A DNA stretch of 64,000 nucleotides, taken from NCBI GenBank assembly GCA_036397255.1, contig DASWJH010000079.1, forward strand, positions 1-64,000. Direction: 5' to 3'. Shown piece by piece: positions 1-64,000 of this stretch. The notes under the pieces were generated by a model. That model did not search any database and had not been told where the DNA came from. It worked only from the letters and a program-made list of their open reading frames with translations. This DNA comes from Nitrospiria bacterium (GTDB taxonomy: Bacteria > Nitrospirota > Nitrospiria > DASWJH01). Both the position numbers and the translations under genes were made by a program. Each line of letters starts with the position of its first letter. Position 1 is the stretch's first letter.

Positions 1-373
1 AATGGGAAGAGAGCATCCTGGGCGTTTTAAACAAGAGCTGCACCAGAAGGTAGACTAAGAATCCGTTGGCGATGTGAATGAGCAGATTGACCAGATGGTA
101 GCCAAAAACATTAAGTCTCCCGAAGTGATAATTCAATGCAAAGGATAAATATCCAATATAGCGGCTATCGGACATATCCAGAAGGTTTGAAAGATGTTTG
201 ATCTTGGGATTCTCTACAATCCTGATCACATCGTCGAAATGGAAAGAGGAGGTGAGGGTGTTGAAATAGATAAGGGTCGCCAGAACTGAAAGCGCCAGTA
301 AGACCACCCGTGGGCCCGCAGTTAGGGCCTCAGAGGCGGGAGCCTCTTCTCCTCGTTGTTCTTCTTGGTTCAT
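1..373 (-). CDS. TMTC-like GT-C membrane protein, N-terminal fragment cut by window edge
   Basis: Reading the minus strand from an ATG at 371-373 gives an open frame to the window edge (about 124 residues). It has a short acidic N-terminus, one transmembrane segment, then FHFDD followed by a loop and HLVNLLIH. This is the same layout as the complete paralogues in this window (a WDD motif after the first membrane helix, then HLTN..H). It is therefore the start of another member of the array, transcribed after the gene ending at 467 with a 93-bp gap. The sequence is more diverged than the other four: the W before DD is replaced by F. The acidic pair after TM1 is where GT-C glycosyltransferases carry their catalytic acid. 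The substrate is unknown. Confidence 0.75.
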   Translation of the reverse strand, partial: MNQEEQRGEEAPASEALTAGPRVVLLALSVLATLIYFNTLTSSFHFDDVIRIVENPKIKHLSNLLDMSDSRYIGYLSFALNYHFGRLNVFGYHLVNLLIHIANGFLVYLLVQLLFKTPRMLSSH

Positions 374-466
374 CTTTTAACGCCACTTTCTCATTTTCGT
401 TAGATTAAGGATTAAAATATCTGAATTTTAGATTTATATTTTTTTGGAATTTTTTTAACCTTCTGT

Positions 467-2302
467 TCAAGGGTCAACCTGACCTAATTCCCGTTGCACT
501 TCCCGGAATTCCTTTTGCGCGTTCAGGTAAATTTCGGAGTGTTTTTCCTCAGGGTTCTCTAAATTAAAATATCGGATAAATACCTCCCGTGCTTCCTGAA
601 AGCGACCCATTTTTTTTAAAAGAACCCCTAAATGAATATAGGCTTCCGGTTTATCTGAAAAAATCTCAATGGCTTCCTGAAATTCTTTCAGGGCTTCCTC
701 TTTTTTTTCCAAACGAACAAGGACTTTACCCAATCGAACATGGGTTTTATAAATTTTAGGATTTCTAGCCAATTCTTCCCGGTAAAATACAACGGAACGG
801 TTTAGATCCTTTTCCTCATAGAGGATTCCTAAATTGTGAAAGGTTCCGGAGACCGCAAGGTTTTGTTTCACAAGGGCCAAAAAAATTTCCTCGGCTTTTT
901 GAGTTTTGCCCATATTTTGATACAGGGTTCCCAAATTATGCAAAAGTCTGGGAGAGGGTGAAACATGTTTTAGTGAATTCTCATAAGCCTGGGCAGCCTG
1001 TTCCAATTGACCTGATTCCTGATAGGCATTTCCAAGGTTCATATGGCCCATGGCAAAATGGGGGGCCTTTCGCACCGTATCTTCCCACAGCAGGATATCA
1101 CTCCCCCAAATACGATTTTGATTTACGGTCATCAGGAAAAATAGGAACAACACACCGATTCCGACCCCCGCCCAGACCTTTCCCGCTAAGGGAATGGCGG
1201 GGTGGGCACCCCGCTTCATCAACCTCCCCCAGCAGAAGGCCACCGAAAGGGAAAATCCGATGGAGGGAATATAGGAAAACCTTTCCACGACAATCGGCCA
1301 GGGGATGGGAATCAAATTTAATACAGGAACTAAGGTCACTATCATCCACAGACCCCCAAACACAATCTCTTTTGAGAACCGGCCGATCCGAAATAGAACA
1401 TAAAGCAAAAGACTCAAAAAACAAATACCCCAAATCAGGGTCAACGGAGCGGAGTCAAACAGGTTCGGTTTATCATGAAAAATCGTCAAGGGGTATGGAA
1501 CCACCAGCAAGCGCGTATAATCCCATAATAAAGCAGGGGCGTTGAGAATTCGCCCCAAAATCCCTTCCCAATTATTTTCAGGTGAGAAACCAAATCCCAG
1601 GACCTGTTGTCGTATCATTAAATAAAAGAAGATCACCAAACCCAGAGGAAGGTAGGTGGGCCACCGGGATATGGCCTCCCCAAACCCTTTCCAAGGACGG
1701 ACCAAAATATAATCGTACAAGAAAAACACAATGGGAAGCGTAATCACCATTTCTTTGGTCAATAACCCCAATCCAAAACACACCAAAACCATTCCCTGTG
1801 AAAAAAAGGAAAAAGGTGGATGGTTTCTGAGGGACTGATTAAAAAAATAAAAAGAAGTAAGAAAGAAGAGGGAGGCCAGGGGATCGGTCCGAGCAGCAAT
1901 AAAGGAAACCGATTCAGAATGGATGGGGTGGACTGAAAAAAGAAGGGCCCCTATAAAAGACATCAGAGGATTTTGAAAAAGCCGAAGTGTCACTCCATAA
2001 AACAAAAGGACCACCATCGCATGGAGAATCACATTGGTCAGGTGAAACCCAAACGGATTGTCTCCCCAAATCTGATAATCTACCAAATAGGAAAGCGACA
2101 CCACCGGGCGATAAAAAGCACATTCAATCGTAACCCCCTCACAAAATTGGGACGTAAAATAGGTCCCGATATATTTCACATTCTGGAAATGGGAATTATT
2201 TGAAACATAGGTAGTATCATCCCACACAAAAGGATGCTTCAAGGTGTTGCCGTACACCAGAATACTTACGACCAACAAAATGAGAGGGTTCCAAAATCTC
2301 AT
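467..2302 (-). CDS. TMTC-like multi-pass glycosyltransferase-like protein with C-terminal TPRs (611 aa)
   Basis: The first ~400 residues are a multi-pass membrane region. It opens with TM1 and then FVWDD (residues 25-29), FYRP, HLTN..H, a VHPIHSESVSF..ARTDP block and VERFSYIPSIGF. These motifs closely parallel eukaryotic TMTC O-mannosyltransferases and GT39/GT-C enzymes, in which the acid pair after TM1 is catalytic. From about residue 415 to the end there are five or so TPR units, which in this family probably bind the acceptor or partner. ATG start at 2300-2302. A decayed paralogue lies directly upstream and the edge fragment lies downstream, so this is part of a tandem array read from one strand. 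The function as a glycosyltransferase is inferred from architecture. The donor is probably a polyprenyl-phosphate sugar, and a GT2 that could make it lies nearby. Confidence 0.85.
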   Translation of the reverse strand: MRFWNPLILLVVSILVYGNTLKHPFVWDDTTYVSNNSHFQNVKYIGTYFTSQFCEGVTIECAFYRPVVSLSYLVDYQIWGDNPFGFHLTNVILHAMVVLLFYGVTLRLFQNPLMSFIGALLFSVHPIHSESVSFIAARTDPLASLFFLTSFYFFNQSLRNHPPFSFFSQGMVLVCFGLGLLTKEMVITLPIVFFLYDYILVRPWKGFGEAISRWPTYLPLGLVIFFYLMIRQQVLGFGFSPENNWEGILGRILNAPALLWDYTRLLVVPYPLTIFHDKPNLFDSAPLTLIWGICFLSLLLYVLFRIGRFSKEIVFGGLWMIVTLVPVLNLIPIPWPIVVERFSYIPSIGFSLSVAFCWGRLMKRGAHPAIPLAGKVWAGVGIGVLFLFFLMTVNQNRIWGSDILLWEDTVRKAPHFAMGHMNLGNAYQESGQLEQAAQAYENSLKHVSPSPRLLHNLGTLYQNMGKTQKAEEIFLALVKQNLAVSGTFHNLGILYEEKDLNRSVVFYREELARNPKIYKTHVRLGKVLVRLEKKEEALKEFQEAIEIFSDKPEAYIHLGVLLKKMGRFQEAREVFIRYFNLENPEEKHSEIYLNAQKEFREVQRELGQVDP

Positions 2303-2309
2303 TTTCCCC

Positions 2310-2766
2310 TTATGGACTCAACCCACGCTCAAGAGATTGTATTTCCTGTAGGCGTTTTTGGACATGAAAAAATTCTTTGGACGGGCTCTGATGAGGGGAA
2401 ACCATTTCCAAAATTTTCTTGTATGGTTCTTCCGCCTCACCCCAACGACCCAGGGCAAAAAACAAATTTCCTAAATTGAAGGGCCTCTATATAGGATTTG
2501 GCCGTTTCCTCCAAATTTCCCCGGTCATGGAAGGCCAGCCCAAGGGTCAGGTGCCCCATAGCGAAATGAGGCGTTTTTTCTATGGTATCCTTTCATAATA
2601 ATATCCCATTACTCCAAACCTGGTTCCTCTTTATGGTCAACACTGAAAAAATAGCATCCTCAGCACCAATGCTCCCATCACCCCGTTTCTTAAACCCCAG
2701 AAGAGGCCCACGTTCTTTCCCCCACAGGGCGTTGATGGGGGGCGGGTTCGAGTGTGATCTCATCAA
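2310..2766 (-). pseudogene. Decayed remnant of a TMTC-like/TPR paralogue
   Basis: The gap between two intact paralogues is not empty. On the minus strand, frame by frame, it reads FSVLTIKRNQVWSNGILL, an in-frame stop, KDTIEKTPHFAMGHLTLGL, FHDRGNLEETAKSY, then after a frame change FNLGNLFFALGRWGEAEEPY and a tail ending at TAA (2310-2312). The intact neighbour has FSVLTVMRNRVWSDEILIW and KDTVNKSPHFALGHMNLGL at the same place. What remains is the end of the membrane domain and about two TPRs, with one stop and at least one frameshift; the N-terminal two-thirds are gone. This is a gene relic, not a working gene. Confidence 0.85.
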
Positions 2767-2770
2767 GGGG

Positions 2771-4780
2771 TTACTCCACGGGTTGTAGGCGAAGGGCCCT
2801 CAATCGTTCTTGTATGACTCCATACTCACTGGAACCTCTGCGCTCAGGGGGGAAAAAAATGAGGGCTTGTTGGTAGACCTTCTCTGCTTCGGTGAAACGC
2901 TTCATGGAATAAAGAAGATCACCCGTATCCAAATAAGAAACCCATCTTTGAGGGAAAATTCGGATGGCTTCCTTAAATTCATGCAGCGCTTCTTCCTTTT
3001 TTCCGAAACGATTATACAGGCGACCTAACCAAAGATGCGCCTTATAATAATCGGGATCCACCCGGATCGCCTCTTTATAAAAAAGAAAAGCGTTGTTATA
3101 ATCCTTCTTCTTTAAAAAAATAGAACCCAAATTAAAATAGGTAACCGGAAACGCCTGCCCTTGTTCAATTAAAGTTTGATACCTTTGTATGGCTTCATCG
3201 GTTCGGTCCAATCTTTCATAAAGAGACCCCAGGTTATGGTAAACCTTCGGGTTGGAGGGGTCATTCGACAACGATCTCTCATAAGCCCAGGCCGCTTGTT
3301 CAAAATCCCCGCGTTTTTGATGATTAAGACCCAGATTCATATATCCCAACGCAAAATCGGGAGATTTTTGGACCGCGTCACTCCAGAGAAGGATTTCATC
3401 ACTCCAAACCCTGTTACGCATGACCGTTAAAACCGAGAAAATGACCAGTAGTAACACCATTAAAACTCTCGACCCTCCTTTAATCCAAAGGGATGGAATG
3501 GCACTTTTCGTTTTCAACAAGAGGTTAAAAATAAACCCCAAGGATAAGGCAAACCCCATGGATGGAATATAGGAATACCGTTCACTCGCCATAGGCCAAG
3601 CAATGGGAATAATATCCAAGACAGGTAAAAGAAAAATAGCAAACCAGAGGCCGCCGAATAAAATTTCTTTAGAAAACCGGCCCATTCGTAATATAAGGAA
3701 AAGGTAGGACCCCAAAAAGATTAAACCCCACGCAATGGCCACCGTTGCGGAACCCCACCATTCAGGGCGGCCATGAAAGGGTTTCAGAGGATAAGGAAAA
3801 ACCTGAAGGCGAAAATAATCCCAAAATATAGCCGGCGCGGTCAATATTCGAACCCAGCTCTCTTCCCAACGAAGGTCTTGTGTTAATCCATAACCCAGGG
3901 CATGGTTCCTTGCAACAAAATAAACCAGAATGATCATTCCATAGGGAAGGTACGTTTTCCAACGGAACAGGAGGTCGGCCGCCCCCCTCCAGGGACGGAA
4001 AAAGAAAAGATCATACAAAAGCAACAAAAGAGGAAGGGCTAATGCAACTTCTTTGGTCAGAATGGCTAGGAAAAAGAAAGTGGAAGACAGAAATAAGAAA
4101 AAACCCCTCCTTCCCCTGAATGACCCCGCACTTTCCCCAAGCCCATCCAACCCGCTTCCGCCTACCCCACCAGACTTTTCCTGAACCTCCGATTTTTCTT
4201 GATCCGGCAAGTCAGGGAAGTCTTCACCGCTAGGTTCCTTTCCCAAAGAAACCTCAGAAGGAGCGGTCTCCTTAAGGGATGACAGGTATCGACTAAAAAA
4301 GAAAAAGGAAGGTAAAAGAAACAAAGAAGTGGTGGGATCGGTTCGATTGGCAATCACTGCAACGGATTCAACACGCACGGGATGTACTGCAAAAAAAAGG
4401 GCGCTGACAAAAGCCACATATGGGTTTTTAAACACCCGAACCAAAACAAAATAAAAAAAACATACCACGAGAACATGAATAAGAACGTTGGTGAGATGGA
4501 ACCCAAAAGGACGATTTTCCCAAACCATAAAATCAAAAAGATATGAGAGGGAAACAATGGGGCGGTAGAAGGCACAAGCCTGGGCCCTGGCCGCCCCCTT
4601 ACAAAAACTGGCCGAAAAATATTCGCCAATATATTCCGTTTTTTGTAGATGGGAATTATTGGAAACATAGACCAGATCATCCCACACAAAAGGATTCCCC
4701 AAGGTATTGATAAAAACCCCTCCAGTGATAAGCACCAATACCAAATAATAAATGGGATTCAAACGTTGCACCCGGGTCAC
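2771..4780 (-). CDS. TMTC-like multi-pass glycosyltransferase-like protein with C-terminal TPRs (669 aa)
   Basis: Paralogue of the neighbouring array members, with TM1 then FVWDD (residues 31-35), CAFYRP, HLTNVLIH, a VHPVRVESV..ANRTDP block, SERYSYIPSMGF and five C-terminal TPRs from about residue 470. It differs by a hydrophilic, acidic, Gly/Ser-rich insertion of roughly 60 residues (about 165-225) between two membrane helices, absent from the siblings. The start is GTG (4778-4780), one base after the stop of the upstream paralogue, which suggests translational coupling. Probably an inner-membrane enzyme with an outward-facing catalytic DD and TPRs for acceptor binding. The activity is inferred from family resemblance. 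Confidence 0.83.
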   Translation of the reverse strand: MTRVQRLNPIYYLVLVLITGGVFINTLGNPFVWDDLVYVSNNSHLQKTEYIGEYFSASFCKGAARAQACAFYRPIVSLSYLFDFMVWENRPFGFHLTNVLIHVLVVCFFYFVLVRVFKNPYVAFVSALFFAVHPVRVESVAVIANRTDPTTSLFLLPSFFFFSRYLSSLKETAPSEVSLGKEPSGEDFPDLPDQEKSEVQEKSGGVGGSGLDGLGESAGSFRGRRGFFLFLSSTFFFLAILTKEVALALPLLLLLYDLFFFRPWRGAADLLFRWKTYLPYGMIILVYFVARNHALGYGLTQDLRWEESWVRILTAPAIFWDYFRLQVFPYPLKPFHGRPEWWGSATVAIAWGLIFLGSYLFLILRMGRFSKEILFGGLWFAIFLLPVLDIIPIAWPMASERYSYIPSMGFALSLGFIFNLLLKTKSAIPSLWIKGGSRVLMVLLLVIFSVLTVMRNRVWSDEILLWSDAVQKSPDFALGYMNLGLNHQKRGDFEQAAWAYERSLSNDPSNPKVYHNLGSLYERLDRTDEAIQRYQTLIEQGQAFPVTYFNLGSIFLKKKDYNNAFLFYKEAIRVDPDYYKAHLWLGRLYNRFGKKEEALHEFKEAIRIFPQRWVSYLDTGDLLYSMKRFTEAEKVYQQALIFFPPERRGSSEYGVIQERLRALRLQPVE

Positions 4781-4781
4781 C

Positions 4782-6743
4782 CTATGGCTGTTTGTTTAAG
4801 ATTTCATTGACACGCATTTGAGCATAGGCATACTCTTTTGAACCCTTTTGATCTGCAGGAACCCTACGGATGAACTGTGAAAAAGCCTCCCCTGCCTCAT
4901 TAAATCTTCCCAATAGCCGAAGAACCTCTGCAATATCAAAATAGACCTTATACCGCATGGGAAATATCCCAATGGCTTCCCGGTAATGGGCCAAGGCCCC
5001 TTCTAAATTTTTTTGATACTCTAAAAGGCGCCCTAACCGAAGATGGGCTTTGAAATAACCAGGGTCCTTTTCAAGGGCTTTTTCGTAGAAGTGGACCGCC
5101 TGGTCAGGCTCCTTTTTTTCTTCAAACAAAATGGCCATGTTCAGGTAGGTCTCGGGAAAGGCGTCACCCTGGGCGGCCAAGCGTTGGTAAAGGTTGAAAG
5201 CCTTTTCCGGTCGGCCTGTATCTTGATAGAGCCTCCCAAAGTTATGAAGAAGTTTGGGAGAAGAGGAAGTCAAGGTCAGCGCCTTTTGATAGGCGCTTTC
5301 GGCTTCTTGCAATTCCCCCCGTTCATGATAAGTCAGACCTAAATTCATATGGCCCAGGGCAAAGTGGGGAGATTTATTAACGGTATCTTTCCAAATCAAA
5401 ATTTCATCACTCCATACACGGTTTCGCATAACCGTGAGGACTGAAAAAATCATGAGGACCCCAACAAACATTTTGACCCAACCCCTTTTCCCAATATTTA
5501 AAGGAGGCAGAGGTAAATGGTTCATTAAATAATTACCCGCAACCCCGATCATCAAAACAAAACCAAAGGAAGGGATATACGAAAAGCGTTCCACCACGGT
5601 GGGCCAGGGAATTGGAATAATGTTCAGAATAGGCAACAGGGTGACCAGGAACCAAATCCCACCAAAAACCCCTACCTTTGAGAAAGGGAAAAGCCGATAC
5701 AAAAAAAGGAGAAAAAGAAACAAAAAAATCATCCCCCAAAAGATTCCTGCCCAAGGGGACCCAAAAAGCGTCGGCCTCTCATGGAAAATCATAAGGGGAT
5801 ACGGAATAATTTGAAGCCTAAAGTAATCCCAAATCAAGGCAGGGACGGTGGCCAAGCGGATACCCAATTCATTCCATTTTAAATCCTGTGTTAATCCATA
5901 ACCCAAAGCCTGATGACGAATTTTAAAATAAAAAAGAATGACCACCCCAAAGGGAAAATAGGTGGGCCACCGGAAAAGAAAATCCTTCCACCCGTTCCAG
6001 AGCCGGACAAACATCACATCATACAGCAGGAGCATCAGGGGAAGGGTAATCACCATTTCCTTGGTCAATAGACCCAGCCCAAAAAAGAGTAAAGAAAGAA
6101 AAAAAGGAACCATCCGGAAAATTCCCCATGATCGAAGATACCGGTCAAAACAAAAGAATGATATAAACAAAGAAATCGAAGCCAGGGGATCGGTCCGGGC
6201 CGCAACGAAGGCCACCGACTCAGAATGAACGGGATGAACCGCAAAAAGCAAACCCGCGATCAAAGAAGCCCTGGGCCGTTGAAAGAGTTTGAGGGATACC
6301 CCGTAAAACAAAAGAACCGCACCCATATGAAGGATGACATTGGTCAAATGAAAACCCAAGGGGTGCTTGCCATAGATTAAAAAATCCCCCAAATACGAAA
6401 GGGACATCAAAGGACGGTAAAACGCGCACTCCTTTGCGGCCCCTTTGCAAAAACTTTCGGTAAAATATTCCGAGATATGGCTGGTTTTTTGAAGATGGGA
6501 ATTTTGGGAAATAAAAACCGTATCATCCCAAACAAATGGAAATTGAAGGGAATTGACGTATACCAAACCCGTCAATAGAATAAGGAACAATGGATAAGCA
6601 AAACTATAATTTTTGAGGGCCATCCCGAAAAACCCCGAGTTCACTCCCTGAAGGGGAAGGGGTTCCATGGGAGCCCCCAATGGTTTTTCTCTATTTTCAT
6701 CCGGTTGCAAATCAGAACCGTTATGGCCCGTGGCGTGACTCAT
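4782..6743 (-). CDS. TMTC-like multi-pass glycosyltransferase-like protein with C-terminal TPRs (653 aa)
   Basis: Third complete array member. It has an extra ~45-residue polar N-terminal extension before TM1, then FVWDD (residues 70-74), CAFYRP, HLTNVILH, VHPVHSESVAFVAARTDP, VERFSYIPSFGF and about five TPRs from residue 440 onward. ATG start at 6741-6743. The downstream paralogue begins one base after this stop codon. The closest match within the window is the 611-residue copy, with long identical stretches around LLTKEMVITLP and the AARTDP block, pointing to recent tandem duplication. Predicted inner-membrane GT-C type glycosyltransferase; donor and acceptor unknown. Confidence 0.85.
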   Translation of the reverse strand: MSHATGHNGSDLQPDENREKPLGAPMEPLPLQGVNSGFFGMALKNYSFAYPLFLILLTGLVYVNSLQFPFVWDDTVFISQNSHLQKTSHISEYFTESFCKGAAKECAFYRPLMSLSYLGDFLIYGKHPLGFHLTNVILHMGAVLLFYGVSLKLFQRPRASLIAGLLFAVHPVHSESVAFVAARTDPLASISLFISFFCFDRYLRSWGIFRMVPFFLSLLFFGLGLLTKEMVITLPLMLLLYDVMFVRLWNGWKDFLFRWPTYFPFGVVILFYFKIRHQALGYGLTQDLKWNELGIRLATVPALIWDYFRLQIIPYPLMIFHERPTLFGSPWAGIFWGMIFLFLFLLFLYRLFPFSKVGVFGGIWFLVTLLPILNIIPIPWPTVVERFSYIPSFGFVLMIGVAGNYLMNHLPLPPLNIGKRGWVKMFVGVLMIFSVLTVMRNRVWSDEILIWKDTVNKSPHFALGHMNLGLTYHERGELQEAESAYQKALTLTSSSPKLLHNFGRLYQDTGRPEKAFNLYQRLAAQGDAFPETYLNMAILFEEKKEPDQAVHFYEKALEKDPGYFKAHLRLGRLLEYQKNLEGALAHYREAIGIFPMRYKVYFDIAEVLRLLGRFNEAGEAFSQFIRRVPADQKGSKEYAYAQMRVNEILNKQP

Positions 6744-6851
6744 CCGAATGGTTCCTCACCGGTAAAAAGATTCCTCACAAAGGCTTTCATCATTGTCCTT
6801 GAATCATTTAAAAAGCAAGCCCGGTATTCATTGCGACAAATGTTTCAGGGA

Positions 6852-7631
6852 TTAGGGAAGCAAAAACTTTACTTTAAAGATTTTGGTTTGATGAAGGAGA
6901 TAACGGAAAATGGCCCAGAGGGTTTTTAAACCATATCGCAGACTGGTCCAAAAATTCACCGAGGAAGCGTCTTTGAAATATTTGGTGGTTACCGGAATTT
7001 CCCCAATTTTAAATTTGAAAGCCACGGCTTGAATCAAAACCTGCGTATCAAAATCAAAATCATTAGAATTTCTCAAAAAGGGAATCGTTTCTAAGAATCG
7101 ACGGCTATAGGCCCTATACCCGGTATGAAATTCAGACAAGGATTGCCCCAATGCAACATTTTCAATGGTGGAAAGAATTTTATTGGCAATGAACTTGTAC
7201 ATTGGCATTCCTCCTTTCAGCGCGCCTCCCGGCATCAACATTCTTGAACCCAGCACAATATGAGCTTCTCCGTTTAAAATCGGTTTAACAATCTCCGAGA
7301 TAAACCTCGGATCATATTGATTATCGGGATGCACCATCACCACCACCTCACCACCATCCCGGAGGGCTTCCATATAACAGGTTTTTTGGTTTCCCCCGTA
7401 ACCCACATTATGGGGATGTTTGATGACCTTAATATTCAAACGCTCCGCTAAAGTCGCCGTATTATCCGAGCTGGCATCATCCACCAGAATCACCTCTCCA
7501 ACAATATCTCTCGGAATTCCCTCAAAGGTATGCCAAAGGGTTTTGGCCGCATTAAAAGCGGGCATCACCACGATAATTTTAGGCAACGATTTCACTTCAC
7601 GGTCTTTCACCTCAAACGCTTCTTTTTCCAT
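6852..7631 (-). CDS. GT2 family glycosyltransferase, dolichyl/polyprenyl-phosphate sugar synthase-like
   Basis: A 259-residue GT-A fold protein. It has VVMPAFNAAKTL (about 22-33), EVILVDDASSDNT (46-58) and HPDNQYDP (101-108) in the DxD metal/nucleotide-sugar position, followed by the HTGYRAYSR acceptor-site motif typical of DPM1/DPG synthases. Only weak hydrophobicity at the C-terminus, so it is probably peripheral or held by a partner. Such enzymes move a hexose from a nucleotide sugar to polyprenyl phosphate, making the lipid-linked donor used by GT-C enzymes. Its place just upstream (in transcription order) of three TMTC-like proteins fits that role. The specific sugar cannot be told from sequence. 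Confidence 0.85.
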   Translation of the reverse strand: MEKEAFEVKDREVKSLPKIIVVMPAFNAAKTLWHTFEGIPRDIVGEVILVDDASSDNTATLAERLNIKVIKHPHNVGYGGNQKTCYMEALRDGGEVVVMVHPDNQYDPRFISEIVKPILNGEAHIVLGSRMLMPGGALKGGMPMYKFIANKILSTIENVALGQSLSEFHTGYRAYSRRFLETIPFLRNSNDFDFDTQVLIQAVAFKFKIGEIPVTTKYFKDASSVNFWTSLRYGLKTLWAIFRYLLHQTKIFKVKFLLP

Positions 7632-7649
7632 ATTCTATTCCCCTCATAT

Positions 7650-8654
7650 TTACTTAGGCGATTTTCTCGCAACCACTTCGATGGTGCCACCATAACCCAG
7701 GATTCCATCCAAAGGACAAAAGACAAGGGAAATTAAAAAAAGGGGCACGGATAACAAAAACATCAGGGAAGAACCGATAAAAAATTTCTTCCGATTGATG
7801 GGAAGACCGGTTTGTCCCAGTCCCCCATCAATATCCGCATTGAGGATTCGCCGAAAAGACCATTGATGATTGAGAAAATCAAAAAGCAAATTTTGTCTTG
7901 ATGACAAAAGATTTAGAATGCTTTGAACAAAACCAAAGGTATCATATTCAAAAGAGAACCGGTTCATTTTTCCCACCTGAAACCCTTCCTGTTCAAGCAA
8001 ATCCACCAGGTTTTCAGGTTTAAAATGAAACAGATGCCTTGGCACATCCAGATGAAACCAGTGGGGCCCGGCCAATTTGGCCTGGAGGCTTCCATAATTA
8101 GGAACCGACAGAATCAAAAGGCCATCCGCCTTTAAGATTCGCCGTATTTCACGAAGAGTGGTCCTGGGGTTAGGGAGATGTTCCAGAACATGCCACAAGG
8201 TAACCACATCAAAGGTCCCATTTGAAAATTGCCCCTCCTCCAAAGATCCGTAGTGAATGTCGATGCCTTGAGAATTTTTTCCCTCATGAACGGGCCTGAC
8301 CCCTATTTCCGTTCCCTGTACGTGCCAACCTTTCCCCTTTAACATCTCAAGCATGCGGGCCTTCCCGCACCCCACATCCAGAATTCGACCGGATTTCTTT
8401 TTGCCAAACCCCTTTTCGATCCGACGAACTCTCAAGTAACACGTCACCCATTCAAAAAAAGATCGACGATCTCCATAATAAAAAACCGGATAATAACGCC
8501 CCATTTCCTTCGGAGAAGGTTGGGGACTGATAAAACAAAAGGAACACCCATTACACCGGACCAAATCAAATAAATGACCTGTGAGGTAGTCCCTAACGGG
8601 ATACAACCTAACAACCCTATTGTGGTTACAAATTTTGCAAACAGACTCTTTCAT
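7650..8654 (-). CDS. Class I SAM methyltransferase with N-terminal zinc-ribbon-like motif and C-terminal membrane segment
   Basis: Residues 6-37 hold two CxxC pairs (C6/C9 and C34/C37), a zinc-ribbon-like start seen in many sugar and lipid-glycan methyltransferases. The SAM site is ILDVGCGKAR (91-100), with WHVLEHLPNP (154-163) as the post-motif. Near the C-terminus FIGSSLMFLLSVPLFLISLV is a probable membrane helix. The gene lies 18 bp from the GT2 gene and 12 bp from the large fusion gene, so it is co-transcribed with the glycosylation array. It probably methylates a sugar, lipid carrier or glycan terminus; the substrate is inferred only from context. Confidence 0.8.
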   Translation of the reverse strand: MKESVCKICNHNRVVRLYPVRDYLTGHLFDLVRCNGCSFCFISPQPSPKEMGRYYPVFYYGDRRSFFEWVTCYLRVRRIEKGFGKKKSGRILDVGCGKARMLEMLKGKGWHVQGTEIGVRPVHEGKNSQGIDIHYGSLEEGQFSNGTFDVVTLWHVLEHLPNPRTTLREIRRILKADGLLILSVPNYGSLQAKLAGPHWFHLDVPRHLFHFKPENLVDLLEQEGFQVGKMNRFSFEYDTFGFVQSILNLLSSRQNLLFDFLNHQWSFRRILNADIDGGLGQTGLPINRKKFFIGSSLMFLLSVPLFLISLVFCPLDGILGYGGTIEVVARKSPK

Positions 8655-8666
8655 TTCTTTTTTCCT

Positions 8667-11600
8667 TCAATCCAAGCGGTTAAGATCACTCAAATGGGTC
8701 CTTGCAATTTGTAACTGGTTTGCAAATAAAACGTTTCCCTGGGCAAGAGTAATAAATTGATTAAAAAAATCCACCGCTTTTTCAACGTTTCCTTGCTCTT
8801 TTAAAAGAAATCCCAAATTATAATAGCCCGATGGATCGGTGGGATTAAGACCAATAGCCGTTTGGTAGGCCTGGTAAGCCTGATCCAGGCGACCCATTCG
8901 TTGGGACACCGCCCCAAGGTTTAAATAGGCTTCAAAAAAAGTCGGTTGAATTTGGATAGCAACCTTGTAGGCCTGGAGGGCACCCTCCATATTTCCAGTG
9001 GCTTGATAAATATTCCCCAAATTGTTGTGTGCGAGAAAATGGTTAGGATCCAAAACCAAAACCTCTTGATAAATTCGAGCCGCCTCTTCTAACCTTCCCC
9101 GCTCCCTTTGTAGGTCGGCAAGATGAAATAATGCGGTGGTTTTTTGATTGGAAGATGATTTGTTGATTAATTTTACAAGAATTGCTTCAGCCTCTTTAAA
9201 ATCCCCCGTATTTTGATATAAAAGGGCAAGTTGAAGGTGGGGGTTAAATTGATTGGAATCTATTTGAATTGCTTTTTGATAGGCTTGAATGGCTTTCTCC
9301 TGATTTTTTAAGCGCAAATAAAAATCACCCAATTGTGTCTGAATATATGCCGAGCGTGGATTTGTACGGATTAAATCCAAATAAATTTCTTCTGCACGCC
9401 TGATATCTCCCAATGTTTCAAACCCCTGGGCAATGCCCTCCAGAGTTTCTAAAGAAGAATTTTCATCCAATAAAGCCCGCTTTAATTCTCCCCTTTCGCT
9501 TTTAATTAAAAGAGAACGGGATTCCTTATTCCCCCCGAAAATCCTGTAACGGTCCAGAACTTTGGCTTTAAGGAGGTGGCCTTCCCCGTTACTCTTTTCC
9601 TCTAAGGCTGCATTTACATAGGAGAGGGCATTAGGTAATCTTCCTTGTTTCAGGGAAGAAGCCGAAAGCTGCAAAAGAAATGGATTGAGATCCATTGGGT
9701 GATTAACAGCCAGCGAAATCATTGTATTGAGTACCTTCGGGGGCAATTTCGGATAAAGAACCTGGCTCACATGGGTTCCCCCTCCTTTTGTTTCAAAGTA
9801 ATAATAAGGCCCGAAAAACTCAACATAGTTTTTATCATCCGTGTTAATGGTCGCTCCATCGATCAAAGTTGAAATAGACTCATCTCCCCCTAAATAAAGG
9901 GACAAAAGATCGGAAATCCCATCAATATCTATCCGCTGGAGGTCTTTTGCAATTTCCAATTTTGAAATTTTGGCAAGGACTTTATCATAGTTAATATTCA
10001 ATGGGTTTTTCGAGCCAATCCAGAGAAGATCCCCGGGGGTTGTCTCAAAAACCATTACAAAGGGAAACACACGTGTAAAGGCTTTAAAGGCAGATAAATA
10101 ATGATCCACACCAAGTGCATCGGTGCTGCTAAACCATTGACTAAACACCCCCCCTTCCTTTAATCGTTTGGCAACCAGTTGAAAAAATTCTTGTGTAAAA
10201 AGGTTTGAAGCACCCGTGATCCAGGGAATGGAAGGCTGGGAAATAATCACATCAAAGGAACTCCCATTGGCCAACAGGTAATTTCTCCCATCGTCCACGA
10301 TCAATTCTACACGGGGATCATTCCACGGTTGGTAATTCACATCTCCAAAAAACCTGGAAGCTTCTAAAATGGTACTTTCCAATTCAACCGCTTTTATTTC
10401 CTGAACCGGATGTAGGGATGCGGATCCAACCGTCACCCCGCTCCCTAATCCAATAATAAGCACATTTTTTGGGTCTTGGGCCATCAATAAAGGAAGGTGG
10501 GAGAGCAAAACTTGGGTTCTCATATATCGACTTGAGGATTCCTTTCGGCCATTGACTTTTAAATTCATTATATTTTTAATATCCCGTTCCACGGTTACCG
10601 TGGCAGTTAATCCCTCTCGATAAAACAAGAGATCGGTTTGGTTTTCCACAAAACGATTAAATTCATCTTTAAAAGAACCTTTGTTTATATCATGAAAATC
10701 TTGTAGGTTCCAAAAAACCCCCGAAGTCATGACCTTTTGATTCCATTGGGGAGGAAAAAATGAAAAAACGGTGAGAAAGAACCCCAGAAGAAAAATGAAA
10801 ACCAACGGTTTACCCCACCCTCTTGTCAAGGAAAGGCCAAGGATGACCAGCCCACACGCTAGGTTTAAACCCACCATCAGCAAAAGCGTATATTGAATTC
10901 CTAAAACAGGAATGATAATAAATCCTCCCGAAAAAGCTCCAAAAATAGCTCCCAACGTATTGACGGAATAGGTATCTCCCGCAACACGGCTGACAGCCTG
11001 AATCCGGTCTCTATAAATTCTTGCAACCAAAGGAAACATCATCCCCAATAAGAACGTTGGAAGAAACATAACAGAAAATGAAAGAAGGAACTGAATGAGG
11101 GGAAACAAAAGGGGGGTCCCAAAAGACCGTTCTTCAAAAAAATACCCGTAAAGGGTCACCATCCATTTGGGAAGGTTTCCCAAACCCAAAAGGGTCATAT
11201 AGGCAAATATCCCCGTTGCTATTTGAATAAAGGCAATAAACAAAAAACGAAAGGTAATTCGCTCCACCACCGAAGCCGAAACAAAGGAACCAAAAGCCAA
11301 ACCGGCTAAAAAGGTCGTGAGCATGGCGCTAAACGCATAAACCGATGACCCTAAAACCAGTGAGAGGGCTCTACTCCAAGCAACTTCGTAAACCATTGCA
11401 GAAAACCCAGATAGTGCAAAAACAATTAAAACCACGGCAACGCTTTTGTTGGTTACGGGTTTTTCCCCAGTCTTTAATTCCTTTTGAATTCCCCATGGCT
11501 CGGTGGGTTTTGAAGAAATAGTTGTTAAGGGAAAAGAACTCTCTGGTCCCTTATTCAATAATTCACCTTCCAAACCGGACTCAAAAACTTTTTTCCCTTC

Positions 11601-12233
11601 CCTTTCTCTTTCCAAGCGAAGTAAAAATATTATTCCCAAAGCAATGAATAAATTGACCATAACCGCTAAAAGAGTGGTATTAAAAAGTCCAAGAAAGGGT
11701 AAAAAAATAAAACCTCCCGCAAAGCAACCCAAAATCGCCCCGGAGGTATTGAGGAAATAAAGAAACCCAAGGGTATGGCCTATCCCTTTGTTTTCTCGCG
11801 CCATATAACGGCCTAAAACGGGGAAGGTTGCCCCCATCATTGTGGTTGGAATAATGAGGATGATCCCCATTAGGAAAAAACGGACCAAACTGAAGGTATA
11901 GAACTGAAGATGGAGGGTTTCCCAAATGACCCCATAGGATGCCTCAAGGATGGGAAGGAAAAGAGGAAACAGGATTGCGTAGAGTCCAATCCCCGCTTCC
12001 AATAAGGCATAGATTAACAAGGGGTTCCTTTTACGCACCATCATAAACCGTCCAAAAAGGAAACTCCCTAAACCCAATCCCGCCATAAAGGTTGTTAAAA
12101 CCGTACTGATCGCAAAAGTGGTTGACCCAAAAATTAAAACCAACCATCGGGTCCACACCAATTCGTAAATCAGCGCAGTCATTCCGGATAAGAAAAAACA
12201 AAAGAGAACCCATTTTTTGGACGAATCAGTCAT
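8667..12233 (-). CDS. Fusion: two membrane domains + spermidine-synthase-like domain + TPR array (about 1188 aa)
   Basis: Order of parts: a first membrane bundle (about residues 10-210) and a second homologous one (265-495) that share the pattern LSG..ALIYE..W.R..LVLGS..FA.S..LTTF.AGL.LGSF, then a Rossmann methyltransferase-like spermidine synthase domain (540-720) with VLIIGLGSGVTVGSA and DDGRNYL, then roughly nine TPRs (850-1185). In true spermidine synthases the strand after the DDGR motif carries a catalytic Asp; here it reads FDVIISQPSIPW, with Gln, so polyamine synthesis is unlikely. I chose the ATG at 12231-12233 behind a GGGG; a TTG four codons earlier has no ribosome site. Inner-membrane protein in the glycosylation array; real reaction unknown. 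Confidence 0.85.
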   Translation of the reverse strand: MTDSSKKWVLFCFFLSGMTALIYELVWTRWLVLIFGSTTFAISTVLTTFMAGLGLGSFLFGRFMMVRKRNPLLIYALLEAGIGLYAILFPLFLPILEASYGVIWETLHLQFYTFSLVRFFLMGIILIIPTTMMGATFPVLGRYMARENKGIGHTLGFLYFLNTSGAILGCFAGGFIFLPFLGLFNTTLLAVMVNLFIALGIIFLLRLEREREGKKVFESGLEGELLNKGPESSFPLTTISSKPTEPWGIQKELKTGEKPVTNKSVAVVLIVFALSGFSAMVYEVAWSRALSLVLGSSVYAFSAMLTTFLAGLAFGSFVSASVVERITFRFLFIAFIQIATGIFAYMTLLGLGNLPKWMVTLYGYFFEERSFGTPLLFPLIQFLLSFSVMFLPTFLLGMMFPLVARIYRDRIQAVSRVAGDTYSVNTLGAIFGAFSGGFIIIPVLGIQYTLLLMVGLNLACGLVILGLSLTRGWGKPLVFIFLLGFFLTVFSFFPPQWNQKVMTSGVFWNLQDFHDINKGSFKDEFNRFVENQTDLLFYREGLTATVTVERDIKNIMNLKVNGRKESSSRYMRTQVLLSHLPLLMAQDPKNVLIIGLGSGVTVGSASLHPVQEIKAVELESTILEASRFFGDVNYQPWNDPRVELIVDDGRNYLLANGSSFDVIISQPSIPWITGASNLFTQEFFQLVAKRLKEGGVFSQWFSSTDALGVDHYLSAFKAFTRVFPFVMVFETTPGDLLWIGSKNPLNINYDKVLAKISKLEIAKDLQRIDIDGISDLLSLYLGGDESISTLIDGATINTDDKNYVEFFGPYYYFETKGGGTHVSQVLYPKLPPKVLNTMISLAVNHPMDLNPFLLQLSASSLKQGRLPNALSYVNAALEEKSNGEGHLLKAKVLDRYRIFGGNKESRSLLIKSERGELKRALLDENSSLETLEGIAQGFETLGDIRRAEEIYLDLIRTNPRSAYIQTQLGDFYLRLKNQEKAIQAYQKAIQIDSNQFNPHLQLALLYQNTGDFKEAEAILVKLINKSSSNQKTTALFHLADLQRERGRLEEAARIYQEVLVLDPNHFLAHNNLGNIYQATGNMEGALQAYKVAIQIQPTFFEAYLNLGAVSQRMGRLDQAYQAYQTAIGLNPTDPSGYYNLGFLLKEQGNVEKAVDFFNQFITLAQGNVLFANQLQIARTHLSDLNRLD

Positions 12234-12273
12234 GGTGTGCCCCAATCGAGTTTGGTAAAATATTCAGAAAGCT

Positions 12274-14670
12274 TCAGTGAGAATTCTCTCCCAAAGAGAC
12301 CTCTTTTTCCAATCGTTTAATTTGTTCCTCAACAAAATGGGTCTCTGGGTTTTCTTTCTCCCCCGCCCCAAGGCCTTTCAACATCCCATTAAAATGTTGG
12401 AGGGCTTTTTGGGGTTGCCCCGTTTCTAACAACATTCGTCCTAAATTAACCTGTGCAGTAATGAAATTCGGCTGAAGAGAAACAGCCTTCCCGTAATCTT
12501 CTAATGCCCCTCGTGGATCCCCTTCCATTTCCTTCAGGCTTCCCAGATTGTTGTACACTTGCCAATAATTCGGTTCCAACAAAATCGTTTTTTGATATTC
12601 TTCCCGGGCATCCTTCACTCGGCCCTCTTTCTGATAAGCCAACCCTAAATTATAATGCAGTGTTGCGTCCTTGGGAAACCGACGAATTCCCTCCCCTAAA
12701 ATTTCCGCGGATTGATTATAAAAACCCAGTTGATAATACACCCACCCCAAGTTTTGATAGGCTTTTCCCTGCGGAGGCCCTAATCGAATGGCGGATTGGT
12801 AAGCGATCACCGCTTTTTCTAATGCTTCCTGGCGCACATAAATCCCCCCCAGATTTTGATACCCTTCAATAAAATCCGGCCTAAGCCGGATCGAATCCAG
12901 GTAAGCCTGTTCCGCTTTTTCAAGGTGCCCGGTCCTGGAATAAAGATTCCCCAGACTATAGTAAATCAGGTGGTCTTCCGGTTTTAATTTCATGGCTTTT
13001 TGAAAGGCATCCAAAGCGTGATCATAATCACCTAAAGACGAATAAGTCACCCCAAGATTATAATAAAGCCTCGGAGATTGGGTTGGAGAGATTTTTTTTT
13101 CCGGCAAATTTCTTCTTTCATCCCAAAACAGGGTTTCGTCTTGGCCATGGAGAAGCGAATGATAGACCTCCAGTGCCTGTTTGGGATTCCCCAAGGTGGC
13201 ATAGGCATTACCCAGGTTGATACTCGCCGCCAGGAACCCAGGTCGAACGGCGTAAACTTCCTCTAAAATTCGAACCGCCTCTCCTAAATTCCCCTGGCCC
13301 TGGTACCCTTGGGCCAGATTATTCCCCGCGATCGCCCATGACCAACTTCCAACAGGAAGGTGTTTCATGGTAACCCCCCAAAGGGTGATGTTGTCCTTCC
13401 AATCCTTATTTCGATCCAGTGTGAGCCCTGAAAATAGCAAAAAAATGACCACCCCCAGCGTTGCCCAGATCCAACGGGAAAAAGGGTTCCATTTTGGACC
13501 ATTCTTCGATAAAAGCTGAGAACCCAGCCACCCTACCCAAAAACATAATCCGATGGAAGGAAGGTAAAGAAAACGATCCCATACACTGGGCCAAGGGCTT
13601 GGAACCAGATTTAAAACAGGAATCAGCGTAATTAAAACCCATGCCATTGAAAACAGTGTTTCTTTCGAATTCTTCCCAAATTTTAACAGCGCCCAGCCTA
13701 AAAGAAAACAGAATGAGATCGCACCCAATACCCAAGGATCCATTAGGTTCTTCTGCCCCACAGGTGCGCGAAAGACCTCCAGTGGCCACGGAATCAACAA
13801 CATTCTCACATTCTCCATGAAGAGCAAAGGTGCGGTAAAAACCCGTTGTAAAATCCCATCAAAGAGAGATTCCCCACTGAAGGGGTCTCCAAAAATGTGG
13901 TTTCTCAAAAACAGATAACCGATCACAACGCCCCAGAAAGGAAGGGAGGGCTTTAATCTTGACACCACTTCATTTTTCGCCCGGATGGGATGAGGAAACA
14001 ATAGAGAATAAACCATGAATAAGAGAGGCAGTGTGATGGCAATCTCTTTTGCTAATAAAGCCAACAAAAAACAGATCAAAGAGAAAACCTGAAAAACTAC
14101 CTTTGGTTTTCCAGAGATTTGATCCTTTTTAATATAAAAGATTAGTGCCAAAAGGGAGAAAAGGACCGCAGGAGGATCGGTTCTTGCCGCTACAAAGGAA
14201 ACCGACTCTGAATGGACCGGATGGATCGCAAAAAGGGTCCCTCCGATAAAGGCAGCCATTTTATTATGGAGGATGACCCCGATCACCTGATAAACCAAAA
14301 GTGAAACAGCAATGTGGAAAATAATGTTGGTTAGATGGTATCCAAAAGGGGTTGTTCCCCAAAGGGTGTGATCCAACAGGTAGGTTAGGGAAACCAGGGG
14401 ACGGTAAAAAAAACAGTCCTCATTAACCCCTTTGCAAAAATCGCTTACAAAGAAAAGAAGAGCATTCTGGCCGGATTGAAAGTGAGTATTTCCTAAAACA
14501 TAGGTGTAATCATCCCAGACAAAACCATGGGAGAGCGTATTTAAATAGAGAAAGGCCGCCACCAGGCCTATCCATCCCAGGGCAATGGCTGGACGCTCTA
14601 ATGGGGAAGGATTGAGGGTGGCAAACTTCAAGGTTGTTGGTCCGGTTTCACCAGAATGTGTGGAGACCAT
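12274..14670 (-). CDS. TMTC-like multi-pass glycosyltransferase-like protein with long TPR domain (798 aa)
   Basis: Largest array member. TM1 is followed by FVWDD (residues 50-54), then CFFYRP, HLTNIIFH, VHPVHSESVSFVAARTDPP, WDRFLYLPSIGL and a TPR domain from about residue 440 to 785 with nine or so units, nearly double that of its paralogues. ATG start at 14668-14670. It is the first gene of the minus-strand array. A TATAAT hexamer lies about 150 nt upstream on the coding strand (14823-14828), but no clear -35 accompanies it. The long TPR superhelix suggests a bigger or different acceptor or partner from those of the shorter paralogues. Glycosyltransferase role inferred from the TMTC-like motifs. 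Confidence 0.85.
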   Translation of the reverse strand: MVSTHSGETGPTTLKFATLNPSPLERPAIALGWIGLVAAFLYLNTLSHGFVWDDYTYVLGNTHFQSGQNALLFFVSDFCKGVNEDCFFYRPLVSLTYLLDHTLWGTTPFGYHLTNIIFHIAVSLLVYQVIGVILHNKMAAFIGGTLFAIHPVHSESVSFVAARTDPPAVLFSLLALIFYIKKDQISGKPKVVFQVFSLICFLLALLAKEIAITLPLLFMVYSLLFPHPIRAKNEVVSRLKPSLPFWGVVIGYLFLRNHIFGDPFSGESLFDGILQRVFTAPLLFMENVRMLLIPWPLEVFRAPVGQKNLMDPWVLGAISFCFLLGWALLKFGKNSKETLFSMAWVLITLIPVLNLVPSPWPSVWDRFLYLPSIGLCFWVGWLGSQLLSKNGPKWNPFSRWIWATLGVVIFLLFSGLTLDRNKDWKDNITLWGVTMKHLPVGSWSWAIAGNNLAQGYQGQGNLGEAVRILEEVYAVRPGFLAASINLGNAYATLGNPKQALEVYHSLLHGQDETLFWDERRNLPEKKISPTQSPRLYYNLGVTYSSLGDYDHALDAFQKAMKLKPEDHLIYYSLGNLYSRTGHLEKAEQAYLDSIRLRPDFIEGYQNLGGIYVRQEALEKAVIAYQSAIRLGPPQGKAYQNLGWVYYQLGFYNQSAEILGEGIRRFPKDATLHYNLGLAYQKEGRVKDAREEYQKTILLEPNYWQVYNNLGSLKEMEGDPRGALEDYGKAVSLQPNFITAQVNLGRMLLETGQPQKALQHFNGMLKGLGAGEKENPETHFVEEQIKRLEKEVSLGENSH

Positions 14671-14950
14671 AAAAACGGCTCATCACTCCCTGAACCTCCT
14701 CTCACCCCCCGCTGTTCTTAGATTGAAGGGCAGTGGCCGGGAAATCCAAAAGTCTAAAATTTGAAATTGGATCCAATCGAGCCCAACAAAGCAAAGGGTT
14801 TTTAGTTTACTGAATTTAACAAATTATATCCAATTTATTAAAAAAAAAGGGGAAGCCTTTCTGTTCGCTAGGAGACGGGACCATCGTTTCATGAACCATG
14901 GAGGTGATGAAATAGAAGGGATCTCTCCCGCGGAAAGCGGAAATGTGGGG

Positions 14951-17900
14951 TTATCCGCCAGGGGCTTCACAATCATTTCCGATACCGTCCCCATCGCTAT
15001 CCAATTGATTTGGATTAAAAACGGAGGGACAATTGTCCACGAAATCGGCTATTCCATCTGCATCAAAATCAATACTGGATTGATCGAATTGATCGCACAC
15101 ATCCCCGTCCCCGTCCCCATTCTCATCTGATTGATCCGGATTGGGAAGGTTGGGGCAGTTATCTTCTCTATCCGGCACCCCATCCCCATCGATATCGGTC
15201 ACCCCGCCCGCACTTCCTTTGGGGGTAATTTTGACAACGGTTTCCGTATTGGCCGGAAGGGGCGTTGAATAGGAACCGGTAAAATTGGGAGAAACGTTGT
15301 TAACGCCCGTCCCGAGAAAAGAAAGCAGAACCCCCGGTCGGGGCCTTCCCGTCACATCCCCTACTTGTCCTTCCACATTCACAAAGTCTGGGGCTACTTC
15401 CTTCACCAAAATATCCGTTTCGGTCACAGAATCGGGGTAAACCGTGACCAACCTGTTTCCAACGGCGGTATTTTTTGCGTTGACAGAAACCCTACCCGGC
15501 GGGACATTAAAAACGATAAACCGACCATTGGGTGCGGAACGATCTAAGGCCGGGTTGATCCGGCGCCCCCCACTGCCGTCATCCTCCCAAAACCGGACGG
15601 TCCCAACCGTACGGCCCAATTCATTTTTCACATCAATTCCCGCATCGGGAAAGGGTTGTTTATTTCCCAAAAAGGTCACCACCTCATCATCGGTAATCCC
15701 GTCCCCATTAATCATGACCAGATCGGACAACTCATCCTGATTGAAAAGACCTACCGTCAAACCCGTGGGATTGACCCCTGTTTTCAGGTCAGAATCTGAA
15801 AGCCGGGCCTCTTGAAAAAAACCGTTTCCCAAACCTAAATAAATACTTAAACTCTGGGTATCCGAATTCAGAATAGCCAGATCCAATTCCCCATCTCCGT
15901 CGATATCCCGCGGAAAAACAGCGGTCTGTTTGCTCCCCCCGCTCAATTGAAAGAAAACCCCCCTCTCGCGACCCGGCCTTAAAAACAACACGGCAGCTTG
16001 GCCAGACCCCACCAGGATCAAATCATCCACTGGGCGGGTCAATAGGAGGTCATTGGCATCGGTGCGTTGATCCCGGTCAATATTGGCTATGGCCATGGCC
16101 TCCCATGTGGTTCCAGTATCGGCGATTATGGGCTCTACTTGAAAGATGCCATTGGCCTTTCCCAATAAAACCTGGAAACCCTGTCCCCCTACCAACACAG
16201 CAATATCCTGGCCTCCGTCTCCGTTTAAATCTCCCACGGCTAACTGTTTTGGAGGGCCACCAATGGCAATAAAACTTTCATCGGGAAGTCTCCGGAAAAT
16301 GCCATCCTCGAAGCTAAGCAATATTTGAATCTGGTTTGCGGTATCCATGCTTAAGGCAATATCGTCAAACCCGTCACGATTAAAATCCTTGGCCACTACG
16401 AAATTCTGCGGACCGTCAATCAGGAACCCCCTATTGGAAATGAAATTTCCGCTGCGCGTTCCAAAAAAAACCGCAACAAAATTGGATCCTTGATTGGCTA
16501 CAACCAAATCGCTAATTCCATCCCCATTAAAATCTCCCGAGGCAATGGAACTGGGATTAGACATTTGGGAATCCGTTAGAATCCTGGGTGCGGGAAAGGT
16601 CGTGAGTCCATCTCCAAAGGTACCATCCCCGGTTCCAAATAAGACGGTCACCGAATTGAGATCCCGATTGATAACCGCCACATCCTGAAAAGCATCGTCA
16701 TCAAAAAACCCCCTCACAATTCCACTGGGATTCTGGATATTGAGGGAATAAGGGGGATCCTGTTTCTGTAATGAAAAGGTCACCAAACTTCCCGAAAGGA
16801 TCCCTTTAGTTGGATCAATGCCTTCGGCGAGATTTCCTTCATTGGCCCACAGGGCCAGCTCACTCCGTGTTGCAACGGGAAGGATTTGATCGGTCAATTC
16901 CGAAAGACCGGTGTTCAGATGAAAAATATAGGTCGTAATGTCCGCAAGGCTATTTTGAAGGGACTTTAACACAAAATCTCCAAAGGAGCCCAGAGATGCG
17001 GTAAAAGCCCCGGCACCAGAAACCCCTCCTGAATTGAAAACCTCCCCCGTACCCTGAACCTTGAATGAGACCTGGTCTTTCACATTGGATTGAGTTAAAT
17101 CCTTGGTCATCCCGCTCACCACCACTTTTTCGGTGGGAATTTTGGTTACATTCACAAAGGTTAAGGTAACCCCACCCGGAAAGGTAAGTGCTTGAAGTGT
17201 GGCCTCGTCATCCTTTGAGGTTACAAAAATTCGAACCAACCCGGGAAAGGGAGGTGGTGAAGCGGAAGATTGAGGTGTGGGAAGATCTAAAATGACAAAT
17301 CCCCCATCAGAGGAGGTTTGGGTTTGAAAACCGCTTTGATCCAATAATCCATCCTCTCCCGTGTAAAAAATCCGCCCTACCGCCTCCCCCCGGTGATTGT
17401 TTACACTGAGGGTGACCCCCTCCAATGTTCTTCCCGTTTGGCGGTTTAACACTTTCCCTGCAATCATTCCCAAATCGGGATCCACCTCAGCCGGGGAAGA
17501 CATCCCTAAATCCCCCAAACTCATCAGGGTTAAATCCCGTTGAGTCAAACTCGTTCCCATATTGACCGCTTGATAAGTCTCCACATCGGTCGCATTGGGT
17601 CCGCTCACTTTAACCATTTGAAATGAAGCCCCGGGAATCGGAAAAGAATTATCGCAATCGTTATTTGGAGGAATGAAAAAATTCCCACTCGCACCGGTTA
17701 CCACCGGCAAAGTAAACGCCGGAAGAGAAGACTGGCCACAGACCTGGTTAAAAGGAGTATAGGTTTTAAATTCAGGGGGGACACCTAAAACGTCTACCTT
17801 GCCCCCTGATACGAGGGTAATATCATCTGTTCGAAAGACCCTTCCTGAAAAAGGAACGGTATGAGGGAATTCCAAATTGGGTTGTAGAGGGTCATTGAGG

Positions 17901-19189
17901 AAATCGGCTCGGATATCTCGAGAAAAAACGGAATCGGCAACGGACAAAACAACTGCCCCACCGGACAGTTTATCAGAATTGGCCTGGTTAGAAGTGACCA
18001 CAAAAGATTTTGCGTTGAGAATGACCGGTCCCACAGGGAGGTTGAAGATAACGAAAGACGACGTTCCCCCGATATTCGGATTCGAATAGGGATCCACAGA
18101 GCTCAGTGCTCCTGTTACGGTAAAGTAGAAAACCTGGCCAATTCGCGTTCCATCGGGGGCAGTGGCATTAATCCGGGTAAAGGGAAGCCCGGTCCCATCC
18201 GACTGCCGCAGCCTTCCCATAATAATCCCTTTGGAGGGATCCAAAACCACATTAACCGAATCAGCCAAATCTTCCAAAAATTCTCTCCGAACGGTGATGA
18301 AATCACGGGTAAGGTCATTGGGACCCGTTAAATTAGAGGTATCCGCACTTCCAAAAGCAACCGCCCTGGGAGCCGAAAAGGGTTGGGAAATGGTCACGTT
18401 TAACTCCGAGGTACCGGTTTCAAATTCCTGATAGGTATTAAAAAAATTAGAGGCAAAAACCCTGACCAAATAACCCCTGGCCGGAGCCAATTCTTCAATC
18501 CGGTATGCCCCCCGGGTAATGGACCGGGTTAAAATCTCAGATGAACCATAAAGGGCAATATCCGCATTAATAACCGGAATTTGGTTTTCTGGATTGAGAA
18601 CAAACCCGGTCACAGGAATTTTCTCAATGGGAAGGGGAACAACAACCAGACTTAACTGGGAAACTGAGTCCGGGAACACTTCAATCATACGCCCCCCCCT
18701 TCCACCCTGGGTGGCGGTGAGGTAAACTTCCCCTGGAGGAATATTAAAAGCGGTAAACCCCCCGTTGGTAGACGTTCCCTGGATATTGGAGAAATCGGGA
18801 ACCGACCCAAGACCATTGTAAAAAAGGTCACCCACAGGACGGCCTTCTGCATTCCGGGCACTGACAAAAACCCCTGGCTGGAAAAATCCATCGTTAGCAA
18901 TCACGGTTCCGCTAATGACCCCATAACCGGGGCGTTGCGCAATATTGGCCGCTTGAAGGAGATTGATCAAATCCGCCTGTGTGATGGCCTTCATATTTCC
19001 CAAGGAAGTAATCAGAGGGAAATCACCAAGGCCTGTACGGAAAGAAAATTCGAAACTTTTAACGGCAGGCACATCCACCTCCCCATCGGCCTCACAGCAA
19101 AAGGGCCTCTCCTCGCTAGAACATGCGGAGAACGCCAGAAAAAGAAGGAGGACACCACAAAAAGAAAGGTTTTTAGAAAAAGGGATCAT
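14951..19189 (-). CDS. Giant surface lipoprotein with CarboxypepD_reg-like, FG-GAP/VCBS and thrombospondin-3-like repeats
   Basis: The signal peptide ends in a lipobox (LAFSAC near residue 25), so it is a predicted lipoprotein. Four similar Ig/transthyretin-like units recur near residues 93-190, 322-400, 575-640 and 1183-1270; each has G.V.....G, GR.FY-type and F.I.N.PPG elements. Between about 825 and 1165 lie FG-GAP/VCBS propeller-like repeats (GDFNGDGISDLVV, KDFNRDGFDDIAL, GDLNGDGGQDIAV, RDIDGDGELDLAI). The last 75 residues hold Asp-rich calcium-binding thrombospondin type 3-like repeats with DNCP motifs. GTG at 19193-19195 is an alternative start two codons earlier. Probably an adhesive or scaffold protein on the cell surface, in one direction with a barrel and a TPR-barrel gene upstream. 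No enzyme motif seen. Confidence 0.85.
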   Translation of the reverse strand: MIPFSKNLSFCGVLLLFLAFSACSSEERPFCCEADGEVDVPAVKSFEFSFRTGLGDFPLITSLGNMKAITQADLINLLQAANIAQRPGYGVISGTVIANDGFFQPGVFVSARNAEGRPVGDLFYNGLGSVPDFSNIQGTSTNGGFTAFNIPPGEVYLTATQGGRGGRMIEVFPDSVSQLSLVVVPLPIEKIPVTGFVLNPENQIPVINADIALYGSSEILTRSITRGAYRIEELAPARGYLVRVFASNFFNTYQEFETGTSELNVTISQPFSAPRAVAFGSADTSNLTGPNDLTRDFITVRREFLEDLADSVNVVLDPSKGIIMGRLRQSDGTGLPFTRINATAPDGTRIGQVFYFTVTGALSSVDPYSNPNIGGTSSFVIFNLPVGPVILNAKSFVVTSNQANSDKLSGGAVVLSVADSVFSRDIRADFLNDPLQPNLEFPHTVPFSGRVFRTDDITLVSGGKVDVLGVPPEFKTYTPFNQVCGQSSLPAFTLPVVTGASGNFFIPPNNDCDNSFPIPGASFQMVKVSGPNATDVETYQAVNMGTSLTQRDLTLMSLGDLGMSSPAEVDPDLGMIAGKVLNRQTGRTLEGVTLSVNNHRGEAVGRIFYTGEDGLLDQSGFQTQTSSDGGFVILDLPTPQSSASPPPFPGLVRIFVTSKDDEATLQALTFPGGVTLTFVNVTKIPTEKVVVSGMTKDLTQSNVKDQVSFKVQGTGEVFNSGGVSGAGAFTASLGSFGDFVLKSLQNSLADITTYIFHLNTGLSELTDQILPVATRSELALWANEGNLAEGIDPTKGILSGSLVTFSLQKQDPPYSLNIQNPSGIVRGFFDDDAFQDVAVINRDLNSVTVLFGTGDGTFGDGLTTFPAPRILTDSQMSNPSSIASGDFNGDGISDLVVANQGSNFVAVFFGTRSGNFISNRGFLIDGPQNFVVAKDFNRDGFDDIALSMDTANQIQILLSFEDGIFRRLPDESFIAIGGPPKQLAVGDLNGDGGQDIAVLVGGQGFQVLLGKANGIFQVEPIIADTGTTWEAMAIANIDRDQRTDANDLLLTRPVDDLILVGSGQAAVLFLRPGRERGVFFQLSGGSKQTAVFPRDIDGDGELDLAILNSDTQSLSIYLGLGNGFFQEARLSDSDLKTGVNPTGLTVGLFNQDELSDLVMINGDGITDDEVVTFLGNKQPFPDAGIDVKNELGRTVGTVRFWEDDGSGGRRINPALDRSAPNGRFIVFNVPPGRVSVNAKNTAVGNRLVTVYPDSVTETDILVKEVAPDFVNVEGQVGDVTGRPRPGVLLSFLGTGVNNVSPNFTGSYSTPLPANTETVVKITPKGSAGGVTDIDGDGVPDREDNCPNLPNPDQSDENGDGDGDVCDQFDQSSIDFDADGIADFVDNCPSVFNPNQLDSDGDGIGNDCEAPGG

Positions 19190-19429
19190 TTTCACGGGAT
19201 TTTCATTTTAAAGGGTAAAGAGCCAGCTTATAGATTGAGCAAGTTCTATGCCACAGCAAGGAAAAAATAAAGGGAGAAAAAATTTATATCTATTTGATAA
19301 ATTTAGGTAAAATAGAAACTCCCAAATCGCCTTATTTCCAATAAAATTTTTAGAAAAAGAGGATAGAAACAATTTCTACATTATGGAAAGGAAAGGCTAC
19401 TTTTTTATCAGGAAGGAGTTAGGTGGGAC

Positions 19430-21055
19430 CTAAAAGCTATATTTTAACTCTAAGTACACTCTGGTGCTATTTTTGAAAAAACCCACAAAACGGAAATCTC
19501 CCGGGACAAAGGGGTCTCTACTTCCCGTCTGTTCCCCTATAAAAACATCGGACCCGAAAGCCACTTGCAGATGATCGTCAATATTGTACTCCGTCCGAGG
19601 CCGAATCAGGAATTCTGCATCATTAATAAAATAAAGGGTAAGAAGCTGAAAAGCCCAAAGGTTATTGGCAAAAACCCTCCTTCCGAAAAGGGTCAGAACC
19701 GTGTCAAATTTATCCTGGATAATGGCGCCATGATGTTCTGGAATATAATGTTGCAGGAATTGAAGGGAGAAATCTGCCCCAAAACTGGAAAAATCCGCTT
19801 GAAAGGCATATTTAAAAAAATCACGAACAATCACCCCCTCTTCCCCCAGCGCTTCTCCCCCAACCACAACCACAGCCCCTGGACGGACACCACCCCCTCC
19901 ACCAATAATCGGGGATCCAAAAAAGGGAACAAACCCCGCCCCAAAATGTTTATTCAACACATAAGCCACTTCAGCGTTCAACACAACCCCACCAAACCCT
20001 TTTGAAAAGGCCCCACCGATATTGTGATTTCGGGTATATTTCTGGTTAAATTCCACTTCGGTTTGAGTCTGTGTTAGGTTCTGAGTCTGAATGGTTTCAC
20101 GGAACGTGGTGACAAAATCATCCCAAGTGTAGAAATAACTCAATGCAATATCCCATTCCCCCAGAGGAAAGGAAACCTTAAAGGCGGCTTCACTATTTTG
20201 AAGGGCAAAGTTCGTCCCTAAAAGGGAAAATTCTGAATCCGGCTCCTCCCTACCCGGTAAAAATTGAAACTGCTCAAACTCAGAAGCCCGTGGGGCGGGG
20301 GTATGAAAGGTCATATCCGGAATCCATATGGCTTCAAATTCAACATCACTTAAAAAATAATTGGCCTTCACCAACCAAAGGGGAATATACCGTTCGCTCA
20401 CATCCCGGAGAATAAACTCCTTAAAGTCCAACGGATTAATGATATCGGTTACTCTGGCTTGCTCGGCAACACCCCAGCGAACAATCTGCCTTCCCATACG
20501 AAGGTCCAGGTTAGGCAGGAAATATCCAAAAGATTCCCAATAAAATTCTCTCAGTTCAAACCCGGTTTTATCCTCTTCCACACCCCGAACGTTGGTCACT
20601 TCTAACCCCGGGATCTGGTCGATCTCAGGGTTGTCTACCAGAATGGTGGTGGGTCCAATCCGACGGCTGACGGTATCAGCATTTTCCAAATCATAAACGG
20701 CATCATAAAAGGTCCGAAGAATTCCGGTTAAACGATTTTCAGAACTAAAAGAATACCGTGTTTCCAATCGAAAAAGATTTAAAATTTTGGTAAACGCCTG
20801 GGGATCCTTAATCCGAAAAGCAGTTTCATTTTTTAAATACCCGTTGACGGAAAGATTGTCCCGCACACCCTTAAGCCAAGAAGAGGGTTCTGCAGCTTTC
20901 TCCTCCGCACTGGTTTCAGAAAGAACCGTCCCCTTTCCTCCTTTCCCGCTTTCCAAACCGTCCTGGGCGAAAACCCCATGATTTTGGAAAAACCCTGCTC
21001 CACTGAACAGAACTAAAAAAAACAAAAAACAAGGGACAATCATTTTCTGAATCAT
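19430..21055 (-). CDS. DUF1302-like outer-membrane beta-barrel protein (541 aa)
   Basis: Signal peptide (MIQKMIVPCFLFFLVLFSG..), a ~50-residue linker, then a barrel-like sequence rich in alternating aromatic strands and ending in the C-terminal aromatic signature YLELKYSF. Shared blocks with the paralogue at 35051-36412 include NETAFR, GRQIVRWGV, INPLDFKEFIL, RYIPLWLVKANYF and IWIPD..FH.PAP. These resemble the DUF1302 family of outer-membrane proteins, often next to lipoprotein-sorting and RND genes. It sits 29 bp after the giant TPR-barrel gene and upstream of the 1414-residue lipoprotein, so the three may form an operon. A transport or pore function is plausible but not shown. Confidence 0.75.
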   Translation of the reverse strand: MIQKMIVPCFLFFLVLFSGAGFFQNHGVFAQDGLESGKGGKGTVLSETSAEEKAAEPSSWLKGVRDNLSVNGYLKNETAFRIKDPQAFTKILNLFRLETRYSFSSENRLTGILRTFYDAVYDLENADTVSRRIGPTTILVDNPEIDQIPGLEVTNVRGVEEDKTGFELREFYWESFGYFLPNLDLRMGRQIVRWGVAEQARVTDIINPLDFKEFILRDVSERYIPLWLVKANYFLSDVEFEAIWIPDMTFHTPAPRASEFEQFQFLPGREEPDSEFSLLGTNFALQNSEAAFKVSFPLGEWDIALSYFYTWDDFVTTFRETIQTQNLTQTQTEVEFNQKYTRNHNIGGAFSKGFGGVVLNAEVAYVLNKHFGAGFVPFFGSPIIGGGGGVRPGAVVVVGGEALGEEGVIVRDFFKYAFQADFSSFGADFSLQFLQHYIPEHHGAIIQDKFDTVLTLFGRRVFANNLWAFQLLTLYFINDAEFLIRPRTEYNIDDHLQVAFGSDVFIGEQTGSRDPFVPGDFRFVGFFKNSTRVYLELKYSF

Positions 21056-21084
21056 AATTGCGCTTCCCGCTTAATGCTCAAACC

Positions 21085-24000
21085 CTAAAAAGTCAGGGAA
21101 CCCGTAATGCTAATAACATGTTTTGAAAAACTTGTTAAAGGAATCACCTGTTCCGTGTCCACGAGGTTGGGGTCCACCGTGATTTCAGATCCGGTGGTAT
21201 TGGCCTTATTAAAGACATAGTTTGCATTGAGGGTAAAAGCATTGCCCACCAAATAGGAAAGCCCCAACCCGATAGAATTATTAATCGTTTCTCGGAATCT
21301 CCCAAAGGCATCCGGATTCTGAAATTCCTGAAATGAAAAACTATAATTGATGTTCCCATTTAACCTTGGGATAATGGGTCTGGAATAAAACAAACTTCCT
21401 GCATGAGATGAATTTTCTTGTTGGATCAAAACGGCATTTAAAATACTGTAGGTATAACCAAAACCAAGGGTCCCCTCAATTTGTTTAAAATTTTGACTGA
21501 CGGACCAATTGGTACTTTTATTTTCAGAATCCAACAAAGGGGAAAGAAACGACACATTTCTCAAATAATTAAATTGGACGGAAACGTTGGAAGGCCATTT
21601 TCCTCTCCTGGTTCCCCCAAAGGTTAGGGTATGGGTATGGGCATTCAATCCATTGCGGGTCAGCGAAAGTCGGAAGTTATAACCCGTTCGTATGGAGTAA
21701 TCATCGGTTAGGTTATATTGAAAGTTGGCTGCAAGCGTCTCGATATTGTTAAAAAATAGCGGCGAAACTTTCACCTCATTATCAATATCGACAAACGTCT
21801 GGGAGGTCAATTGAAAGGTGTTTTGTGTGGAAAATCGGATGGGAAGGGTCATTCGCCGACTTCGAATAAGGGGATAACTCATATCCAGCCCAAACCCTGC
21901 GGAAAGACCCACCACTTCATCGTCCTCGGTGTTATTTCGGTTACTATCAAAAGTCAAAAAGGTCTGGTTGAACGTCAAACTAATTTTTTTATTGATCCCT
22001 TCAAGGGTATCCTTTGCATACTGAACATCCTGGTCATTCGGCTTCCCCCCAATTTTAATCACTTTTTCATATACCTTAACCGCATCCTTGATTCGATCCT
22101 GGTTCATGTAGATAATCCCTAACTGAACCAGAAAAACTTTTTCATCGGCCTGGAACTCAAGGGCTTTTAGATAAGCTTCCTCAGCCTGATCAAATTCCTC
22201 CTTTTTTTGATAGAGTAAGCCGAGATTAAAAAACACTTCGGCATTGGGCTCAATTTCAATGGCTTTCAGATACTCTTCTATCGCCTCATCCGGCTGGTTT
22301 TTTTGGGAAAATTCATAACCTTTAACCCGGTGAACCTCAGCTTCTTTTTGTCTCTCCACTATTTTGGCAACCCTTTCCCGGCTTTCCCGAATCTTTTCCA
22401 AATCGGCTCCCTCGACCCCATATTTTAAAGCCAGATCATAGGCCTCTAGGGCTTCAGCAAAAGAACGGTCCTCCTCTGTAATGATTCCCACGCCTTGATA
22501 AGCCGGAGCGTACTCCTTATTTAATGAGGTGGCCCGATGGTATGCCAACCGGGCTTGAATTTTTTGGTCCTGAGCATAGTAAATAAATCCGAGGTTGGAA
22601 TGATAAATATGATTGGTGGGATCTAAAAAAATGGCGGCTTTCATTTTCTCCTTGGCCGCATCCAATTCCCCTTTTTTGATATGCTCCATGGCTTCATCAA
22701 AAAAGCTTTTAGCCCTCTTTAACGTTTTTTCCCTTTTATCCCGTAAGCGGTCAATCCGTGATTCGGCGCTTTCCAAATCCGGAGAAGGTAATCGCTTTTC
22801 TTCGTCGGTTAACCCCTCGTAAATTTGGTACTCTGCAATGGCTTTTTCATAGGATTGTTGCAGGTCATATAGTTTTGCCAAACGCTGATGAGCGTAGGCG
22901 TGCCACGGTCTTAATTCAATGGCTTTTTGATAGGCGAATATGGCCTGGTCGACCTGGGATTCTCTTTCATACAGCTCTCCCAATTGAACCTGGATATTAA
23001 AATTAAGAGGATCAAAGGCGACGGCCCGTTCAAAAACTTTAATGGCATCTTCAAACTTTTCTTTCTCTAATAAATTGTAGCCCTCACGTACCAAATCAAA
23101 AGAGGTGATTCGGTCAACCCCTTTTCTTTGAATCTTTTCAAACTCCTCTTTGGCCAGCTCCACCTCCCGCTCATCGGTCCCCGATGAACGGACTTTTTGA
23201 AACTCCTCACTGGCCTCCAGGTAAAGCCCCCGGTTTTTGTAGACCAATCCCAAGTAAAAAAAGGGCTGTACCCTGGAGGAATCAATGTCACGTGCCTTTT
23301 GTAAACTCCAAAAGGCTTCCTCCAATTGACCTCTCAATAAATAAGCCTTTCCTAACTCCAAATGGACGGTGGCCACCTCCGGGGTCAGGGCCACCGCTTT
23401 TTGATACTCCTGAATGGCCCCTTCGATATCATTGGCTTTTTTGAATTCGGCTGCGCGATTTAAATGCACGTTGGCCTCGCTAATCTCCGTGCGTTTTCCT
23501 TTAAGTTCCGCCACTCTTTTTCCAGCATCCTCCGCTTCCGGGATTCCTTTTCCGAAAAAAACCGCCCTTTCATAGGCCTCAATGGCATCGGTTATTCGAC
23601 CTTCTTCTTCATAAATGAGCGCTAAAGAATAGTGAGCCTCAAAAAATTTTGGATTCCGTTCCAAGGCTAAAATCATGGAGGAAATCGCCTCTTCCCTATT
23701 CCCCGTTTTTTTAAAAATAAGTCCCAATTGATAGGGGGCATCGGCATTTTCGGGAAACAATCGGGAGGCTTCCTCATAGAAGGGAATGGCTCCCTCAAAA
23801 TCATCCTGGGCCAATTTTTCCTGTCCATTTTTTAAAAGGTCTTCAAATTGTTGTGCCATCAACGGGTTTCCCCCGAACTCTCTTAACCGCTTTCCGGCTT
23901 CTACCGCCTCGGGGGCATCTCCCCCCAACAGTTTTGCCGCCTGATAGTGAACCACCGCTTCTTTAAACATTCCCTTAAATTGGAAAATCAATCCAATTTG

Positions 24001-25164
24001 AAAATAGGCCGAAAAGGATCCCGGCTCTACCTCAATCACATGCTGGTAGGTTTGAATGGCCCTTTCAAACAATCCTAACCCGGCCTGGATTTGTCCCATT
24101 AAGAAGTTGGCGGGGGAATTGTCCGGAATTAATTTTAAAACATCAAGCATGAGGTTATGAGAGCCCTCCAACAACCCTAATTGCAATAAGGCTTTTGCTT
24201 CATTAATCAAATCCTCCGCCTGACTGGCCGCTTCCGGGGTTTCCCCAATCTGACGGAGTTTTTTCTTTGCTTCTATTCCTTGGGGACTTTGAGGGTTAAT
24301 TTGAAGCACCCGTTGATAGGTGTTAATGGCTTTTTCCAATTTAGCTGATGAAAAATAATAACCTGCCAATAGAAATAAACCCCCTTGGGAGTTCGGGTCA
24401 ATGGAAACCGCCCTCTCTAACGAGGCAATGGCTTCCTCCATTTTTCCTAGCTTGGTAAGAATCCCGCTTTGGAGGGATAATCCTGCCAAGTGATCCGGTA
24501 AAAGATCCAATAATTTTTTCACGGCTTGTAATGCTTCCTCAAATTTTTGCTGATTGAATAAACTGACGGATTGTTCGTAAAGGGCTGTGGCTTGCTTGGC
24601 TTCTTCTGGGGTTCGGCCAATCTGATTTAAGCCCTTTCTCGCAAGATCCCCTTCCTGAGAGTCAGGACTTAACCTTAAAACACTTTGGTAATATTCGATG
24701 GACTCAGGGTATTGTCCCTTAAGGTGGTAGGCCTGTCCTAATAGGAGGTAAACCTTTGGGGAGGGAGATAAAGCCAACGCCTTTGAAAGTGCATCAATGC
24801 CCTTAACCAACTGCCTTCGCTGAAGAAATAACTCCCCTAACAGCTCCCATCCCGCTCTAAATTCCGGCTCCTCCTGGAGCCCTTTTTTTAAAATTTGAAT
24901 AGCCTGGAATGTTTTTCCCTCTTGGAGAGAAGTTTGGGCCCTTTGATAAAATTCAGGTTGTTCTTGGGCCGAAACTCCGGAAGCCAGACCAAAAAAAAAG
25001 AGGGTTAAAATGGAAGCAAGGATATGTAATATTGGGTTGGTTTGTTTTTTACAGGGATTAATCGCATCAACCTCTTTCTGACGATAACAGGTCCACCTTG
25101 AAAAAAAGGGCTGAACCACCGGTTTTCCGAATAATCTAACAGTCCAATGATCGGCCGCAGGCAA
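21085..25164 (-). CDS. Giant TPR protein with C-terminal outer-membrane beta-barrel
   Basis: The body (about residues 68-1050) is an almost continuous TPR array of more than 20 units (repeated A..Y..A..L.P and A...YQ.A patterns). The last ~300 residues switch to amphipathic strands with N/T/S and aromatics, ending in VISITGSLTF with terminal Phe, a typical BAM signal. TPR plus barrel is the layout of exopolysaccharide exporters such as BcsC and PgaA, although no polysaccharide synthase is seen in this window. The frame opens at a TTG (25162-25164) without a ribosome site and places 45 odd residues before a clean signal peptide (PILHILASILTLFFFGLASG). The true start may be the ATG at 25065-25067, one base out of frame; see findings. 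Confidence 0.82.
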   Translation of the reverse strand: MPAADHWTVRLFGKPVVQPFFSRWTCYRQKEVDAINPCKKQTNPILHILASILTLFFFGLASGVSAQEQPEFYQRAQTSLQEGKTFQAIQILKKGLQEEPEFRAGWELLGELFLQRRQLVKGIDALSKALALSPSPKVYLLLGQAYHLKGQYPESIEYYQSVLRLSPDSQEGDLARKGLNQIGRTPEEAKQATALYEQSVSLFNQQKFEEALQAVKKLLDLLPDHLAGLSLQSGILTKLGKMEEAIASLERAVSIDPNSQGGLFLLAGYYFSSAKLEKAINTYQRVLQINPQSPQGIEAKKKLRQIGETPEAASQAEDLINEAKALLQLGLLEGSHNLMLDVLKLIPDNSPANFLMGQIQAGLGLFERAIQTYQHVIEVEPGSFSAYFQIGLIFQFKGMFKEAVVHYQAAKLLGGDAPEAVEAGKRLREFGGNPLMAQQFEDLLKNGQEKLAQDDFEGAIPFYEEASRLFPENADAPYQLGLIFKKTGNREEAISSMILALERNPKFFEAHYSLALIYEEEGRITDAIEAYERAVFFGKGIPEAEDAGKRVAELKGKRTEISEANVHLNRAAEFKKANDIEGAIQEYQKAVALTPEVATVHLELGKAYLLRGQLEEAFWSLQKARDIDSSRVQPFFYLGLVYKNRGLYLEASEEFQKVRSSGTDEREVELAKEEFEKIQRKGVDRITSFDLVREGYNLLEKEKFEDAIKVFERAVAFDPLNFNIQVQLGELYERESQVDQAIFAYQKAIELRPWHAYAHQRLAKLYDLQQSYEKAIAEYQIYEGLTDEEKRLPSPDLESAESRIDRLRDKREKTLKRAKSFFDEAMEHIKKGELDAAKEKMKAAIFLDPTNHIYHSNLGFIYYAQDQKIQARLAYHRATSLNKEYAPAYQGVGIITEEDRSFAEALEAYDLALKYGVEGADLEKIRESRERVAKIVERQKEAEVHRVKGYEFSQKNQPDEAIEEYLKAIEIEPNAEVFFNLGLLYQKKEEFDQAEEAYLKALEFQADEKVFLVQLGIIYMNQDRIKDAVKVYEKVIKIGGKPNDQDVQYAKDTLEGINKKISLTFNQTFLTFDSNRNNTEDDEVVGLSAGFGLDMSYPLIRSRRMTLPIRFSTQNTFQLTSQTFVDIDNEVKVSPLFFNNIETLAANFQYNLTDDYSIRTGYNFRLSLTRNGLNAHTHTLTFGGTRRGKWPSNVSVQFNYLRNVSFLSPLLDSENKSTNWSVSQNFKQIEGTLGFGYTYSILNAVLIQQENSSHAGSLFYSRPIIPRLNGNINYSFSFQEFQNPDAFGRFRETINNSIGLGLSYLVGNAFTLNANYVFNKANTTGSEITVDPNLVDTEQVIPLTSFSKHVISITGSLTF

Positions 25165-25275
25165 TAAAAAAACACACTCTTAAATATAACTCTGTCCCGG
25201 GCAAAAGTCCACATGACATCACTCCAAAAATTAGAGCACTTTCTTCTTGAACCCTTTTTTAAACCTAAAAATTCC

Positions 25276-25309
25276 AAAAAAAAGGAGAAGCCCCGAAGGG
25301 CTTCTCCTT
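25276..25309 (-). terminator. Strong rho-independent terminator after the 557-aa secreted protein gene
   Basis: On the minus strand a perfect 10-bp GC-rich stem (GGAGAAGCCC paired with GGGCTTCTCC, forward 25284-25307) closes on a TTCG tetraloop and is followed by eight T. It begins 18 bp after the stop codon of the upstream gene. UUCG loops are unusually stable, so this should stop transcription well and isolate the highly expressed gene from the TPR-barrel gene downstream. Confidence 0.92.
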
Positions 25310-25326
25310 GAATAGACACCTGCTGT

Positions 25327-27000
25327 TTACGGAGCTGGTACAATGTTAAACGTCTCCGAGAACAAAGGTGGATGACTTCCGATGTCCACTGGTGGAATCT
25401 GTGGGAAAACCTGATCGAAATTCAAAGGACCGATCGGGGCAAGACCTGGATGTTCCTGGCCTGCTCCGTTACAGTTCAAGCAAGAAGCAATAAAGCTTCC
25501 CGCAGTGTTCTGCTGCAAGAGCTCTCTCAAAGACGCCTGAGCATCGATGAAGGAGAATGCAAACGCTCGGTTCTCTCGAGTTCCGGACCGGAACCCGTTC
25601 TCGACCGCTTCCCTATAGTAGACCACACCGTCATCAGAGGTACCATAGACTAAATCGATACCTGGATCACTATCGCAGTTAGCGCCCCAGAAGGGGTTGC
25701 CGCCACCGTCAACAGTGGCTCCAGCCGCTCCGGTACACTTCACAATGGTATCATCGGATGTTCCTTTAATACCATCTGTCCCTGCACCGTCGTCTGTGGT
25801 GAAGAACCGACCATCGGATCCAAACCGCTCTGCGTGACTAAAGACCGCCCCTTTTCCATACGCTCCGCCAGCAATTAAGGCAAAGTGGGAGCTCTCGTCA
25901 ATAATCCCGCCGAACGCACCGTCACAGTCTTCCTCACCTGCGCCACCGGTACGTGACCCGCAAAGCACCCAGGTGTAAGGATCGCTGCCTTCCTCCCCGT
26001 GGAAGTTAGGCCCGCTCACTACCTGGATTGCCATACGAAGCACCTGAAGTCCGTCAGTCGGATCTCCGGCCTGGCTCATCCCTTGATCCAAACGGTCATC
26101 AATCACGGTCGGAACCGCTTCAATCGGATTCAACGGAAGGATTACGTCAACTGTTCCGTCTCCAGCCGCAAAGAAGCTGTTCACTCTCAATGATGATGTT
26201 ACGGTTGTCGTTGTACCGAGTGACTCTCGTGTTAGAATGTCATCGGTGGTTCCGGCAATACCGTCACCGCCCACATCAAAGGTCCAGTTACACCATCCGC
26301 CTGCACAGCCACCAGTACTCTCGTTGCTCATGGACATCCATGAGACCGTGGTGCCAGCTAATCCGTCTCCGCGGAACTGACCTACTTGGGACCGTACACT
26401 CTGGTTGAATTCGCCTGATGAAGAGGCGACATATTTCACCATCAGAGTATCCGCCCAGGCTTGCCTCTCATGGGGGATGTATCTCGGGAATCTCCCCGGT
26501 GTCAAAGGCTCGCCATGGTGATCCAAGAACAATAACAACAGATCCGGATCATACCCAGAAGGACCGGGCGTTCCCACTTGAGGGAAGTTCGGGAATTGGT
26601 TTAAGAACGGGGCAAAACCCGTCAAAAACGATCCCGGGCTAAAATGGTCTACCATCATCGTCCTCCAACCGGAGCGATGGTGGTCGCCACTGGGAGGAAT
26701 CATTTCGGTTCCCCCTCGTGGTTCGAAATATTGACCGTCCAGCCATTGCAAAACGGCTTCTCGACCCATTTCAGCACACGCCAATCCGTTCAAGTCATCA
26801 CCTGATGATGGTGATCCCTTACCAATACAGGGGTTCCCAACACCAAAGAAGTTTTGGGGAAGTAAAGCAGTTCCTTCCAACCCTTCGTTCGTGGTGAAGT
26901 TAAGAGTCACGGTGTCTGCTGCGGATGCAACATTACCAAAGGCAAGCATTCCAAGCGCTAAAAATACTGCTGCTAGGATAGTTTGCTTTTTCATATGCAT
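25327..27000 (-). CDS. Secreted protein of unknown family, probably highly expressed (557 aa)
   Basis: Signal peptide MKKQTILAAVFLALGMLAFGNVASAA with Ala-x-Ala cleavage. The mature protein is Gly/Asp/Pro-rich with many short turns (GDGIAGTTDD, GSDGRFFTTDDGAGTDG, GTSDDTIV), scattered Cys pairs and a CLNCNGAGQEHPG motif near residue 513 (no CxxCH, so not a heme site). I do not recognise the family. Evidence for high expression: a perfect AAGGAGGTG ribosome site five to six bases before the ATG, a leader hairpin, a strong dedicated terminator, and codon choice visibly richer in GGT, ACC, CCG and GTC than neighbouring genes. It lies alone between a secreted-protein gene and the TPR-barrel gene. 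Possibly a structural surface or extracellular matrix protein; this is inference. Confidence 0.85.
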   Translation of the reverse strand: MHMKKQTILAAVFLALGMLAFGNVASAADTVTLNFTTNEGLEGTALLPQNFFGVGNPCIGKGSPSSGDDLNGLACAEMGREAVLQWLDGQYFEPRGGTEMIPPSGDHHRSGWRTMMVDHFSPGSFLTGFAPFLNQFPNFPQVGTPGPSGYDPDLLLLFLDHHGEPLTPGRFPRYIPHERQAWADTLMVKYVASSSGEFNQSVRSQVGQFRGDGLAGTTVSWMSMSNESTGGCAGGWCNWTFDVGGDGIAGTTDDILTRESLGTTTTVTSSLRVNSFFAAGDGTVDVILPLNPIEAVPTVIDDRLDQGMSQAGDPTDGLQVLRMAIQVVSGPNFHGEEGSDPYTWVLCGSRTGGAGEEDCDGAFGGIIDESSHFALIAGGAYGKGAVFSHAERFGSDGRFFTTDDGAGTDGIKGTSDDTIVKCTGAAGATVDGGGNPFWGANCDSDPGIDLVYGTSDDGVVYYREAVENGFRSGTRENRAFAFSFIDAQASLRELLQQNTAGSFIASCLNCNGAGQEHPGLAPIGPLNFDQVFPQIPPVDIGSHPPLFSETFNIVPAP

Positions 27001-27025
27001 GTTTCACCTCCTTTCAGTTTCGGAA

Positions 27026-27056
27026 TTTCTCTCTCAGCCCTTTGCCAAGAGAGAAA
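27026..27056 (-). promoter_or_regulatory. Stem-loop in the leader of the 557-aa secreted protein gene
   Basis: On the minus strand TTTCTCTCT and AGAGAGAAA form a perfect 9-bp stem around a 13-base loop, ending about 12 bases before the AAGGAGGTG ribosome site. No T-run follows, so it is not a terminator. It may stabilise the mRNA 5' end or regulate translation. Confidence 0.55.
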
Positions 27057-27119
27057 CTGGTTTAAAAAAAATTATTCAAAACCTTTATAAAGACATTATT
27101 TTAATGAGGCCTCCCCCGA

Positions 27120-27773
27120 TCAGCATTGCTGATTTGGCCCGGACGTTAATTGAAACCCGTTCACATCGTCATAGGTGAAGGTTCCGCTACAAAGGCGGAC
27201 CACCCCCTGTGTGGAAACGGGATCGGACACCACCTGAGTAAAACTTCCGGTGGCCTGGCCTACTAAATCTCCATCAGAATCGGTAGTGGAGTCAATGCTA
27301 AAGGATAAATTAAAAATCTGCCCTTGTTGGGTAACATTCTGGTCAAAACTGGATTCAATGTGGTTGGAGCGTTGCCCCGCAACCGCACCCGGGCCCGAAA
27401 GGATGGATCCCCGGTTGGACAAGGGAAATCCGGCATCCGACACCGTTGAATTTCTCCGTTGGTCAATCAAGGCTGTACTGCTTCCCGATGCCACCTTGTT
27501 CCCAAACTGTGTACTGTCCTCCAATCCGCAACAGGGGCTAGAGGTATCTGGAAAAGGGTCATTAAAACTGGTGATGGCTGCGGGATCAAATCCACGCATA
27601 GTGGGATGGTTACTATTGGTAATGGATGTGGAATTTGCGGTAAAGGTATCTTGGGAATTGGCCATTAGGGGAAAAGAAAACAAGACCCCCAGCAGCACAG
27701 AACCCAATAACCACGGTTTGGAAAACGGTTCAGGCAAAAATCCACTTTTTTTATGAAAACCTAATCTCATCAT
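27120..27773 (-). CDS. Secreted protein of unknown function (217 aa)
   Basis: Two adjacent ATG codons (27768-27773) open the frame. A basic N-terminus leads into the hydrophobic segment WLLGSVLLGVLFSFPLMANSQ, a likely signal peptide. The mature part is Ser/Asn/Thr-rich and low in Lys, with a CC pair (PCCGLE) in the middle and single Cys in RLCSGTF and at the very C-terminus (NQQC). No known domain is recognised. The gene starts 33 bp after the moaA stop and ends 119 bp before the next gene, so it may be read through from moaA. It shares the low-charge, Asn/Ser-rich secreted style of the next protein but no clear homology to it. Confidence 0.7.
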   Translation of the reverse strand: MMRLGFHKKSGFLPEPFSKPWLLGSVLLGVLFSFPLMANSQDTFTANSTSITNSNHPTMRGFDPAAITSFNDPFPDTSSPCCGLEDSTQFGNKVASGSSTALIDQRRNSTVSDAGFPLSNRGSILSGPGAVAGQRSNHIESSFDQNVTQQGQIFNLSFSIDSTTDSDGDLVGQATGSFTQVVSDPVSTQGVVRLCSGTFTYDDVNGFQLTSGPNQQC

Positions 27774-27806
27774 TTGCGGCCCGACTCTTTGACTGGTTCT
27801 ATCTGG

Positions 27807-28799
27807 TTAGCCCCCGATGGTAATCATGTCCGTAAGCATTTTCTCAGCGGAGTATTTATCCAACTCATGTCCCTCCGGTTTGATTCCCAGAACTTGGTCC
27901 AAAAGACCTGAGATTTCCTCATCAGTGCACCCATTTCGAAGGGCCTCTCGGAAATCAACCTCTAGGTTGGAGAAAAGGCATGGACGAATTTTTCCATCGG
28001 ATGAAAGACGTACCCGGTTACAGGTATCACAGAAATGGCCGCTGATGGCATGAATGAATCCAACGACTCCCTGTGCTCCTGGAAGCTTAAAATTCTCCGC
28101 TGGACCGGCAATGTCGCTTTCCTCCTGAGCGGGTATCAGTTCATTAAACTCTTCAATGATTTTGGATTGCATATCCATAGCGGGTTTGTAGGTTCTCTGC
28201 CACATATCAAGGTTGGCACAAGGCATAAACTCAATAAAGCGAACATGGTAAGGCTTATTGAGGGTAAGCTTCACAAAATCAATAATTTCATCTTGATTCA
28301 CAGTCTCTTGCAACACACAATTGATCTTAATGGGAGAGAAGCCGACACGCTCTGCTTCATGGATCCCTTCCCATACGCGCTCCAAAACATCTCCTCGCGT
28401 AATTTCCTTGAACTTCTCAGCTTTAAGGGAATCCATACTGACGTTGAGACGGCGCAACCCCGCCTTGTAGAGGGGTTCGGCCATCTTCTTGAGAAGTATT
28501 CCATTGGTGGTCAATGCGATATCTTGTATCCCTTCAATTTTGCTGATTTCTTGAACAAACTCAACAACGCCTCTTCGCACAAGGGGTTCTCCGCCAGTGA
28601 TCCGGACCTTCTTGAGGCCTCTTTTTGCCGCAACCCGAATAATCCGAAGAAATTCATCGTATGAGAGAAGAGAGCTGTTATCCATAAACTCGATTCCCTC
28701 TGCAGGCATACAGTATTGGCATCTTAAGTTACAATGATCGGTGATGGATACCCGTAGGTAGGTGATTCTTCGATTGAAGGCATCGGTCATGATATTCAT
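27807..28799 (-). CDS. moaA: GTP 3',8-cyclase MoaA (molybdenum cofactor step 1)
   Basis: Radical-SAM enzyme turning GTP into 3',8-cyclo-GTP, which MoaC converts to cyclic pyranopterin monophosphate. The SAM [4Fe-4S] motif is DHCNLRCQYC (C23, C27, C30), ITGGEPLVR follows, the second cluster is C257, C260 and C274 (CDTCNRVRLSSDGKIRPCLF), and the protein ends in the conserved GG that enters the active site. At 330 residues it has the normal length. The ATG at 28797-28799 sits behind GAGGGACCTT. The gene is 10 kb away from the moaC/moaDE operon and is flanked by surface-protein genes, which is an unusual position for it. Confidence 0.97.
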   Translation of the reverse strand: MNIMTDAFNRRITYLRVSITDHCNLRCQYCMPAEGIEFMDNSSLLSYDEFLRIIRVAAKRGLKKVRITGGEPLVRRGVVEFVQEISKIEGIQDIALTTNGILLKKMAEPLYKAGLRRLNVSMDSLKAEKFKEITRGDVLERVWEGIHEAERVGFSPIKINCVLQETVNQDEIIDFVKLTLNKPYHVRFIEFMPCANLDMWQRTYKPAMDMQSKIIEEFNELIPAQEESDIAGPAENFKLPGAQGVVGFIHAISGHFCDTCNRVRLSSDGKIRPCLFSNLEVDFREALRNGCTDEEISGLLDQVLGIKPEGHELDKYSAEKMLTDMITIGG

Positions 28800-28840
28800 A
28801 AGGTCCCTCGCGCGGGTTTATCTAAAGGTTCACATAAAAT

Positions 28841-29101
28841 TTAATATTTCATGAAACAAGCCAAGCAAACGACATCAAATAAAAGCAAATCCCGGGCCAC
28901 CTGCTTTTCTTTCTTTAAAAATTTAACAATATCCATATAACCTATTGAAATATAATGTATTTTATTTATAATTTTTCCCTCTCTCACAAACGATTTTTTA
29001 AAATATAAAAAACCGTTAGGAAAAACTATTCCCTTTTTCTTCCCCAATTTTCCCTTTCGGGCTACCGAAATTCTTTGCCAAAACCTCGCATCTATTGCCA
29101 T
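28841..29101 (-). CDS. Possible small basic protein (86 aa), doubtful
   Basis: Within the AT-rich 380-bp gap upstream of moaA, a minus-strand ATG (29099-29101) behind AAGGAAAAC opens 86 codons rich in Lys, Ile, Phe and Gly (for example RKGKLGKKKG and KFLKKEKQVARDLLLF). There is no recognised domain and no signal peptide, and the high A/T content makes chance openness likely. No other gene or strong terminator is seen in 28800-29179. Treat as a low-confidence candidate. Confidence 0.22.
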   Translation of the reverse strand: MAIDARFWQRISVARKGKLGKKKGIVFPNGFLYFKKSFVREGKIINKIHYISIGYMDIVKFLKKEKQVARDLLLFDVVCLACFMKY

Positions 29102-29179
29102 GTTTTCCTTAATCAATTTTTCTTTAAAAATCAAAACCATCGATCAAAAGACCCCCAAAACCCTGGAGGTTTTTCTAAT

Positions 29180-31000
29180 TTAAAAGAGATGTAAAATCGC
29201 TAACCCGTTATCGGTAAACCGATTATTGTCATTTAAAGGGCTTCCTATTAAAAAATCTGCAAGACCATCATTATTAAAATCCCCCGCCATATCAATGGAA
29301 ATCCCAAAGAGATCCCCATTGTTTTCTCCGGCAAAAACCTTATTAGCATTGAGGTTTTTAACCGTTCCCGCCAATGTAGGCCCTCCAAAAAACATGTAAA
29401 CCGCCCCGCTGGGGGGACCATTTCCAACCCTGGCGTTGGTGGCCCCAATGGCAAAGTCGGAGATGCCATCCCCATTTAAATCCCATAAACCCGCTCCGGC
29501 AGGAGGACCATTCCAGGGCATCACGCTCCCCGCAACATCAGAACCAAAAAAATCGCTTTGAAAACTTCCCTGAAGGGTCAAATCCGCATTGACGGATAAT
29601 AAATTGGTCACTGTAGAACCCAAAGCACTGCTTCCCCAATAAATAAAGGCCGCCCCCTGATTCGCGTCAGTGGCGCCTCCACCATCGTTGACGGGGGCCC
29701 CGATGATTAAATCAGGCCTTCCATCCCCATTTGCATCTCCCGCCCCTGAAACCGCAATTCCAAAGCAATCTTTATTTTCATTTCCGGTAAAGGTAACCTC
29801 AGCGTTTGTGGAAGTAATATCCGTAAAAGTTGTTTTTCCAAGGAAAAGGTAAGCATGGCCCATGCCTCCGCACCCTTCGGTTGTTATCTCAAAATCACCT
29901 GCAAATCCCCCCCGGGGAACCTCGGTGGGGGCCCCTATCAACATATCGAAAAAACCATCCCCATTGGTGTCTCCCACACCACCTAAAGACAGGCCCAAAT
30001 GATCGTTGACCCCAACCCCAGTAAAAATGGCGGCAGGTGCAATTGGAGGCAGGGTGGGAGTCACACTCAATGATAAAAGATCGGTTCCTCCATTACAGGC
30101 TCCACCCCCCAGGTATAAATATGCCCCGCCACTTCGATCTGCCGCATTAAAAGGGGCACCGATGAGAAAATCGGGACAGCCATCTCCATTGACATCTCCC
30201 AAACCGGCCAGTGAAAAACCAAAATTACTCTGGCTGGAGCCTTGTCTTAAAACAAACGCAAGCTTATAAAGGGGATTGGGAATGGTTTGGTCAAAGGGAT
30301 CGATAAAAGCTTCCTCCAATGTTTCCTGGCTCATGACCACTATGTAGTTCCTTTCTCCGGATTCCTCTACCTCAATTAAAATCATCCGGTCATCGGTAGC
30401 ACATTGTGGAACCTGAACACAGGCTTCTAATTTGTTTTGAAGAGGAGCTCCCCCAAAAACCAAATAGGCGACCCCATTACTATTGCTGGAAGTCAGGTTA
30501 TTGGGATCCTTTACCAAAGGAGCCCCAATTAAAAAATCGTCAAAGCCATCCCCGTTTACATCCCCTATCCCGGAAACGGAAAACCCAAGGTTGCCTCCTG
30601 ACTGACCGCCTACAAAAGTTACTTCAGGCAGTGGAAATCGAAATTCGTGATCTCCCAGGGTACTAAGGGTTCCAGTACCAAGAGGAGGGAAAACACCGCC
30701 ACTGAAAAGCGATTTTCCAAAAATTAAATAAGCGGCACCCTTATCAGAAAACTCCAGGCCATCATCAAATGAAGGCGCGCCCACCAAAATATCGGTAAAT
30801 TCACCCTGAGAATCCCGGTTGACATGGCCCACCGCGGCCACCGACCGCCCCAATTTATCCGCGCTTTGATTTCCGATCGCTCTAATACTTGAAACCGTTT
30901 CTTCATCCGGGCTTGGCAGGCAGGCAGGGGTAGGAAAGAACAAAATTAATATCACACCCACTTTTTTCAAAATTTTCAAATTTTCTCTAAGCCGTTTCAT
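29180..31000 (-). CDS. Integrin-alpha-like FG-GAP repeat lipoprotein (606 aa)
   Basis: Signal peptide with lipobox PTPAC (Cys at residue 27). The rest is made of about seven FG-GAP repeats, each with (L/F)G.S(V/L)(A/S)G.GDVNGDG..DFLIGAP..... and a following G.AY(L/V)(F/L)G strand; clear copies are GLGDVNGDGCPDFLIG, GVGDTNGDGFFDMLIG, GAGDANGDGRPDLIIG and DMAGDFNNDGLADFLIG. This predicts a single seven-bladed, calcium-binding beta-propeller anchored in the outer membrane. ATG start at 30998-31000. The gene follows an outer-membrane barrel gene by 18 bp and may be its partner. Role likely adhesion or surface scaffolding. Confidence 0.87.
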   Translation of the reverse strand: MKRLRENLKILKKVGVILILFFPTPACLPSPDEETVSSIRAIGNQSADKLGRSVAAVGHVNRDSQGEFTDILVGAPSFDDGLEFSDKGAAYLIFGKSLFSGGVFPPLGTGTLSTLGDHEFRFPLPEVTFVGGQSGGNLGFSVSGIGDVNGDGFDDFLIGAPLVKDPNNLTSSNSNGVAYLVFGGAPLQNKLEACVQVPQCATDDRMILIEVEESGERNYIVVMSQETLEEAFIDPFDQTIPNPLYKLAFVLRQGSSQSNFGFSLAGLGDVNGDGCPDFLIGAPFNAADRSGGAYLYLGGGACNGGTDLLSLSVTPTLPPIAPAAIFTGVGVNDHLGLSLGGVGDTNGDGFFDMLIGAPTEVPRGGFAGDFEITTEGCGGMGHAYLFLGKTTFTDITSTNAEVTFTGNENKDCFGIAVSGAGDANGDGRPDLIIGAPVNDGGGATDANQGAAFIYWGSSALGSTVTNLLSVNADLTLQGSFQSDFFGSDVAGSVMPWNGPPAGAGLWDLNGDGISDFAIGATNARVGNGPPSGAVYMFFGGPTLAGTVKNLNANKVFAGENNGDLFGISIDMAGDFNNDGLADFLIGSPLNDNNRFTDNGLAILHLF

Positions 31001-31018
31001 AACAGAATTAAAAATATC

Positions 31019-31996
31019 CTAAAAATGAACCCGGAATAAAAAAACAGCGCTTAGTCCTTCCAGTTCCAGTTTAACCGGGGATTGCTGGCGGATTTCTTCA
31101 GTGTTAGGGGTATTGGGATTAATCCGGATATCGGCAAAAGTTAAATTATTCCCCGTTTCCGGAACGGGAGGTGGCGTTGGGATCCCCACGGTCCCGAACA
31201 AAGATTCGGGTGGAACTTCATCGAACTGTTCAAACCCGGAAGTAAAAATCCGGTCCACGTTTAACTGATCTACTTCGCCAATCACATAGTTAACGTTAGC
31301 CCCCACGGAGAGCCAATTGGTGATGAAATATTCCCCGCCCAACCCAAAATTAGTGGAAAAACCCAATCCGGAGGCTTCGGTTGAACTCACAGAGGCAAAC
31401 CCTCCATCGGGAACACAGGTGGGGTTCGAATCGGGACAAACCACCTTGACGAGAGAATCCAACGTTACATCCGCCAAGGCAAAACCAGCGATTCCAATAT
31501 TTAAGAAAACGCGGCCCACTTCCGGGTTTTTGAGCAAATGATACCGCCAGCTTAGCCAAAATTGGTTGAGTTGAACATTATATCGGGCTTCCCTCGGAAA
31601 TATAAAAGGATCGGTTTGGTCCGCCCTTAGAAAAAGGGGTATTTCATCCCGGGCAATCGATTCTCCATTCCAAACTGAAAGGGTAAACAAGAGGGAATGC
31701 CGGTCGGTAATTAACCGCTCCACCTCCAGGCCAAAACTTAAATTCCCTTCAATCGCGGAAGTGGAAATGTTTCGTTCATTTGCGGGAAACTCCTGGCTTC
31801 GGGGTAGAAGAAAATTGGGATCCTGGACGATCCCCTTTCCCGAATCGGCGATCACATCATTTAGGGTTTCCAGGGAGGGGTCATACATCCCGAATAAAAA
31901 CCCGACGCTCCAGTTTTTATCCTCACCGTAGGCATTCTCCCCACCCCATACCGAAATGAGAAAGAAGCAAAGAAAACACCAACCCCATTGCCTCAT
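31019..31996 (-). CDS. Outer-membrane beta-barrel protein (about 325 aa)
   Basis: Signal peptide MRQWGWCFLCFFLISVWGGENAYG, followed by amphipathic strands (WSVGFLFGMYDPSL, NQFWLSWRYHLL, GLGGEYFITNWLSVGANVNYVIG) and a C-terminal strand AVFLFRVHF ending in Phe. This is typical of small OmpW/OmpA-like barrels. A longer frame from a TTG at 32045-32047 has no ribosome site and would put 17 residues before the signal peptide, so I prefer the ATG at 31994-31996. The gene lies between the RND transporter gene and the FG-GAP lipoprotein gene with short gaps (63 or 12 bp depending on the start, and 18 bp), consistent with one transcript. Confidence 0.75.
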   Translation of the reverse strand: MRQWGWCFLCFFLISVWGGENAYGEDKNWSVGFLFGMYDPSLETLNDVIADSGKGIVQDPNFLLPRSQEFPANERNISTSAIEGNLSFGLEVERLITDRHSLLFTLSVWNGESIARDEIPLFLRADQTDPFIFPREARYNVQLNQFWLSWRYHLLKNPEVGRVFLNIGIAGFALADVTLDSLVKVVCPDSNPTCVPDGGFASVSSTEASGLGFSTNFGLGGEYFITNWLSVGANVNYVIGEVDQLNVDRIFTSGFEQFDEVPPESLFGTVGIPTPPPVPETGNNLTFADIRINPNTPNTEEIRQQSPVKLELEGLSAVFLFRVHF

Positions 31997-32059
31997 TTGA
32001 TTGGATAATCCTTTTTTAAAAACATACCCGAACCCATTTTTTCTCAAAGGAAACTCAAT

Positions 32060-34942
32060 CTAGTGCCTTAGCCCTCTGGATAGAAATTTCGGTTTCAAAA
32101 GGAAAACCAAAGCGGGTAAAATGGTCACCGCTCCCACACTACTGGTCAACATGGCCAAAGGTACCAATATTCCCTCCATATGAAGGTAGTAACCTGGAAA
32201 CACCAGAGTAAAACATCCCGCAGAGATGGCAAAGGCTACTGTTAAAACCGCCTTCCCAGCGGTTGTTAATGTCACACCCAACGCTTTTTCAAGGTCCCCT
32301 TCCCGCTTCCATTCCTCACGAAGGCGGAAAAGAATATAGATCGCATAATCGGCTCCCATTCCCACGGCCATGGCTGAAATGGCAGCCGTCCCAATACCAA
32401 GGGTTATCCCGGTGAGTCCCATGACCCCAAAATTAATTAATACGGCTAAAGCCAGGGGGAGCAAAACCAATACCCCTCCCAAAAGAGACCGCAGAACAAG
32501 GGTTGAAACAATAAAGGCGATCAAAGCAATTTGAAAAACATTTTTTACCTTTCCTTCGACCATGGTTTTATTCAAAGCGACCGTAACAGGGGCGCTCCCG
32601 GCAACGCCCAAACAACTTTCCTGAACCCCGCAACCTTCAATGTCCTCAATAATGGAAGAGGGACGCGCCCCCCGATTTTTTTCTTTGAGGCCAATGACCC
32701 TGAACCCTTGAAAATGTTCTTCCGCATACTGATTCACTTTTTTAATTAATTCTTCCGCCAATTCGGTGCTGTCACTTTTTAAGAAGGCCCAGATCACGGC
32801 ACTTTGATAGTTATAATCCACCAACCGGTCAAAATCCGCTGGATTCCCCGAAATGGCATAAAGGAAAAGGAACTCCCCGACCTCCCCTTCCGTTTGGGGG
32901 ATGGCATCATACCGATCATCTCCTCCATGTAAAGAACGATTCATTTTTTTTATGTAATCCACAAAAGATTGCGTCTTACCCACATCCGGAACGGCTCCAA
33001 TGATTTTCTGTAACCCTTCAATATCCCGCATCACCTGAGGATCTTTTAAAGCTTCCGGTTGCTGGCTTTGAATGAGAACATAAAAGGTCGATGTCCCGCC
33101 AAAAGACTGATTTAAGGCCGCATCATCTTGTCGAAACTGGGTTCCCTCAAAAAACTGGGACTTTAAACTATTGTTCACTTTGACCTGAGACGCCGAAACC
33201 GAGGAAAAAAGGGCAATGGCCACTGCAACCCATAAAGTGGTTTTGGCCCCGCCCCCTTTGGGTGACCCTTCGGTTAATAAACGCGCAATGGCGCCCAACC
33301 CATTGTCTAAAAATCCTTTTTTCCCCATTGAAGGACCTAATGCCGGAGGCCGTAAAAGGATCCGGAAGGCGGGGATAAAGGTCATTTCCAATACAACCGC
33401 GCTGAGTATCCCAAACGCGGTCAGCAGTCCAAAGGACTGGAAGGTTTTCAACTCAAAGGTGATCAAAGATGCAAAACTTATTGCCGCCACAAACCCGGCG
33501 GTCGCCATAACAGGAATCATTTTAGAAGTGGATTCCACCACCGCAGAACGATGAATATCCGACACCGAATTCCCCTCCTGAACCCTGGAACCCAGCCGGA
33601 AAAATTCCTCGTAATACCGCTTAAGAATTTGGAGAGAATGTCCCGCAGCAATGGCCACAATGAGGATTGGGGTAAGGGTTTGCGTCCAGGGATCCAAGGG
33701 AACCCGGAACATTCCCATCAAACCGATTGCCCAAATCACACTCATTAGCGCGGTGAAAATCGGGATAATCATCCCTTGAAAACTCCGAAAGGAGAAATAA
33801 AGGACAATCATAATCACAAAAAAGGCCAACGGGAAAACAACCCGATTCATCAGTGAGGTGTCTGCCTCTAAGAAGGCTAACGCCACAGGGAGACCTCCGA
33901 TATGAATTTCCACCGTTGAATCTTTTTCTTTGCTTACGAGTTGGGAGAGGTTTGCATAAATCGTGGAATCACTGATATACCAGTTTTCTCCCTGGTCCGC
34001 CCATTGCTTCCAGGAGTCTTCCCCACCCTCAACCTTCTCTTGTGCAGGGGTCTGCCATTTTTTCCATGAGGGTTCTTCCCCTTGGCTTTCTGCTTCGGAG
34101 GCTAATTTTTCTTTCGAAGGAGGCTCTTTTTTTTGACCTCCTCCCCAGGTTTCCTCGTTCTGGGTTATTCCACCGGCTCCATTCTCTTTTGAATCAGGTT
34201 GGGTCTCTTGGGTTGGATTTTCCTGTTGCCATTTCTTCCAAGGTTCTTCTTTTTGTTCATGGGGCTCCCCTTGGGGTTCACTCTCCGCTTTCCCTTGCCA
34301 TTTTTCCCAGGGTTTTTCCGGAGAAACATCCCCTTTGCCGTCTGCCGGATATTTTTCTCCATCAGGTTGAACCCCGCCCTCGTTTTCGTTCCCCCCCCGG
34401 GCCCAAAACTCCTCTAAAGCGGCACCGCCTTGAAAATCCGTAATGATGGCCGCCGCCCGCCCATCGGGAGAAACCAAACTTCCAACGTATAAATCATTAT
34501 CAAAAATATTGTCCCGAAGCTCTTTCATTTCTTTATCATTTTCCGGAACTTTCTCCATCAAGCGTTTGATCTCCAATCCCTGGGGACTTGCTATGATGGC
34601 TTTGATTTTCCGGTCGGCAATGCTGACCACATTTTCTTCCAAAATTCCGGGAACTTCTTTAACTCCTTCCGTAATCCGTTTAATCTTCCCCAGAATGTTA
34701 GGGTTAAAAATATCCCCTTCTTTGGCCACCACACCAATCACCACCACACGGCTTCCCCCAAAACGACGCTCAATTTCATTGTTCAATTTCACATAGGGAT
34801 GGCCTTGAGGAAGGATTCTTTTAGGATCTAAAACTTTTTCAAGATTTCGAAACTGAAAAGCAAACAGGAGAGTCACCCCCACCACGCCCAGGATAATCCA
34901 AATGGGATGGCGGACAATAAACGTTACGTATTGCTTAATCAT
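32060..34942 (-). CDS. RND superfamily (MMPL/HAE3-type) transporter with tryptophan-rich insertion (960 aa)
   Basis: Single-chain RND protein: TM1 (about 13-32), a large periplasmic loop, a six-helix block (366-530) with TLTPILIVAIAAGHSLQIL, a second periplasmic loop and a second six-helix block with GIGTAAISAMAVGMGADYAIYILFRLREE. These signatures fit the HAE3/MMPL group, proton-driven exporters of lipids or hydrophobic compounds. The first periplasmic loop carries an insertion of about 140 residues (182-320) full of Lys, Glu, Gly, Gln and Trp with repeated PWxKWQ units. A DUF1302-like barrel and a LolA-like protein lie upstream, a set often found around such exporters. ATG start at 34940-34942; cargo unknown. 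Confidence 0.9.
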   Translation of the reverse strand: MIKQYVTFIVRHPIWIILGVVGVTLLFAFQFRNLEKVLDPKRILPQGHPYVKLNNEIERRFGGSRVVVIGVVAKEGDIFNPNILGKIKRITEGVKEVPGILEENVVSIADRKIKAIIASPQGLEIKRLMEKVPENDKEMKELRDNIFDNDLYVGSLVSPDGRAAAIITDFQGGAALEEFWARGGNENEGGVQPDGEKYPADGKGDVSPEKPWEKWQGKAESEPQGEPHEQKEEPWKKWQQENPTQETQPDSKENGAGGITQNEETWGGGQKKEPPSKEKLASEAESQGEEPSWKKWQTPAQEKVEGGEDSWKQWADQGENWYISDSTIYANLSQLVSKEKDSTVEIHIGGLPVALAFLEADTSLMNRVVFPLAFFVIMIVLYFSFRSFQGMIIPIFTALMSVIWAIGLMGMFRVPLDPWTQTLTPILIVAIAAGHSLQILKRYYEEFFRLGSRVQEGNSVSDIHRSAVVESTSKMIPVMATAGFVAAISFASLITFELKTFQSFGLLTAFGILSAVVLEMTFIPAFRILLRPPALGPSMGKKGFLDNGLGAIARLLTEGSPKGGGAKTTLWVAVAIALFSSVSASQVKVNNSLKSQFFEGTQFRQDDAALNQSFGGTSTFYVLIQSQQPEALKDPQVMRDIEGLQKIIGAVPDVGKTQSFVDYIKKMNRSLHGGDDRYDAIPQTEGEVGEFLFLYAISGNPADFDRLVDYNYQSAVIWAFLKSDSTELAEELIKKVNQYAEEHFQGFRVIGLKEKNRGARPSSIIEDIEGCGVQESCLGVAGSAPVTVALNKTMVEGKVKNVFQIALIAFIVSTLVLRSLLGGVLVLLPLALAVLINFGVMGLTGITLGIGTAAISAMAVGMGADYAIYILFRLREEWKREGDLEKALGVTLTTAGKAVLTVAFAISAGCFTLVFPGYYLHMEGILVPLAMLTSSVGAVTILPALVFLLKPKFLSRGLRH
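33985..34399 (-). repeat. Low-complexity PWxKWQ repeats inside the RND transporter
   Basis: The segment encodes about 140 residues with PWEKWQ (211-216), PWKKWQ (234-239), TWGGGQ (265-270), SWKKWQ (292-297) and SWKQWA (310-315), spaced irregularly by acidic/Gln/Gly-rich linkers. At DNA level degenerate ccatttttcc-type units recur on the forward strand. A related tract is found in the ABC ATPase at 41832-42098. Confidence 0.85.
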
Positions 34943-35050
34943 TTTCTTTTCACCCCACGCTTAAAAAATTGTCCATGTCAACCGGGTACCATCGACCAGA
35001 CCCGCTTTATGAAAAAAAATGCTCAGGGTCCTCCTGCAAGGGCAGAGGGA

Positions 35051-36412
35051 TTAAAAGGAATATTTAATTTCCGCAAATACACGATCTTGATTGCGAAAAA
35101 ACCCTACGAAACGAAACTCACCAGGGCCATTTCCGCTTTCAGGCCCCTCAAAAAAATCAGCACCTACCGTAGCCAGGAGGTGATCTGTCATTTGATATCG
35201 GATTTTGGGACGGATCACAAACTCAGTATAGGCGGTGAAGTAAAGCATTAGCATTTCAATCACCCAACGTTTATATAAAAGCTCCCTCCTTAAAAAGAGG
35301 CTAAAAGCCGATTCAAAGGGTTTCTGCAAAATGGCAGACTGATGATCGGGAATGATTTGCTGGGAGAATTGAAGAGAGACATCAGTCTCACCCATCGAAA
35401 AATCCACCAAAAAACCGTATTTAAAAAGATCCCGTTCGATTTCATTTTCGGAAAGACTGCTGGGATCAGGCTCTGTTCCAAAGAATTTTCCCGTCACATA
35501 AGCCCCTTCCCCTCCAATGACAACCCCGCCAAAACTTTTGGAATAGGACAAGCCCCAAATTTTAACCCGGGAATAGCGCGGGGTAAAATTGACACTGTCC
35601 AAATTTCCCCCAAAACCAAACACACTTCGAAATGCCGCCGGAAAGTCATCCCAGGTATAGAAAAAACTAAAAGCCCCGTCACCTCCCCACATATCCCGGG
35701 AAAGGCGAATTCCAATTTCCGTATTTTCCAACGTTAGGGGAGGCTCTGAGATACTGGGGGGAAGTTGAAATTCTTCCCATTCACTTCCCGCAGGAGCAGG
35801 TTTATGAAACCGGAGATCTGGGATCCAAATGACCTGGGTATTCCAATCATCGCCAAAATATTCCCCCTTCAAAAGCCATAACGCCCGATACCGGTCCTCC
35901 ACCCCCTTTAAAATAAACTCTTTAAAATCCAAAGGATTAATTTCATCGGTGATCCGAAATCCCTCTAGAATTCCCCATCGTACGATCTGTTTTCCGATCC
36001 TGAAATCGATTCGAGAGGTCGTTATATCCGCATACCCCTCCTTCAGGTCAATCCCGCTGTCAGTTAGATCAAACGTCTCCCCGGTCGTATCCTCCCTTCC
36101 CCGAATGGTGTCCTCTTTTTTTAAACTATAAATTCCGTCAAAAAAAGCACGCCCAATTCCAGTCAAACGCACGCTGGGTAGAAGCGCGTATTGGGTCTGA
36201 AGCTCAAAAATATTTAAAACCTTTGTGAAGGTGGCGGTGTGTCCAAAGCGAAAGGCCGTTTCATTCTTAAAAAATCCTCCATATTGGAGTGGGAAGGTTC
36301 CTTTTGAACCCTCTTCGGAGGCCATGAGTGGGGTAGGTATAATTTCAATAAATAAAATAATCCATAGGATAGGAAAAAATAAACGGACCCAACCAAGATC
36401 CAGCCCCAGCAA
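35051..36412 (-). CDS. DUF1302-like outer-membrane beta-barrel protein (453 aa)
   Basis: Paralogue of the protein at 19430-21055, sharing NETAFR, GKQIVRWGI, INPLDFKEFILKGV, RYRALWLLKGEYF and IWIPDLRFHKPAP, and ending in RVFAEIKYSF with terminal Phe. The N-terminus has a hydrophobic segment (LFFPILWIILFIEIIPTPLMA) that serves as signal peptide. The only start in range is TTG (36410-36412), placed right at the stop of the upstream LolA-like gene (TAG TTG), suggesting translational coupling. Together with the LolA-like protein and the RND exporter it probably forms an envelope-spanning transport set. The substrate is not evident. Confidence 0.78.
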   Translation of the reverse strand: MLGLDLGWVRLFFPILWIILFIEIIPTPLMASEEGSKGTFPLQYGGFFKNETAFRFGHTATFTKVLNIFELQTQYALLPSVRLTGIGRAFFDGIYSLKKEDTIRGREDTTGETFDLTDSGIDLKEGYADITTSRIDFRIGKQIVRWGILEGFRITDEINPLDFKEFILKGVEDRYRALWLLKGEYFGDDWNTQVIWIPDLRFHKPAPAGSEWEEFQLPPSISEPPLTLENTEIGIRLSRDMWGGDGAFSFFYTWDDFPAAFRSVFGFGGNLDSVNFTPRYSRVKIWGLSYSKSFGGVVIGGEGAYVTGKFFGTEPDPSSLSENEIERDLFKYGFLVDFSMGETDVSLQFSQQIIPDHQSAILQKPFESAFSLFLRRELLYKRWVIEMLMLYFTAYTEFVIRPKIRYQMTDHLLATVGADFFEGPESGNGPGEFRFVGFFRNQDRVFAEIKYSF

Positions 36413-37225
36413 CTATTTTCTCAACCCTCTTTTTAAAACCCTATCTTTAAAATCTTCGTCCTTCAACCCATTATCGAGTTGGAGGTCGCTGATTTCATAT
36501 ATGGTTTTATGGTTTTTTTGAACATTGGTCACTTCCATTTTTTGGTAGACCAAGGCTTTTCCAATTTTTTTCCACTCTAAAGTCTGAGTCTTCAGTAAAT
36601 CCATTTTGACATCATAATAATCAATTTTTAACGTGCGAAAATCCTTTTTGGAAATCCAAACCAGCTTTTTCCCGTAAATGCCACCTTCCTCTTTGGGCAC
36701 ACTTTCAATCACATAACAGGATTCCCCTTTCAAAAGGTCCTCTTTCACAAACCGATGTGCATCCTCATCCAACCGTCTTTGTCCCATATCCCCAAAAGTT
36801 AGGTCAGAACCCATAAAAGCATCGTTTTGGTCCCGGGTACTCAATTGACGGACCGTTCGCAGGCTTGGAAGATAAAGCCAAAGACCATCGGGTTTCCCCG
36901 TCTCCGAATAATCCCAAATTAAAAAACCAACTCCCTTGGCATCAGGGGGAAATTCGGTGAAAAAAAGGGTCTTACTATCAAACCCATCCTTTCCACCATA
37001 ATGTTTCCAATACCGCTGAGTCATAATTTTTCGCTCTTCACCGTCCTTATTGATTAACCGAAGCGTAACCATGGAAATCTGATCTTCCCCCCCATAGAGA
37101 TTCCGAGCCTTCTCCATGATGTCCATTCCGGACAGTTTGTCGGCCCCCCGAACCATTTCCGGGATTGATAGAAAAAGCCCAATGATTAAAACCAGCATTC
37201 CGATCGGTTCGAAGATTTTTTTCAT
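36413..37225 (-). CDS. Outer-membrane lipoprotein-sorting (LolA-like) family protein
   Basis: Signal peptide MKKIFEPIGMLVLIIGLFLSIPEMVRGA, then a LolA/LolB-type half-barrel with MDIMEKA, a TLRLINKDGEERKI strand, DGLWLYLPSLRTVRQLSTRDQNDAFMGSDLTFGDM and KIDYYDVKMDLLKTQTLEWKKIG, all typical of the outer membrane lipoprotein-sorting protein family that accompanies MMPL/RND exporters. I place the start at ATG 37223-37225 behind GGAGACCGAGGGA; an upstream GTG at 37259-37261 would add 12 unlikely residues. Predicted periplasmic carrier of a lipid or hydrophobic cargo between the RND pump and the outer membrane. Confidence 0.82.
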   Translation of the reverse strand: MKKIFEPIGMLVLIIGLFLSIPEMVRGADKLSGMDIMEKARNLYGGEDQISMVTLRLINKDGEERKIMTQRYWKHYGGKDGFDSKTLFFTEFPPDAKGVGFLIWDYSETGKPDGLWLYLPSLRTVRQLSTRDQNDAFMGSDLTFGDMGQRRLDEDAHRFVKEDLLKGESCYVIESVPKEEGGIYGKKLVWISKKDFRTLKIDYYDVKMDLLKTQTLEWKKIGKALVYQKMEVTNVQKNHKTIYEISDLQLDNGLKDEDFKDRVLKRGLRK

Positions 37226-37798
37226 TCCCTCGGTCTCCTTTTTATTGGGTCCATTGCACACACCACCGATGACCCTTTCATATTAAACAAAGGTCAATTC
37301 TGATAAAACTCAAACAGGCAATTCTTAGGAATTCTGTTATTTCCACAACCCATTAAAAAACATCCATTGAAACCCTTTCTCATCCCCAAAGGCCCTTCTC
37401 CCATTAGAGCAAAACCCATGCCCTAAAAGAAAAAAGAGTAACCTTTTTAAATCAAATGCTTGACTTTATTCCTGAAATCCACCCCCTTTTAACCTGAATT
37501 TTTAAAAAAAGGAGAATCCCCAGACCCTTTATGCCCCCGGCCTGTTTATCATTCTTCCCATAGAGTGAAAAGATTTCCCTAATATTTCCTTCCATTGCTA
37601 AAATAGAAGTGTTTATCCAAAAAATCGCTCCACACCCCTTTGGCCCCTATGGAAAATAAGCCTACTTTACGGGAAAAGGAAATCTCAAAAGGCCGATTCA
37701 TCGCCGGGAACTGAACCTCAACGCCCTTGGGCATGAGTAAAACCGGCAACCCCCCAAAAGGAAACTTCGGAAACCTAACCTTATTAAAATGGATAAAA
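37226..37798. other. 573-bp AT-rich intergenic region
   Basis: No convincing gene on either strand. It holds several A/T tracts and C-rich patches. On the minus strand a weak promoter-like TAATAT lies about 50 bases upstream of the LolA-like gene, without a good -35. No terminator hairpin with T-run was found between the methyltransferase gene and this operon. Confidence 0.5.
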
Positions 37799-38872
37799 CT
37801 AGGGTTTCCGTCCTGTTAAAACCGTAAAGGGGGTAGGTTCTGGCATTCGAACCTCTTTGACTTGCAGGAACCCAATTTCCCGGAGCCATTCGGAAAATTC
37901 TAAAACTGAATAATTTCTTCCACCGGGGGTATGAATGAGTTGATTAATACCAATTAATGCCGGGAGGAGAGGGCCTGTTTTTTCAGCATTGAGTAATTGT
38001 TCCTGAAGAATTAAGAGACCACCGGACTCTAAGGCGTCAAAAGATTTTCTAAAAATGGAGCGGACAATCTCCGGGGGCTCTTGGTTCATCATGGAAGACA
38101 GCAATAATACATCATTCCCGGTTGGAAAAACATCTTCCAGGTAATTTCCCTCCTGAGTGGAAACCCGCCCTTCCACCCCAAATTGCTGAATGAACTCCCG
38201 GGTAATTCGAAGGGTTTGAGGAAGATCAAACACCAAACCTTTTAACTTTTTATTTTTCCGGCACATAAAAATCGTAAAGGTTCCAGGACCTCCTGCAACG
38301 TCCAACATTTGACGCCTTTCCCGAACATCAATGGTCCGAACCAACAGGTTGGCTTGAGCCACACCCCGGTAATGCATTCCCATAATATAATTTCGAACGG
38401 CTTCCTCACTTTGATCATGGGGTTTACTAATGGCGGGTTTTCCCTTTACAACCGATTGATAAAGCTCTCCCCAGGGAGAGTACCAGTCTTCAAACATGGA
38501 AACGATTCCCCCCTGAAAACGGGGGCTCCCTTTTACAAGAAAAGTCTTAGAAAGGGCACTGTTAGAATAAGCCCCTTTTTTGCGGTTAAGTAATCCCAAA
38601 GCGGTGCATCCAATAAGCAAAAGTTCAATGCCCCGTTCATCGGCCCCACATTCTAAGGCCAACTCCTTTGAGGTGGCGGAACGCTCTTTTAACCTGGTAA
38701 AAATATCCAAATGGTTTGCCACATGAATGATTTTGGAGTTCCAATAAGCCGAACTGAGTTCCATTACCCTCATGGGGTTTAAATCCCCTTTTTTCTTGGC
38801 CGGTTTTTTAGGTTTGGTTTTTCGTCTCAAACCTTGAGAAGTGGATTTTCGTTTCGAGGGGGGTTTTCTCAT
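37799..38872 (-). CDS. SAM-dependent O-methyltransferase (acetylserotonin OMT/BchU-like fold), 357 aa
   Basis: The first ~32 residues are extremely basic (KPPSKRKSTSQGLRRKTKPKKPAKKKGD). Then comes the winged-helix dimerisation domain of plant-type O-methyltransferases (about 35-120; NHLDIFTRLKERSATSKELA, LLIGCTALGLL), and the SAM domain with MLDVAGGPGTFTIFMCRKN (about 186-205) and VFDLPQTL. The C-terminal part has LLSSMMNQEPPE and SGGLLILQEQLL followed by GGRNYSVLEFSEWLREIGF. Such enzymes methylate hydroxyl groups of small aromatic or tetrapyrrole compounds. Standalone gene with 220 bp upstream; no pathway neighbours reveal its substrate. The basic tail is an unusual addition to the family. 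Confidence 0.83.
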   Translation of the reverse strand: MRKPPSKRKSTSQGLRRKTKPKKPAKKKGDLNPMRVMELSSAYWNSKIIHVANHLDIFTRLKERSATSKELALECGADERGIELLLIGCTALGLLNRKKGAYSNSALSKTFLVKGSPRFQGGIVSMFEDWYSPWGELYQSVVKGKPAISKPHDQSEEAVRNYIMGMHYRGVAQANLLVRTIDVRERRQMLDVAGGPGTFTIFMCRKNKKLKGLVFDLPQTLRITREFIQQFGVEGRVSTQEGNYLEDVFPTGNDVLLLSSMMNQEPPEIVRSIFRKSFDALESGGLLILQEQLLNAEKTGPLLPALIGINQLIHTPGGRNYSVLEFSEWLREIGFLQVKEVRMPEPTPFTVLTGRKP

Positions 38873-39092
38873 TCCAAACTCCTTTCAAGCATTCGGGGTA
38901 AGGGTCATAGTTTACAAATCATTGACAATATTATCAACTCCAGCATGAACGCTTCGTGATCAGAATGTCACCGCTCCTCAATAGGGAACTTTGAATGTCC
39001 CCCGTTGCCTTGGGGGCATCCTTCATTCGATTCCTTCCACACCCACGGCCAAACCCCTCCTTTGGGGGGGATCCACCGTAGGGAAAATCGGC

Positions 39093-39611
39093 TTAATGAG
39101 GGTGAGAACCATGGTCATGGGGATGGTCATGATCATGGTCGTGGTCGTGATCATGGTCGTGATGATGGGATTGAGGAGAATCGATATGGATTAACCCCAC
39201 ACTTTTCACATTGCTGCAACCCACCGTATCCCCAGGGATATATAAACGGATGGGCCCTCCAGATGCTGGTGAGAGGGGTTCTCCATTTTGGCGGTATACG
39301 AGAATTCCATGGTTTTCCAATTCTTCCAGTGACAGATTTGCAGTAAATGCTGAATTGCTCGCTCGTACTGTCACCGCCTTGGTTCCCGCTTCGGGTTTTG
39401 CAACCTCTAAAATACCTTTCAACAGGATCCCTTCCCCTTTGACGCCCGGGATCACTTTGCCTACGTCTTCCACATATAAATCCTGGGGAAGTCGAAGAAG
39501 ATCTTCATAGGTCAATTCCAGAGGCCGTGCAACCGAACCATTTATTCTTAAAACAGCCTCGACATTATCTTGAATTTCAAGGTCGTGATCATGATCGTGT
39601 AAATCACACAT
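39093..39611 (-). CDS. Small sulfite-oxidase-fold (Moco-domain) protein with His/Asp-rich tails (172 aa)
   Basis: Residues ~15-143 match the Oxidored_molyb / sulfite-oxidase-type fold: LRINGSVARPLELTYEDLLRLP, GVKGEGILLKGILEVA, TVRASNSAFTANLSLEEL, GILVYRQNGEPLSPASGGPIRLYIPG and CSNVKSVGLIHI. It is shorter than true oxidases and has no signal peptide. The N-terminus (MCDLHDHDHD) and the C-terminus (SHHHDHDHD... to the end) are metal-binding-like His/Asp tracts. It ends the moaC-ABC-moaDE-phosphatase gene series, 60 bp after the phosphatase, with a GGAGG site before ATG. It could bind Moco or a metal, or deliver one; catalysis is unproven. Confidence 0.78.
   Translation of the reverse strand: MCDLHDHDHDLEIQDNVEAVLRINGSVARPLELTYEDLLRLPQDLYVEDVGKVIPGVKGEGILLKGILEVAKPEAGTKAVTVRASNSAFTANLSLEELENHGILVYRQNGEPLSPASGGPIRLYIPGDTVGCSNVKSVGLIHIDSPQSHHHDHDHDHDHDHDHPHDHGSHPH
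39113..39174 (-). repeat. Short-period repeat encoding the His-Asp tail
   Basis: Imperfect tandem 6-base units (ATGGTC / ATGATC / GTGGTC on the forward strand) encode alternating His-Asp at the end of the Moco-fold protein. Such tracts change length easily by slippage, so tail length probably varies between strains. This is not a CRISPR array: there are no spacers. Confidence 0.8.
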
Positions 39612-39671
39612 GGGTTTTCCTCCTCAAGCAAAAAATCAATGAATTCCAAAATGAAAGACCCCCAAAAAGGA

Positions 39672-40301
39672 TTAGGGTTCCCGCCCTCCTGGAAGGTGAT
39701 TCATATAAATTAAATTGGGTTGCCTTTTCCCATAATTCACCCGGCTTGCAGATCCATAAAAAATATTGATCCGCCGGTAATTCTCCACCGGCATTCCCAA
39801 AGCCGAGGTCATCGCCACCCGGATCGGGCCCACATGACTGACCACGAGGACTCTTTGATCAAGGTGTTTTGAAATAATACCATCCAATTGAACCTGAAGT
39901 CGTCTCTTCAAATCCAAGATGGATTCCCCCCCTTCTGGTTTATAGGAAATCGGGTCCTTTTTCCAAGCCGAAAACCCCTCTGGATAACGGTTTTCAATTT
40001 CATCAAATGTAAGACCTTCCCACACCCCAAAATCCCTCTCTCTTAAATCAGGTTTCAGTTCGGCCTTTAAACCCAGCTCTAGAACAATCGGTTCAGCGGT
40101 TTGCCGTGTCCTGGCTGTAGGGCTAACATAAATGGCAGAAATATCTTGCCCTCCAAGCCAGCGGGCTAATTCCTTTCCTTGGCCCAGCCCCGCCCCGTTG
40201 AGATGGGGATCGTCTTCTGCCTTATAAATCCGATCGTCCTGATAATCCGTGGCGCCATGTCTCAAAAATAGGACAGAACAGGACGGTTCCTTGTCTCTCA
40301 T
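39672..40301 (-). CDS. Histidine phosphatase family protein (phosphoglycerate mutase-like)
   Basis: VLFLRHGATDYQDDR near the N-terminus supplies the phospho-accepting His; SPTARTRQTAEPI, RERDFGVWEGLTFDEI and VVSHVGPIRVAM supply the other conserved Arg, Glu and His of the branch that includes CobC and broad-specificity phosphatases. About 209 residues, normal length. Start chosen at ATG 40299-40301 behind AGAGGG; a TTG lies one codon upstream. It sits 19 bp downstream of the moaD-moaE fusion, so it is co-expressed with molybdenum cofactor synthesis. A role on a cofactor intermediate is possible but unproven. Confidence 0.9.
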   Translation of the reverse strand: MRDKEPSCSVLFLRHGATDYQDDRIYKAEDDPHLNGAGLGQGKELARWLGGQDISAIYVSPTARTRQTAEPIVLELGLKAELKPDLRERDFGVWEGLTFDEIENRYPEGFSAWKKDPISYKPEGGESILDLKRRLQVQLDGIISKHLDQRVLVVSHVGPIRVAMTSALGMPVENYRRINIFYGSASRVNYGKRQPNLIYMNHLPGGREP

Positions 40302-40320
40302 CAAACCCTCTTAGAACGGC

Positions 40321-41001
40321 CTACGGGTGATAATCGACCCAGACTTCCCCCTCAGGGGTCTCTTCTTTTTTCCAGATGGGGGTAATCTGTTTCAATTCAT
40401 CGATAACCCATTTACACGCTTTGAACGCCTCTGCACGGTGAGCGGCCCCCACTACAATTAAAACAATGTTTTCACCGATGGTAATTTCACCGTAGCGGTG
40501 TAGGATACCCACTTCAATAATGTCAAAATCCTTTATGGCCTTTTCTCGAATCTCCAGAAGCCGTTTTTGAGCCATTCCCTCGTAATATTCAAAGCTTAAA
40601 CCGCCAATGTCTCTTCCCTTGGAGTTGTCCCGGGCAATTCCCAAAAAGGTCACGATACCTCCGATTCCGGTTGAACTCTTTTTAACACGGGCAATTTCTT
40701 CATCCACCGAAAAATTCTCTCGCTGGATCCGGACCAATTCTGTCGCTCCCACACTTCCCCCTGCAAAGGGTGGAAGAATTCCCACCTCGTCCTCTTCCTT
40801 GACAATGGTATTCTCATCGGCAATCTCTTGGTTAACAGAAACCATGACCTTTTTTTCTTTAACCAGATCAACGACTTGTGGAAACTCTCCCTTGATTTGA
40901 AGGAGAACATCTTTGAGTTTCATCCCATTCCCAACCTGGAGAGCGATCTCATCCTTTCCCGCCACTTTTTTTAATACAGCGAAAAGCTTAATTTTTGCCA
41001 T
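40321..41001 (-). CDS. MoaD-MoaE fusion, molybdopterin synthase (226 aa)
   Basis: Residues 1-82 form MoaD (ubiquitin-like sulfur carrier), ending DEVGILPPFAGG with the Gly-Gly at 81-82. Residues ~88-226 form MoaE, with FLGIARDNSKG, LSFEYYEGMA, HRYGEITIGE, HRAEAFKACKWVIDELK and PIWKKE bearing the catalytic lysines. Molybdopterin synthase puts two sulfurs into cPMP, and MoaD needs a free C-terminal thiocarboxylated Gly. In the fusion the Gly-Gly is internal (followed by SVGATELV), so cleavage after Gly82 is expected, as known for the mycobacterial MoaX fusion. ATG at 40999-41001 after a GGGGG ribosome site. Directly downstream of the ABC exporter pair in the moaC operon. Confidence 0.95.
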   Translation of the reverse strand: MAKIKLFAVLKKVAGKDEIALQVGNGMKLKDVLLQIKGEFPQVVDLVKEKKVMVSVNQEIADENTIVKEEDEVGILPPFAGGSVGATELVRIQRENFSVDEEIARVKKSSTGIGGIVTFLGIARDNSKGRDIGGLSFEYYEGMAQKRLLEIREKAIKDFDIIEVGILHRYGEITIGENIVLIVVGAAHRAEAFKACKWVIDELKQITPIWKKEETPEGEVWVDYHP

Positions 41002-41055
41002 TCTTAACCCCCTTCCTTATAACACCATTCCAAAATGCAATAGACCTTCTAGGAA

Positions 41056-41823
41056 CTAATCCTTCCGTCTCATAAAAATAAAGGTTGCCCAAACCAATGT
41101 CAATACGGCGAAAACCAAAAGGACCGCATGCTCTAGCCATAATGATTGCAAGGTAAAATCCCCCACCAATACCTTCCGCACCCCCTCTACAGCATAATGG
41201 ATCGGGTTGACGGAAGCAATGACCCCAATCCATGAAGGGAGGAACTCCGCAGGAACCAGGGCCGATGAAAAAAATAAAAGAGGCAGGGTCATGAGGTTTC
41301 CGATCACCACCAATGGCTCTTCCCTTTGTAAAACCATGGCAAATCCGTTGGAAAGGGAAGCAAACCCAACTGCCAATAAAAAAATTAAAACCAAAGTAAG
41401 CAAAAAAGAAATCCCGCTGACCGGGGTGGCGGCACCCATTACCCAGGCCACCCCAAAAATAATCAGCGTCTGGATTAAAACGGTTACGGCCGAATGTAAG
41501 ACTCGACTCAAAACAATGGAACTTCGATAAATAGGGCTGACCAACATTTTTGAAACCACTCCAAAATTCAACTCCCTCAACAGGCTGACCCCTGACCATG
41601 AAGAACCGAAAAGAACGGTCATGATCAGCACCCCTGGGAGGAAAAATTCCATATAACTTTGAGAGGGAAACCCGGGCATGCTGGAAAAATTTCTAAAAAG
41701 TTGTCCGAAGATCAGCAACCAAATCAGAGGTTGCACTAAGGTAAAAAGGGACCATAGGGGCATCCGGAGGGTAATCTTCATATATTTTTGAAAAAGAAAC
41801 CAGGTATCAAGAAAAAAGTACAT
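41056..41823 (-). CDS. ABC-2 type transporter permease (DrrB-like)
   Basis: About 255 residues with six predicted membrane helices and the ABC-2 pattern: W.L.FG.LF near the first helix, ESYMEFFLPGVLIMTVLFGSSWSG, NFGVVSKMLVSPIYRSSIVLSRVL, and FSSALVPAEFLPSWIGVIASVNPIHYAVEGVR, the conserved loop of DrrB/NodJ-type exporters. ATG at 41821-41823 has AAGGAG eight bases ahead. A GTG at 41830-41832 overlapping the ATPase stop is the alternative. It pairs with the ATPase gene just upstream to form an exporter of unknown substrate within the moa operon. Confidence 0.9.
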   Translation of the reverse strand: MYFFLDTWFLFQKYMKITLRMPLWSLFTLVQPLIWLLIFGQLFRNFSSMPGFPSQSYMEFFLPGVLIMTVLFGSSWSGVSLLRELNFGVVSKMLVSPIYRSSIVLSRVLHSAVTVLIQTLIIFGVAWVMGAATPVSGISFLLTLVLIFLLAVGFASLSNGFAMVLQREEPLVVIGNLMTLPLLFFSSALVPAEFLPSWIGVIASVNPIHYAVEGVRKVLVGDFTLQSLWLEHAVLLVFAVLTLVWATFIFMRRKD

Positions 41824-41828
41824 TCCCC

Positions 41829-43049
41829 TCACTCCTTATTTTTTTCGTCTGCTTTCCAATAGGTTTTCGTTTCTTGGTTTTTTGAATGATCCCCTTCTTC
41901 TTTGGAACTCCAGGAGGAGGCATCCGAAGGCCATCCTTTTTGGCCACCTGTTTCAGAAACATTCCATTTTTTTGGGTCGTTCTCCCATTCCTCTAGTTTT
42001 GGAGACTCTTCCTCTGCTTTCCCTTTCCCCTTTTGCCCTCCCCAGGAACCTCCTTTTTGCCACTTGGCCCACCAGGGGTTTCCATCCCCAGAGTCCGCGG
42101 AGTCTTCTATGCGTTTTCCGGTGTATTTTAAAAACACATCGTCCAAACTCGGTCGGGACATGGTTACCGATTTTACCTCTAAATTTTTACTTTGCAGAGA
42201 TTTTAAAATAAGGGGAATCGCCTCACCTCCATTGGCAACATAAACGCGAACACCTTTTTCCTCCTCTAAAAGATCTTTGACATAGGGTTCTGTCCGGAGG
42301 GCCGTAACCATCTGCTTTTGCACGCCGTTCAAACTTTCAAACGATAAGTTCACCGAATCCCCCTTAATTTCATCCTTTAGGGAATCAGGGGTGCCTATGA
42401 CTCGGATTCGACCTTGATCGATGATCCCTATTCGTTGAGCCAGGGTGTCTGCTTCATCCAAATAATGGGTGGTTAAAAAGACCGTCACTTTAAATGCCTG
42501 ATTCAACCGCCGGATTAGATCCCATAAGGCCAACCGGCTTTGTGGATCCAGACCCAGGGTGGGTTCATCCAAAAAAAGCAGGCGTGGACGATGAATTAGG
42601 GCTGAGGCAATATCCAGCTTTCTGCGCATTCCTCCCGAATAGGTGGAAACCAATTGATCTGCTGAATCCTGAAGATCAAAAAATTGAAGTAAATCTCCCA
42701 CCCGTTCCCGGATGAGGTGCGAGGAAAGCCGATAGAGTCGTCCTTGAAGGTTCAGATTTTCCCTGCCTGACATAAAATAGTCCACCCCGGTTTCCTGGGC
42801 AACATATCCAATGGTTTCCCGAACCAATCCCGCCTGTTTCATCACATCATGGCCGTCCACAAAAGCCGTTCCGGAGGTCGGACGTGAGAGGGTAGTTAAA
42901 ATTTTAATTGTTGAACTCTTCCCCGCCCCATTTGGACCCAGAAACCCGAAAATCTCTCCTGGATAAACTTCAAAACTTAAATCTTCAATGGCTTTACATC
43001 CGGAGGAATAAATTTTCGTTAGCCCATCGGTCTTAATCATCGAGCTCAT
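41829..43049 (-). CDS. ABC transporter ATP-binding protein (DrrA-like) with tryptophan-rich C-terminal tail
   Basis: Walker A GPNGAGKS (38-45), signature [12 protein letters not shown] (137-148), Walker B LLFLDEP (157-163) and the H-loop TTHYLDEAD: a normal DrrA/NodI-type drug or glycolipid exporter ATPase up to about residue 317 ([12 protein letters not shown]). Then follow ~90 extra residues rich in Lys, Gly, Glu, Ser and Trp ([44 protein letters not shown]) not found in usual DrrA proteins. Its ATG overlaps the moaC stop (ATGA), so it is translationally coupled to moaC, and the permease starts at its own stop. Exporter substrate unknown. Confidence 0.93.
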
Positions 43050-43561
43050 TTAACACCCAAGGGCTGATTTCGTTTAAAGGGTCCCGATTTTCCGCCCGAT
43101 TTAGAAAGCAACCCCATACCGGTAAAATACATTCCCTTATCAATGGCTTTACACATGTCGTAAATGGTTAAAGCAGCTATACTGACGGCGGTGAGGGCCT
43201 CCATTTCAACCCCGGTTTGTCCACCCACTTTTACCGTTGCGGTAATGGTTATGGAACAAAGGCCATCCTCATTGGGATCGGCCTGTTCTTCAAAAAGAAT
43301 GTCTACACTGGTTAACAAAAGAGGATGGCACATCGGAATAATATCCGGAGTCTTTTTGGCCCCCATAATCCCGGCAACCTGAGCAACAGCCAGAACATCT
43401 CCTTTGGCAATTTTCCCCTGTTGGATTTTTTCCAATGTATTAGGGAGCATAAAAACCTGTCCGGTCGCAACCGCCGTTCGAAAGGTTGCATTTTTCTCTG
43501 AAACATCAACCATCCGTGCACGCCCCTCTGTATTAAAATGAGTAAAATCTTGTTCACTCAC
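43046..43561 (-). CDS. moaC: Cyclic pyranopterin monophosphate synthase MoaC
   Basis: Converts 3',8-cyclo-GTP to cPMP. The MoaC hallmarks are [87 protein letters not shown] and the C-terminal [11 protein letters not shown] use the GTG at 43559-43561, just after GGAGGAGAGGTC, giving 171 residues, close to the usual 160; a longer frame to 43627 adds 22 unconserved residues. First gene of the moaC-ABC-moaDE-phosphatase-Moco-fold series; its stop overlaps the ATPase start. Confidence 0.96.
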
Positions 43562-44060
43562 GACCTCTCCTCCTTCTTTTTTTCTGGAAAGTGTTTCTAA
43601 CCTAAAAAGGGCCCCTTGAAAAAACAAAATCCCAAGAAAGGTAATCCCTTATATCGGAAAACCTTAAATTACAAAGGATTTAGGCAATTCTCATGCCAAA
43701 TACCCCATCCGAAACATTTTCCATTTTGTCATTAAGCCTTTGAATTCATTTTCCTTTTTTGGGTATTCCCATTTAAAGACTTTGCCAACCCCAACTGAAT
43801 TGGAAAAAAAAAAGCATATATTGGAAAAATTTTTCTCCTTTTAGTCGGCTGGTACCCCTTGGTTAAGCTTTCGTAAAAACTATTTCACTTTCACCCGGGC
43901 TAGGAAATAGGTTTTGGGTCAGGGTTCTCCTTTTTGAAGGGTGTTACCCACCTTAGGAAGGTCAAATGAATGCCCAATATAAAAAAAAAGGAAGCTGAAA
44001 CAAAGAGGTTTCCCATTTCCAAGAAAAAGGTCCAAATGGGGGATAAAATTTGGATTAGCT
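43562..44060. other. About 500-bp non-coding gap between pilO-like gene and moaC
   Basis: AT-rich with several A-runs. No conserved Moco-riboswitch-like helices, no T-run terminator and no convincing promoter were recognised by eye. The moaC promoter should lie here on the minus strand. Confidence 0.45.
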
Positions 44061-44600
44061 TTACCCCACCCTTCTTTCAACAAGAAAGGTGGAAACCTTC
44101 ATTTGAGCCTCTACATCCTGGCTTTCCTTCTTTGCCGAATTTTCCACCACCAATTCCTCAATGATTAAAAACTCCTCTGAGGTTTCAAGATCATAGATAA
44201 ACTTTCGGATTCTATCATAACGATTGTTGATGGTAAAAGAAAAGGATATTTTGGAGAGTCCTTTGAGTTCTAAATCTTGCTGTTGATATGAAATGGAGGG
44301 AATGTCAATTCGATGCCGTTTCGCGGTTTTCGAAATAGAAGATATGGTCTCTGAAAAATCTTCTTTGGATTTCAGCAATTCCTTCCATCCTTTCAATTGA
44401 ACTTCTGCATTTTTTAAAGAATGTATTCGGTTTAATTTTTTTCGAGATTCCTCCCACTGAAATACCGTTTCACTCCGTTTCATTTTATGGGGAAACACAA
44501 AACCAATAAACAAAAAAGCATTGGAAAGAAGAACCAATAAAAACAGGAGGGTTCCGATTTTTAATTTCCGATACCGCTTTAAAATTCCCAAATAATCCAC
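44061..44600 (-). CDS. pilO: PilO-like type IV pilus alignment protein (179 aa)
   Basis: A short basic N-terminus, one membrane helix (IGTLLFLLVLLSNAFLFIGFV), a coiled-coil-like stretch (about 45-85) and a small ferredoxin-like periplasmic domain (FSFTINNRYDRIRKFIYDLETSEEFLIIEELVVE), the arrangement of PilO/GspM. It starts with GTG (44598-44600), 19 bp after the PilN-like gene. In type IV pili PilM-N-O form the inner-membrane alignment complex that links the motor to the secretin; neither PilP nor PilQ is in this window. Confidence 0.78.
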   Translation of the reverse strand: MDYLGILKRYRKLKIGTLLFLLVLLSNAFLFIGFVFPHKMKRSETVFQWEESRKKLNRIHSLKNAEVQLKGWKELLKSKEDFSETISSISKTAKRHRIDIPSISYQQQDLELKGLSKISFSFTINNRYDRIRKFIYDLETSEEFLIIEELVVENSAKKESQDVEAQMKVSTFLVERRVG

Positions 44601-44619
44601 TTTATTTTCTCAATTAAAA

Positions 44620-45225
44620 TTATTCTACATAGCGAAAGGTAATCAAAAACTGAATTCTACCCTCTTTGTCTTTTTTTTGGTTCGCCAAAAATATCGTGTC
44701 AAAATGAGGTGACTTTTCAAGTTCCAAAATAAACTGGGTTAAACTGTGCAAAGATAACGACTTTCCTTCGATTTGGACCCCGTTATCCTTTCCCTCCGGC
44801 TGAACCCTGGAAACTGAAATGTCTCGTGAAACGGGCTCTTCTAAACTGGAGAAAAAAGACGTCCAAGAAAACGATTTGCGTATAATCAGGGCATTGGCAA
44901 AATTAACCTCTTTTAGAATATCCTTTTCCCCTAGAGAACCCGCGGGCCCGCCCTCGAAGGTAGCCTTCAAATCATTTTGTTGATTAAGGACCCTTTTAAC
45001 GCTTTTTTGAAATCGAGCAGTATCCTCTTTTATGGTTTGAAGTTGGGTCAGGCCCATCACAAAAATCAAAGACAACCCTATCGACAGAAAAAGCAAAACC
45101 CATTGAAGCAAAATTATAGAACCGTAAGGTTCAGTGGAGAGGTTGATTCGAAAAGGAAGAATGACCTGGGACCTTTTCGGGGAAGGAGGAGGGGTATTTT
45201 CGGAGGTGGAGTGGGCCGGATCCAT
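44620..45225 (-). CDS. pilN: PilN-like inner-membrane alignment protein (201 aa)
   Basis: A Pro-rich cytoplasmic N-terminus is followed by ILPFRINLSTEPYG, the PilN signature that docks into PilM (usually INL.P). Then come one membrane helix (about 38-60), a coiled coil (LQTIKEDTARFQKSVKRVLNQQNDL) and a periplasmic domain with WTSFFSSLEEPVSRDISVSRVQPEG and SLHSLTQFILELEKSPHF. ATG at 45223-45225, ten bases after the PilM stop. Order and spacing place it firmly in the pil operon. Confidence 0.85.
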   Translation of the reverse strand: MDPAHSTSENTPPPSPKRSQVILPFRINLSTEPYGSIILLQWVLLFLSIGLSLIFVMGLTQLQTIKEDTARFQKSVKRVLNQQNDLKATFEGGPAGSLGEKDILKEVNFANALIIRKSFSWTSFFSSLEEPVSRDISVSRVQPEGKDNGVQIEGKSLSLHSLTQFILELEKSPHFDTIFLANQKKDKEGRIQFLITFRYVE

Positions 45226-45235
45226 ACCTAAAGTC

Positions 45236-46213
45236 CTACCTTCCCATGGCCGCGGCTAAAGCGGGAATCACAAAAGGGACATCTTCCCCATCCACGGAGG
45301 AAAAACCATCCATTGCCACAAAGGGTTGCAGATCTAAAAGATGAACTTTTAAAGGAAATCGCTCTTCTAATGGGGAAATCAAATCAGACATCTGAGGTCC
45401 ACCAAAAAGGAAAATGGTATTGATGGTTTCGGTTGGTCCTTCCCGGCGATAAAACCGGAAAGAGGTTTCTATTTCTTCAGTAATTTTTTCACTGCGGGAG
45501 ACCCCCTCTCCTGGCGCGGACACCTGACGATCCTGAAAACCTTTAATCCGGATAAAGTCCGGGAGACCGTGACTGAAAATCATAATGGTAAAATTAGAAT
45601 CAAAGACATTGACAAAAAGAAACCCTTCTTCCCCCGAAATCTCTTTGGAAAGAATTTCCCGGCACAAATTCAGCACATGAAAAGAGGAAATATCAATGAG
45701 GACCGGATAACATCCCAATGACCGTATCAGATCCTCATATTCACATAAAATGTTTCGTTGAATCATGGAGGCCACCACATAGTGTTTCTTTCCCTCACTT
45801 TTCCCCCGTTTTAAAATCTGGTAGGAGAGTTGGGCTTCCTTTAAGGGAGACAAAAAAGTTTTTTCCATATTCCAACGGACCAATTGGTCCAAGTCCTCCT
45901 TCTTTTTGGGTAAATGATCCAATTTCAAAAGAAGAACCTTGACCGCGAGATCTGGGAGGCTGAGGGAAATGGGTTGGCGTCGTATTTTTTCCTCTTCAAA
46001 TAGGTTTTGAATGATTTTTTTAATTTCCTCCGGCTTTTGAATATTACGACCGGTGGGAGAAGGGATTAGGAATTCTTTGCTCATCTTGTGCACCTGATAC
46101 CGGTGAAGATGAGAACTTCTTCCTCTTCCTTTCAGCTTTACCAAAGCCAGGGAAGAAGCGCCAAAATTTAAACCCACCCTGGGTTGAAATTGGGGCCAAA
46201 AACCCATTCCCAT
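45236..46213 (-). CDS. pilM: PilM-like actin-fold ATPase of type IV pilus machinery (325 aa)
   Basis: PRVGLNFGASSLALVKLKG is the N-terminal PilM/FtsA-like nucleotide-binding strand. Later elements are RRQPISLSLPDLAVKVLLLKLDHLPKK, LDQLVRWNMEKTF, PVLIDISSFHVLNLCREIL, FLFVNVFDSNFTIMIF and TINTIFLFGGPQMSDLI, the second phosphate-binding region. It stays in the cytoplasm and binds the PilN N-terminus. It is somewhat diverged from proteobacterial PilM. ATG 46211-46213; the gene lies 56 bp after pilB and 10 bp before pilN. Confidence 0.82.
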   Translation of the reverse strand: MGMGFWPQFQPRVGLNFGASSLALVKLKGRGRSSHLHRYQVHKMSKEFLIPSPTGRNIQKPEEIKKIIQNLFEEEKIRRQPISLSLPDLAVKVLLLKLDHLPKKKEDLDQLVRWNMEKTFLSPLKEAQLSYQILKRGKSEGKKHYVVASMIQRNILCEYEDLIRSLGCYPVLIDISSFHVLNLCREILSKEISGEEGFLFVNVFDSNFTIMIFSHGLPDFIRIKGFQDRQVSAPGEGVSRSEKITEEIETSFRFYRREGPTETINTIFLFGGPQMSDLISPLEERFPLKVHLLDLQPFVAMDGFSSVDGEDVPFVIPALAAAMGR

Positions 46214-46269
46214 ACCCCTCTTTTGCCAAAAGGGGCTGAAATCCCTCTTGGACAGAATTAAAAAAGATG

Positions 46270-47991
46270 TTAATCGATGAAGGTTACCCGATTAATTTCC
46301 CTGAGCGTCGTTTCCCCCTGAAAAACCTTTTCCAGTCCAGCTTGCCGCAAGGTTGTCATTCCCCCTTGAATGGCCCCTTTCCGAATTTCGGAGGAAGGCC
46401 GTCGGTTAAGAATCATCTCTCGAATAACATCCGACATATCTAAAAATTCGGTAATTGCTTTCCGTCCCTTAAACCCCGTGTTATGACATTCCGGACAGCC
46501 TTGTTGGATAAAAACAGGAACATCCTTGAATTTCTCATAATCTAACCCCGAATCTTCACACAACTCACGGGTCAACCGTGCTTCTTTTTTACAAAAACCA
46601 CACAAGCTTCTGACCAAACGCTGAGCCAAAATACAGTTAAGGGACGAAACAAAATTGTAAGGCTCAATCCCCATATTAATAAAACGTCCGATCACATCAA
46701 AGGCATTATTGGCATGGACCGTGGTAAACACCAGGTGGCCCGTCAACGCAGATTGAATTGCGATCTGTGCGGTTTCGGAATCACGGATTTCCCCCACCAT
46801 GATCTTATCGGGATCATGCCTTAGAATCGATCGCAACCCCCGGGCAAAGGTGAGGCCCTTTTTTTCATTGACGGGAATTTGGACCACATCCTGTAATTGG
46901 TATTCAACCGGATCCTCGATGGTAATAATCTTGTCCTCCGTATTATTGATTTCGGTCACCGCGGCATATAGACTGGTTGTTTTTCCACTACCCGTCGGTC
47001 CCGTAACCAAAACCATCCCATAGGGTTCGATAATACTTTTACGGAATTTCCGTAGGTCCTCTTGGTTAAAACCCAACCGGTCTAAACGTAATTCGTCAAT
47101 ATCAGCTGTAATATATTCTTTGTCCAGAATGCGAATGACCACATCTTCGCCAAAAATGCTTGGAAGAATGGAAACACGAAAATCCACTTTCTTTTGCTCC
47201 AATCGCATTCGAAAACGCCCATCCTGAGGAACCCTTTTTTCAGCAATGTCCAATTCAGACATCACCTTAATCCTTGAAATCAAAGAAGGATGAAATTTTA
47301 TATCCAGGGTTTCCATTGCCGAATAAAGAACACCGTCAATCCGGTATTTCACAAACACTTCTTTTTCGGAGGCCTCAATATGGATATCGCTTACTCGCTT
47401 CTGAAGAGCAGTCAACAAAATGGTATCCACCAACTTAATGACTGGACTTGAATCTTTTGAAAGTTTTTCAACGGATAAATATTCCTCCCCCGTTTCATCC
47501 TCTCGGATCAATTCGGGTTTAAAGTCCGTTTCGATTTTCTTGAGGACTTCACCCGAGCCTTCGCTTCGTTTGAGCACCTCCAATATGGCTTTCTTGGTAC
47601 CCACGCCAATTCGAAGTTCGCGCTTCAGGTGGGTTTCCAATTCATCCACGGCAGTCAAATTGGAGGGATCGGACATGGCAATGGTCAGCACACCATTTTC
47701 TTCTTCTAGAGGAATAAACGGGTATCGATACATCAACTCCACCGGAATGGTTTTAAAAAATAGAGGACCAATTCGGTATCCTTCCAAAGCGTAAAAAGGG
47801 AGGTCAAACTGAACCGCAAGCGTTTGGGACAATTGTTCATCGGTCACATGGCCGCGGGAGACCAGGATCTCCCCTAACGGTTTCCCGTCCCTTTGGGACA
47901 GAAGGAGCAATTCACCCAATAACTCTTCCGAAAGAAGACCTTCTGAAATCAATAGTTCCCCAATCCGCTTACGTTTGAATAATCCTTTCAT
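46270..47991 (-). CDS. pilB: PilB/GspE-type assembly ATPase (573 aa)
   Basis: N-terminal MshEN-like domain (RIGELLISEGLLSEELLGELL), N2 domain, then the RecA-like motor: Walker A GPTGSGKTT (331-339), Asp box IITIEDPVEYQL, Walker B KIMVGEIRD (396-404), His box TGHLVFTTVHANNA and a zinc-binding tetracysteine set (C464, C467, C499, C502). This is the full-length extension motor for pilus or type II pseudopilus polymerisation. ATG at 47989-47991 with AAGGA ahead. The MshEN-like start suggests possible c-di-GMP control, which is inference. It sits directly between pilC and pilM. Confidence 0.95.
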   Translation of the reverse strand: MKGLFKRKRIGELLISEGLLSEELLGELLLLSQRDGKPLGEILVSRGHVTDEQLSQTLAVQFDLPFYALEGYRIGPLFFKTIPVELMYRYPFIPLEEENGVLTIAMSDPSNLTAVDELETHLKRELRIGVGTKKAILEVLKRSEGSGEVLKKIETDFKPELIREDETGEEYLSVEKLSKDSSPVIKLVDTILLTALQKRVSDIHIEASEKEVFVKYRIDGVLYSAMETLDIKFHPSLISRIKVMSELDIAEKRVPQDGRFRMRLEQKKVDFRVSILPSIFGEDVVIRILDKEYITADIDELRLDRLGFNQEDLRKFRKSIIEPYGMVLVTGPTGSGKTTSLYAAVTEINNTEDKIITIEDPVEYQLQDVVQIPVNEKKGLTFARGLRSILRHDPDKIMVGEIRDSETAQIAIQSALTGHLVFTTVHANNAFDVIGRFINMGIEPYNFVSSLNCILAQRLVRSLCGFCKKEARLTRELCEDSGLDYEKFKDVPVFIQQGCPECHNTGFKGRKAITEFLDMSDVIREMILNRRPSSEIRKGAIQGGMTTLRQAGLEKVFQGETTLREINRVTFID

Positions 47992-48065
47992 TTTTTATCC
48001 TTGAAAAAGGGGGTCCGACCTTCAACCATGGATGGTCCAACTCTTATTCCCAAAACCGGGTAACC

Positions 48066-49277
48066 TCATTGAATGGTTCCTGCTAAATTAAAAATTGGGA
48101 GGTACATAATGATGACAATGGTACTAACAAAAACCCCCATGATCAACAAAATAGAAGGTTCAATCCATGTCATTAGGCGAGTGAGTCTGAGATCCAACTC
48201 ATCCTCTTGGAAATCTGCAATCTCCCGAAGCATTTCTGGAAGAGAGCCTGTTTGCTCTCCAACTTCAACCATTTCAACCAGCATACGTGGGAAAAAAGCC
48301 ATTCCCGCAAATGCCCTGGCCAAACTCACTCCTTCCTTCACCTGTTCCATGGATTGCTGAATCCTAAGAGATAAATCTTGATTGGTCACCGCCCGAACTA
48401 CCATCCCCAGTGCGGGAACCAAAGGAATCCCCCCCGTTAAAATGGTGGATAGGGTCCTAGATACGCGGATAATATTATGCTGAATCATTAAACTTCCCAG
48501 AAGAGGAATTTTTAATAACCACCGGTCTGTGTTTCGCCGTCCTGTCTCCGTTTTAACCCAATAACGAAAACCGATCAGCATCAGGACCAATACCGCGATT
48601 ATGGCCAGGAAATATTCTTTTAAAAAATCCACAAAGCCCATGAGATAAAGGGTGCTTTGGGGAAGCTGCGCATTAGATTCCTTATAAATATCCGAAAAAG
48701 TTGGCATCACAAACGTTAATAAAAATAAAACCACCGCAACAGAAACCACCACTAAAAAACTGGGGTAAGAAAGGGAAGTCATGACCTTTCTTTGAACCGC
48801 AATCATCCTTTTCAGATATGAAATAAACCGATCTAGGATTTCCGAGAGGTTTCCACTTTGTTCCCCCGCCCGGAGGGAAGCCACATACAATTCAGGAAAA
48901 TGACGAGGGTGTTTGGCCATGGCATCGGAAATAGCGCTTCCATTTTTAATCTCTTGACGGACAGCCATAAGGTCCTTTTGGAAACCCGGGTTTTCCACCC
49001 GCTCCACCAAGATATCGATCACCCGAATAATTGGAAGCCCGGCTCTTAAAAGGGCCGAAAATTCTTGATTAAAGATAAGAAATTCCCGTTGACTAATACG
49101 GCTTGAGAACTGAGGGAGGGAGAAGGAGAGGTTTAAACCCTGAAGCTTTCGAACAGAAAAAACAAGGTATCCTTTTGACTCCAAATCCGATTTCAGGTCC
49201 TCTTCATTTTCTGCGTCAACTTTCTCCTCAAGAATCGTACCATCGCTTTTTCCGATTCTGTAAGCGAACCGAGGCAT
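48066..49277 (-). CDS. pilC: PilC/GspF-type inner-membrane platform protein (about 403 aa)
   Basis: MPRFAYRIGKSDGTILEEKVDAENEEDL is the usual family N-terminus. Two T2SSF repeats follow: FNQEFSALLRAGLPIIRVID..., and RVSRTLSTILTGGIPLVPALGMV with MVEVGEQTGSLPEML. Membrane helices are about PSFLVVVSVAVVLFLLTFVMP, LAIIAVLVLMLIG and the C-terminal ILLIMGVFVSTIVIIMYLPIF. I use the ATG at 49275-49277; a GTG at 49397 would add 40 unconserved residues. First gene of the pil series; the motor gene follows 74 bp later. Confidence 0.93.
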   Translation of the reverse strand: MPRFAYRIGKSDGTILEEKVDAENEEDLKSDLESKGYLVFSVRKLQGLNLSFSLPQFSSRISQREFLIFNQEFSALLRAGLPIIRVIDILVERVENPGFQKDLMAVRQEIKNGSAISDAMAKHPRHFPELYVASLRAGEQSGNLSEILDRFISYLKRMIAVQRKVMTSLSYPSFLVVVSVAVVLFLLTFVMPTFSDIYKESNAQLPQSTLYLMGFVDFLKEYFLAIIAVLVLMLIGFRYWVKTETGRRNTDRWLLKIPLLGSLMIQHNIIRVSRTLSTILTGGIPLVPALGMVVRAVTNQDLSLRIQQSMEQVKEGVSLARAFAGMAFFPRMLVEMVEVGEQTGSLPEMLREIADFQEDELDLRLTRLMTWIEPSILLIMGVFVSTIVIIMYLPIFNLAGTIQ

Positions 49278-50154
49278 TGAGAATGTCCATCCTCCATTTT
49301 TTTCAAGTATAGGAGATATAAGGGAATAAAGCAAGCCTCTAAGGTTTTGGAACATTGTGATTCCATTTGGGTTTTGACTATTTCCCACGTTTTTCACCCT
49401 TCCCTCAACTAGATCTCAAATTGCCTCCTCACTCCAAGAAAAGCCTTTTCCATAACCACTCTTGAACTCCCCTCATTTTCTCAATCGATCCGTTCAAATT
49501 TATTATTTTCTTTCCCATCTCCTAAGAATTTCCCGTGATCTATGTTTTATAACCTTCAATCTCTCTTTTGCCACGTATTCCCTTGCCGTTGAATAAGAAT
49601 TAAAAAAAAATGGCTCTTATGTTCAAAGAAACCATTGGGAATATGACCCTGGAGGAAATTTTAGAAATTCATTGACAGGGAAACCCAATGTGATTACTAT
49701 CTTATAGCTTTTAACAACTTTTGAAAGCATCGTTTTTTGTTCAAGTGTTTTTACCCAGACCTCTTCAAATGATTGTTTTCAAACAAACTTAAGAACTCTC
49801 CAAAACAACCAAGGGGAAACCCAATGGAACCCGGGTAGAGGGGAATGGGACTCAACCGGCCCATTCGGCCAAAGGTTTTGGGTGAGAAAGCCAAGCAACA
49901 CCCCCAAGGAAAACTCCCGTTGGGGAAATTCCTCGAAGGGATCAAAAAATAAGAACCAGATCCTTTTCTGAATGGGGCTTTGCCCAAGATCACATATAAA
50001 CTTCCAACAATTAAATTGGTATTCATGAGATAAAATAGTTAATTTTTTTTCCCAACGAAACTCGAAAACACCATTAATAACTAATAAAATTTTGAATGAT
50101 CCCCCTTTTCCATAGGATAAAATAAAGGGGATAACCGGTATAGTGGAGGCAAAG
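49278..50154. other. Long divergent intergenic region, possible untranslated RNA
   Basis: About 880 bp between the start of the minus-strand pil operon and the plus-strand SPFH gene. No credible protein gene (a 91-codon minus frame at 49751-50026 looks like chance). It contains a near-consensus promoter at 49672-49700, a 13-bp direct repeat (gggaaacccaatg at 49678-49690 and 49814-49826) and several short inverted repeats between 49810 and 49960 such as ggcc-cattc-ggcc. It could be a long leader or a small RNA gene. Confidence 0.4.
49672..49700 (+). promoter_or_regulatory. Near-consensus sigma-70 promoter
   Basis: TTGACA (49672-49677), a 17-base spacer and TACTAT (49695-49700). The match is 6/6 and 5/6 at ideal spacing, reading rightward. 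The nearest plus-strand gene starts at 50155, some 450 bp later, so the transcript would have a very long leader or be a separate RNA. Confidence 0.5.
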
Positions 50155-50982
50155 ATGAAAGATACCTATGATTTAACCAAAATACCTTTTTTGGACAAAG
50201 GGCCGAAACTGATCATCGGGGTGATTGTCCTGGTTTTCCTTGTAGCAACCATCAGTGCCTCATTTGAGATTGTGGGTGCAGGGGAAAGGGGAGTTATCTT
50301 CAGCAAAATTGGCGGGGTTAAAGATCACATCTTAAATGAAGGCCTTCAATTTAAAATCCCCTTTATTGAAGACATCATTACCGTAGATGTTAAGGTTCAA
50401 AAATCACAAACCGATGCAACCGCGGCATCCAAAGACCTTCAAACCGTTTCATCCACCATTGCCCTCAACTATCATATTGATCCCGGCCAGGTAAATACCG
50501 TTTATCAAGATATCGGTCTATTTTTTAAAGACCGTGTGATTGATCCAGCAGTCCAAGAATCCGTGAAGGCCGTCTCGGCCCAGTTTACCGCAGAAGAGCT
50601 GATTACCCGCCGGAGCGAGGTCAGCCGAAGCATTGAATCCAACTTAAAGGAGCGTCTTTTGCAATTTAATATTATTACCGACGGGTTCAACATTATTGAT
50701 TTTTCCTTTTCTCGGGAATTTAATTCAGCCATTGAAGCCAAACAGACCGCCGAACAACAGGCATTGAAGGCAAAGCGGGATTTGGATCGAATTAAAATCG
50801 AAGCAGAACAGAAAATAACCCAAGCCAAAGCGGAAGCAGAGTCTCAGAGAATGCAGAGAGAAACGATCAGCCCAACGATTTTACAGTTGAGAGCCATTGA
50901 GAAATGGGATGGGAGGTTTCCTCAGGTGATCGGGGGAGCAATGCCCTTTATTGATGTAGGAACCCTGGCTCCACAAAAATAA
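50155..50982 (+). CDS. SPFH/prohibitin-family membrane protein (275 aa)
   Basis: One N-terminal membrane anchor (GPKLIIGVIVLVFLVATISA), then the SPFH domain: IVGAGERGVIFSKIGGVKDHILNEGLQFKIPFIEDII, DVKVQKSQTDATAASKDLQTVSSTIALNYHIDP, and a long coiled coil (EAKQTAEQQALKAKRDLDRIKIEAEQKITQAKAEAESQRMQ). This is the prohibitin/HflC-like layout: oligomeric rings that scaffold membrane proteases or microdomains. The ATG at 50155 has GGAGG five bases ahead; a GTG at 50143 overlaps that ribosome site. It precedes the sugar ABC importer by 36 bp, so they may be co-transcribed. Confidence 0.92.
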   Translation: MKDTYDLTKIPFLDKGPKLIIGVIVLVFLVATISASFEIVGAGERGVIFSKIGGVKDHILNEGLQFKIPFIEDIITVDVKVQKSQTDATAASKDLQTVSSTIALNYHIDPGQVNTVYQDIGLFFKDRVIDPAVQESVKAVSAQFTAEELITRRSEVSRSIESNLKERLLQFNIITDGFNIIDFSFSREFNSAIEAKQTAEQQALKAKRDLDRIKIEAEQKITQAKAEAESQRMQRETISPTILQLRAIEKWDGRFPQVIGGAMPFIDVGTLAPQK

Positions 50983-51018
50983 AAAGGTTCTCCGGAAGCA
51001 AAAAAAAGCGGAGCCTTT

Positions 51019-52314
51019 ATGAACCAGGTGTTGCTTAGAATCGCGCTGGCACTGGTGTTTCTTGGAGGTTCGGGGGGTTGCCAATCCTCCACCCCTTCAG
51101 AACAGGGTACAGAGCCGGTTACGGTTGTATTTAAACATGGGAAAATTGCGGGAGACCCACAAACCTTTCAATCCCTTCTCCAGCGCTTTGAGGACGCCCA
51201 CCCAGGAATTCTCGTAAAGGATGAAACCCTTCCTGCCTCCACAGACCAACAGCATCAGTTTTATGTGATGAGCCTTGAGGGACGTTCCGCAGAGTTTGAT
51301 GTTCTCTCCCTGGATGTCATTTGGGTTCATGAATTTGCAAGGGCCAATTGGATACACAACCTGTCCCACCTCCTCCCCCCCGACCAGCGGGTTCAATTCT
51401 TTCCGGGACCCATGGAGGCAGTCACCATGGAAGACCAAGTATACGCAATTCCCTGGTATATTGATGCCGGGATTCTCTACTATAGAAAGGACCTCCTCGA
51501 CAAACATAGGCTTCAAGCCCCCACTACATGGGAAGGGTTGGTTGACACCGCCCAAACCATCCTGGCTCAGGAAGAAGATCCCCATTTAAAAGGGTTTGTT
51601 TGGCAGGGAAAACAATACGAAGGGTTGGTTTGCAATATTTTAGAATATGTTTGGTCTGCAGGGGGAAATGTTTTGGATGGAAAGGGACGGGTCATCTTGG
51701 ATAGTCCAGAGGCAGAACAGGCCTTAACATTTACCAAAGACCTGATTGAACGCTTTGCGGTCTCCCCCCCTTGGGTCACCACGGCCGATGAGGAGGCCAC
51801 CCGCAGGATTTTCGGAGAAGGACGGGCAGTCTTTATGCGGAATTGGCCATATGCATGGAATATTTTTCAAAAAGAGGAATCACCCATCCGAGGAAAAGTG
51901 GGAGTATCCGTTCTTCCCCATTTTCCAGGTCAATCTTCCGCTGCTACTTTAGGGGGATGGCAACTGGGTGTGAATAAATTCTCCAGGCATCCTAAAGAGG
52001 CTGAAGCCTTGGTACAATTTCTGACCTCACCAGAGGTTCAGCGGTGGATGGCCATTGAAATAGGATACAAACCCCCGCGGAGGGCTTTATATCAGGATCA
52101 GGTAATGATTGCCACCCAACCTTTTATTACCGGGCTCTTCGAGATTTTTGAAACCGCCCGTCCAAGACCGGTTTCCCCTTATTACCTCATGCTCTCTCAG
52201 GTCATGCAACCGGAATTCTCCGCCGCCTTGGTCGGCCTGAAGGAACCCAAGGCAGCATTAAAAAACGCCCAGAGGCAAATGAACCATATTCTCTCCGCTA
52301 ATCTAGAAAGTTAA
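51019..52314 (+). CDS. Sugar ABC transporter substrate-binding lipoprotein (trehalose/maltose type)
   Basis: Lipoprotein signal ending GGSGGC (Cys 21), then an extracellular solute-binding family 1 fold: VTVVFKHGKIAGDPQTFQSLLQRFEDAHPGI, YVMSLEGRSAEFDVLSLDVIWVHEFARANWI, YAIPWYIDAGILYYRKDLLDKH and GKVGVSVLPHFPG...AATLGGWQLGVNKFS. The last two blocks match trehalose/maltose binders of the ThuE/LpqY group. It lies five bases before the first permease gene. The adjoining trehalose-synthesis genes downstream support trehalose or a similar disaccharide as ligand, but the sequence alone does not fix it. Confidence 0.9.
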   Translation: MNQVLLRIALALVFLGGSGGCQSSTPSEQGTEPVTVVFKHGKIAGDPQTFQSLLQRFEDAHPGILVKDETLPASTDQQHQFYVMSLEGRSAEFDVLSLDVIWVHEFARANWIHNLSHLLPPDQRVQFFPGPMEAVTMEDQVYAIPWYIDAGILYYRKDLLDKHRLQAPTTWEGLVDTAQTILAQEEDPHLKGFVWQGKQYEGLVCNILEYVWSAGGNVLDGKGRVILDSPEAEQALTFTKDLIERFAVSPPWVTTADEEATRRIFGEGRAVFMRNWPYAWNIFQKEESPIRGKVGVSVLPHFPGQSSAATLGGWQLGVNKFSRHPKEAEALVQFLTSPEVQRWMAIEIGYKPPRRALYQDQVMIATQPFITGLFEIFETARPRPVSPYYLMLSQVMQPEFSAALVGLKEPKAALKNAQRQMNHILSANLES

Positions 52315-52319
52315 ATAAC

Positions 52320-53201
52320 GTGGAACGTCGTGGTTTGATATTTTTCCTCATTGGTCCCACAGTCTTTATCCTAATCGCCCTTGCCTTATTTCCCATCTTG
52401 GCGGTGATCGGCCTCAGCCTACAGCGAAATCTTCCCATCTTTGATATCTCTCATTTTGTCGGTCTAGACAATTATTTTTTTTTAATGGGTGATCCACGGT
52501 TTTGGAATAGCCTTAAAAACACAGTCTATTTTACCCTTGTCTCCGTAGCACTTGAGATCAGTTTAGGTTTAGGAATCGCCATTTTATTGGACCAGGCTTT
52601 TACCGGGCGGGGATGGGTCCGGGCTCTGATCTTAATTCCTTGGGCCATCCCAACCGTGGTGTCTGCAAGGATGTGGGAGTGGTTATACAACGGGGAATTT
52701 GGCCTGATTAATTTTTTCCTCCAACAAACACAGGTCACCCACCAACCCATCAATTGGTTAGGAGATCCATTTTGGGCCATCCACGGGGCGATCTTAATGG
52801 AAGTTTGGAAAACCACCCCTTTTGCAGCCATACTATTAATGGCTGGACTCCAAACCATTCCAAGAGATTTATACCATGCTGCCAAAGTAGACGGGGCCAA
52901 TGCATGGGCCATTTTCCGATACATTATTTTACCTTCCTTAAAACCGATCATCCTGGTGGTTCTTCTGTTTCGCACACTGGATGCCTTCCGCGTCTTTGAT
53001 GCCATCTATGTATTGACCGGAGGGGGCCCTGCGAATACCACCGAAACCCTCTCTGTTTATGCTTACAAAGTATTATTCCAAACACTGCAATTCGGTTATG
53101 GGTCCACCATTGCCGTAGTGACGTTCATGTGCGTGGGCCTAATCAGTATCATTTATTTGAAACTTCTTGGGAAAGATTACTGGCAAAGGCTTTTAACATG
53201 A
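52320..53201 (+). CDS. Sugar ABC transporter permease (MalF/ThuF-like)
   Basis: Six membrane helices with TM1 FFLIGPTVFILIALALFPILAVIGLSL, and the EAA loop IPRDLYHAAKVDGANAWAIFRYIILPSLKPIILVVLLFR, followed by DAFRVFDAIYVLTGGGPANTTETLSVYAYK, the common ending of this permease type. The start is GTG at 52320, five bases after the binding-protein stop. Its TGA stop overlaps the ATG of the second permease (ATGA). Heterodimer partner of the next gene. Confidence 0.95.
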   Translation: MERRGLIFFLIGPTVFILIALALFPILAVIGLSLQRNLPIFDISHFVGLDNYFFLMGDPRFWNSLKNTVYFTLVSVALEISLGLGIAILLDQAFTGRGWVRALILIPWAIPTVVSARMWEWLYNGEFGLINFFLQQTQVTHQPINWLGDPFWAIHGAILMEVWKTTPFAAILLMAGLQTIPRDLYHAAKVDGANAWAIFRYIILPSLKPIILVVLLFRTLDAFRVFDAIYVLTGGGPANTTETLSVYAYKVLFQTLQFGYGSTIAVVTFMCVGLISIIYLKLLGKDYWQRLLT

Positions 53202-54028
53202 GGAACCCAACCCTAATAAAACACATTATTTTTTTCCTCCTCTTAACGGGTGTGGTAGCCTTCTGCTTGGGACCGGTTCTATGGCAAGGCATAACCGCTT
53301 TAAAACCAGAGTCGGAATTAACCTCCCTGCCACCGATTTTTCCAACACACCCCACACTCCAACATGTCCAATCGGTTTTTACCGACCACCCTTTTTTGAG
53401 GATTATCTCCAATAGCGTCCTTGTGGCTTCAATGACCACTTTCACCTCCTTACTGGTAGGATCACTGGCAGCATTTGCGCTGGCCTGGATCGGCTTCAGG
53501 GGAAAGGGAGTCCTCCTGGCCGTGGCCCTTGCGATATCCATGTTTCCTCCGATTTCCACGGTAAGCCCCCTTTATCTCATCATTCGGGCCCTCGGGTTAA
53601 GGGATACCTGGTGGGCTTTGGTGGCGACCCATACGACTTTTGCTTTGCCCTTAACACTGTGGATCCTCACCAGTTTCTTCCGGGAAATTCCCGCAGAAAT
53701 TTACAAAGCAGCTCAAATGGACGGCTGTACACCTTTCCAAGCATTTTATAAAATAATTCTCCCCCTATCCGCACCCGGTTTGATGGCCTCAGCCATTTTG
53801 GTGTTTATCTTCTCCTGGAATGAATTCTTATTCGCATTGTCCTTTACCACCACCGAGGCCTCCCGAACCATACCGGTGGGAATTGCACTTTTTCCCGGGC
53901 TCCACGAAATCCCTTATGGGGAGATTGCGGCCGCATCTATTATCGTAACCATTCCGGTTATATTGGTTGCGCTTGTTTTCCAGAAACGAATGGTGGAAGG
54001 AATGACGGCCGGAGCAGTAAAAGGATAG
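53198..54028 (+). CDS. Sugar ABC transporter permease (MalG/ThuG-like)
   Basis: 276 residues from the ATG at 53198-53200, which overlaps the previous stop by ATGA; a longer frame starting inside that gene is unlikely. Six membrane helices, and the EAA loop IPAEIYKAAQMDGCTPFQAFYKIILPLSAPGLMASAILVFIFSWNEFLFALSF, typical of MalG/ThuG. The end PVILVALVFQKRMVEGMTAGAVKG is the classical MalG C-terminus. Works with the preceding permease and the ATPase at 54214. Confidence 0.95.
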   Translation: MRNPTLIKHIIFFLLLTGVVAFCLGPVLWQGITALKPESELTSLPPIFPTHPTLQHVQSVFTDHPFLRIISNSVLVASMTTFTSLLVGSLAAFALAWIGFRGKGVLLAVALAISMFPPISTVSPLYLIIRALGLRDTWWALVATHTTFALPLTLWILTSFFREIPAEIYKAAQMDGCTPFQAFYKIILPLSAPGLMASAILVFIFSWNEFLFALSFTTTEASRTIPVGIALFPGLHEIPYGEIAAASIIVTIPVILVALVFQKRMVEGMTAGAVKG

Positions 54029-54213
54029 GAATATACCGAACCCTGTGGGCGAGAAGGGGAGACTCCATACGACTTCGCCGGTTAAAGAAGCGAGGATCGG
54101 GCTTTGCCTGGCCGAGCGAGGGGTGTGGGGGCATCGGAGGACCCACATTTTGGATTACCGCACGGGCCCCCAAATTTAGTGCCCAACGACGCTAGCCCCT
54201 AAAAAGGAAAAAA
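54029..54213. other. GC-rich 185-bp spacer with inverted repeats inside the ABC operon
   Basis: This gap interrupts the permease-ATPase order with sequence much richer in G/C than its surroundings. It holds GTGTGGGGGC near 54120 and GGGCCCCCA near 54165, able to pair, around GGAGGACCCAC. No T-run follows, so it is not a simple terminator. It resembles a dispersed intergenic repeat or an mRNA-processing element. Confidence 0.45.
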
Positions 54214-55308
54214 ATGGCGGAGGTTCAATTAGAAGGTTTAAGCAAACGGTTTGGGAAAACCGAAGTTCTCAGGAATATGGATTTAACGATCCAAAACGGA
54301 GAGTTTTTCACACTGGTGGGTCCCAGCGGGTGCGGAAAATCCACATTACTGCACCTGATTGCAGGGCTGGAACCCTTAACATCCGGTGAAATTCGCTTTG
54401 ATGGCAAACCCATTAGCCATCTTCCCCCCAAAGATCGGGATGTCGCGGTGGTTTTCCAAAGCTATGCCCTTTATCCTCACATGACCGTTTATGAAAATAT
54501 CGCTTTTCCCCTCCGGATGAAAAAACAATCCCCTCATCAAATCGGGGAGGAAGTCAAAAAGGTAGCGGAGTTTCTTGGGTTGAGCCACACCCTTCAACGC
54601 AAACCCAGGGAACTCTCAGGAGGGCAACGACAACGGGTGGCCTTGGGCAGGGCGATTATCAGAAAACCCCGCCTATTCTTGTTGGATGAACCTCTGTCCA
54701 ACCTGGATGCCCAACTCAGAATGGAAATGCGAAGCGAATTAAAAAAATTACACCAAAGACTCAAAATCACCATGATTTATGTCACCCATGATCAGGCCGA
54801 AGCCATGACTCTCTCGGATCGAATGGCCATTCTGCATGAGGGAACACTTCAGCAATGCGGAACCCCCCAAACCATCTATGAAAATCCTAAAAATCTTTTC
54901 GTCGCAAAATTTGTCGGATCTCCCCCCATGAATACGCTTCAAGGTGAATGGCGTTCCACCTCACCCGGAACCATTCAATTGGGAGAAAATATCTCTTTCC
55001 CCATTACCACTCCCCTGTTAGATCAAATGAAATCGGAAAAATCCCAGAATAAAAGAATGGTTCTCGGCATTCGCCCTGAGAATATTTTTCTTGTTCCGGA
55101 TGGGCCCTCGAAAGGCTTCTCCGGTCAAATCTCGGTGGTTGAACCCATGGGATCTGAAAATTGGGTTGAATTAAATTTTTTCCATCACTTCTTAAAGGTA
55201 AAAGCCCCCCCTCACATTCAAATCAAACCGGGTCAGACCATCCCATTTACTTTCCAGGAAGAAAAAATTCATCTTTTTGATGCGGACACCGGTCTCCGGG
55301 TAGGTTAA
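54214..55308 (+). CDS. Sugar ABC transporter ATP-binding protein (UgpC/MsmX/SugC-like)
   Basis: 364 residues: Walker A GPSGCGKST (36-44), Q-loop VVFQSYALYPHMTVYENIAFPL, signature ELSGGQRQRVALGRAI, Walker B LFLLDEPLSNLDAQLR, H-loop TMIYVTHDQAEAMTL and the FVGSPPMN link to a C-terminal TOBE/regulatory domain (LGIRPENI..VVEPMGSENWVELNF), as in MalK-type ATPases of CUT1 importers. It completes the importer begun at 51019. ATG start preceded by AAAAAGGAAAAA. The same ATPase type can serve several sugar importers. Confidence 0.95.
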   Translation: MAEVQLEGLSKRFGKTEVLRNMDLTIQNGEFFTLVGPSGCGKSTLLHLIAGLEPLTSGEIRFDGKPISHLPPKDRDVAVVFQSYALYPHMTVYENIAFPLRMKKQSPHQIGEEVKKVAEFLGLSHTLQRKPRELSGGQRQRVALGRAIIRKPRLFLLDEPLSNLDAQLRMEMRSELKKLHQRLKITMIYVTHDQAEAMTLSDRMAILHEGTLQQCGTPQTIYENPKNLFVAKFVGSPPMNTLQGEWRSTSPGTIQLGENISFPITTPLLDQMKSEKSQNKRMVLGIRPENIFLVPDGPSKGFSGQISVVEPMGSENWVELNFFHHFLKVKAPPHIQIKPGQTIPFTFQEEKIHLFDADTGLRVG

Positions 55309-55431
55309 TACACCCATTAAATATTCTTCCTTTCAGGTAAAAAAGAATAGGGTTGGGTTCATTAAGAAACCACAATCCAGCCAATAAACTCCCAATTCCC
55401 TTCCGTTCTAAACCTTAAGAATTTCAGGTAT

Positions 55432-55460
55432 TTGACGGATTATTGACTCTCGTGTATGAA
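55432..55460 (+). promoter_or_regulatory. Candidate sigma-70 promoter for the DUF5752-like/treT genes
   Basis: TTGACG (55432-55437), a 17-base spacer and TATGAA (55455-55460), reading toward the gene at 55669. It lies in the 360-bp gap after the ABC ATPase gene, where no better gene was found (a 62-codon frame at 55484-55672 is doubtful). Confidence 0.35.
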
Positions 55461-55581
55461 TAAAAAAGACAATAGAATTTTTTTTGGGTGTTACTTCTCT
55501 ATCAATCTTTTTAAAAAAATTCAACCCCTTCTATAAAATGGTAAGGGTGGATATCCCCGCCATAAAAGGGGAAATTAATTC

Positions 55582-55590
55582 TGTTATAAT
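55582..55590 (+). promoter_or_regulatory. Extended -10 promoter candidate
   Basis: TG at 55582-55583, one base, then a perfect TATAAT (55585-55590), giving a start near 55597 and a leader of about 70-110 bases before the DUF5752-like gene. No good -35 is present, which an extended -10 can tolerate. Confidence 0.45.
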
Positions 55591-55668
55591 GAAAAACGTG
55601 GTTAAAGCAAAAACCAGTCTCGCGATCATTCCCACCCAATCTCCTAACATCCAGAAAATGGGGAGGTC

Positions 55669-56325
55669 ATGACCTTAGGGGATTCATTCCGATTTCTTGA
55701 ATGTATGAGCTTATCCCAAACCACGGGAGTCAAAACGGCCACTTTGTCTGAATTGATTCAAGCCGTAGAGATCGTCGCACCGGGAGCCGTTTTCCATCAT
55801 ACCCATCAATTCTACCTTAAAGGTACCCTGGTGGCTCCGGAATATCCCAATGATTTTGCGGTATGGGTGGCGGAAAATCTGGAAGAGAGAGCCCTGGCGG
55901 AAAAACTGGCCTGTCTCGATTTTTATTCCATGAAATCCGTTGAAGAGATTCGTCGGGCCATTGTCAGAATTTTGGAAGACTACCGGGATCATTTCCCCGC
56001 TCCCCGGCCCGCCAGGCCAGGGGATGAATTCTTTTTTAATGATTCAATCACCTTGGTCATTCCAACTGGATTTAGGGCAAGGGATATTACAGAATTCAGA
56101 ATGGCCCTGAGACAGGTTGGACCCAGCAGCATTTACTACCATTTTTTTGAGGCCCGGATCCGTATGGAGAGCCCATCCGATGATTTTTCCTTTTGGGTTG
56201 AGCAATCCCTGGGGCGAAGAAATCTCTGCCATCAAATTCGGCAACTCGATCCCTATTTGTACAGCCTGGAAGGACTAAGGCGAAAACTGATTGAGTTGGT
56301 GGATATGGAGCTTACCCATGGATAA
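55669..56325 (+). CDS. DUF5752-like protein with two homologous halves (218 aa)
   Basis: The two halves align by eye: GAVFHHTHQFYLK...NDFAVWVAENLEERALAEKLACLD.YS..S.E.IRRAIVRIL (about 40-105) and SSIYYHFFEARIR...DDFSFWVEQSLGRRNLCHQIRQLDPYLYSLEGLRRKLIELV (about 145-212). I associate this with the DUF5752 family, which is commonly placed next to TreT-like glycosyltransferases; that link is from memory. No catalytic motif or membrane segment. Start ATG 55669 has GGGAGG only two bases away, so the ATG at 55705 is an alternative. It overlaps treT by 8 bp. Likely a regulator or subunit of the trehalose enzyme. Confidence 0.72.
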   Translation: MTLGDSFRFLECMSLSQTTGVKTATLSELIQAVEIVAPGAVFHHTHQFYLKGTLVAPEYPNDFAVWVAENLEERALAEKLACLDFYSMKSVEEIRRAIVRILEDYRDHFPAPRPARPGDEFFFNDSITLVIPTGFRARDITEFRMALRQVGPSSIYYHFFEARIRMESPSDDFSFWVEQSLGRRNLCHQIRQLDPYLYSLEGLRRKLIELVDMELTHG

Positions 56326-57544
56326 TTTGAAGCCCTACGAAAAGCTAGCCCCATCCGAAGATATTCGAATGCTTAAAAAACTGGCTGAGCAACTGAAAAA
56401 CAAATCCTACTTGCATGTGAATTCAACCTCGACCGGAGGCGGGGTCGCCGAAATTTTACATCGATTAAACGATATTTTTGTGGGATTGGGAATCAAGGCC
56501 CGTTGGGAAGTCATCAAAGGGAATGAAGAATTTTTTGGAATCACAAAGAATTTTCACAATGGACTTCAGGGAAAGGATTTACAGATTTCAAAAAAAATGT
56601 GGGCTCACTATTATGAGGTCAACAGGGAAAACTCAAAAAACCTGAACCTTTCAGCAGATATGGTATTTATTCACGATCCACAGCCCGCGGCCTTAATTCA
56701 TTACCGGCCTAAGCAAGGGAAATGGGTGTGGCGGTGCCACATCGATCTTTCCCATCCTAACCGGAAAATTTGGGAGGACCTCCGTCCCAATGTGGAAAAT
56801 TATGATGCAGCGATTTTTTCTGTCTCAAAATTCGCCCAAACCTTATCCATTCCACAATTCATCGCCCCCCCTTCGATTGACCCCCTCAGCAACAAAAACC
56901 GTGACCTTTCCAAGGAGGAAATACAAAAGGTCCTCGAAGAATATCAAATCCCAACGGATTTGCCCATTATGATGCAGGTTTCCCGCTTTGATCCCTTTAA
57001 AGATCCTCTCGGGGTAATTCAGGCCTACCGCATGGTCAAAAAATACCATCCCTGCCGTTTAATCCTTGCAGGGGGTGCGGCATCGGATGATCCCGAGTCA
57101 TCAGAAATTCTTGCCAGGGTACGGGAAGAAGCAGAGGGAGACCCGCACATCCATATTCTAGATCTTCCTCCATTCAGTGATGTACACCTCAATGCCTTAC
57201 AAAGGGCATCCACGATTATCCTTCAAAAATCCTTGCGGGAGGGATTTGGTTTAACAGTGACGGAAGCTTTATGGAAAGGAAAACCGGTCATCGGCGGATC
57301 GGTAGGAGGCATTCCTTTACAGATCAACCATGGAATCACCGGCTTTTTAGTTCATTCCGTTGAAGGGGCCGCTTTCCATATCCGTCAGCTTCTGCACAAC
57401 CCTCAGCTCACCAAACGCATGGGGGAGATGGGCAAGGAACATGTCCGTCAGAACTTCTTAATTACCCGGCAAGCCAAGGACTATCTCGCCCTATGGGTTT
57501 CTCTGGAAACCCCCAAAAAAAAGAACATCGTCTACCTACACTAA
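56318..57544 (+). CDS. treT: Trehalose synthase TreT-like glycosyltransferase (GT4, about 408 aa)
   Basis: Residues 33-45 (HVNSTSTGGGVAE) and ARWEVIKGNEEFFGITKNFHNGLQG are the TreT hallmark. The C-terminal GT4 half has QVSRFDPFKDPLGVIQAYRMVKK, LQKSLREGFGLTVTEALWKGKPVIGGSVGGIPLQI and KRMGEMGKEHVRQNFLITRQAKDYLALW. TreT transfers glucose from NDP-glucose to free glucose, giving trehalose without a phosphate intermediate. ATG at 56318-56320; a TTG nine codons earlier is less likely. Overlaps the DUF5752-like gene by 8 bp, so the two are translationally coupled. Next to an importer and an OtsB-like phosphatase, which supports a compatible-solute locus. Confidence 0.9.
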   Translation: MDNLKPYEKLAPSEDIRMLKKLAEQLKNKSYLHVNSTSTGGGVAEILHRLNDIFVGLGIKARWEVIKGNEEFFGITKNFHNGLQGKDLQISKKMWAHYYEVNRENSKNLNLSADMVFIHDPQPAALIHYRPKQGKWVWRCHIDLSHPNRKIWEDLRPNVENYDAAIFSVSKFAQTLSIPQFIAPPSIDPLSNKNRDLSKEEIQKVLEEYQIPTDLPIMMQVSRFDPFKDPLGVIQAYRMVKKYHPCRLILAGGAASDDPESSEILARVREEAEGDPHIHILDLPPFSDVHLNALQRASTIILQKSLREGFGLTVTEALWKGKPVIGGSVGGIPLQINHGITGFLVHSVEGAAFHIRQLLHNPQLTKRMGEMGKEHVRQNFLITRQAKDYLALWVSLETPKKKNIVYLH

Positions 57545-57695
57545 AACACTTTCTCAAATATTTTTCAGTTAAAAGAATAGCCAATTGAAAATGTTTCCGG
57601 TATGATTGCTTGTATTCCCTTTCAAAATGATAAAAATCCAAAATTATTTAAAAATAAAACCCCATTAAAAAAAAAGTTCCTCCTTTGGGTTCACT

Positions 57696-58508
57696 ATGGA
57701 TCTCACTTTCAACAAATCCTGGTTATCCTCACTTCAGAGGAAAATAAAAAACCCTCTGGTATTGTTTCTTGATTTCGATGGAACCTTGGCGCCCATCGCC
57801 CCCCATCCTGATCAATCTTTTTTAGATTCTTCCACCAAACGGTTGGTTCAGTCTATCTCGAAAAAAATCCCCGTGGTACTTATTAGCGGAAGGGCACAAG
57901 CCGATTTAAAAAAACGGGTCAGGTTATCCGGGGTAACTTATGTCGGTAATCATGGTTTTGAAATATCCGGCCAGAACTTTCAATTCCGAATGAAGAATGA
58001 AACCCTATGGCGAAAGTTTCTAAAAAACATTCGCATTCAACTGGAAAAGCGTCTGGACAACCTTCCAGGGGTTTGGGTTGAAAATAAGAAAGTTACCTTG
58101 AGCGTCCATTATCGCTTGGCCCGGAGAGAGACCAGAGAAAAAGCCAACCAGATCCTTCAACAACAGGTAAAAAATTTTAATGACCAAGGAAAAATCCGTT
58201 TGAGCGGGGGAAAAGCCGTATGGGAAATAAGGCCCCCCATCGAATGGAACAAAGGGAAAGCGGTTCTTTGGGTTTTAAAACAGCCCGGTTTTAAGAGGAA
58301 GTGGCCGCTATACATCGGGGATGACCAAACCGATCAGGATGCCATGCGATTGATTCGAAACAAAGGAATTGGGATCATGGTAGGGCCCCCTTCAGGTAAA
58401 GGAGCCGCCCACTATACGTTGAATAATCCTCGCGAAGTCCACCGGTTCTTGGGGTGGGTTCTAAAAAATACCTCCTTTAAAAACCCCAAAAAAATCCAAA
58501 AGAGGTAA
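57696..58508 (+). CDS. otsB: Trehalose-6-phosphate phosphatase-like HAD protein (OtsB family)
   Basis: LVLFLDFDGTLAPIAPHPDQS carries the HAD nucleophile Asp26 and Asp28. LISGRAQADLKKRV, YVGNHGFEI, LSVHYRLA, WEIRPPIEWNKGKAVLWVL and YIGDDQTDQDAMRLI complete the trehalose-phosphatase pattern. 270 residues, normal length. OtsA (trehalose-6-phosphate synthase) is not in this window, and TreT does not need OtsB, so it may act with a distant OtsA or on a related phosphate such as glucosylglycerol phosphate. It starts 151 bp after treT and could have its own promoter, although none is convincing. Confidence 0.9.
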   Translation: MDLTFNKSWLSSLQRKIKNPLVLFLDFDGTLAPIAPHPDQSFLDSSTKRLVQSISKKIPVVLISGRAQADLKKRVRLSGVTYVGNHGFEISGQNFQFRMKNETLWRKFLKNIRIQLEKRLDNLPGVWVENKKVTLSVHYRLARRETREKANQILQQQVKNFNDQGKIRLSGGKAVWEIRPPIEWNKGKAVLWVLKQPGFKRKWPLYIGDDQTDQDAMRLIRNKGIGIMVGPPSGKGAAHYTLNNPREVHRFLGWVLKNTSFKNPKKIQKR

Positions 58509-58730
58509 ATTCAAAAGAAACACAAATGTTTTCCTTCCCCCGCCCACAACCTTTTTGACTTTTCCTCCATTTATTTTATAAAATTACTTTGTTTAACCTT
58601 TGGTTTAACGAATCCTTTACGGCTCAGGGTAGAAAAAGAAAACTAATAAATCTCCCCTTGCCCCTCTTTTTCAAAGATGGAAAATTTTGGGAGGCCTCTT
58701 TTTTAAAAAGGGGTGAAACCTGAAAACAAA

Positions 58731-58753
58731 ATTCCCCTTTTCAAAAGGGGAAT
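58731..58753. repeat. Perfect palindromic hairpin repeat (ATTCCCCTTTT / AAAAGGGGAAT)
   Basis: An 11-bp arm, one-base loop and 11-bp arm. A degenerate version of the same C-rich/G-rich pattern (CCCCTTGCCCCTCTTTTTCAAAG) lies about 80 bp to the left. It looks like a dispersed intergenic hairpin family and may also help end transcription after otsB. Confidence 0.7.
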
Positions 58754-58784
58754 GAGCGGGGGATTTTAAGAAATAAAAATTTTT

Positions 58785-59090
58785 GGCTCATCGTGGAAGT
58801 GAGTGGGTAAAAATTGTTAAAAAGTGTTTAAGATCCATACAGGGCAAGGGTCAAGGCAAAGTCATTCTGTGGTTGAAGCCTTTGAAGTATTAGAGGTTCC
58901 TGCAAAATCCAGTTCGTCATTCCCGAATGGTTTTATCGGGAAACCAGGATTCAAAAAATCAACATCTTCTGGATTCCCGCTTTCGCGGGAATGATGGGAA
59001 GGGCCTGGATTTCCGCTTTCCCCTGCCTGCAAGTGCCCGCCGGACAGGCGGGTAATGACAAAATTTACCCACTCACTTCCACGATGAGCC
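58785..59090. mobile_element. MITE-like element, 306 bp with perfect 27-bp terminal inverted repeats
   Basis: 58785-58811 (beginning GGCTCATCGTGG, ending GGGTAAA) is the exact reverse complement of 59064-59090. The inside has no open frame but has its own hairpins: ATTCCCGC/GCGGGAAT at 58973-58992 and CCCGCC/GGCGGG at 59036-59052, plus TCCCGAATGG...ATCGGGA. This is the build of a non-autonomous miniature inverted-repeat element moved by a transposase elsewhere; GGCTC ends are reminiscent of ISL3-type termini (memory, weak). No target-site duplication is visible in the flanks. Confidence 0.75.
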
Positions 59091-59213
59091 TCCTTTCATA
59101 ACAATAGTTTCTCTTCATACCTTTTTTTCCCCAATTGTTAGAGGATTATATTATAAATTCCCCACAACTATTTGTCATTCAAAAAAACTCGACTTTTGTC
59201 AACCTTTTCTCCC

Positions 59214-60575
59214 TTAAGAAAAATCCTTTTCCAGAATTAAAAGGATGTCGTAATAATTCCTGATCCGTTCAACATATATAACCGGTTCAACTCCCCTCGC
59301 ATAACCGTATTTTAGATGTCGATAATACTTTTTTTGAGAAAGTAGGGGCAAAGCGTTTTTCACCGAGTGCCAGCTGTTTGGATTTTGGTTTAATTCAGCG
59401 GCAATTTTCCGGGCATCTTTAAGGTGAGAAAACCCTACATTATAAGAGGCTAAACCCATCCATGTTCGATCCGGTTCCTGAATATGTTCTGGAATTCGAT
59501 TAATCATTCTTCTTAGGTATTTAGCCCCGCCGGATATGCTTTGTCGTGGGTTCAAGCGGTCGGTGACCCCGAGAGACGCCGCCGTGGTTTGGGTCAACAT
59601 CATAAACCCACGGACACCCGTGGGGCTTTTGGCCCTGGGATCCCAATGAGATTCTTGATAAGAAATGGCGGCCAATAATTCCCATGGGAATTGATGCTGT
59701 TTGGCTGCGGATTTGATCTGTTGATGAAACTTCGGCAGGCGCTTCTTGATTCTTTTTTTAAAAACCTTAAGATCATAATAATCAAAGAAATCCACATGCC
59801 CATAATATTTTTCCATCAAGGCTTTCAACTTTCCATTTTTGGTCACATGGGAGAACCAGGGCTTAACTGAATTTTTTAAAATTTCTGTTTCTTTTGGAAA
59901 AAGCCATACCAATGAATCTTTTGGGGAAAGGGAAATGGAAACATTTAATTCGGGCATAAACCGCCGGTGAATCGAAACAATATTGGAATCAGCCACCGTA
60001 CAGTCCACCTCCCCCTTCCAAACCAAATGCAGAATCTGCTCCGTCGATAAATCGCTTGTGGTCCGCCATTCCAGTTTTGGGTGTTTCGATTTTAATTGCC
60101 TCAATCTAGATTCATAGCTGCTTTTTTTTATGACCAAAACATCTTTCCCGATAAGATCTTTTATTTTCCTGATCCGGTTCCCTTTCTGACAGATCACCTG
60201 TTGTTCGATTTCCTGGTAAACTGGACCAAATACAAAGTGATCCGACCGCTCTTTTGTTTTGCTAAGCCCCGCTGCTGCAAAATCTCCTCCCCCTCGCTGA
60301 AGTTCACTGAGAATTTCTTCCACCGTATCTAAAACCTTAAACGTTACATCAAAGCCTTGTTCACGGGCAAAGGCGGAAACCATATCGTGTTCCGGGCCGG
60401 AAAGGTGTCCATCCCGATCTGTAAAATAGGTGGTAGGGGCATTGCGGGTAAGGACCACAATCTTACCGTTCAAAGAACCGGAAAAATCTGAAAAAGGGGT
60501 CTCTTCCGCACAAGTTAATAAGGAAACTCCCATAAAAATAATAATCAAGGTGGTTTTGAGAAGGGAATAAACCAA
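59214..60575 (-). CDS. mltF: MltF-like membrane-bound lytic murein transglycosylase
   Basis: Signal or anchor segment (LLKTTLIIIFMGVSLLTCA), then a periplasmic solute-binding family 3 domain (about 30-265; IVVLTRNAPTTYFTDRDGHLSGPEHDMVSAFA, AAGLSKTKERSDHFVFGPVYQEIEQQVI) and a C-terminal SLT domain (about 285-440): FPWELLAAISYQESHWDPRAKSPTGVRGFMMLTQTTA with the catalytic Glu in YQESHW, SGGAKYL and LASYNVGFSHL. It cleaves peptidoglycan glycan strands. The start is TTG (60573-60575), supported by GAGG five bases ahead. Standalone gene beside the MITE-like element. Confidence 0.93.
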   Translation of the reverse strand: MVYSLLKTTLIIIFMGVSLLTCAEETPFSDFSGSLNGKIVVLTRNAPTTYFTDRDGHLSGPEHDMVSAFAREQGFDVTFKVLDTVEEILSELQRGGGDFAAAGLSKTKERSDHFVFGPVYQEIEQQVICQKGNRIRKIKDLIGKDVLVIKKSSYESRLRQLKSKHPKLEWRTTSDLSTEQILHLVWKGEVDCTVADSNIVSIHRRFMPELNVSISLSPKDSLVWLFPKETEILKNSVKPWFSHVTKNGKLKALMEKYYGHVDFFDYYDLKVFKKRIKKRLPKFHQQIKSAAKQHQFPWELLAAISYQESHWDPRAKSPTGVRGFMMLTQTTAASLGVTDRLNPRQSISGGAKYLRRMINRIPEHIQEPDRTWMGLASYNVGFSHLKDARKIAAELNQNPNSWHSVKNALPLLSQKKYYRHLKYGYARGVEPVIYVERIRNYYDILLILEKDFS

Positions 60576-60639
60576 TTTAACCTCAACGGAAATGATAAAT
60601 TGAAAAAAAACCTATCAAACGGCAATCCCTGTGGAGTGG

Positions 60640-61572
60640 TTAATTGGAAAAACTTTTTAAGAGATTAAGGGAGGGTGAAAAAAACAAGGCCCCAGAAACC
60701 GGCTGGGAAAAATCCATGAGATGGTCGTGGACCCCGTCCCCCGATACACCAAACATCCGGTTTAACATTTTTTCAAAAATTTCAGAATTCTTCGCATAAG
60801 CAAGGAAAAAAAGCCCCGATTCTCCCATGGCTTTTCCATAAGGAAGACTATGACGAAGGATTTTAAGCTCCTCTCCGCCCTCTTCAATTTCTACGCGGCT
60901 AATGTGGGCGGTTGGGGCCTTTTCACCTCCCCCCAATTCCTCACTGTCTTTTTTTCTACGGCCAATGATCTTTTCCTGATCCTTTTCCGAAAGTGTTTCC
61001 CATCCTGAAAGGTTATGGACATACCTTTGGGTAAGGACATAGCTACCATCCTTAAACTCCGGATCTTCGGATCCAATTAGGGCCGCATTTGACCGTTCCT
61101 CACCCTGGGGATTGGCCGTTCCATCGATAAACCCCGTAAGGTCGCGGGAGTCGAGGTAGGAAAAACCATGAACCTCTTCCAAAACAGTGACCGACCCCTC
61201 TAAAAGCAGATTCATACGCCTAGCCAATTCAAAATTCAGATCCTCCCTGCCGGAATGAATATGAAACAGGATATCCCCCCCTGACCGGGGGGCCCTTCGT
61301 TCCCCGGACTCAATGGAATGAAAAGGGTGTAAATGTTTAGGCCGTTTTCCAGGGGAGATAATATCCCAAAAATCGGATCCAAAACTCACCGCCCCGGAAA
61401 GACCGCTGGAAGGATCCAAATGATGAACCGTCTTAATCAAAGAAGAAAGTTTGGCGCAATGTCTGGCAATGCTCGGCCCATTTTTTTTGGGGTCAATGGC
61501 TTTTAAAACAATGAAAAGTCCGAACCGATTAATCTCCTCCAAAATTCCTTTTTGAGCGTTTTCACCCCCCAT
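60640..61572 (-). CDS. Dyp-type heme peroxidase (YfeX-like, about 310 aa)
   Basis: GFIDGTANP (about 148-156) holds the distal Asp of Dyp peroxidases (GxxDG). SGAVSFGSDFWD, GRRKKDSEEL, APTAHISRVEI (proximal heme His region), ILRHSLPYGKAMGESGLFFLAYAKN and MDFSQPVSGALFFSPS complete the family pattern. No signal peptide, so probably cytoplasmic. ATG at 61570-61572 after GGGAGGATAAGTG; a GTG one codon earlier is possible. It would oxidise dyes, phenolics or porphyrinogens with H2O2. Divergent from the cupin gene, with 280 bp between. Confidence 0.92.
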   Translation of the reverse strand: MGGENAQKGILEEINRFGLFIVLKAIDPKKNGPSIARHCAKLSSLIKTVHHLDPSSGLSGAVSFGSDFWDIISPGKRPKHLHPFHSIESGERRAPRSGGDILFHIHSGREDLNFELARRMNLLLEGSVTVLEEVHGFSYLDSRDLTGFIDGTANPQGEERSNAALIGSEDPEFKDGSYVLTQRYVHNLSGWETLSEKDQEKIIGRRKKDSEELGGGEKAPTAHISRVEIEEGGEELKILRHSLPYGKAMGESGLFFLAYAKNSEIFEKMLNRMFGVSGDGVHDHLMDFSQPVSGALFFSPSLNLLKSFSN

Positions 61573-61789
61573 CACTTATCCTCCCGGAAATATCAAAATT
61601 TTTTTTAAAACTTAAACCCTTCCTCCAAAAATAAGCAAAGATCATACCCGCCTCATCTGAATTTCGGGTTTCGTTCCCCCTTTATAGGTACAAATTAACC
61701 CCAAAGGCGCCAACCCCGTGGTCCAATTTTGGGGCAAACCAATTTTAAGCCCTATTGTACTATCCCGAAAAGTGAAAAAAAATCTTAAG

Positions 61790-61819
61790 TTGACTCTATC
61801 TGAGGATTGGAAATAAAAT
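61790..61819 (+). promoter_or_regulatory. Promoter for the small cupin gene
   Basis: TTGACT (61790-61795), an 18-base spacer and TAAAAT (61814-61819), giving a start near 61826 and a 27-base leader before the ATG at 61853. Confidence 0.5.
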
Positions 61820-61852
61820 CAACCTTCTTTTAAACCATATTTTAGAGATGAA

Positions 61853-62131
61853 ATGATGAGCGAAATAAAAGTCGAACAAAACCCAACCGAAAAAAAACTG
61901 AGAGACCTTGGTGTAACCGATTGGCCAATCTGGGCCAAAGAAGCATCAAAATTCCCGTGGACCTATTCCGAAACGGAAACCTGCTATTTCCTGGAAGGGA
62001 AGGTTATTGTTACCCTAAAGAATGGAAAATCTGTAAAAATGGGCAAAGGGGATTTGGTCACCTTTCCGTCTGGTATGTCTTGTACCTGGGAAATTTTATC
62101 CGCAGTTAAAAAACATTTTACATTTGAATAA
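61853..62131 (+). CDS. Small cupin-fold protein (DUF861-like), 92 aa
   Basis: A single cupin barrel: LGVTDWPIWAKEASKFPWTYSETETCYFLEGKVIVTL, then KMGKGDLVTFPSGMSCTWEILSAVKKHFTF, the pattern of DUF861/EutQ-like small cupins (WPIW.KE.S.F.W.Y...E.CY.LEG and GD.V.FP.GM.C.W). The Glu and Cys in ETCYFLEG and the Pro-Ser-Gly turn line the usual metal or ligand pocket. No enzymatic role is known for this group with confidence. Its end lies 24 bp from the end of a convergent outer-membrane protein gene. Confidence 0.9.
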   Translation: MMSEIKVEQNPTEKKLRDLGVTDWPIWAKEASKFPWTYSETETCYFLEGKVIVTLKNGKSVKMGKGDLVTFPSGMSCTWEILSAVKKHFTFE

Positions 62132-62155
62132 CATTTTCAAAAATGCCTCAGCCAA

Positions 62156-62851
62156 TTAGAAGGTAAAGGCCATTCCGGTGTTGATCCCCAACCCTCCGCC
62201 AAAAAGGGGATCTTTGATCTCATCCCTGGTTCCGTTCACCCCCTCGGCAGTATAATACCCAATCACCCGATAGATAAGAGCTAAATTGAGAACGATTCTT
62301 GGGGTAAAATAATAGGAGAGACCCCCGCCAAGGTTCAGGCCAACGCCATAAAAGAACCCGTCTCCTACCGTGGTTGCATTAGCAGATCCATTTTCAACCA
62401 CTAACCAGGGAATGTTCATACCCGCCATTAGAAAAGGTTGGGCAGGTTGGCTCATGTTAAAAAAATATTTTCCATTGATATTGACCATGTTGTAATCGGC
62501 TTCCCCAAATTTTATTCCCAGAAATTTCACATCATGGCGGGATCTCAGATAATCAAGCTCTATGGCCCCCTGGTAAGACCTTAAACCCAACGAAATGCCA
62601 AAACCGGTTCCACTTTCGACCTCAGGAACCAGGATCACATCGCTGCCCCCAACCAAAATCATTTCCCCATCAAAATCTCCGCCAATGGTATTAAAGGGAA
62701 ACATTCCACCAATATAAAACCCATTTTTTGCAAAGGGTTCCTCCTGGGCATTCCCGGAAACAGGTAAAATTAAAAAAAGAATGAAAAAACCTAAAACTAT
62801 TTTTTTTATTCGAATCAAGGCATTCTCTTTTAGGAAAACATTAATCTTCAT
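62156..62851 (-). CDS. Outer-membrane beta-barrel protein (231 aa)
   Basis: Signal peptide IKKIVLGFFILFLILPVSGNAQ with a longer basic N-terminus, then alternating strands (FYIGGMFPFNTIGGDF, GFGISLGLRSYQGAIELDYLRS, YYFTPRIVLNLALIYRVIG) and the C-terminal strand GLGINTGMAFTF ending in Phe, as for OmpA-transmembrane/OmpW-like barrels. No C-terminal peptidoglycan-binding domain. ATG at 62849-62851 after GGGGGGTCCT. Converges with the cupin gene. Function unknown. Confidence 0.82.
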   Translation of the reverse strand: MKINVFLKENALIRIKKIVLGFFILFLILPVSGNAQEEPFAKNGFYIGGMFPFNTIGGDFDGEMILVGGSDVILVPEVESGTGFGISLGLRSYQGAIELDYLRSRHDVKFLGIKFGEADYNMVNINGKYFFNMSQPAQPFLMAGMNIPWLVVENGSANATTVGDGFFYGVGLNLGGGLSYYFTPRIVLNLALIYRVIGYYTAEGVNGTRDEIKDPLFGGGLGINTGMAFTF

Positions 62852-63235
62852 AGGACCCCCCCTTGATAAAAATGTTAGGTCAGGACAGCACTCTTCCTCA
62901 CAATTAGGATGGTTTTTTTTAAAAAAATATCAATGAATAAGACCTATCCAGACCCTAAATTTCATGACCAAGACGTAGGATTTAAAACAGTTTCTTACCC
63001 CTTATTTTTTTTAAAATTTTTATATTTCCCGGAAGTTCTCTTCATACCCTGTTTAGGATATTTTTATCGATTTTTGAGGGTATTTTTGGAGGGGAGGGGG
63101 ATATTTTTGAGATATTCCATTTGATCAAACAATATGTTTTTTTCCGCAACTACCTCAAACTTTCCATTTTGGCCAAAAATCATACCCTCTTGCAATTTCC
63201 TTTAATTTAAATAAAAATGGGCAATATATTTAAAA
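62852..63235. other. 384-bp AT-rich intergenic region before the squalene/phytoene synthase gene
   Basis: No credible gene; a 71-codon plus frame at 62909 is Phe/Leu/Tyr-rich from T-tracts and looks accidental. No clear promoter or terminator by eye. Confidence 0.45.
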
Positions 63236-64000
63236 ATGCCACCGATTCCATTCCAAACTATTCTAAAAGGAGTCTCCAGGTCCTTTTATTTAACCCTATG
63301 GGTTCTACCCTCCAAGGTGAGGCCCCAGATCGGTTTGGCTTATCTTTTCTGCCGAGCTGCAGACACCATCGCAGACACGTCCTTAATTCCCGAAGGTGAA
63401 CGATTAAAATATCTGGAATTATTCAGGGAACAGTTTCAGTGCCCCTCGGTTTCTTGGAAAACGGTTAAGGAAATTCAAACCAGCCTCAGGGATTTCCAGA
63501 AAAACACGGCCGAGGAAACCCTTTTGACCCATTTAGATGACTGTTTTCAAACCTTTCTGACATTTTCTTCTGAGGATCAGGACCGAATCCGCTCATTGGT
63601 CTCAACCTTAACAAAAGGGATGGAAATGGACCTGATCCGTTTTCCCCTCCAGAACGCCAGGGACCCTTTTCCTCTTTCCATCGAGGATGAAATGGATCAA
63701 TATACCTATTATGTGGCGGGTGTGGTGGGAGAATTCTGGACCCGGATGTCCGTGGGACACTTTCAGGCTTTGAGAAATTGGAAGGAAGATGAAATGTGTA
63801 AGCTTGGGATACGATTTGGAAAAGGGCTTCAGATGACCAATATTCTCAAGGATCTCTCTAAAGACCTCTCAAAAGGTCGGTGTTATATTCCTAAAACCCT
63901 ATTGGATCGATTCGAATTAAAACCTCATGATCTCCTTGAACCATCCACCATTCATCAATTAAGGCCCCTTCTCGCCTCATTAATCCGTTTAACATTGGAC
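63236..64000 (+). CDS. Squalene/phytoene synthase family protein (HpnC/HpnD-like), cut by right edge
   Basis: ATG at 63236 opens 255 codons to the window end with no stop. SRSFYLTLWVLP, LFCRAADTIADT (first Asp-rich motif, D43-D47), YYVAGVVGEFWTRM and QMTNILKDLSKDLSKGRCYIP (second Asp-rich motif, D206-D210) are the trans-isoprenyl diphosphate synthase head-to-head signatures. It would join two C15 or C20 prenyl diphosphates for squalene, hopanoid or carotenoid synthesis. There is no strong ribosome site before the ATG. Partner hopanoid or carotenoid genes would lie beyond the edge. Confidence 0.9.
   Translation, partial: MPPIPFQTILKGVSRSFYLTLWVLPSKVRPQIGLAYLFCRAADTIADTSLIPEGERLKYLELFREQFQCPSVSWKTVKEIQTSLRDFQKNTAEETLLTHLDDCFQTFLTFSSEDQDRIRSLVSTLTKGMEMDLIRFPLQNARDPFPLSIEDEMDQYTYYVAGVVGEFWTRMSVGHFQALRNWKEDEMCKLGIRFGKGLQMTNILKDLSKDLSKGRCYIPKTLLDRFELKPHDLLEPSTIHQLRPLLASLIRLTLD

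Follow-up and report, generated by a model that had tools for sequence, protein, structure and literature searches.

Animal TMTC1-4 are protein O-mannosyltransferases (Eisenhaber 2021, PMC7801869), and that same 2021 study already noted, in one paragraph, full-length prokaryotic homologues such as AMJ42_05695. Named genomes contain at least 553 loci of the wider TMTC-like family, in phyla that include Acidobacteriota, Gemmatimonadota, Omnitrophota, Elusimicrobia, Planctomycetota, proteobacteria and others. Within Nitrospirota, TMTC-like genes are present in half of the sampled genomes (123 of 246), often as tandem arrays, the largest of which hold 8-9 genes in 20 kb (L166). Bacterial TMTC homologues are thus abundant, and our literature searches found no functional study of any of them. 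A preliminary description of the array analyzed here presented its make-up as having no bacterial precedent known to the author, which must be corrected since prokaryotic homologues have been on record since 2021 (PMC7801869) and Nitrospirota commonly carry such arrays. The kind of enzyme is already known in bacteria; what appears undescribed in the literature searched is a conserved cassette of a methyltransferase, a family 2 glycosyltransferase (GT2) and TMTC-like proteins. Other described systems that resemble parts of the array are the lipid A aminoarabinose transferase ArnT (5ezm/5f15), a GT-C enzyme that lacks a TPR arm and has lipid A as its acceptor; the GT2 enzymes DPM1, AglJ and PpgS; and Pseudomonas aeruginosa TfpW, a GT-C arabinosyltransferase of pilin and hence of an envelope protein (PMC11841053).

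The array occupies positions 1-14670 of the window, by which we mean the whole stretch of 64,000 nucleotides that was analyzed, and belongs to a Nitrospirota genome with an assembly of 3.3 Mb that is 97% complete. Placement in this phylum follows from three loci of genomes assigned to the host's class or phylum whose sequence recurs in named records: L103 is the same as L156 (Nitrospirae bacterium NC_groundwater_1101) from end to end, and L115/L146 and L106/L164 agree over most of the length in which they overlap. All of its genes are on the minus strand. Transcription order begins with a TMTC-like GT-C transferase that has the longest TPR array (12274-14670, 798 aa), followed by a fused MFS/spermidine-synthase-like protein with C-terminal TPRs (8667-12245, 1192 aa), a SAM methyltransferase (Methyltransf_23) with an N-terminal zinc-ribbon-like CxxC..CxxC (7650-8654) and a GT2 (6852-7631). 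Downstream are two further TMTC-like GT-C transferases with TPRs (4782-6743, 653 aa; 2771-4780, 669 aa), the second of which carries an additional hydrophilic insertion of ~50 aa around residues 165-220. These are followed by a relic at about 2476-2670 that retains the last part of a TMTC-like paralogue's membrane domain together with its first TPR (44% identity) and carries an in-frame TGA, by a fourth complete TMTC-like gene (467-2302, 611 aa) with C-terminal TPRs, and by the 5' part of a TMTC-like gene of the FHFDD subfamily (2-373, 124 aa) that runs off the contig end. This inventory of four complete paralogues, one edge fragment, one relic, a GT2, a methyltransferase and a fused gene is as the preliminary description gave it. 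Intact genes are separated by 1-108 bp, except for one gap of 468 bp that contains the relic, so the array is likely a single transcript. Window position 1 is also base 1 of its contig, and the contig breaks inside a recently duplicated gene because another contig (C1) of the same genome starts with a 99% identical copy of the edge gene (362 of 366 bases). Across the GT-C half, the other complete paralogues are 40-54% identical to the 467-2302 product. Phylogenetic analysis places the four complete genes together with C1:5058-7016 in one clade (support 0.996), with three other paralogues from the host genome forming a separate clade in which some of the grouped relatives are embedded in pseudopilin clusters.

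The membrane half of the TMTC-like proteins is, by structure prediction, a GT-C fold. AlphaFold modeled the full-length 467-2302 product with a pLDDT of 94.7 and its membrane half (model m1de9da4d8aca) with a pLDDT of 93.3 and a pTM of 0.94; the latter was modeled and used as a Foldseek query on its own because the full-length protein returned just TPR proteins among the best 50 matches. The top match of the membrane half by E-value was ArnT 5f15 (E 1.4e-4, prob 1.00), further matches included STT3 8age, PglB, Pmt1-Pmt2, Pmt4 9i5k, DPY19, AftA and EmbB, and the best 29 matches were either GT-C enzymes or GPI-transamidase, the latter through PIG-U, which we take to be GT-C-like. Modest E-values are usual for membrane helices, and those obtained here (1e-4 and weaker) are yet consistent in fold type. 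As for ArnT, the donor is likely an undecaprenyl-phosphate sugar. Profile searches gave a more divided answer, with the PMT_2 model scoring above its cut-off for 467-2302 in a genome scan (28.8 bits against 26.1) but PF08409 (TMTC_DUF1736) matching nothing in the whole host genome at E<=10, and hence no window member. A single-protein Pfam scan gave no match in the membrane half, and a sequence-profile search of the PDB gave no GT-C match. Among the members of a 61-member alignment of the GT-C half, PMT_2 was matched in 17 and TMTC_DUF1736 in 5 (E<0.01), and one homologue (L074) had a DUF1736 match of 26.6 bits, against a cut-off of 27, over residues 237-297, which correspond to the EL4 loop.

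The predicted model has 11 TM helices, with the DD, YRP, RxD, KE and ERxxY residues on extracytoplasmic loops and a C-terminal TPR arm, recognized by Pfam, on the same predicted side as the active site. Sidedness of the loops was assigned from GT-C topology together with a weak positive-inside bias (Lys/Arg account for 5 of 34 residues in cytoplasmic loops versus 10 of 143). This topology and the loops on which the residues fall match the published TMTC model, and the DD pair, which had been singled out as the residues to locate, lies after TM1 on the predicted periplasmic, active-site side. Animal TMTC1-4 share the 11-TM GT-C domain and a C-terminal TPR arm that faces the lumen or periplasm, as well as DD in EL1, YRP, RxD in EL2, KE in EL3, PxxP, and ER/DRxxY in EL5. 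Judged by the published motif list (PMC7801869), motifs M1-M4, M6 and M7 are present in the 61-member alignment, where PxxP of M6 was scored by eye and M7 of 12274-14670 was counted as DRxxY. The two acidic residues of the first extracytoplasmic loop, after TM1, are found in 60 of 61 (D28) and 61 of 61 (D29) members. Motif M5, the DW of EL4 for which metal binding has been proposed, is not conserved, being replaced by FH or FR in window members and mostly by FY or DY in relatives. The proposed parallel with TMTC enzymes therefore stands for six of seven motifs, the topology and the TPR arm, but not for the DW motif or for PF08409. Additionally, the window members differ from the animal proteins in being encoded as a tandem array that includes a GT2 and a methyltransferase of its own.

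Exact motif strings had also been described as shared by the array members, and this holds for the motif set but not for every letter. FVWDD is found in all four complete genes, with FHFDD in the edge fragment, which lacks FYRP; the HSESV position reads HPVRVESV in 2771-4780; and 12274-14670 has DRFLYLPS in place of ERFSYIPS. Over 92 diverse homologues from many phyla, D29, H87, H125, P126 and P269 are invariant and D28, P66, K183, R341 and Y344 are more than 90% conserved, so the shared motifs are not a matter of chance.

The GT2 is probably a polyprenyl-phosphate-sugar synthase, as its sequence had first suggested. Its GT2 domain matches dolichol-phosphate mannose synthase 5mlz with an E-value of 4e-9 and is closest to the AglJ (79.5 bits) and PpgS models. 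It differs from DPM1, AglJ and PpgS in scoring under all equivalog cut-offs, in having HPD at the DxD position, as do nearly all orthologues matched, and in belonging to its own single-copy Nitrospirota orthogroup, whose members occur in 55 of 346 genomes and are mostly 49-60% identical. A TMTC-like gene lies within 3 kb of the GT2 orthologue in 17 of 40 sampled loci, where ~1-2 would be expected (binomial p <1e-10, given 5 to 20 TMTC-like genes per genome; the loci are not phylogenetically independent). For ten of these 40 loci the TMTC-like gene directly adjoins the GT2 orthologue on the same strand, and in nine of the ten it is downstream. A methyltransferase relative (31-41% identical over the set) is immediately upstream of the GT2 orthologue in 6 of the 40. 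The order methyltransferase-GT2-TMTC recurs in three loci (L175, L248 and L259) and, with one extra gene ahead of the TMTC genes, in L173. Among genomes searched for both, TMTC-like genes were found in 42 of 45 GT2-positive genomes versus 81 of 201 others, with unlisted genomes scored as negative and kinship uncorrected. Comparative genomics thus bears out the suggested functional link between this GT2 and TMTC-like proteins and supports a conserved cassette that would combine a putative donor synthase, a methylase and a GT-C transferase.

This link is claimed just for the orthogroup of the window's GT2. Adjacency of any GT2 to TMTC-like genes was elevated in a set of 80 fetched loci plus loci from the host's own genome (16 of 153 versus 4 of 595, p 1e-8). 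A general rule was rejected, as 40 loci around random Nitrospirota TMTC-like genes showed no enrichment of GT2 neighbors (5 of 156 at distance 1-2 versus 9 of 230 beyond, p 0.79). Most bacterial TMTC-like genes consequently lie outside such a cassette. The fetched region of 22 of the 40 GT2 loci has no TMTC-like gene and the GT2 is sometimes beside what appear to be other GT-C proteins, so the GT2 may serve several transferases. A recurrent neighbor of the GT2 of 640-690 aa was considered as a partner family and rejected, as it is not one family. A membrane-anchored family of 653-655 aa that has no Pfam match was observed between GT2 and TMTC-like genes in L173 (4334-6301) and L236 (3039-5000).

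The fused protein is the least conserved partner in the array. It matches the fused MFS/spermidine synthase family (NF037959) with 116 bits against a cut-off of 40, and differs from that family in a long C-terminal TPR extension and in its active site, where DSTDP of the Thermotoga enzyme (1inl) aligns with QPSIP so that both aspartates are replaced. Relatives adjoin TMTC-like genes in L176, lie close to such genes in L081 and, by sequence likeness, are next to a GT2 orthologue in L241. It may be a membrane-linked SAM enzyme; its reading as a spermidine synthase or as a fixed part of the system is unsupported.

Taken together, we assign a probability of roughly 0.6 to the array being an envelope glycosylation cassette. 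Going by its family, the GT2 would attach a monosaccharide to polyprenyl phosphate on the cytoplasmic face of the inner membrane, and the methyltransferase could then methylate either this lipid-linked sugar or the product glycan. Each 11-TM TMTC-like protein, whose fold and motifs are predicted and whose chemistry is extrapolated, would transfer the lipid-linked sugar to an acceptor using the DD, YRP, RxD, KE and ERxxY residues on its periplasmic loops. The periplasmic TPR arm, which differs in length between paralogues, would pick the acceptor protein if the parallel with animal TMTCs holds, and it is by this analogy that we infer protein glycosylation. That the paralogues were duplicated within the lineage suggests either different acceptors or redundancy. 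A more specific proposal, which we advance tentatively and hold to be possible at best, is that one lipid-linked and possibly methylated sugar serves several TMTC-type enzymes whose TPR arms choose different envelope proteins, with Nitrospirota holding a bacterial counterpart, and perhaps near ancestry, of animal TMTC O-mannosylation. The conserved donor synthase, methyltransferase and transferase cassette would offer a genetic handle on the role, sugar and acceptor of bacterial TMTC homologues. It would also bear on the origin of the animal TMTC pathway, which is involved in human brain malformation.

Some of these observations could be read differently. The position of ArnT as top Foldseek match would suit GT-C proteins that, like ArnT, glycosylate a lipid or surface polysaccharide such as lipid A, O-antigen or exopolysaccharide, with TPRs that merely hold a periplasmic assembly. 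Other TMTC-like genes of the host are near sugar epimerases, UDP-sulfoquinovose synthase and a heptosyltransferase-like gene, and methyltransferases and radical SAM/B12 proteins are commoner among TMTC-like neighbors than among controls. However, TPR arms, a hallmark of protein recognition, are retained in nearly all homologues as they are in TMTCs, and the array itself has no lipid A or polymer-assembly genes; we regard a lipid or polysaccharide acceptor as unlikely. It is far less probable that these are catalytically dead or scaffold proteins retained for their TPR arms. Such a fate would fit the loss of the DW motif and the decay within the array that the relic represents, but not the near-invariance of DD, K183, R341 and Y344 over 92 homologues from many phyla, nor the conserved association with a GT2 that resembles donor synthases.

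Type IV pilins or pseudopilins, the former being the substrate of TfpW, in which we know of no TPR arm, are also improbable acceptors for the array. Of 80 loci that were fetched independently, 7 have pilin genes within 800 bp of a TMTC-like gene, and over the whole set 13 pilin genes near TMTC-like genes correspond to 1.06 per 10 kb versus ~0.28 beyond. Gemmatimonadota have tandem TMTC-like genes immediately before two type IV pilin genes, two Nitrospirota genomes of the host's class have TMTC-like genes inside pseudopilin clusters (L154 and L157), and contig C38 of the host has them beside PilP/PilQ-like genes. Contig C1 encodes, consecutively, a TMTC-like protein, a decaprenyl-phosphate phosphoribosyltransferase (DPPR synthase; 256 bits, cut-off 234) and an AglJ-like GT2, a row that recalls TfpW (PMC11841053). 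The five pilin-linked Gemmatimonadota loci are, however, related to each other, which leaves few independent events, and no pilin occurs among 156 near neighbors in 40 Nitrospirota loci, so that pilins were rejected as a general acceptor. The window array has no adjoining pilin, and the C38 genes are in another clade. Pilin pairing is thus a lineage-specific lead, and an envelope glycosylation cassette remains our preferred reading of the array.

Several further observations concern related loci. The Gemmatimonadota loci (L102, L104, L108, L132 and L134), some with a GT2 just ahead of the tandem TMTC-like genes and pilin pair, form a candidate pilin glycosylation cassette. L032 of the host genome (7399-12326) has TMTC-like genes inside or beside a type IV pilus/pseudopilin cluster. 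The C1 locus (L031, 5058-9054), with UDP-sulfoquinovose synthase upstream, may be a second lipid-linked-sugar locus, perhaps pentose-based.

Surface proteins encoded next to the array had been put forward as its substrates. When 135 neighbors of TMTC-like genes were compared with 135 controls, the 25 commonest families showed no trend toward adhesins or FG-GAP proteins, which does not favor the adjoining surface lipoprotein as natural substrate; the relatives likewise lend no backing to the broader claim for neighboring lipoproteins and barrels. The adjoining gene itself (14951-19195), 280 bp upstream of the array, encodes a lipoprotein of 1414 aa that carries FG-GAP, carboxypeptidase-regulatory-like and thrombospondin type 3 repeats, and a second FG-GAP protein is encoded at 29180-31000. 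An MMPL transporter, a DUF1302 barrel and a LolA-like lipoprotein-sorting protein are encoded consecutively at 32060-37261, with a second DUF1302 barrel at 19430-21055. Finally, positions 21085-25164 encode a TPR-rich protein of 1359 aa whose C-terminal stretch resembles an outer-membrane beta barrel.
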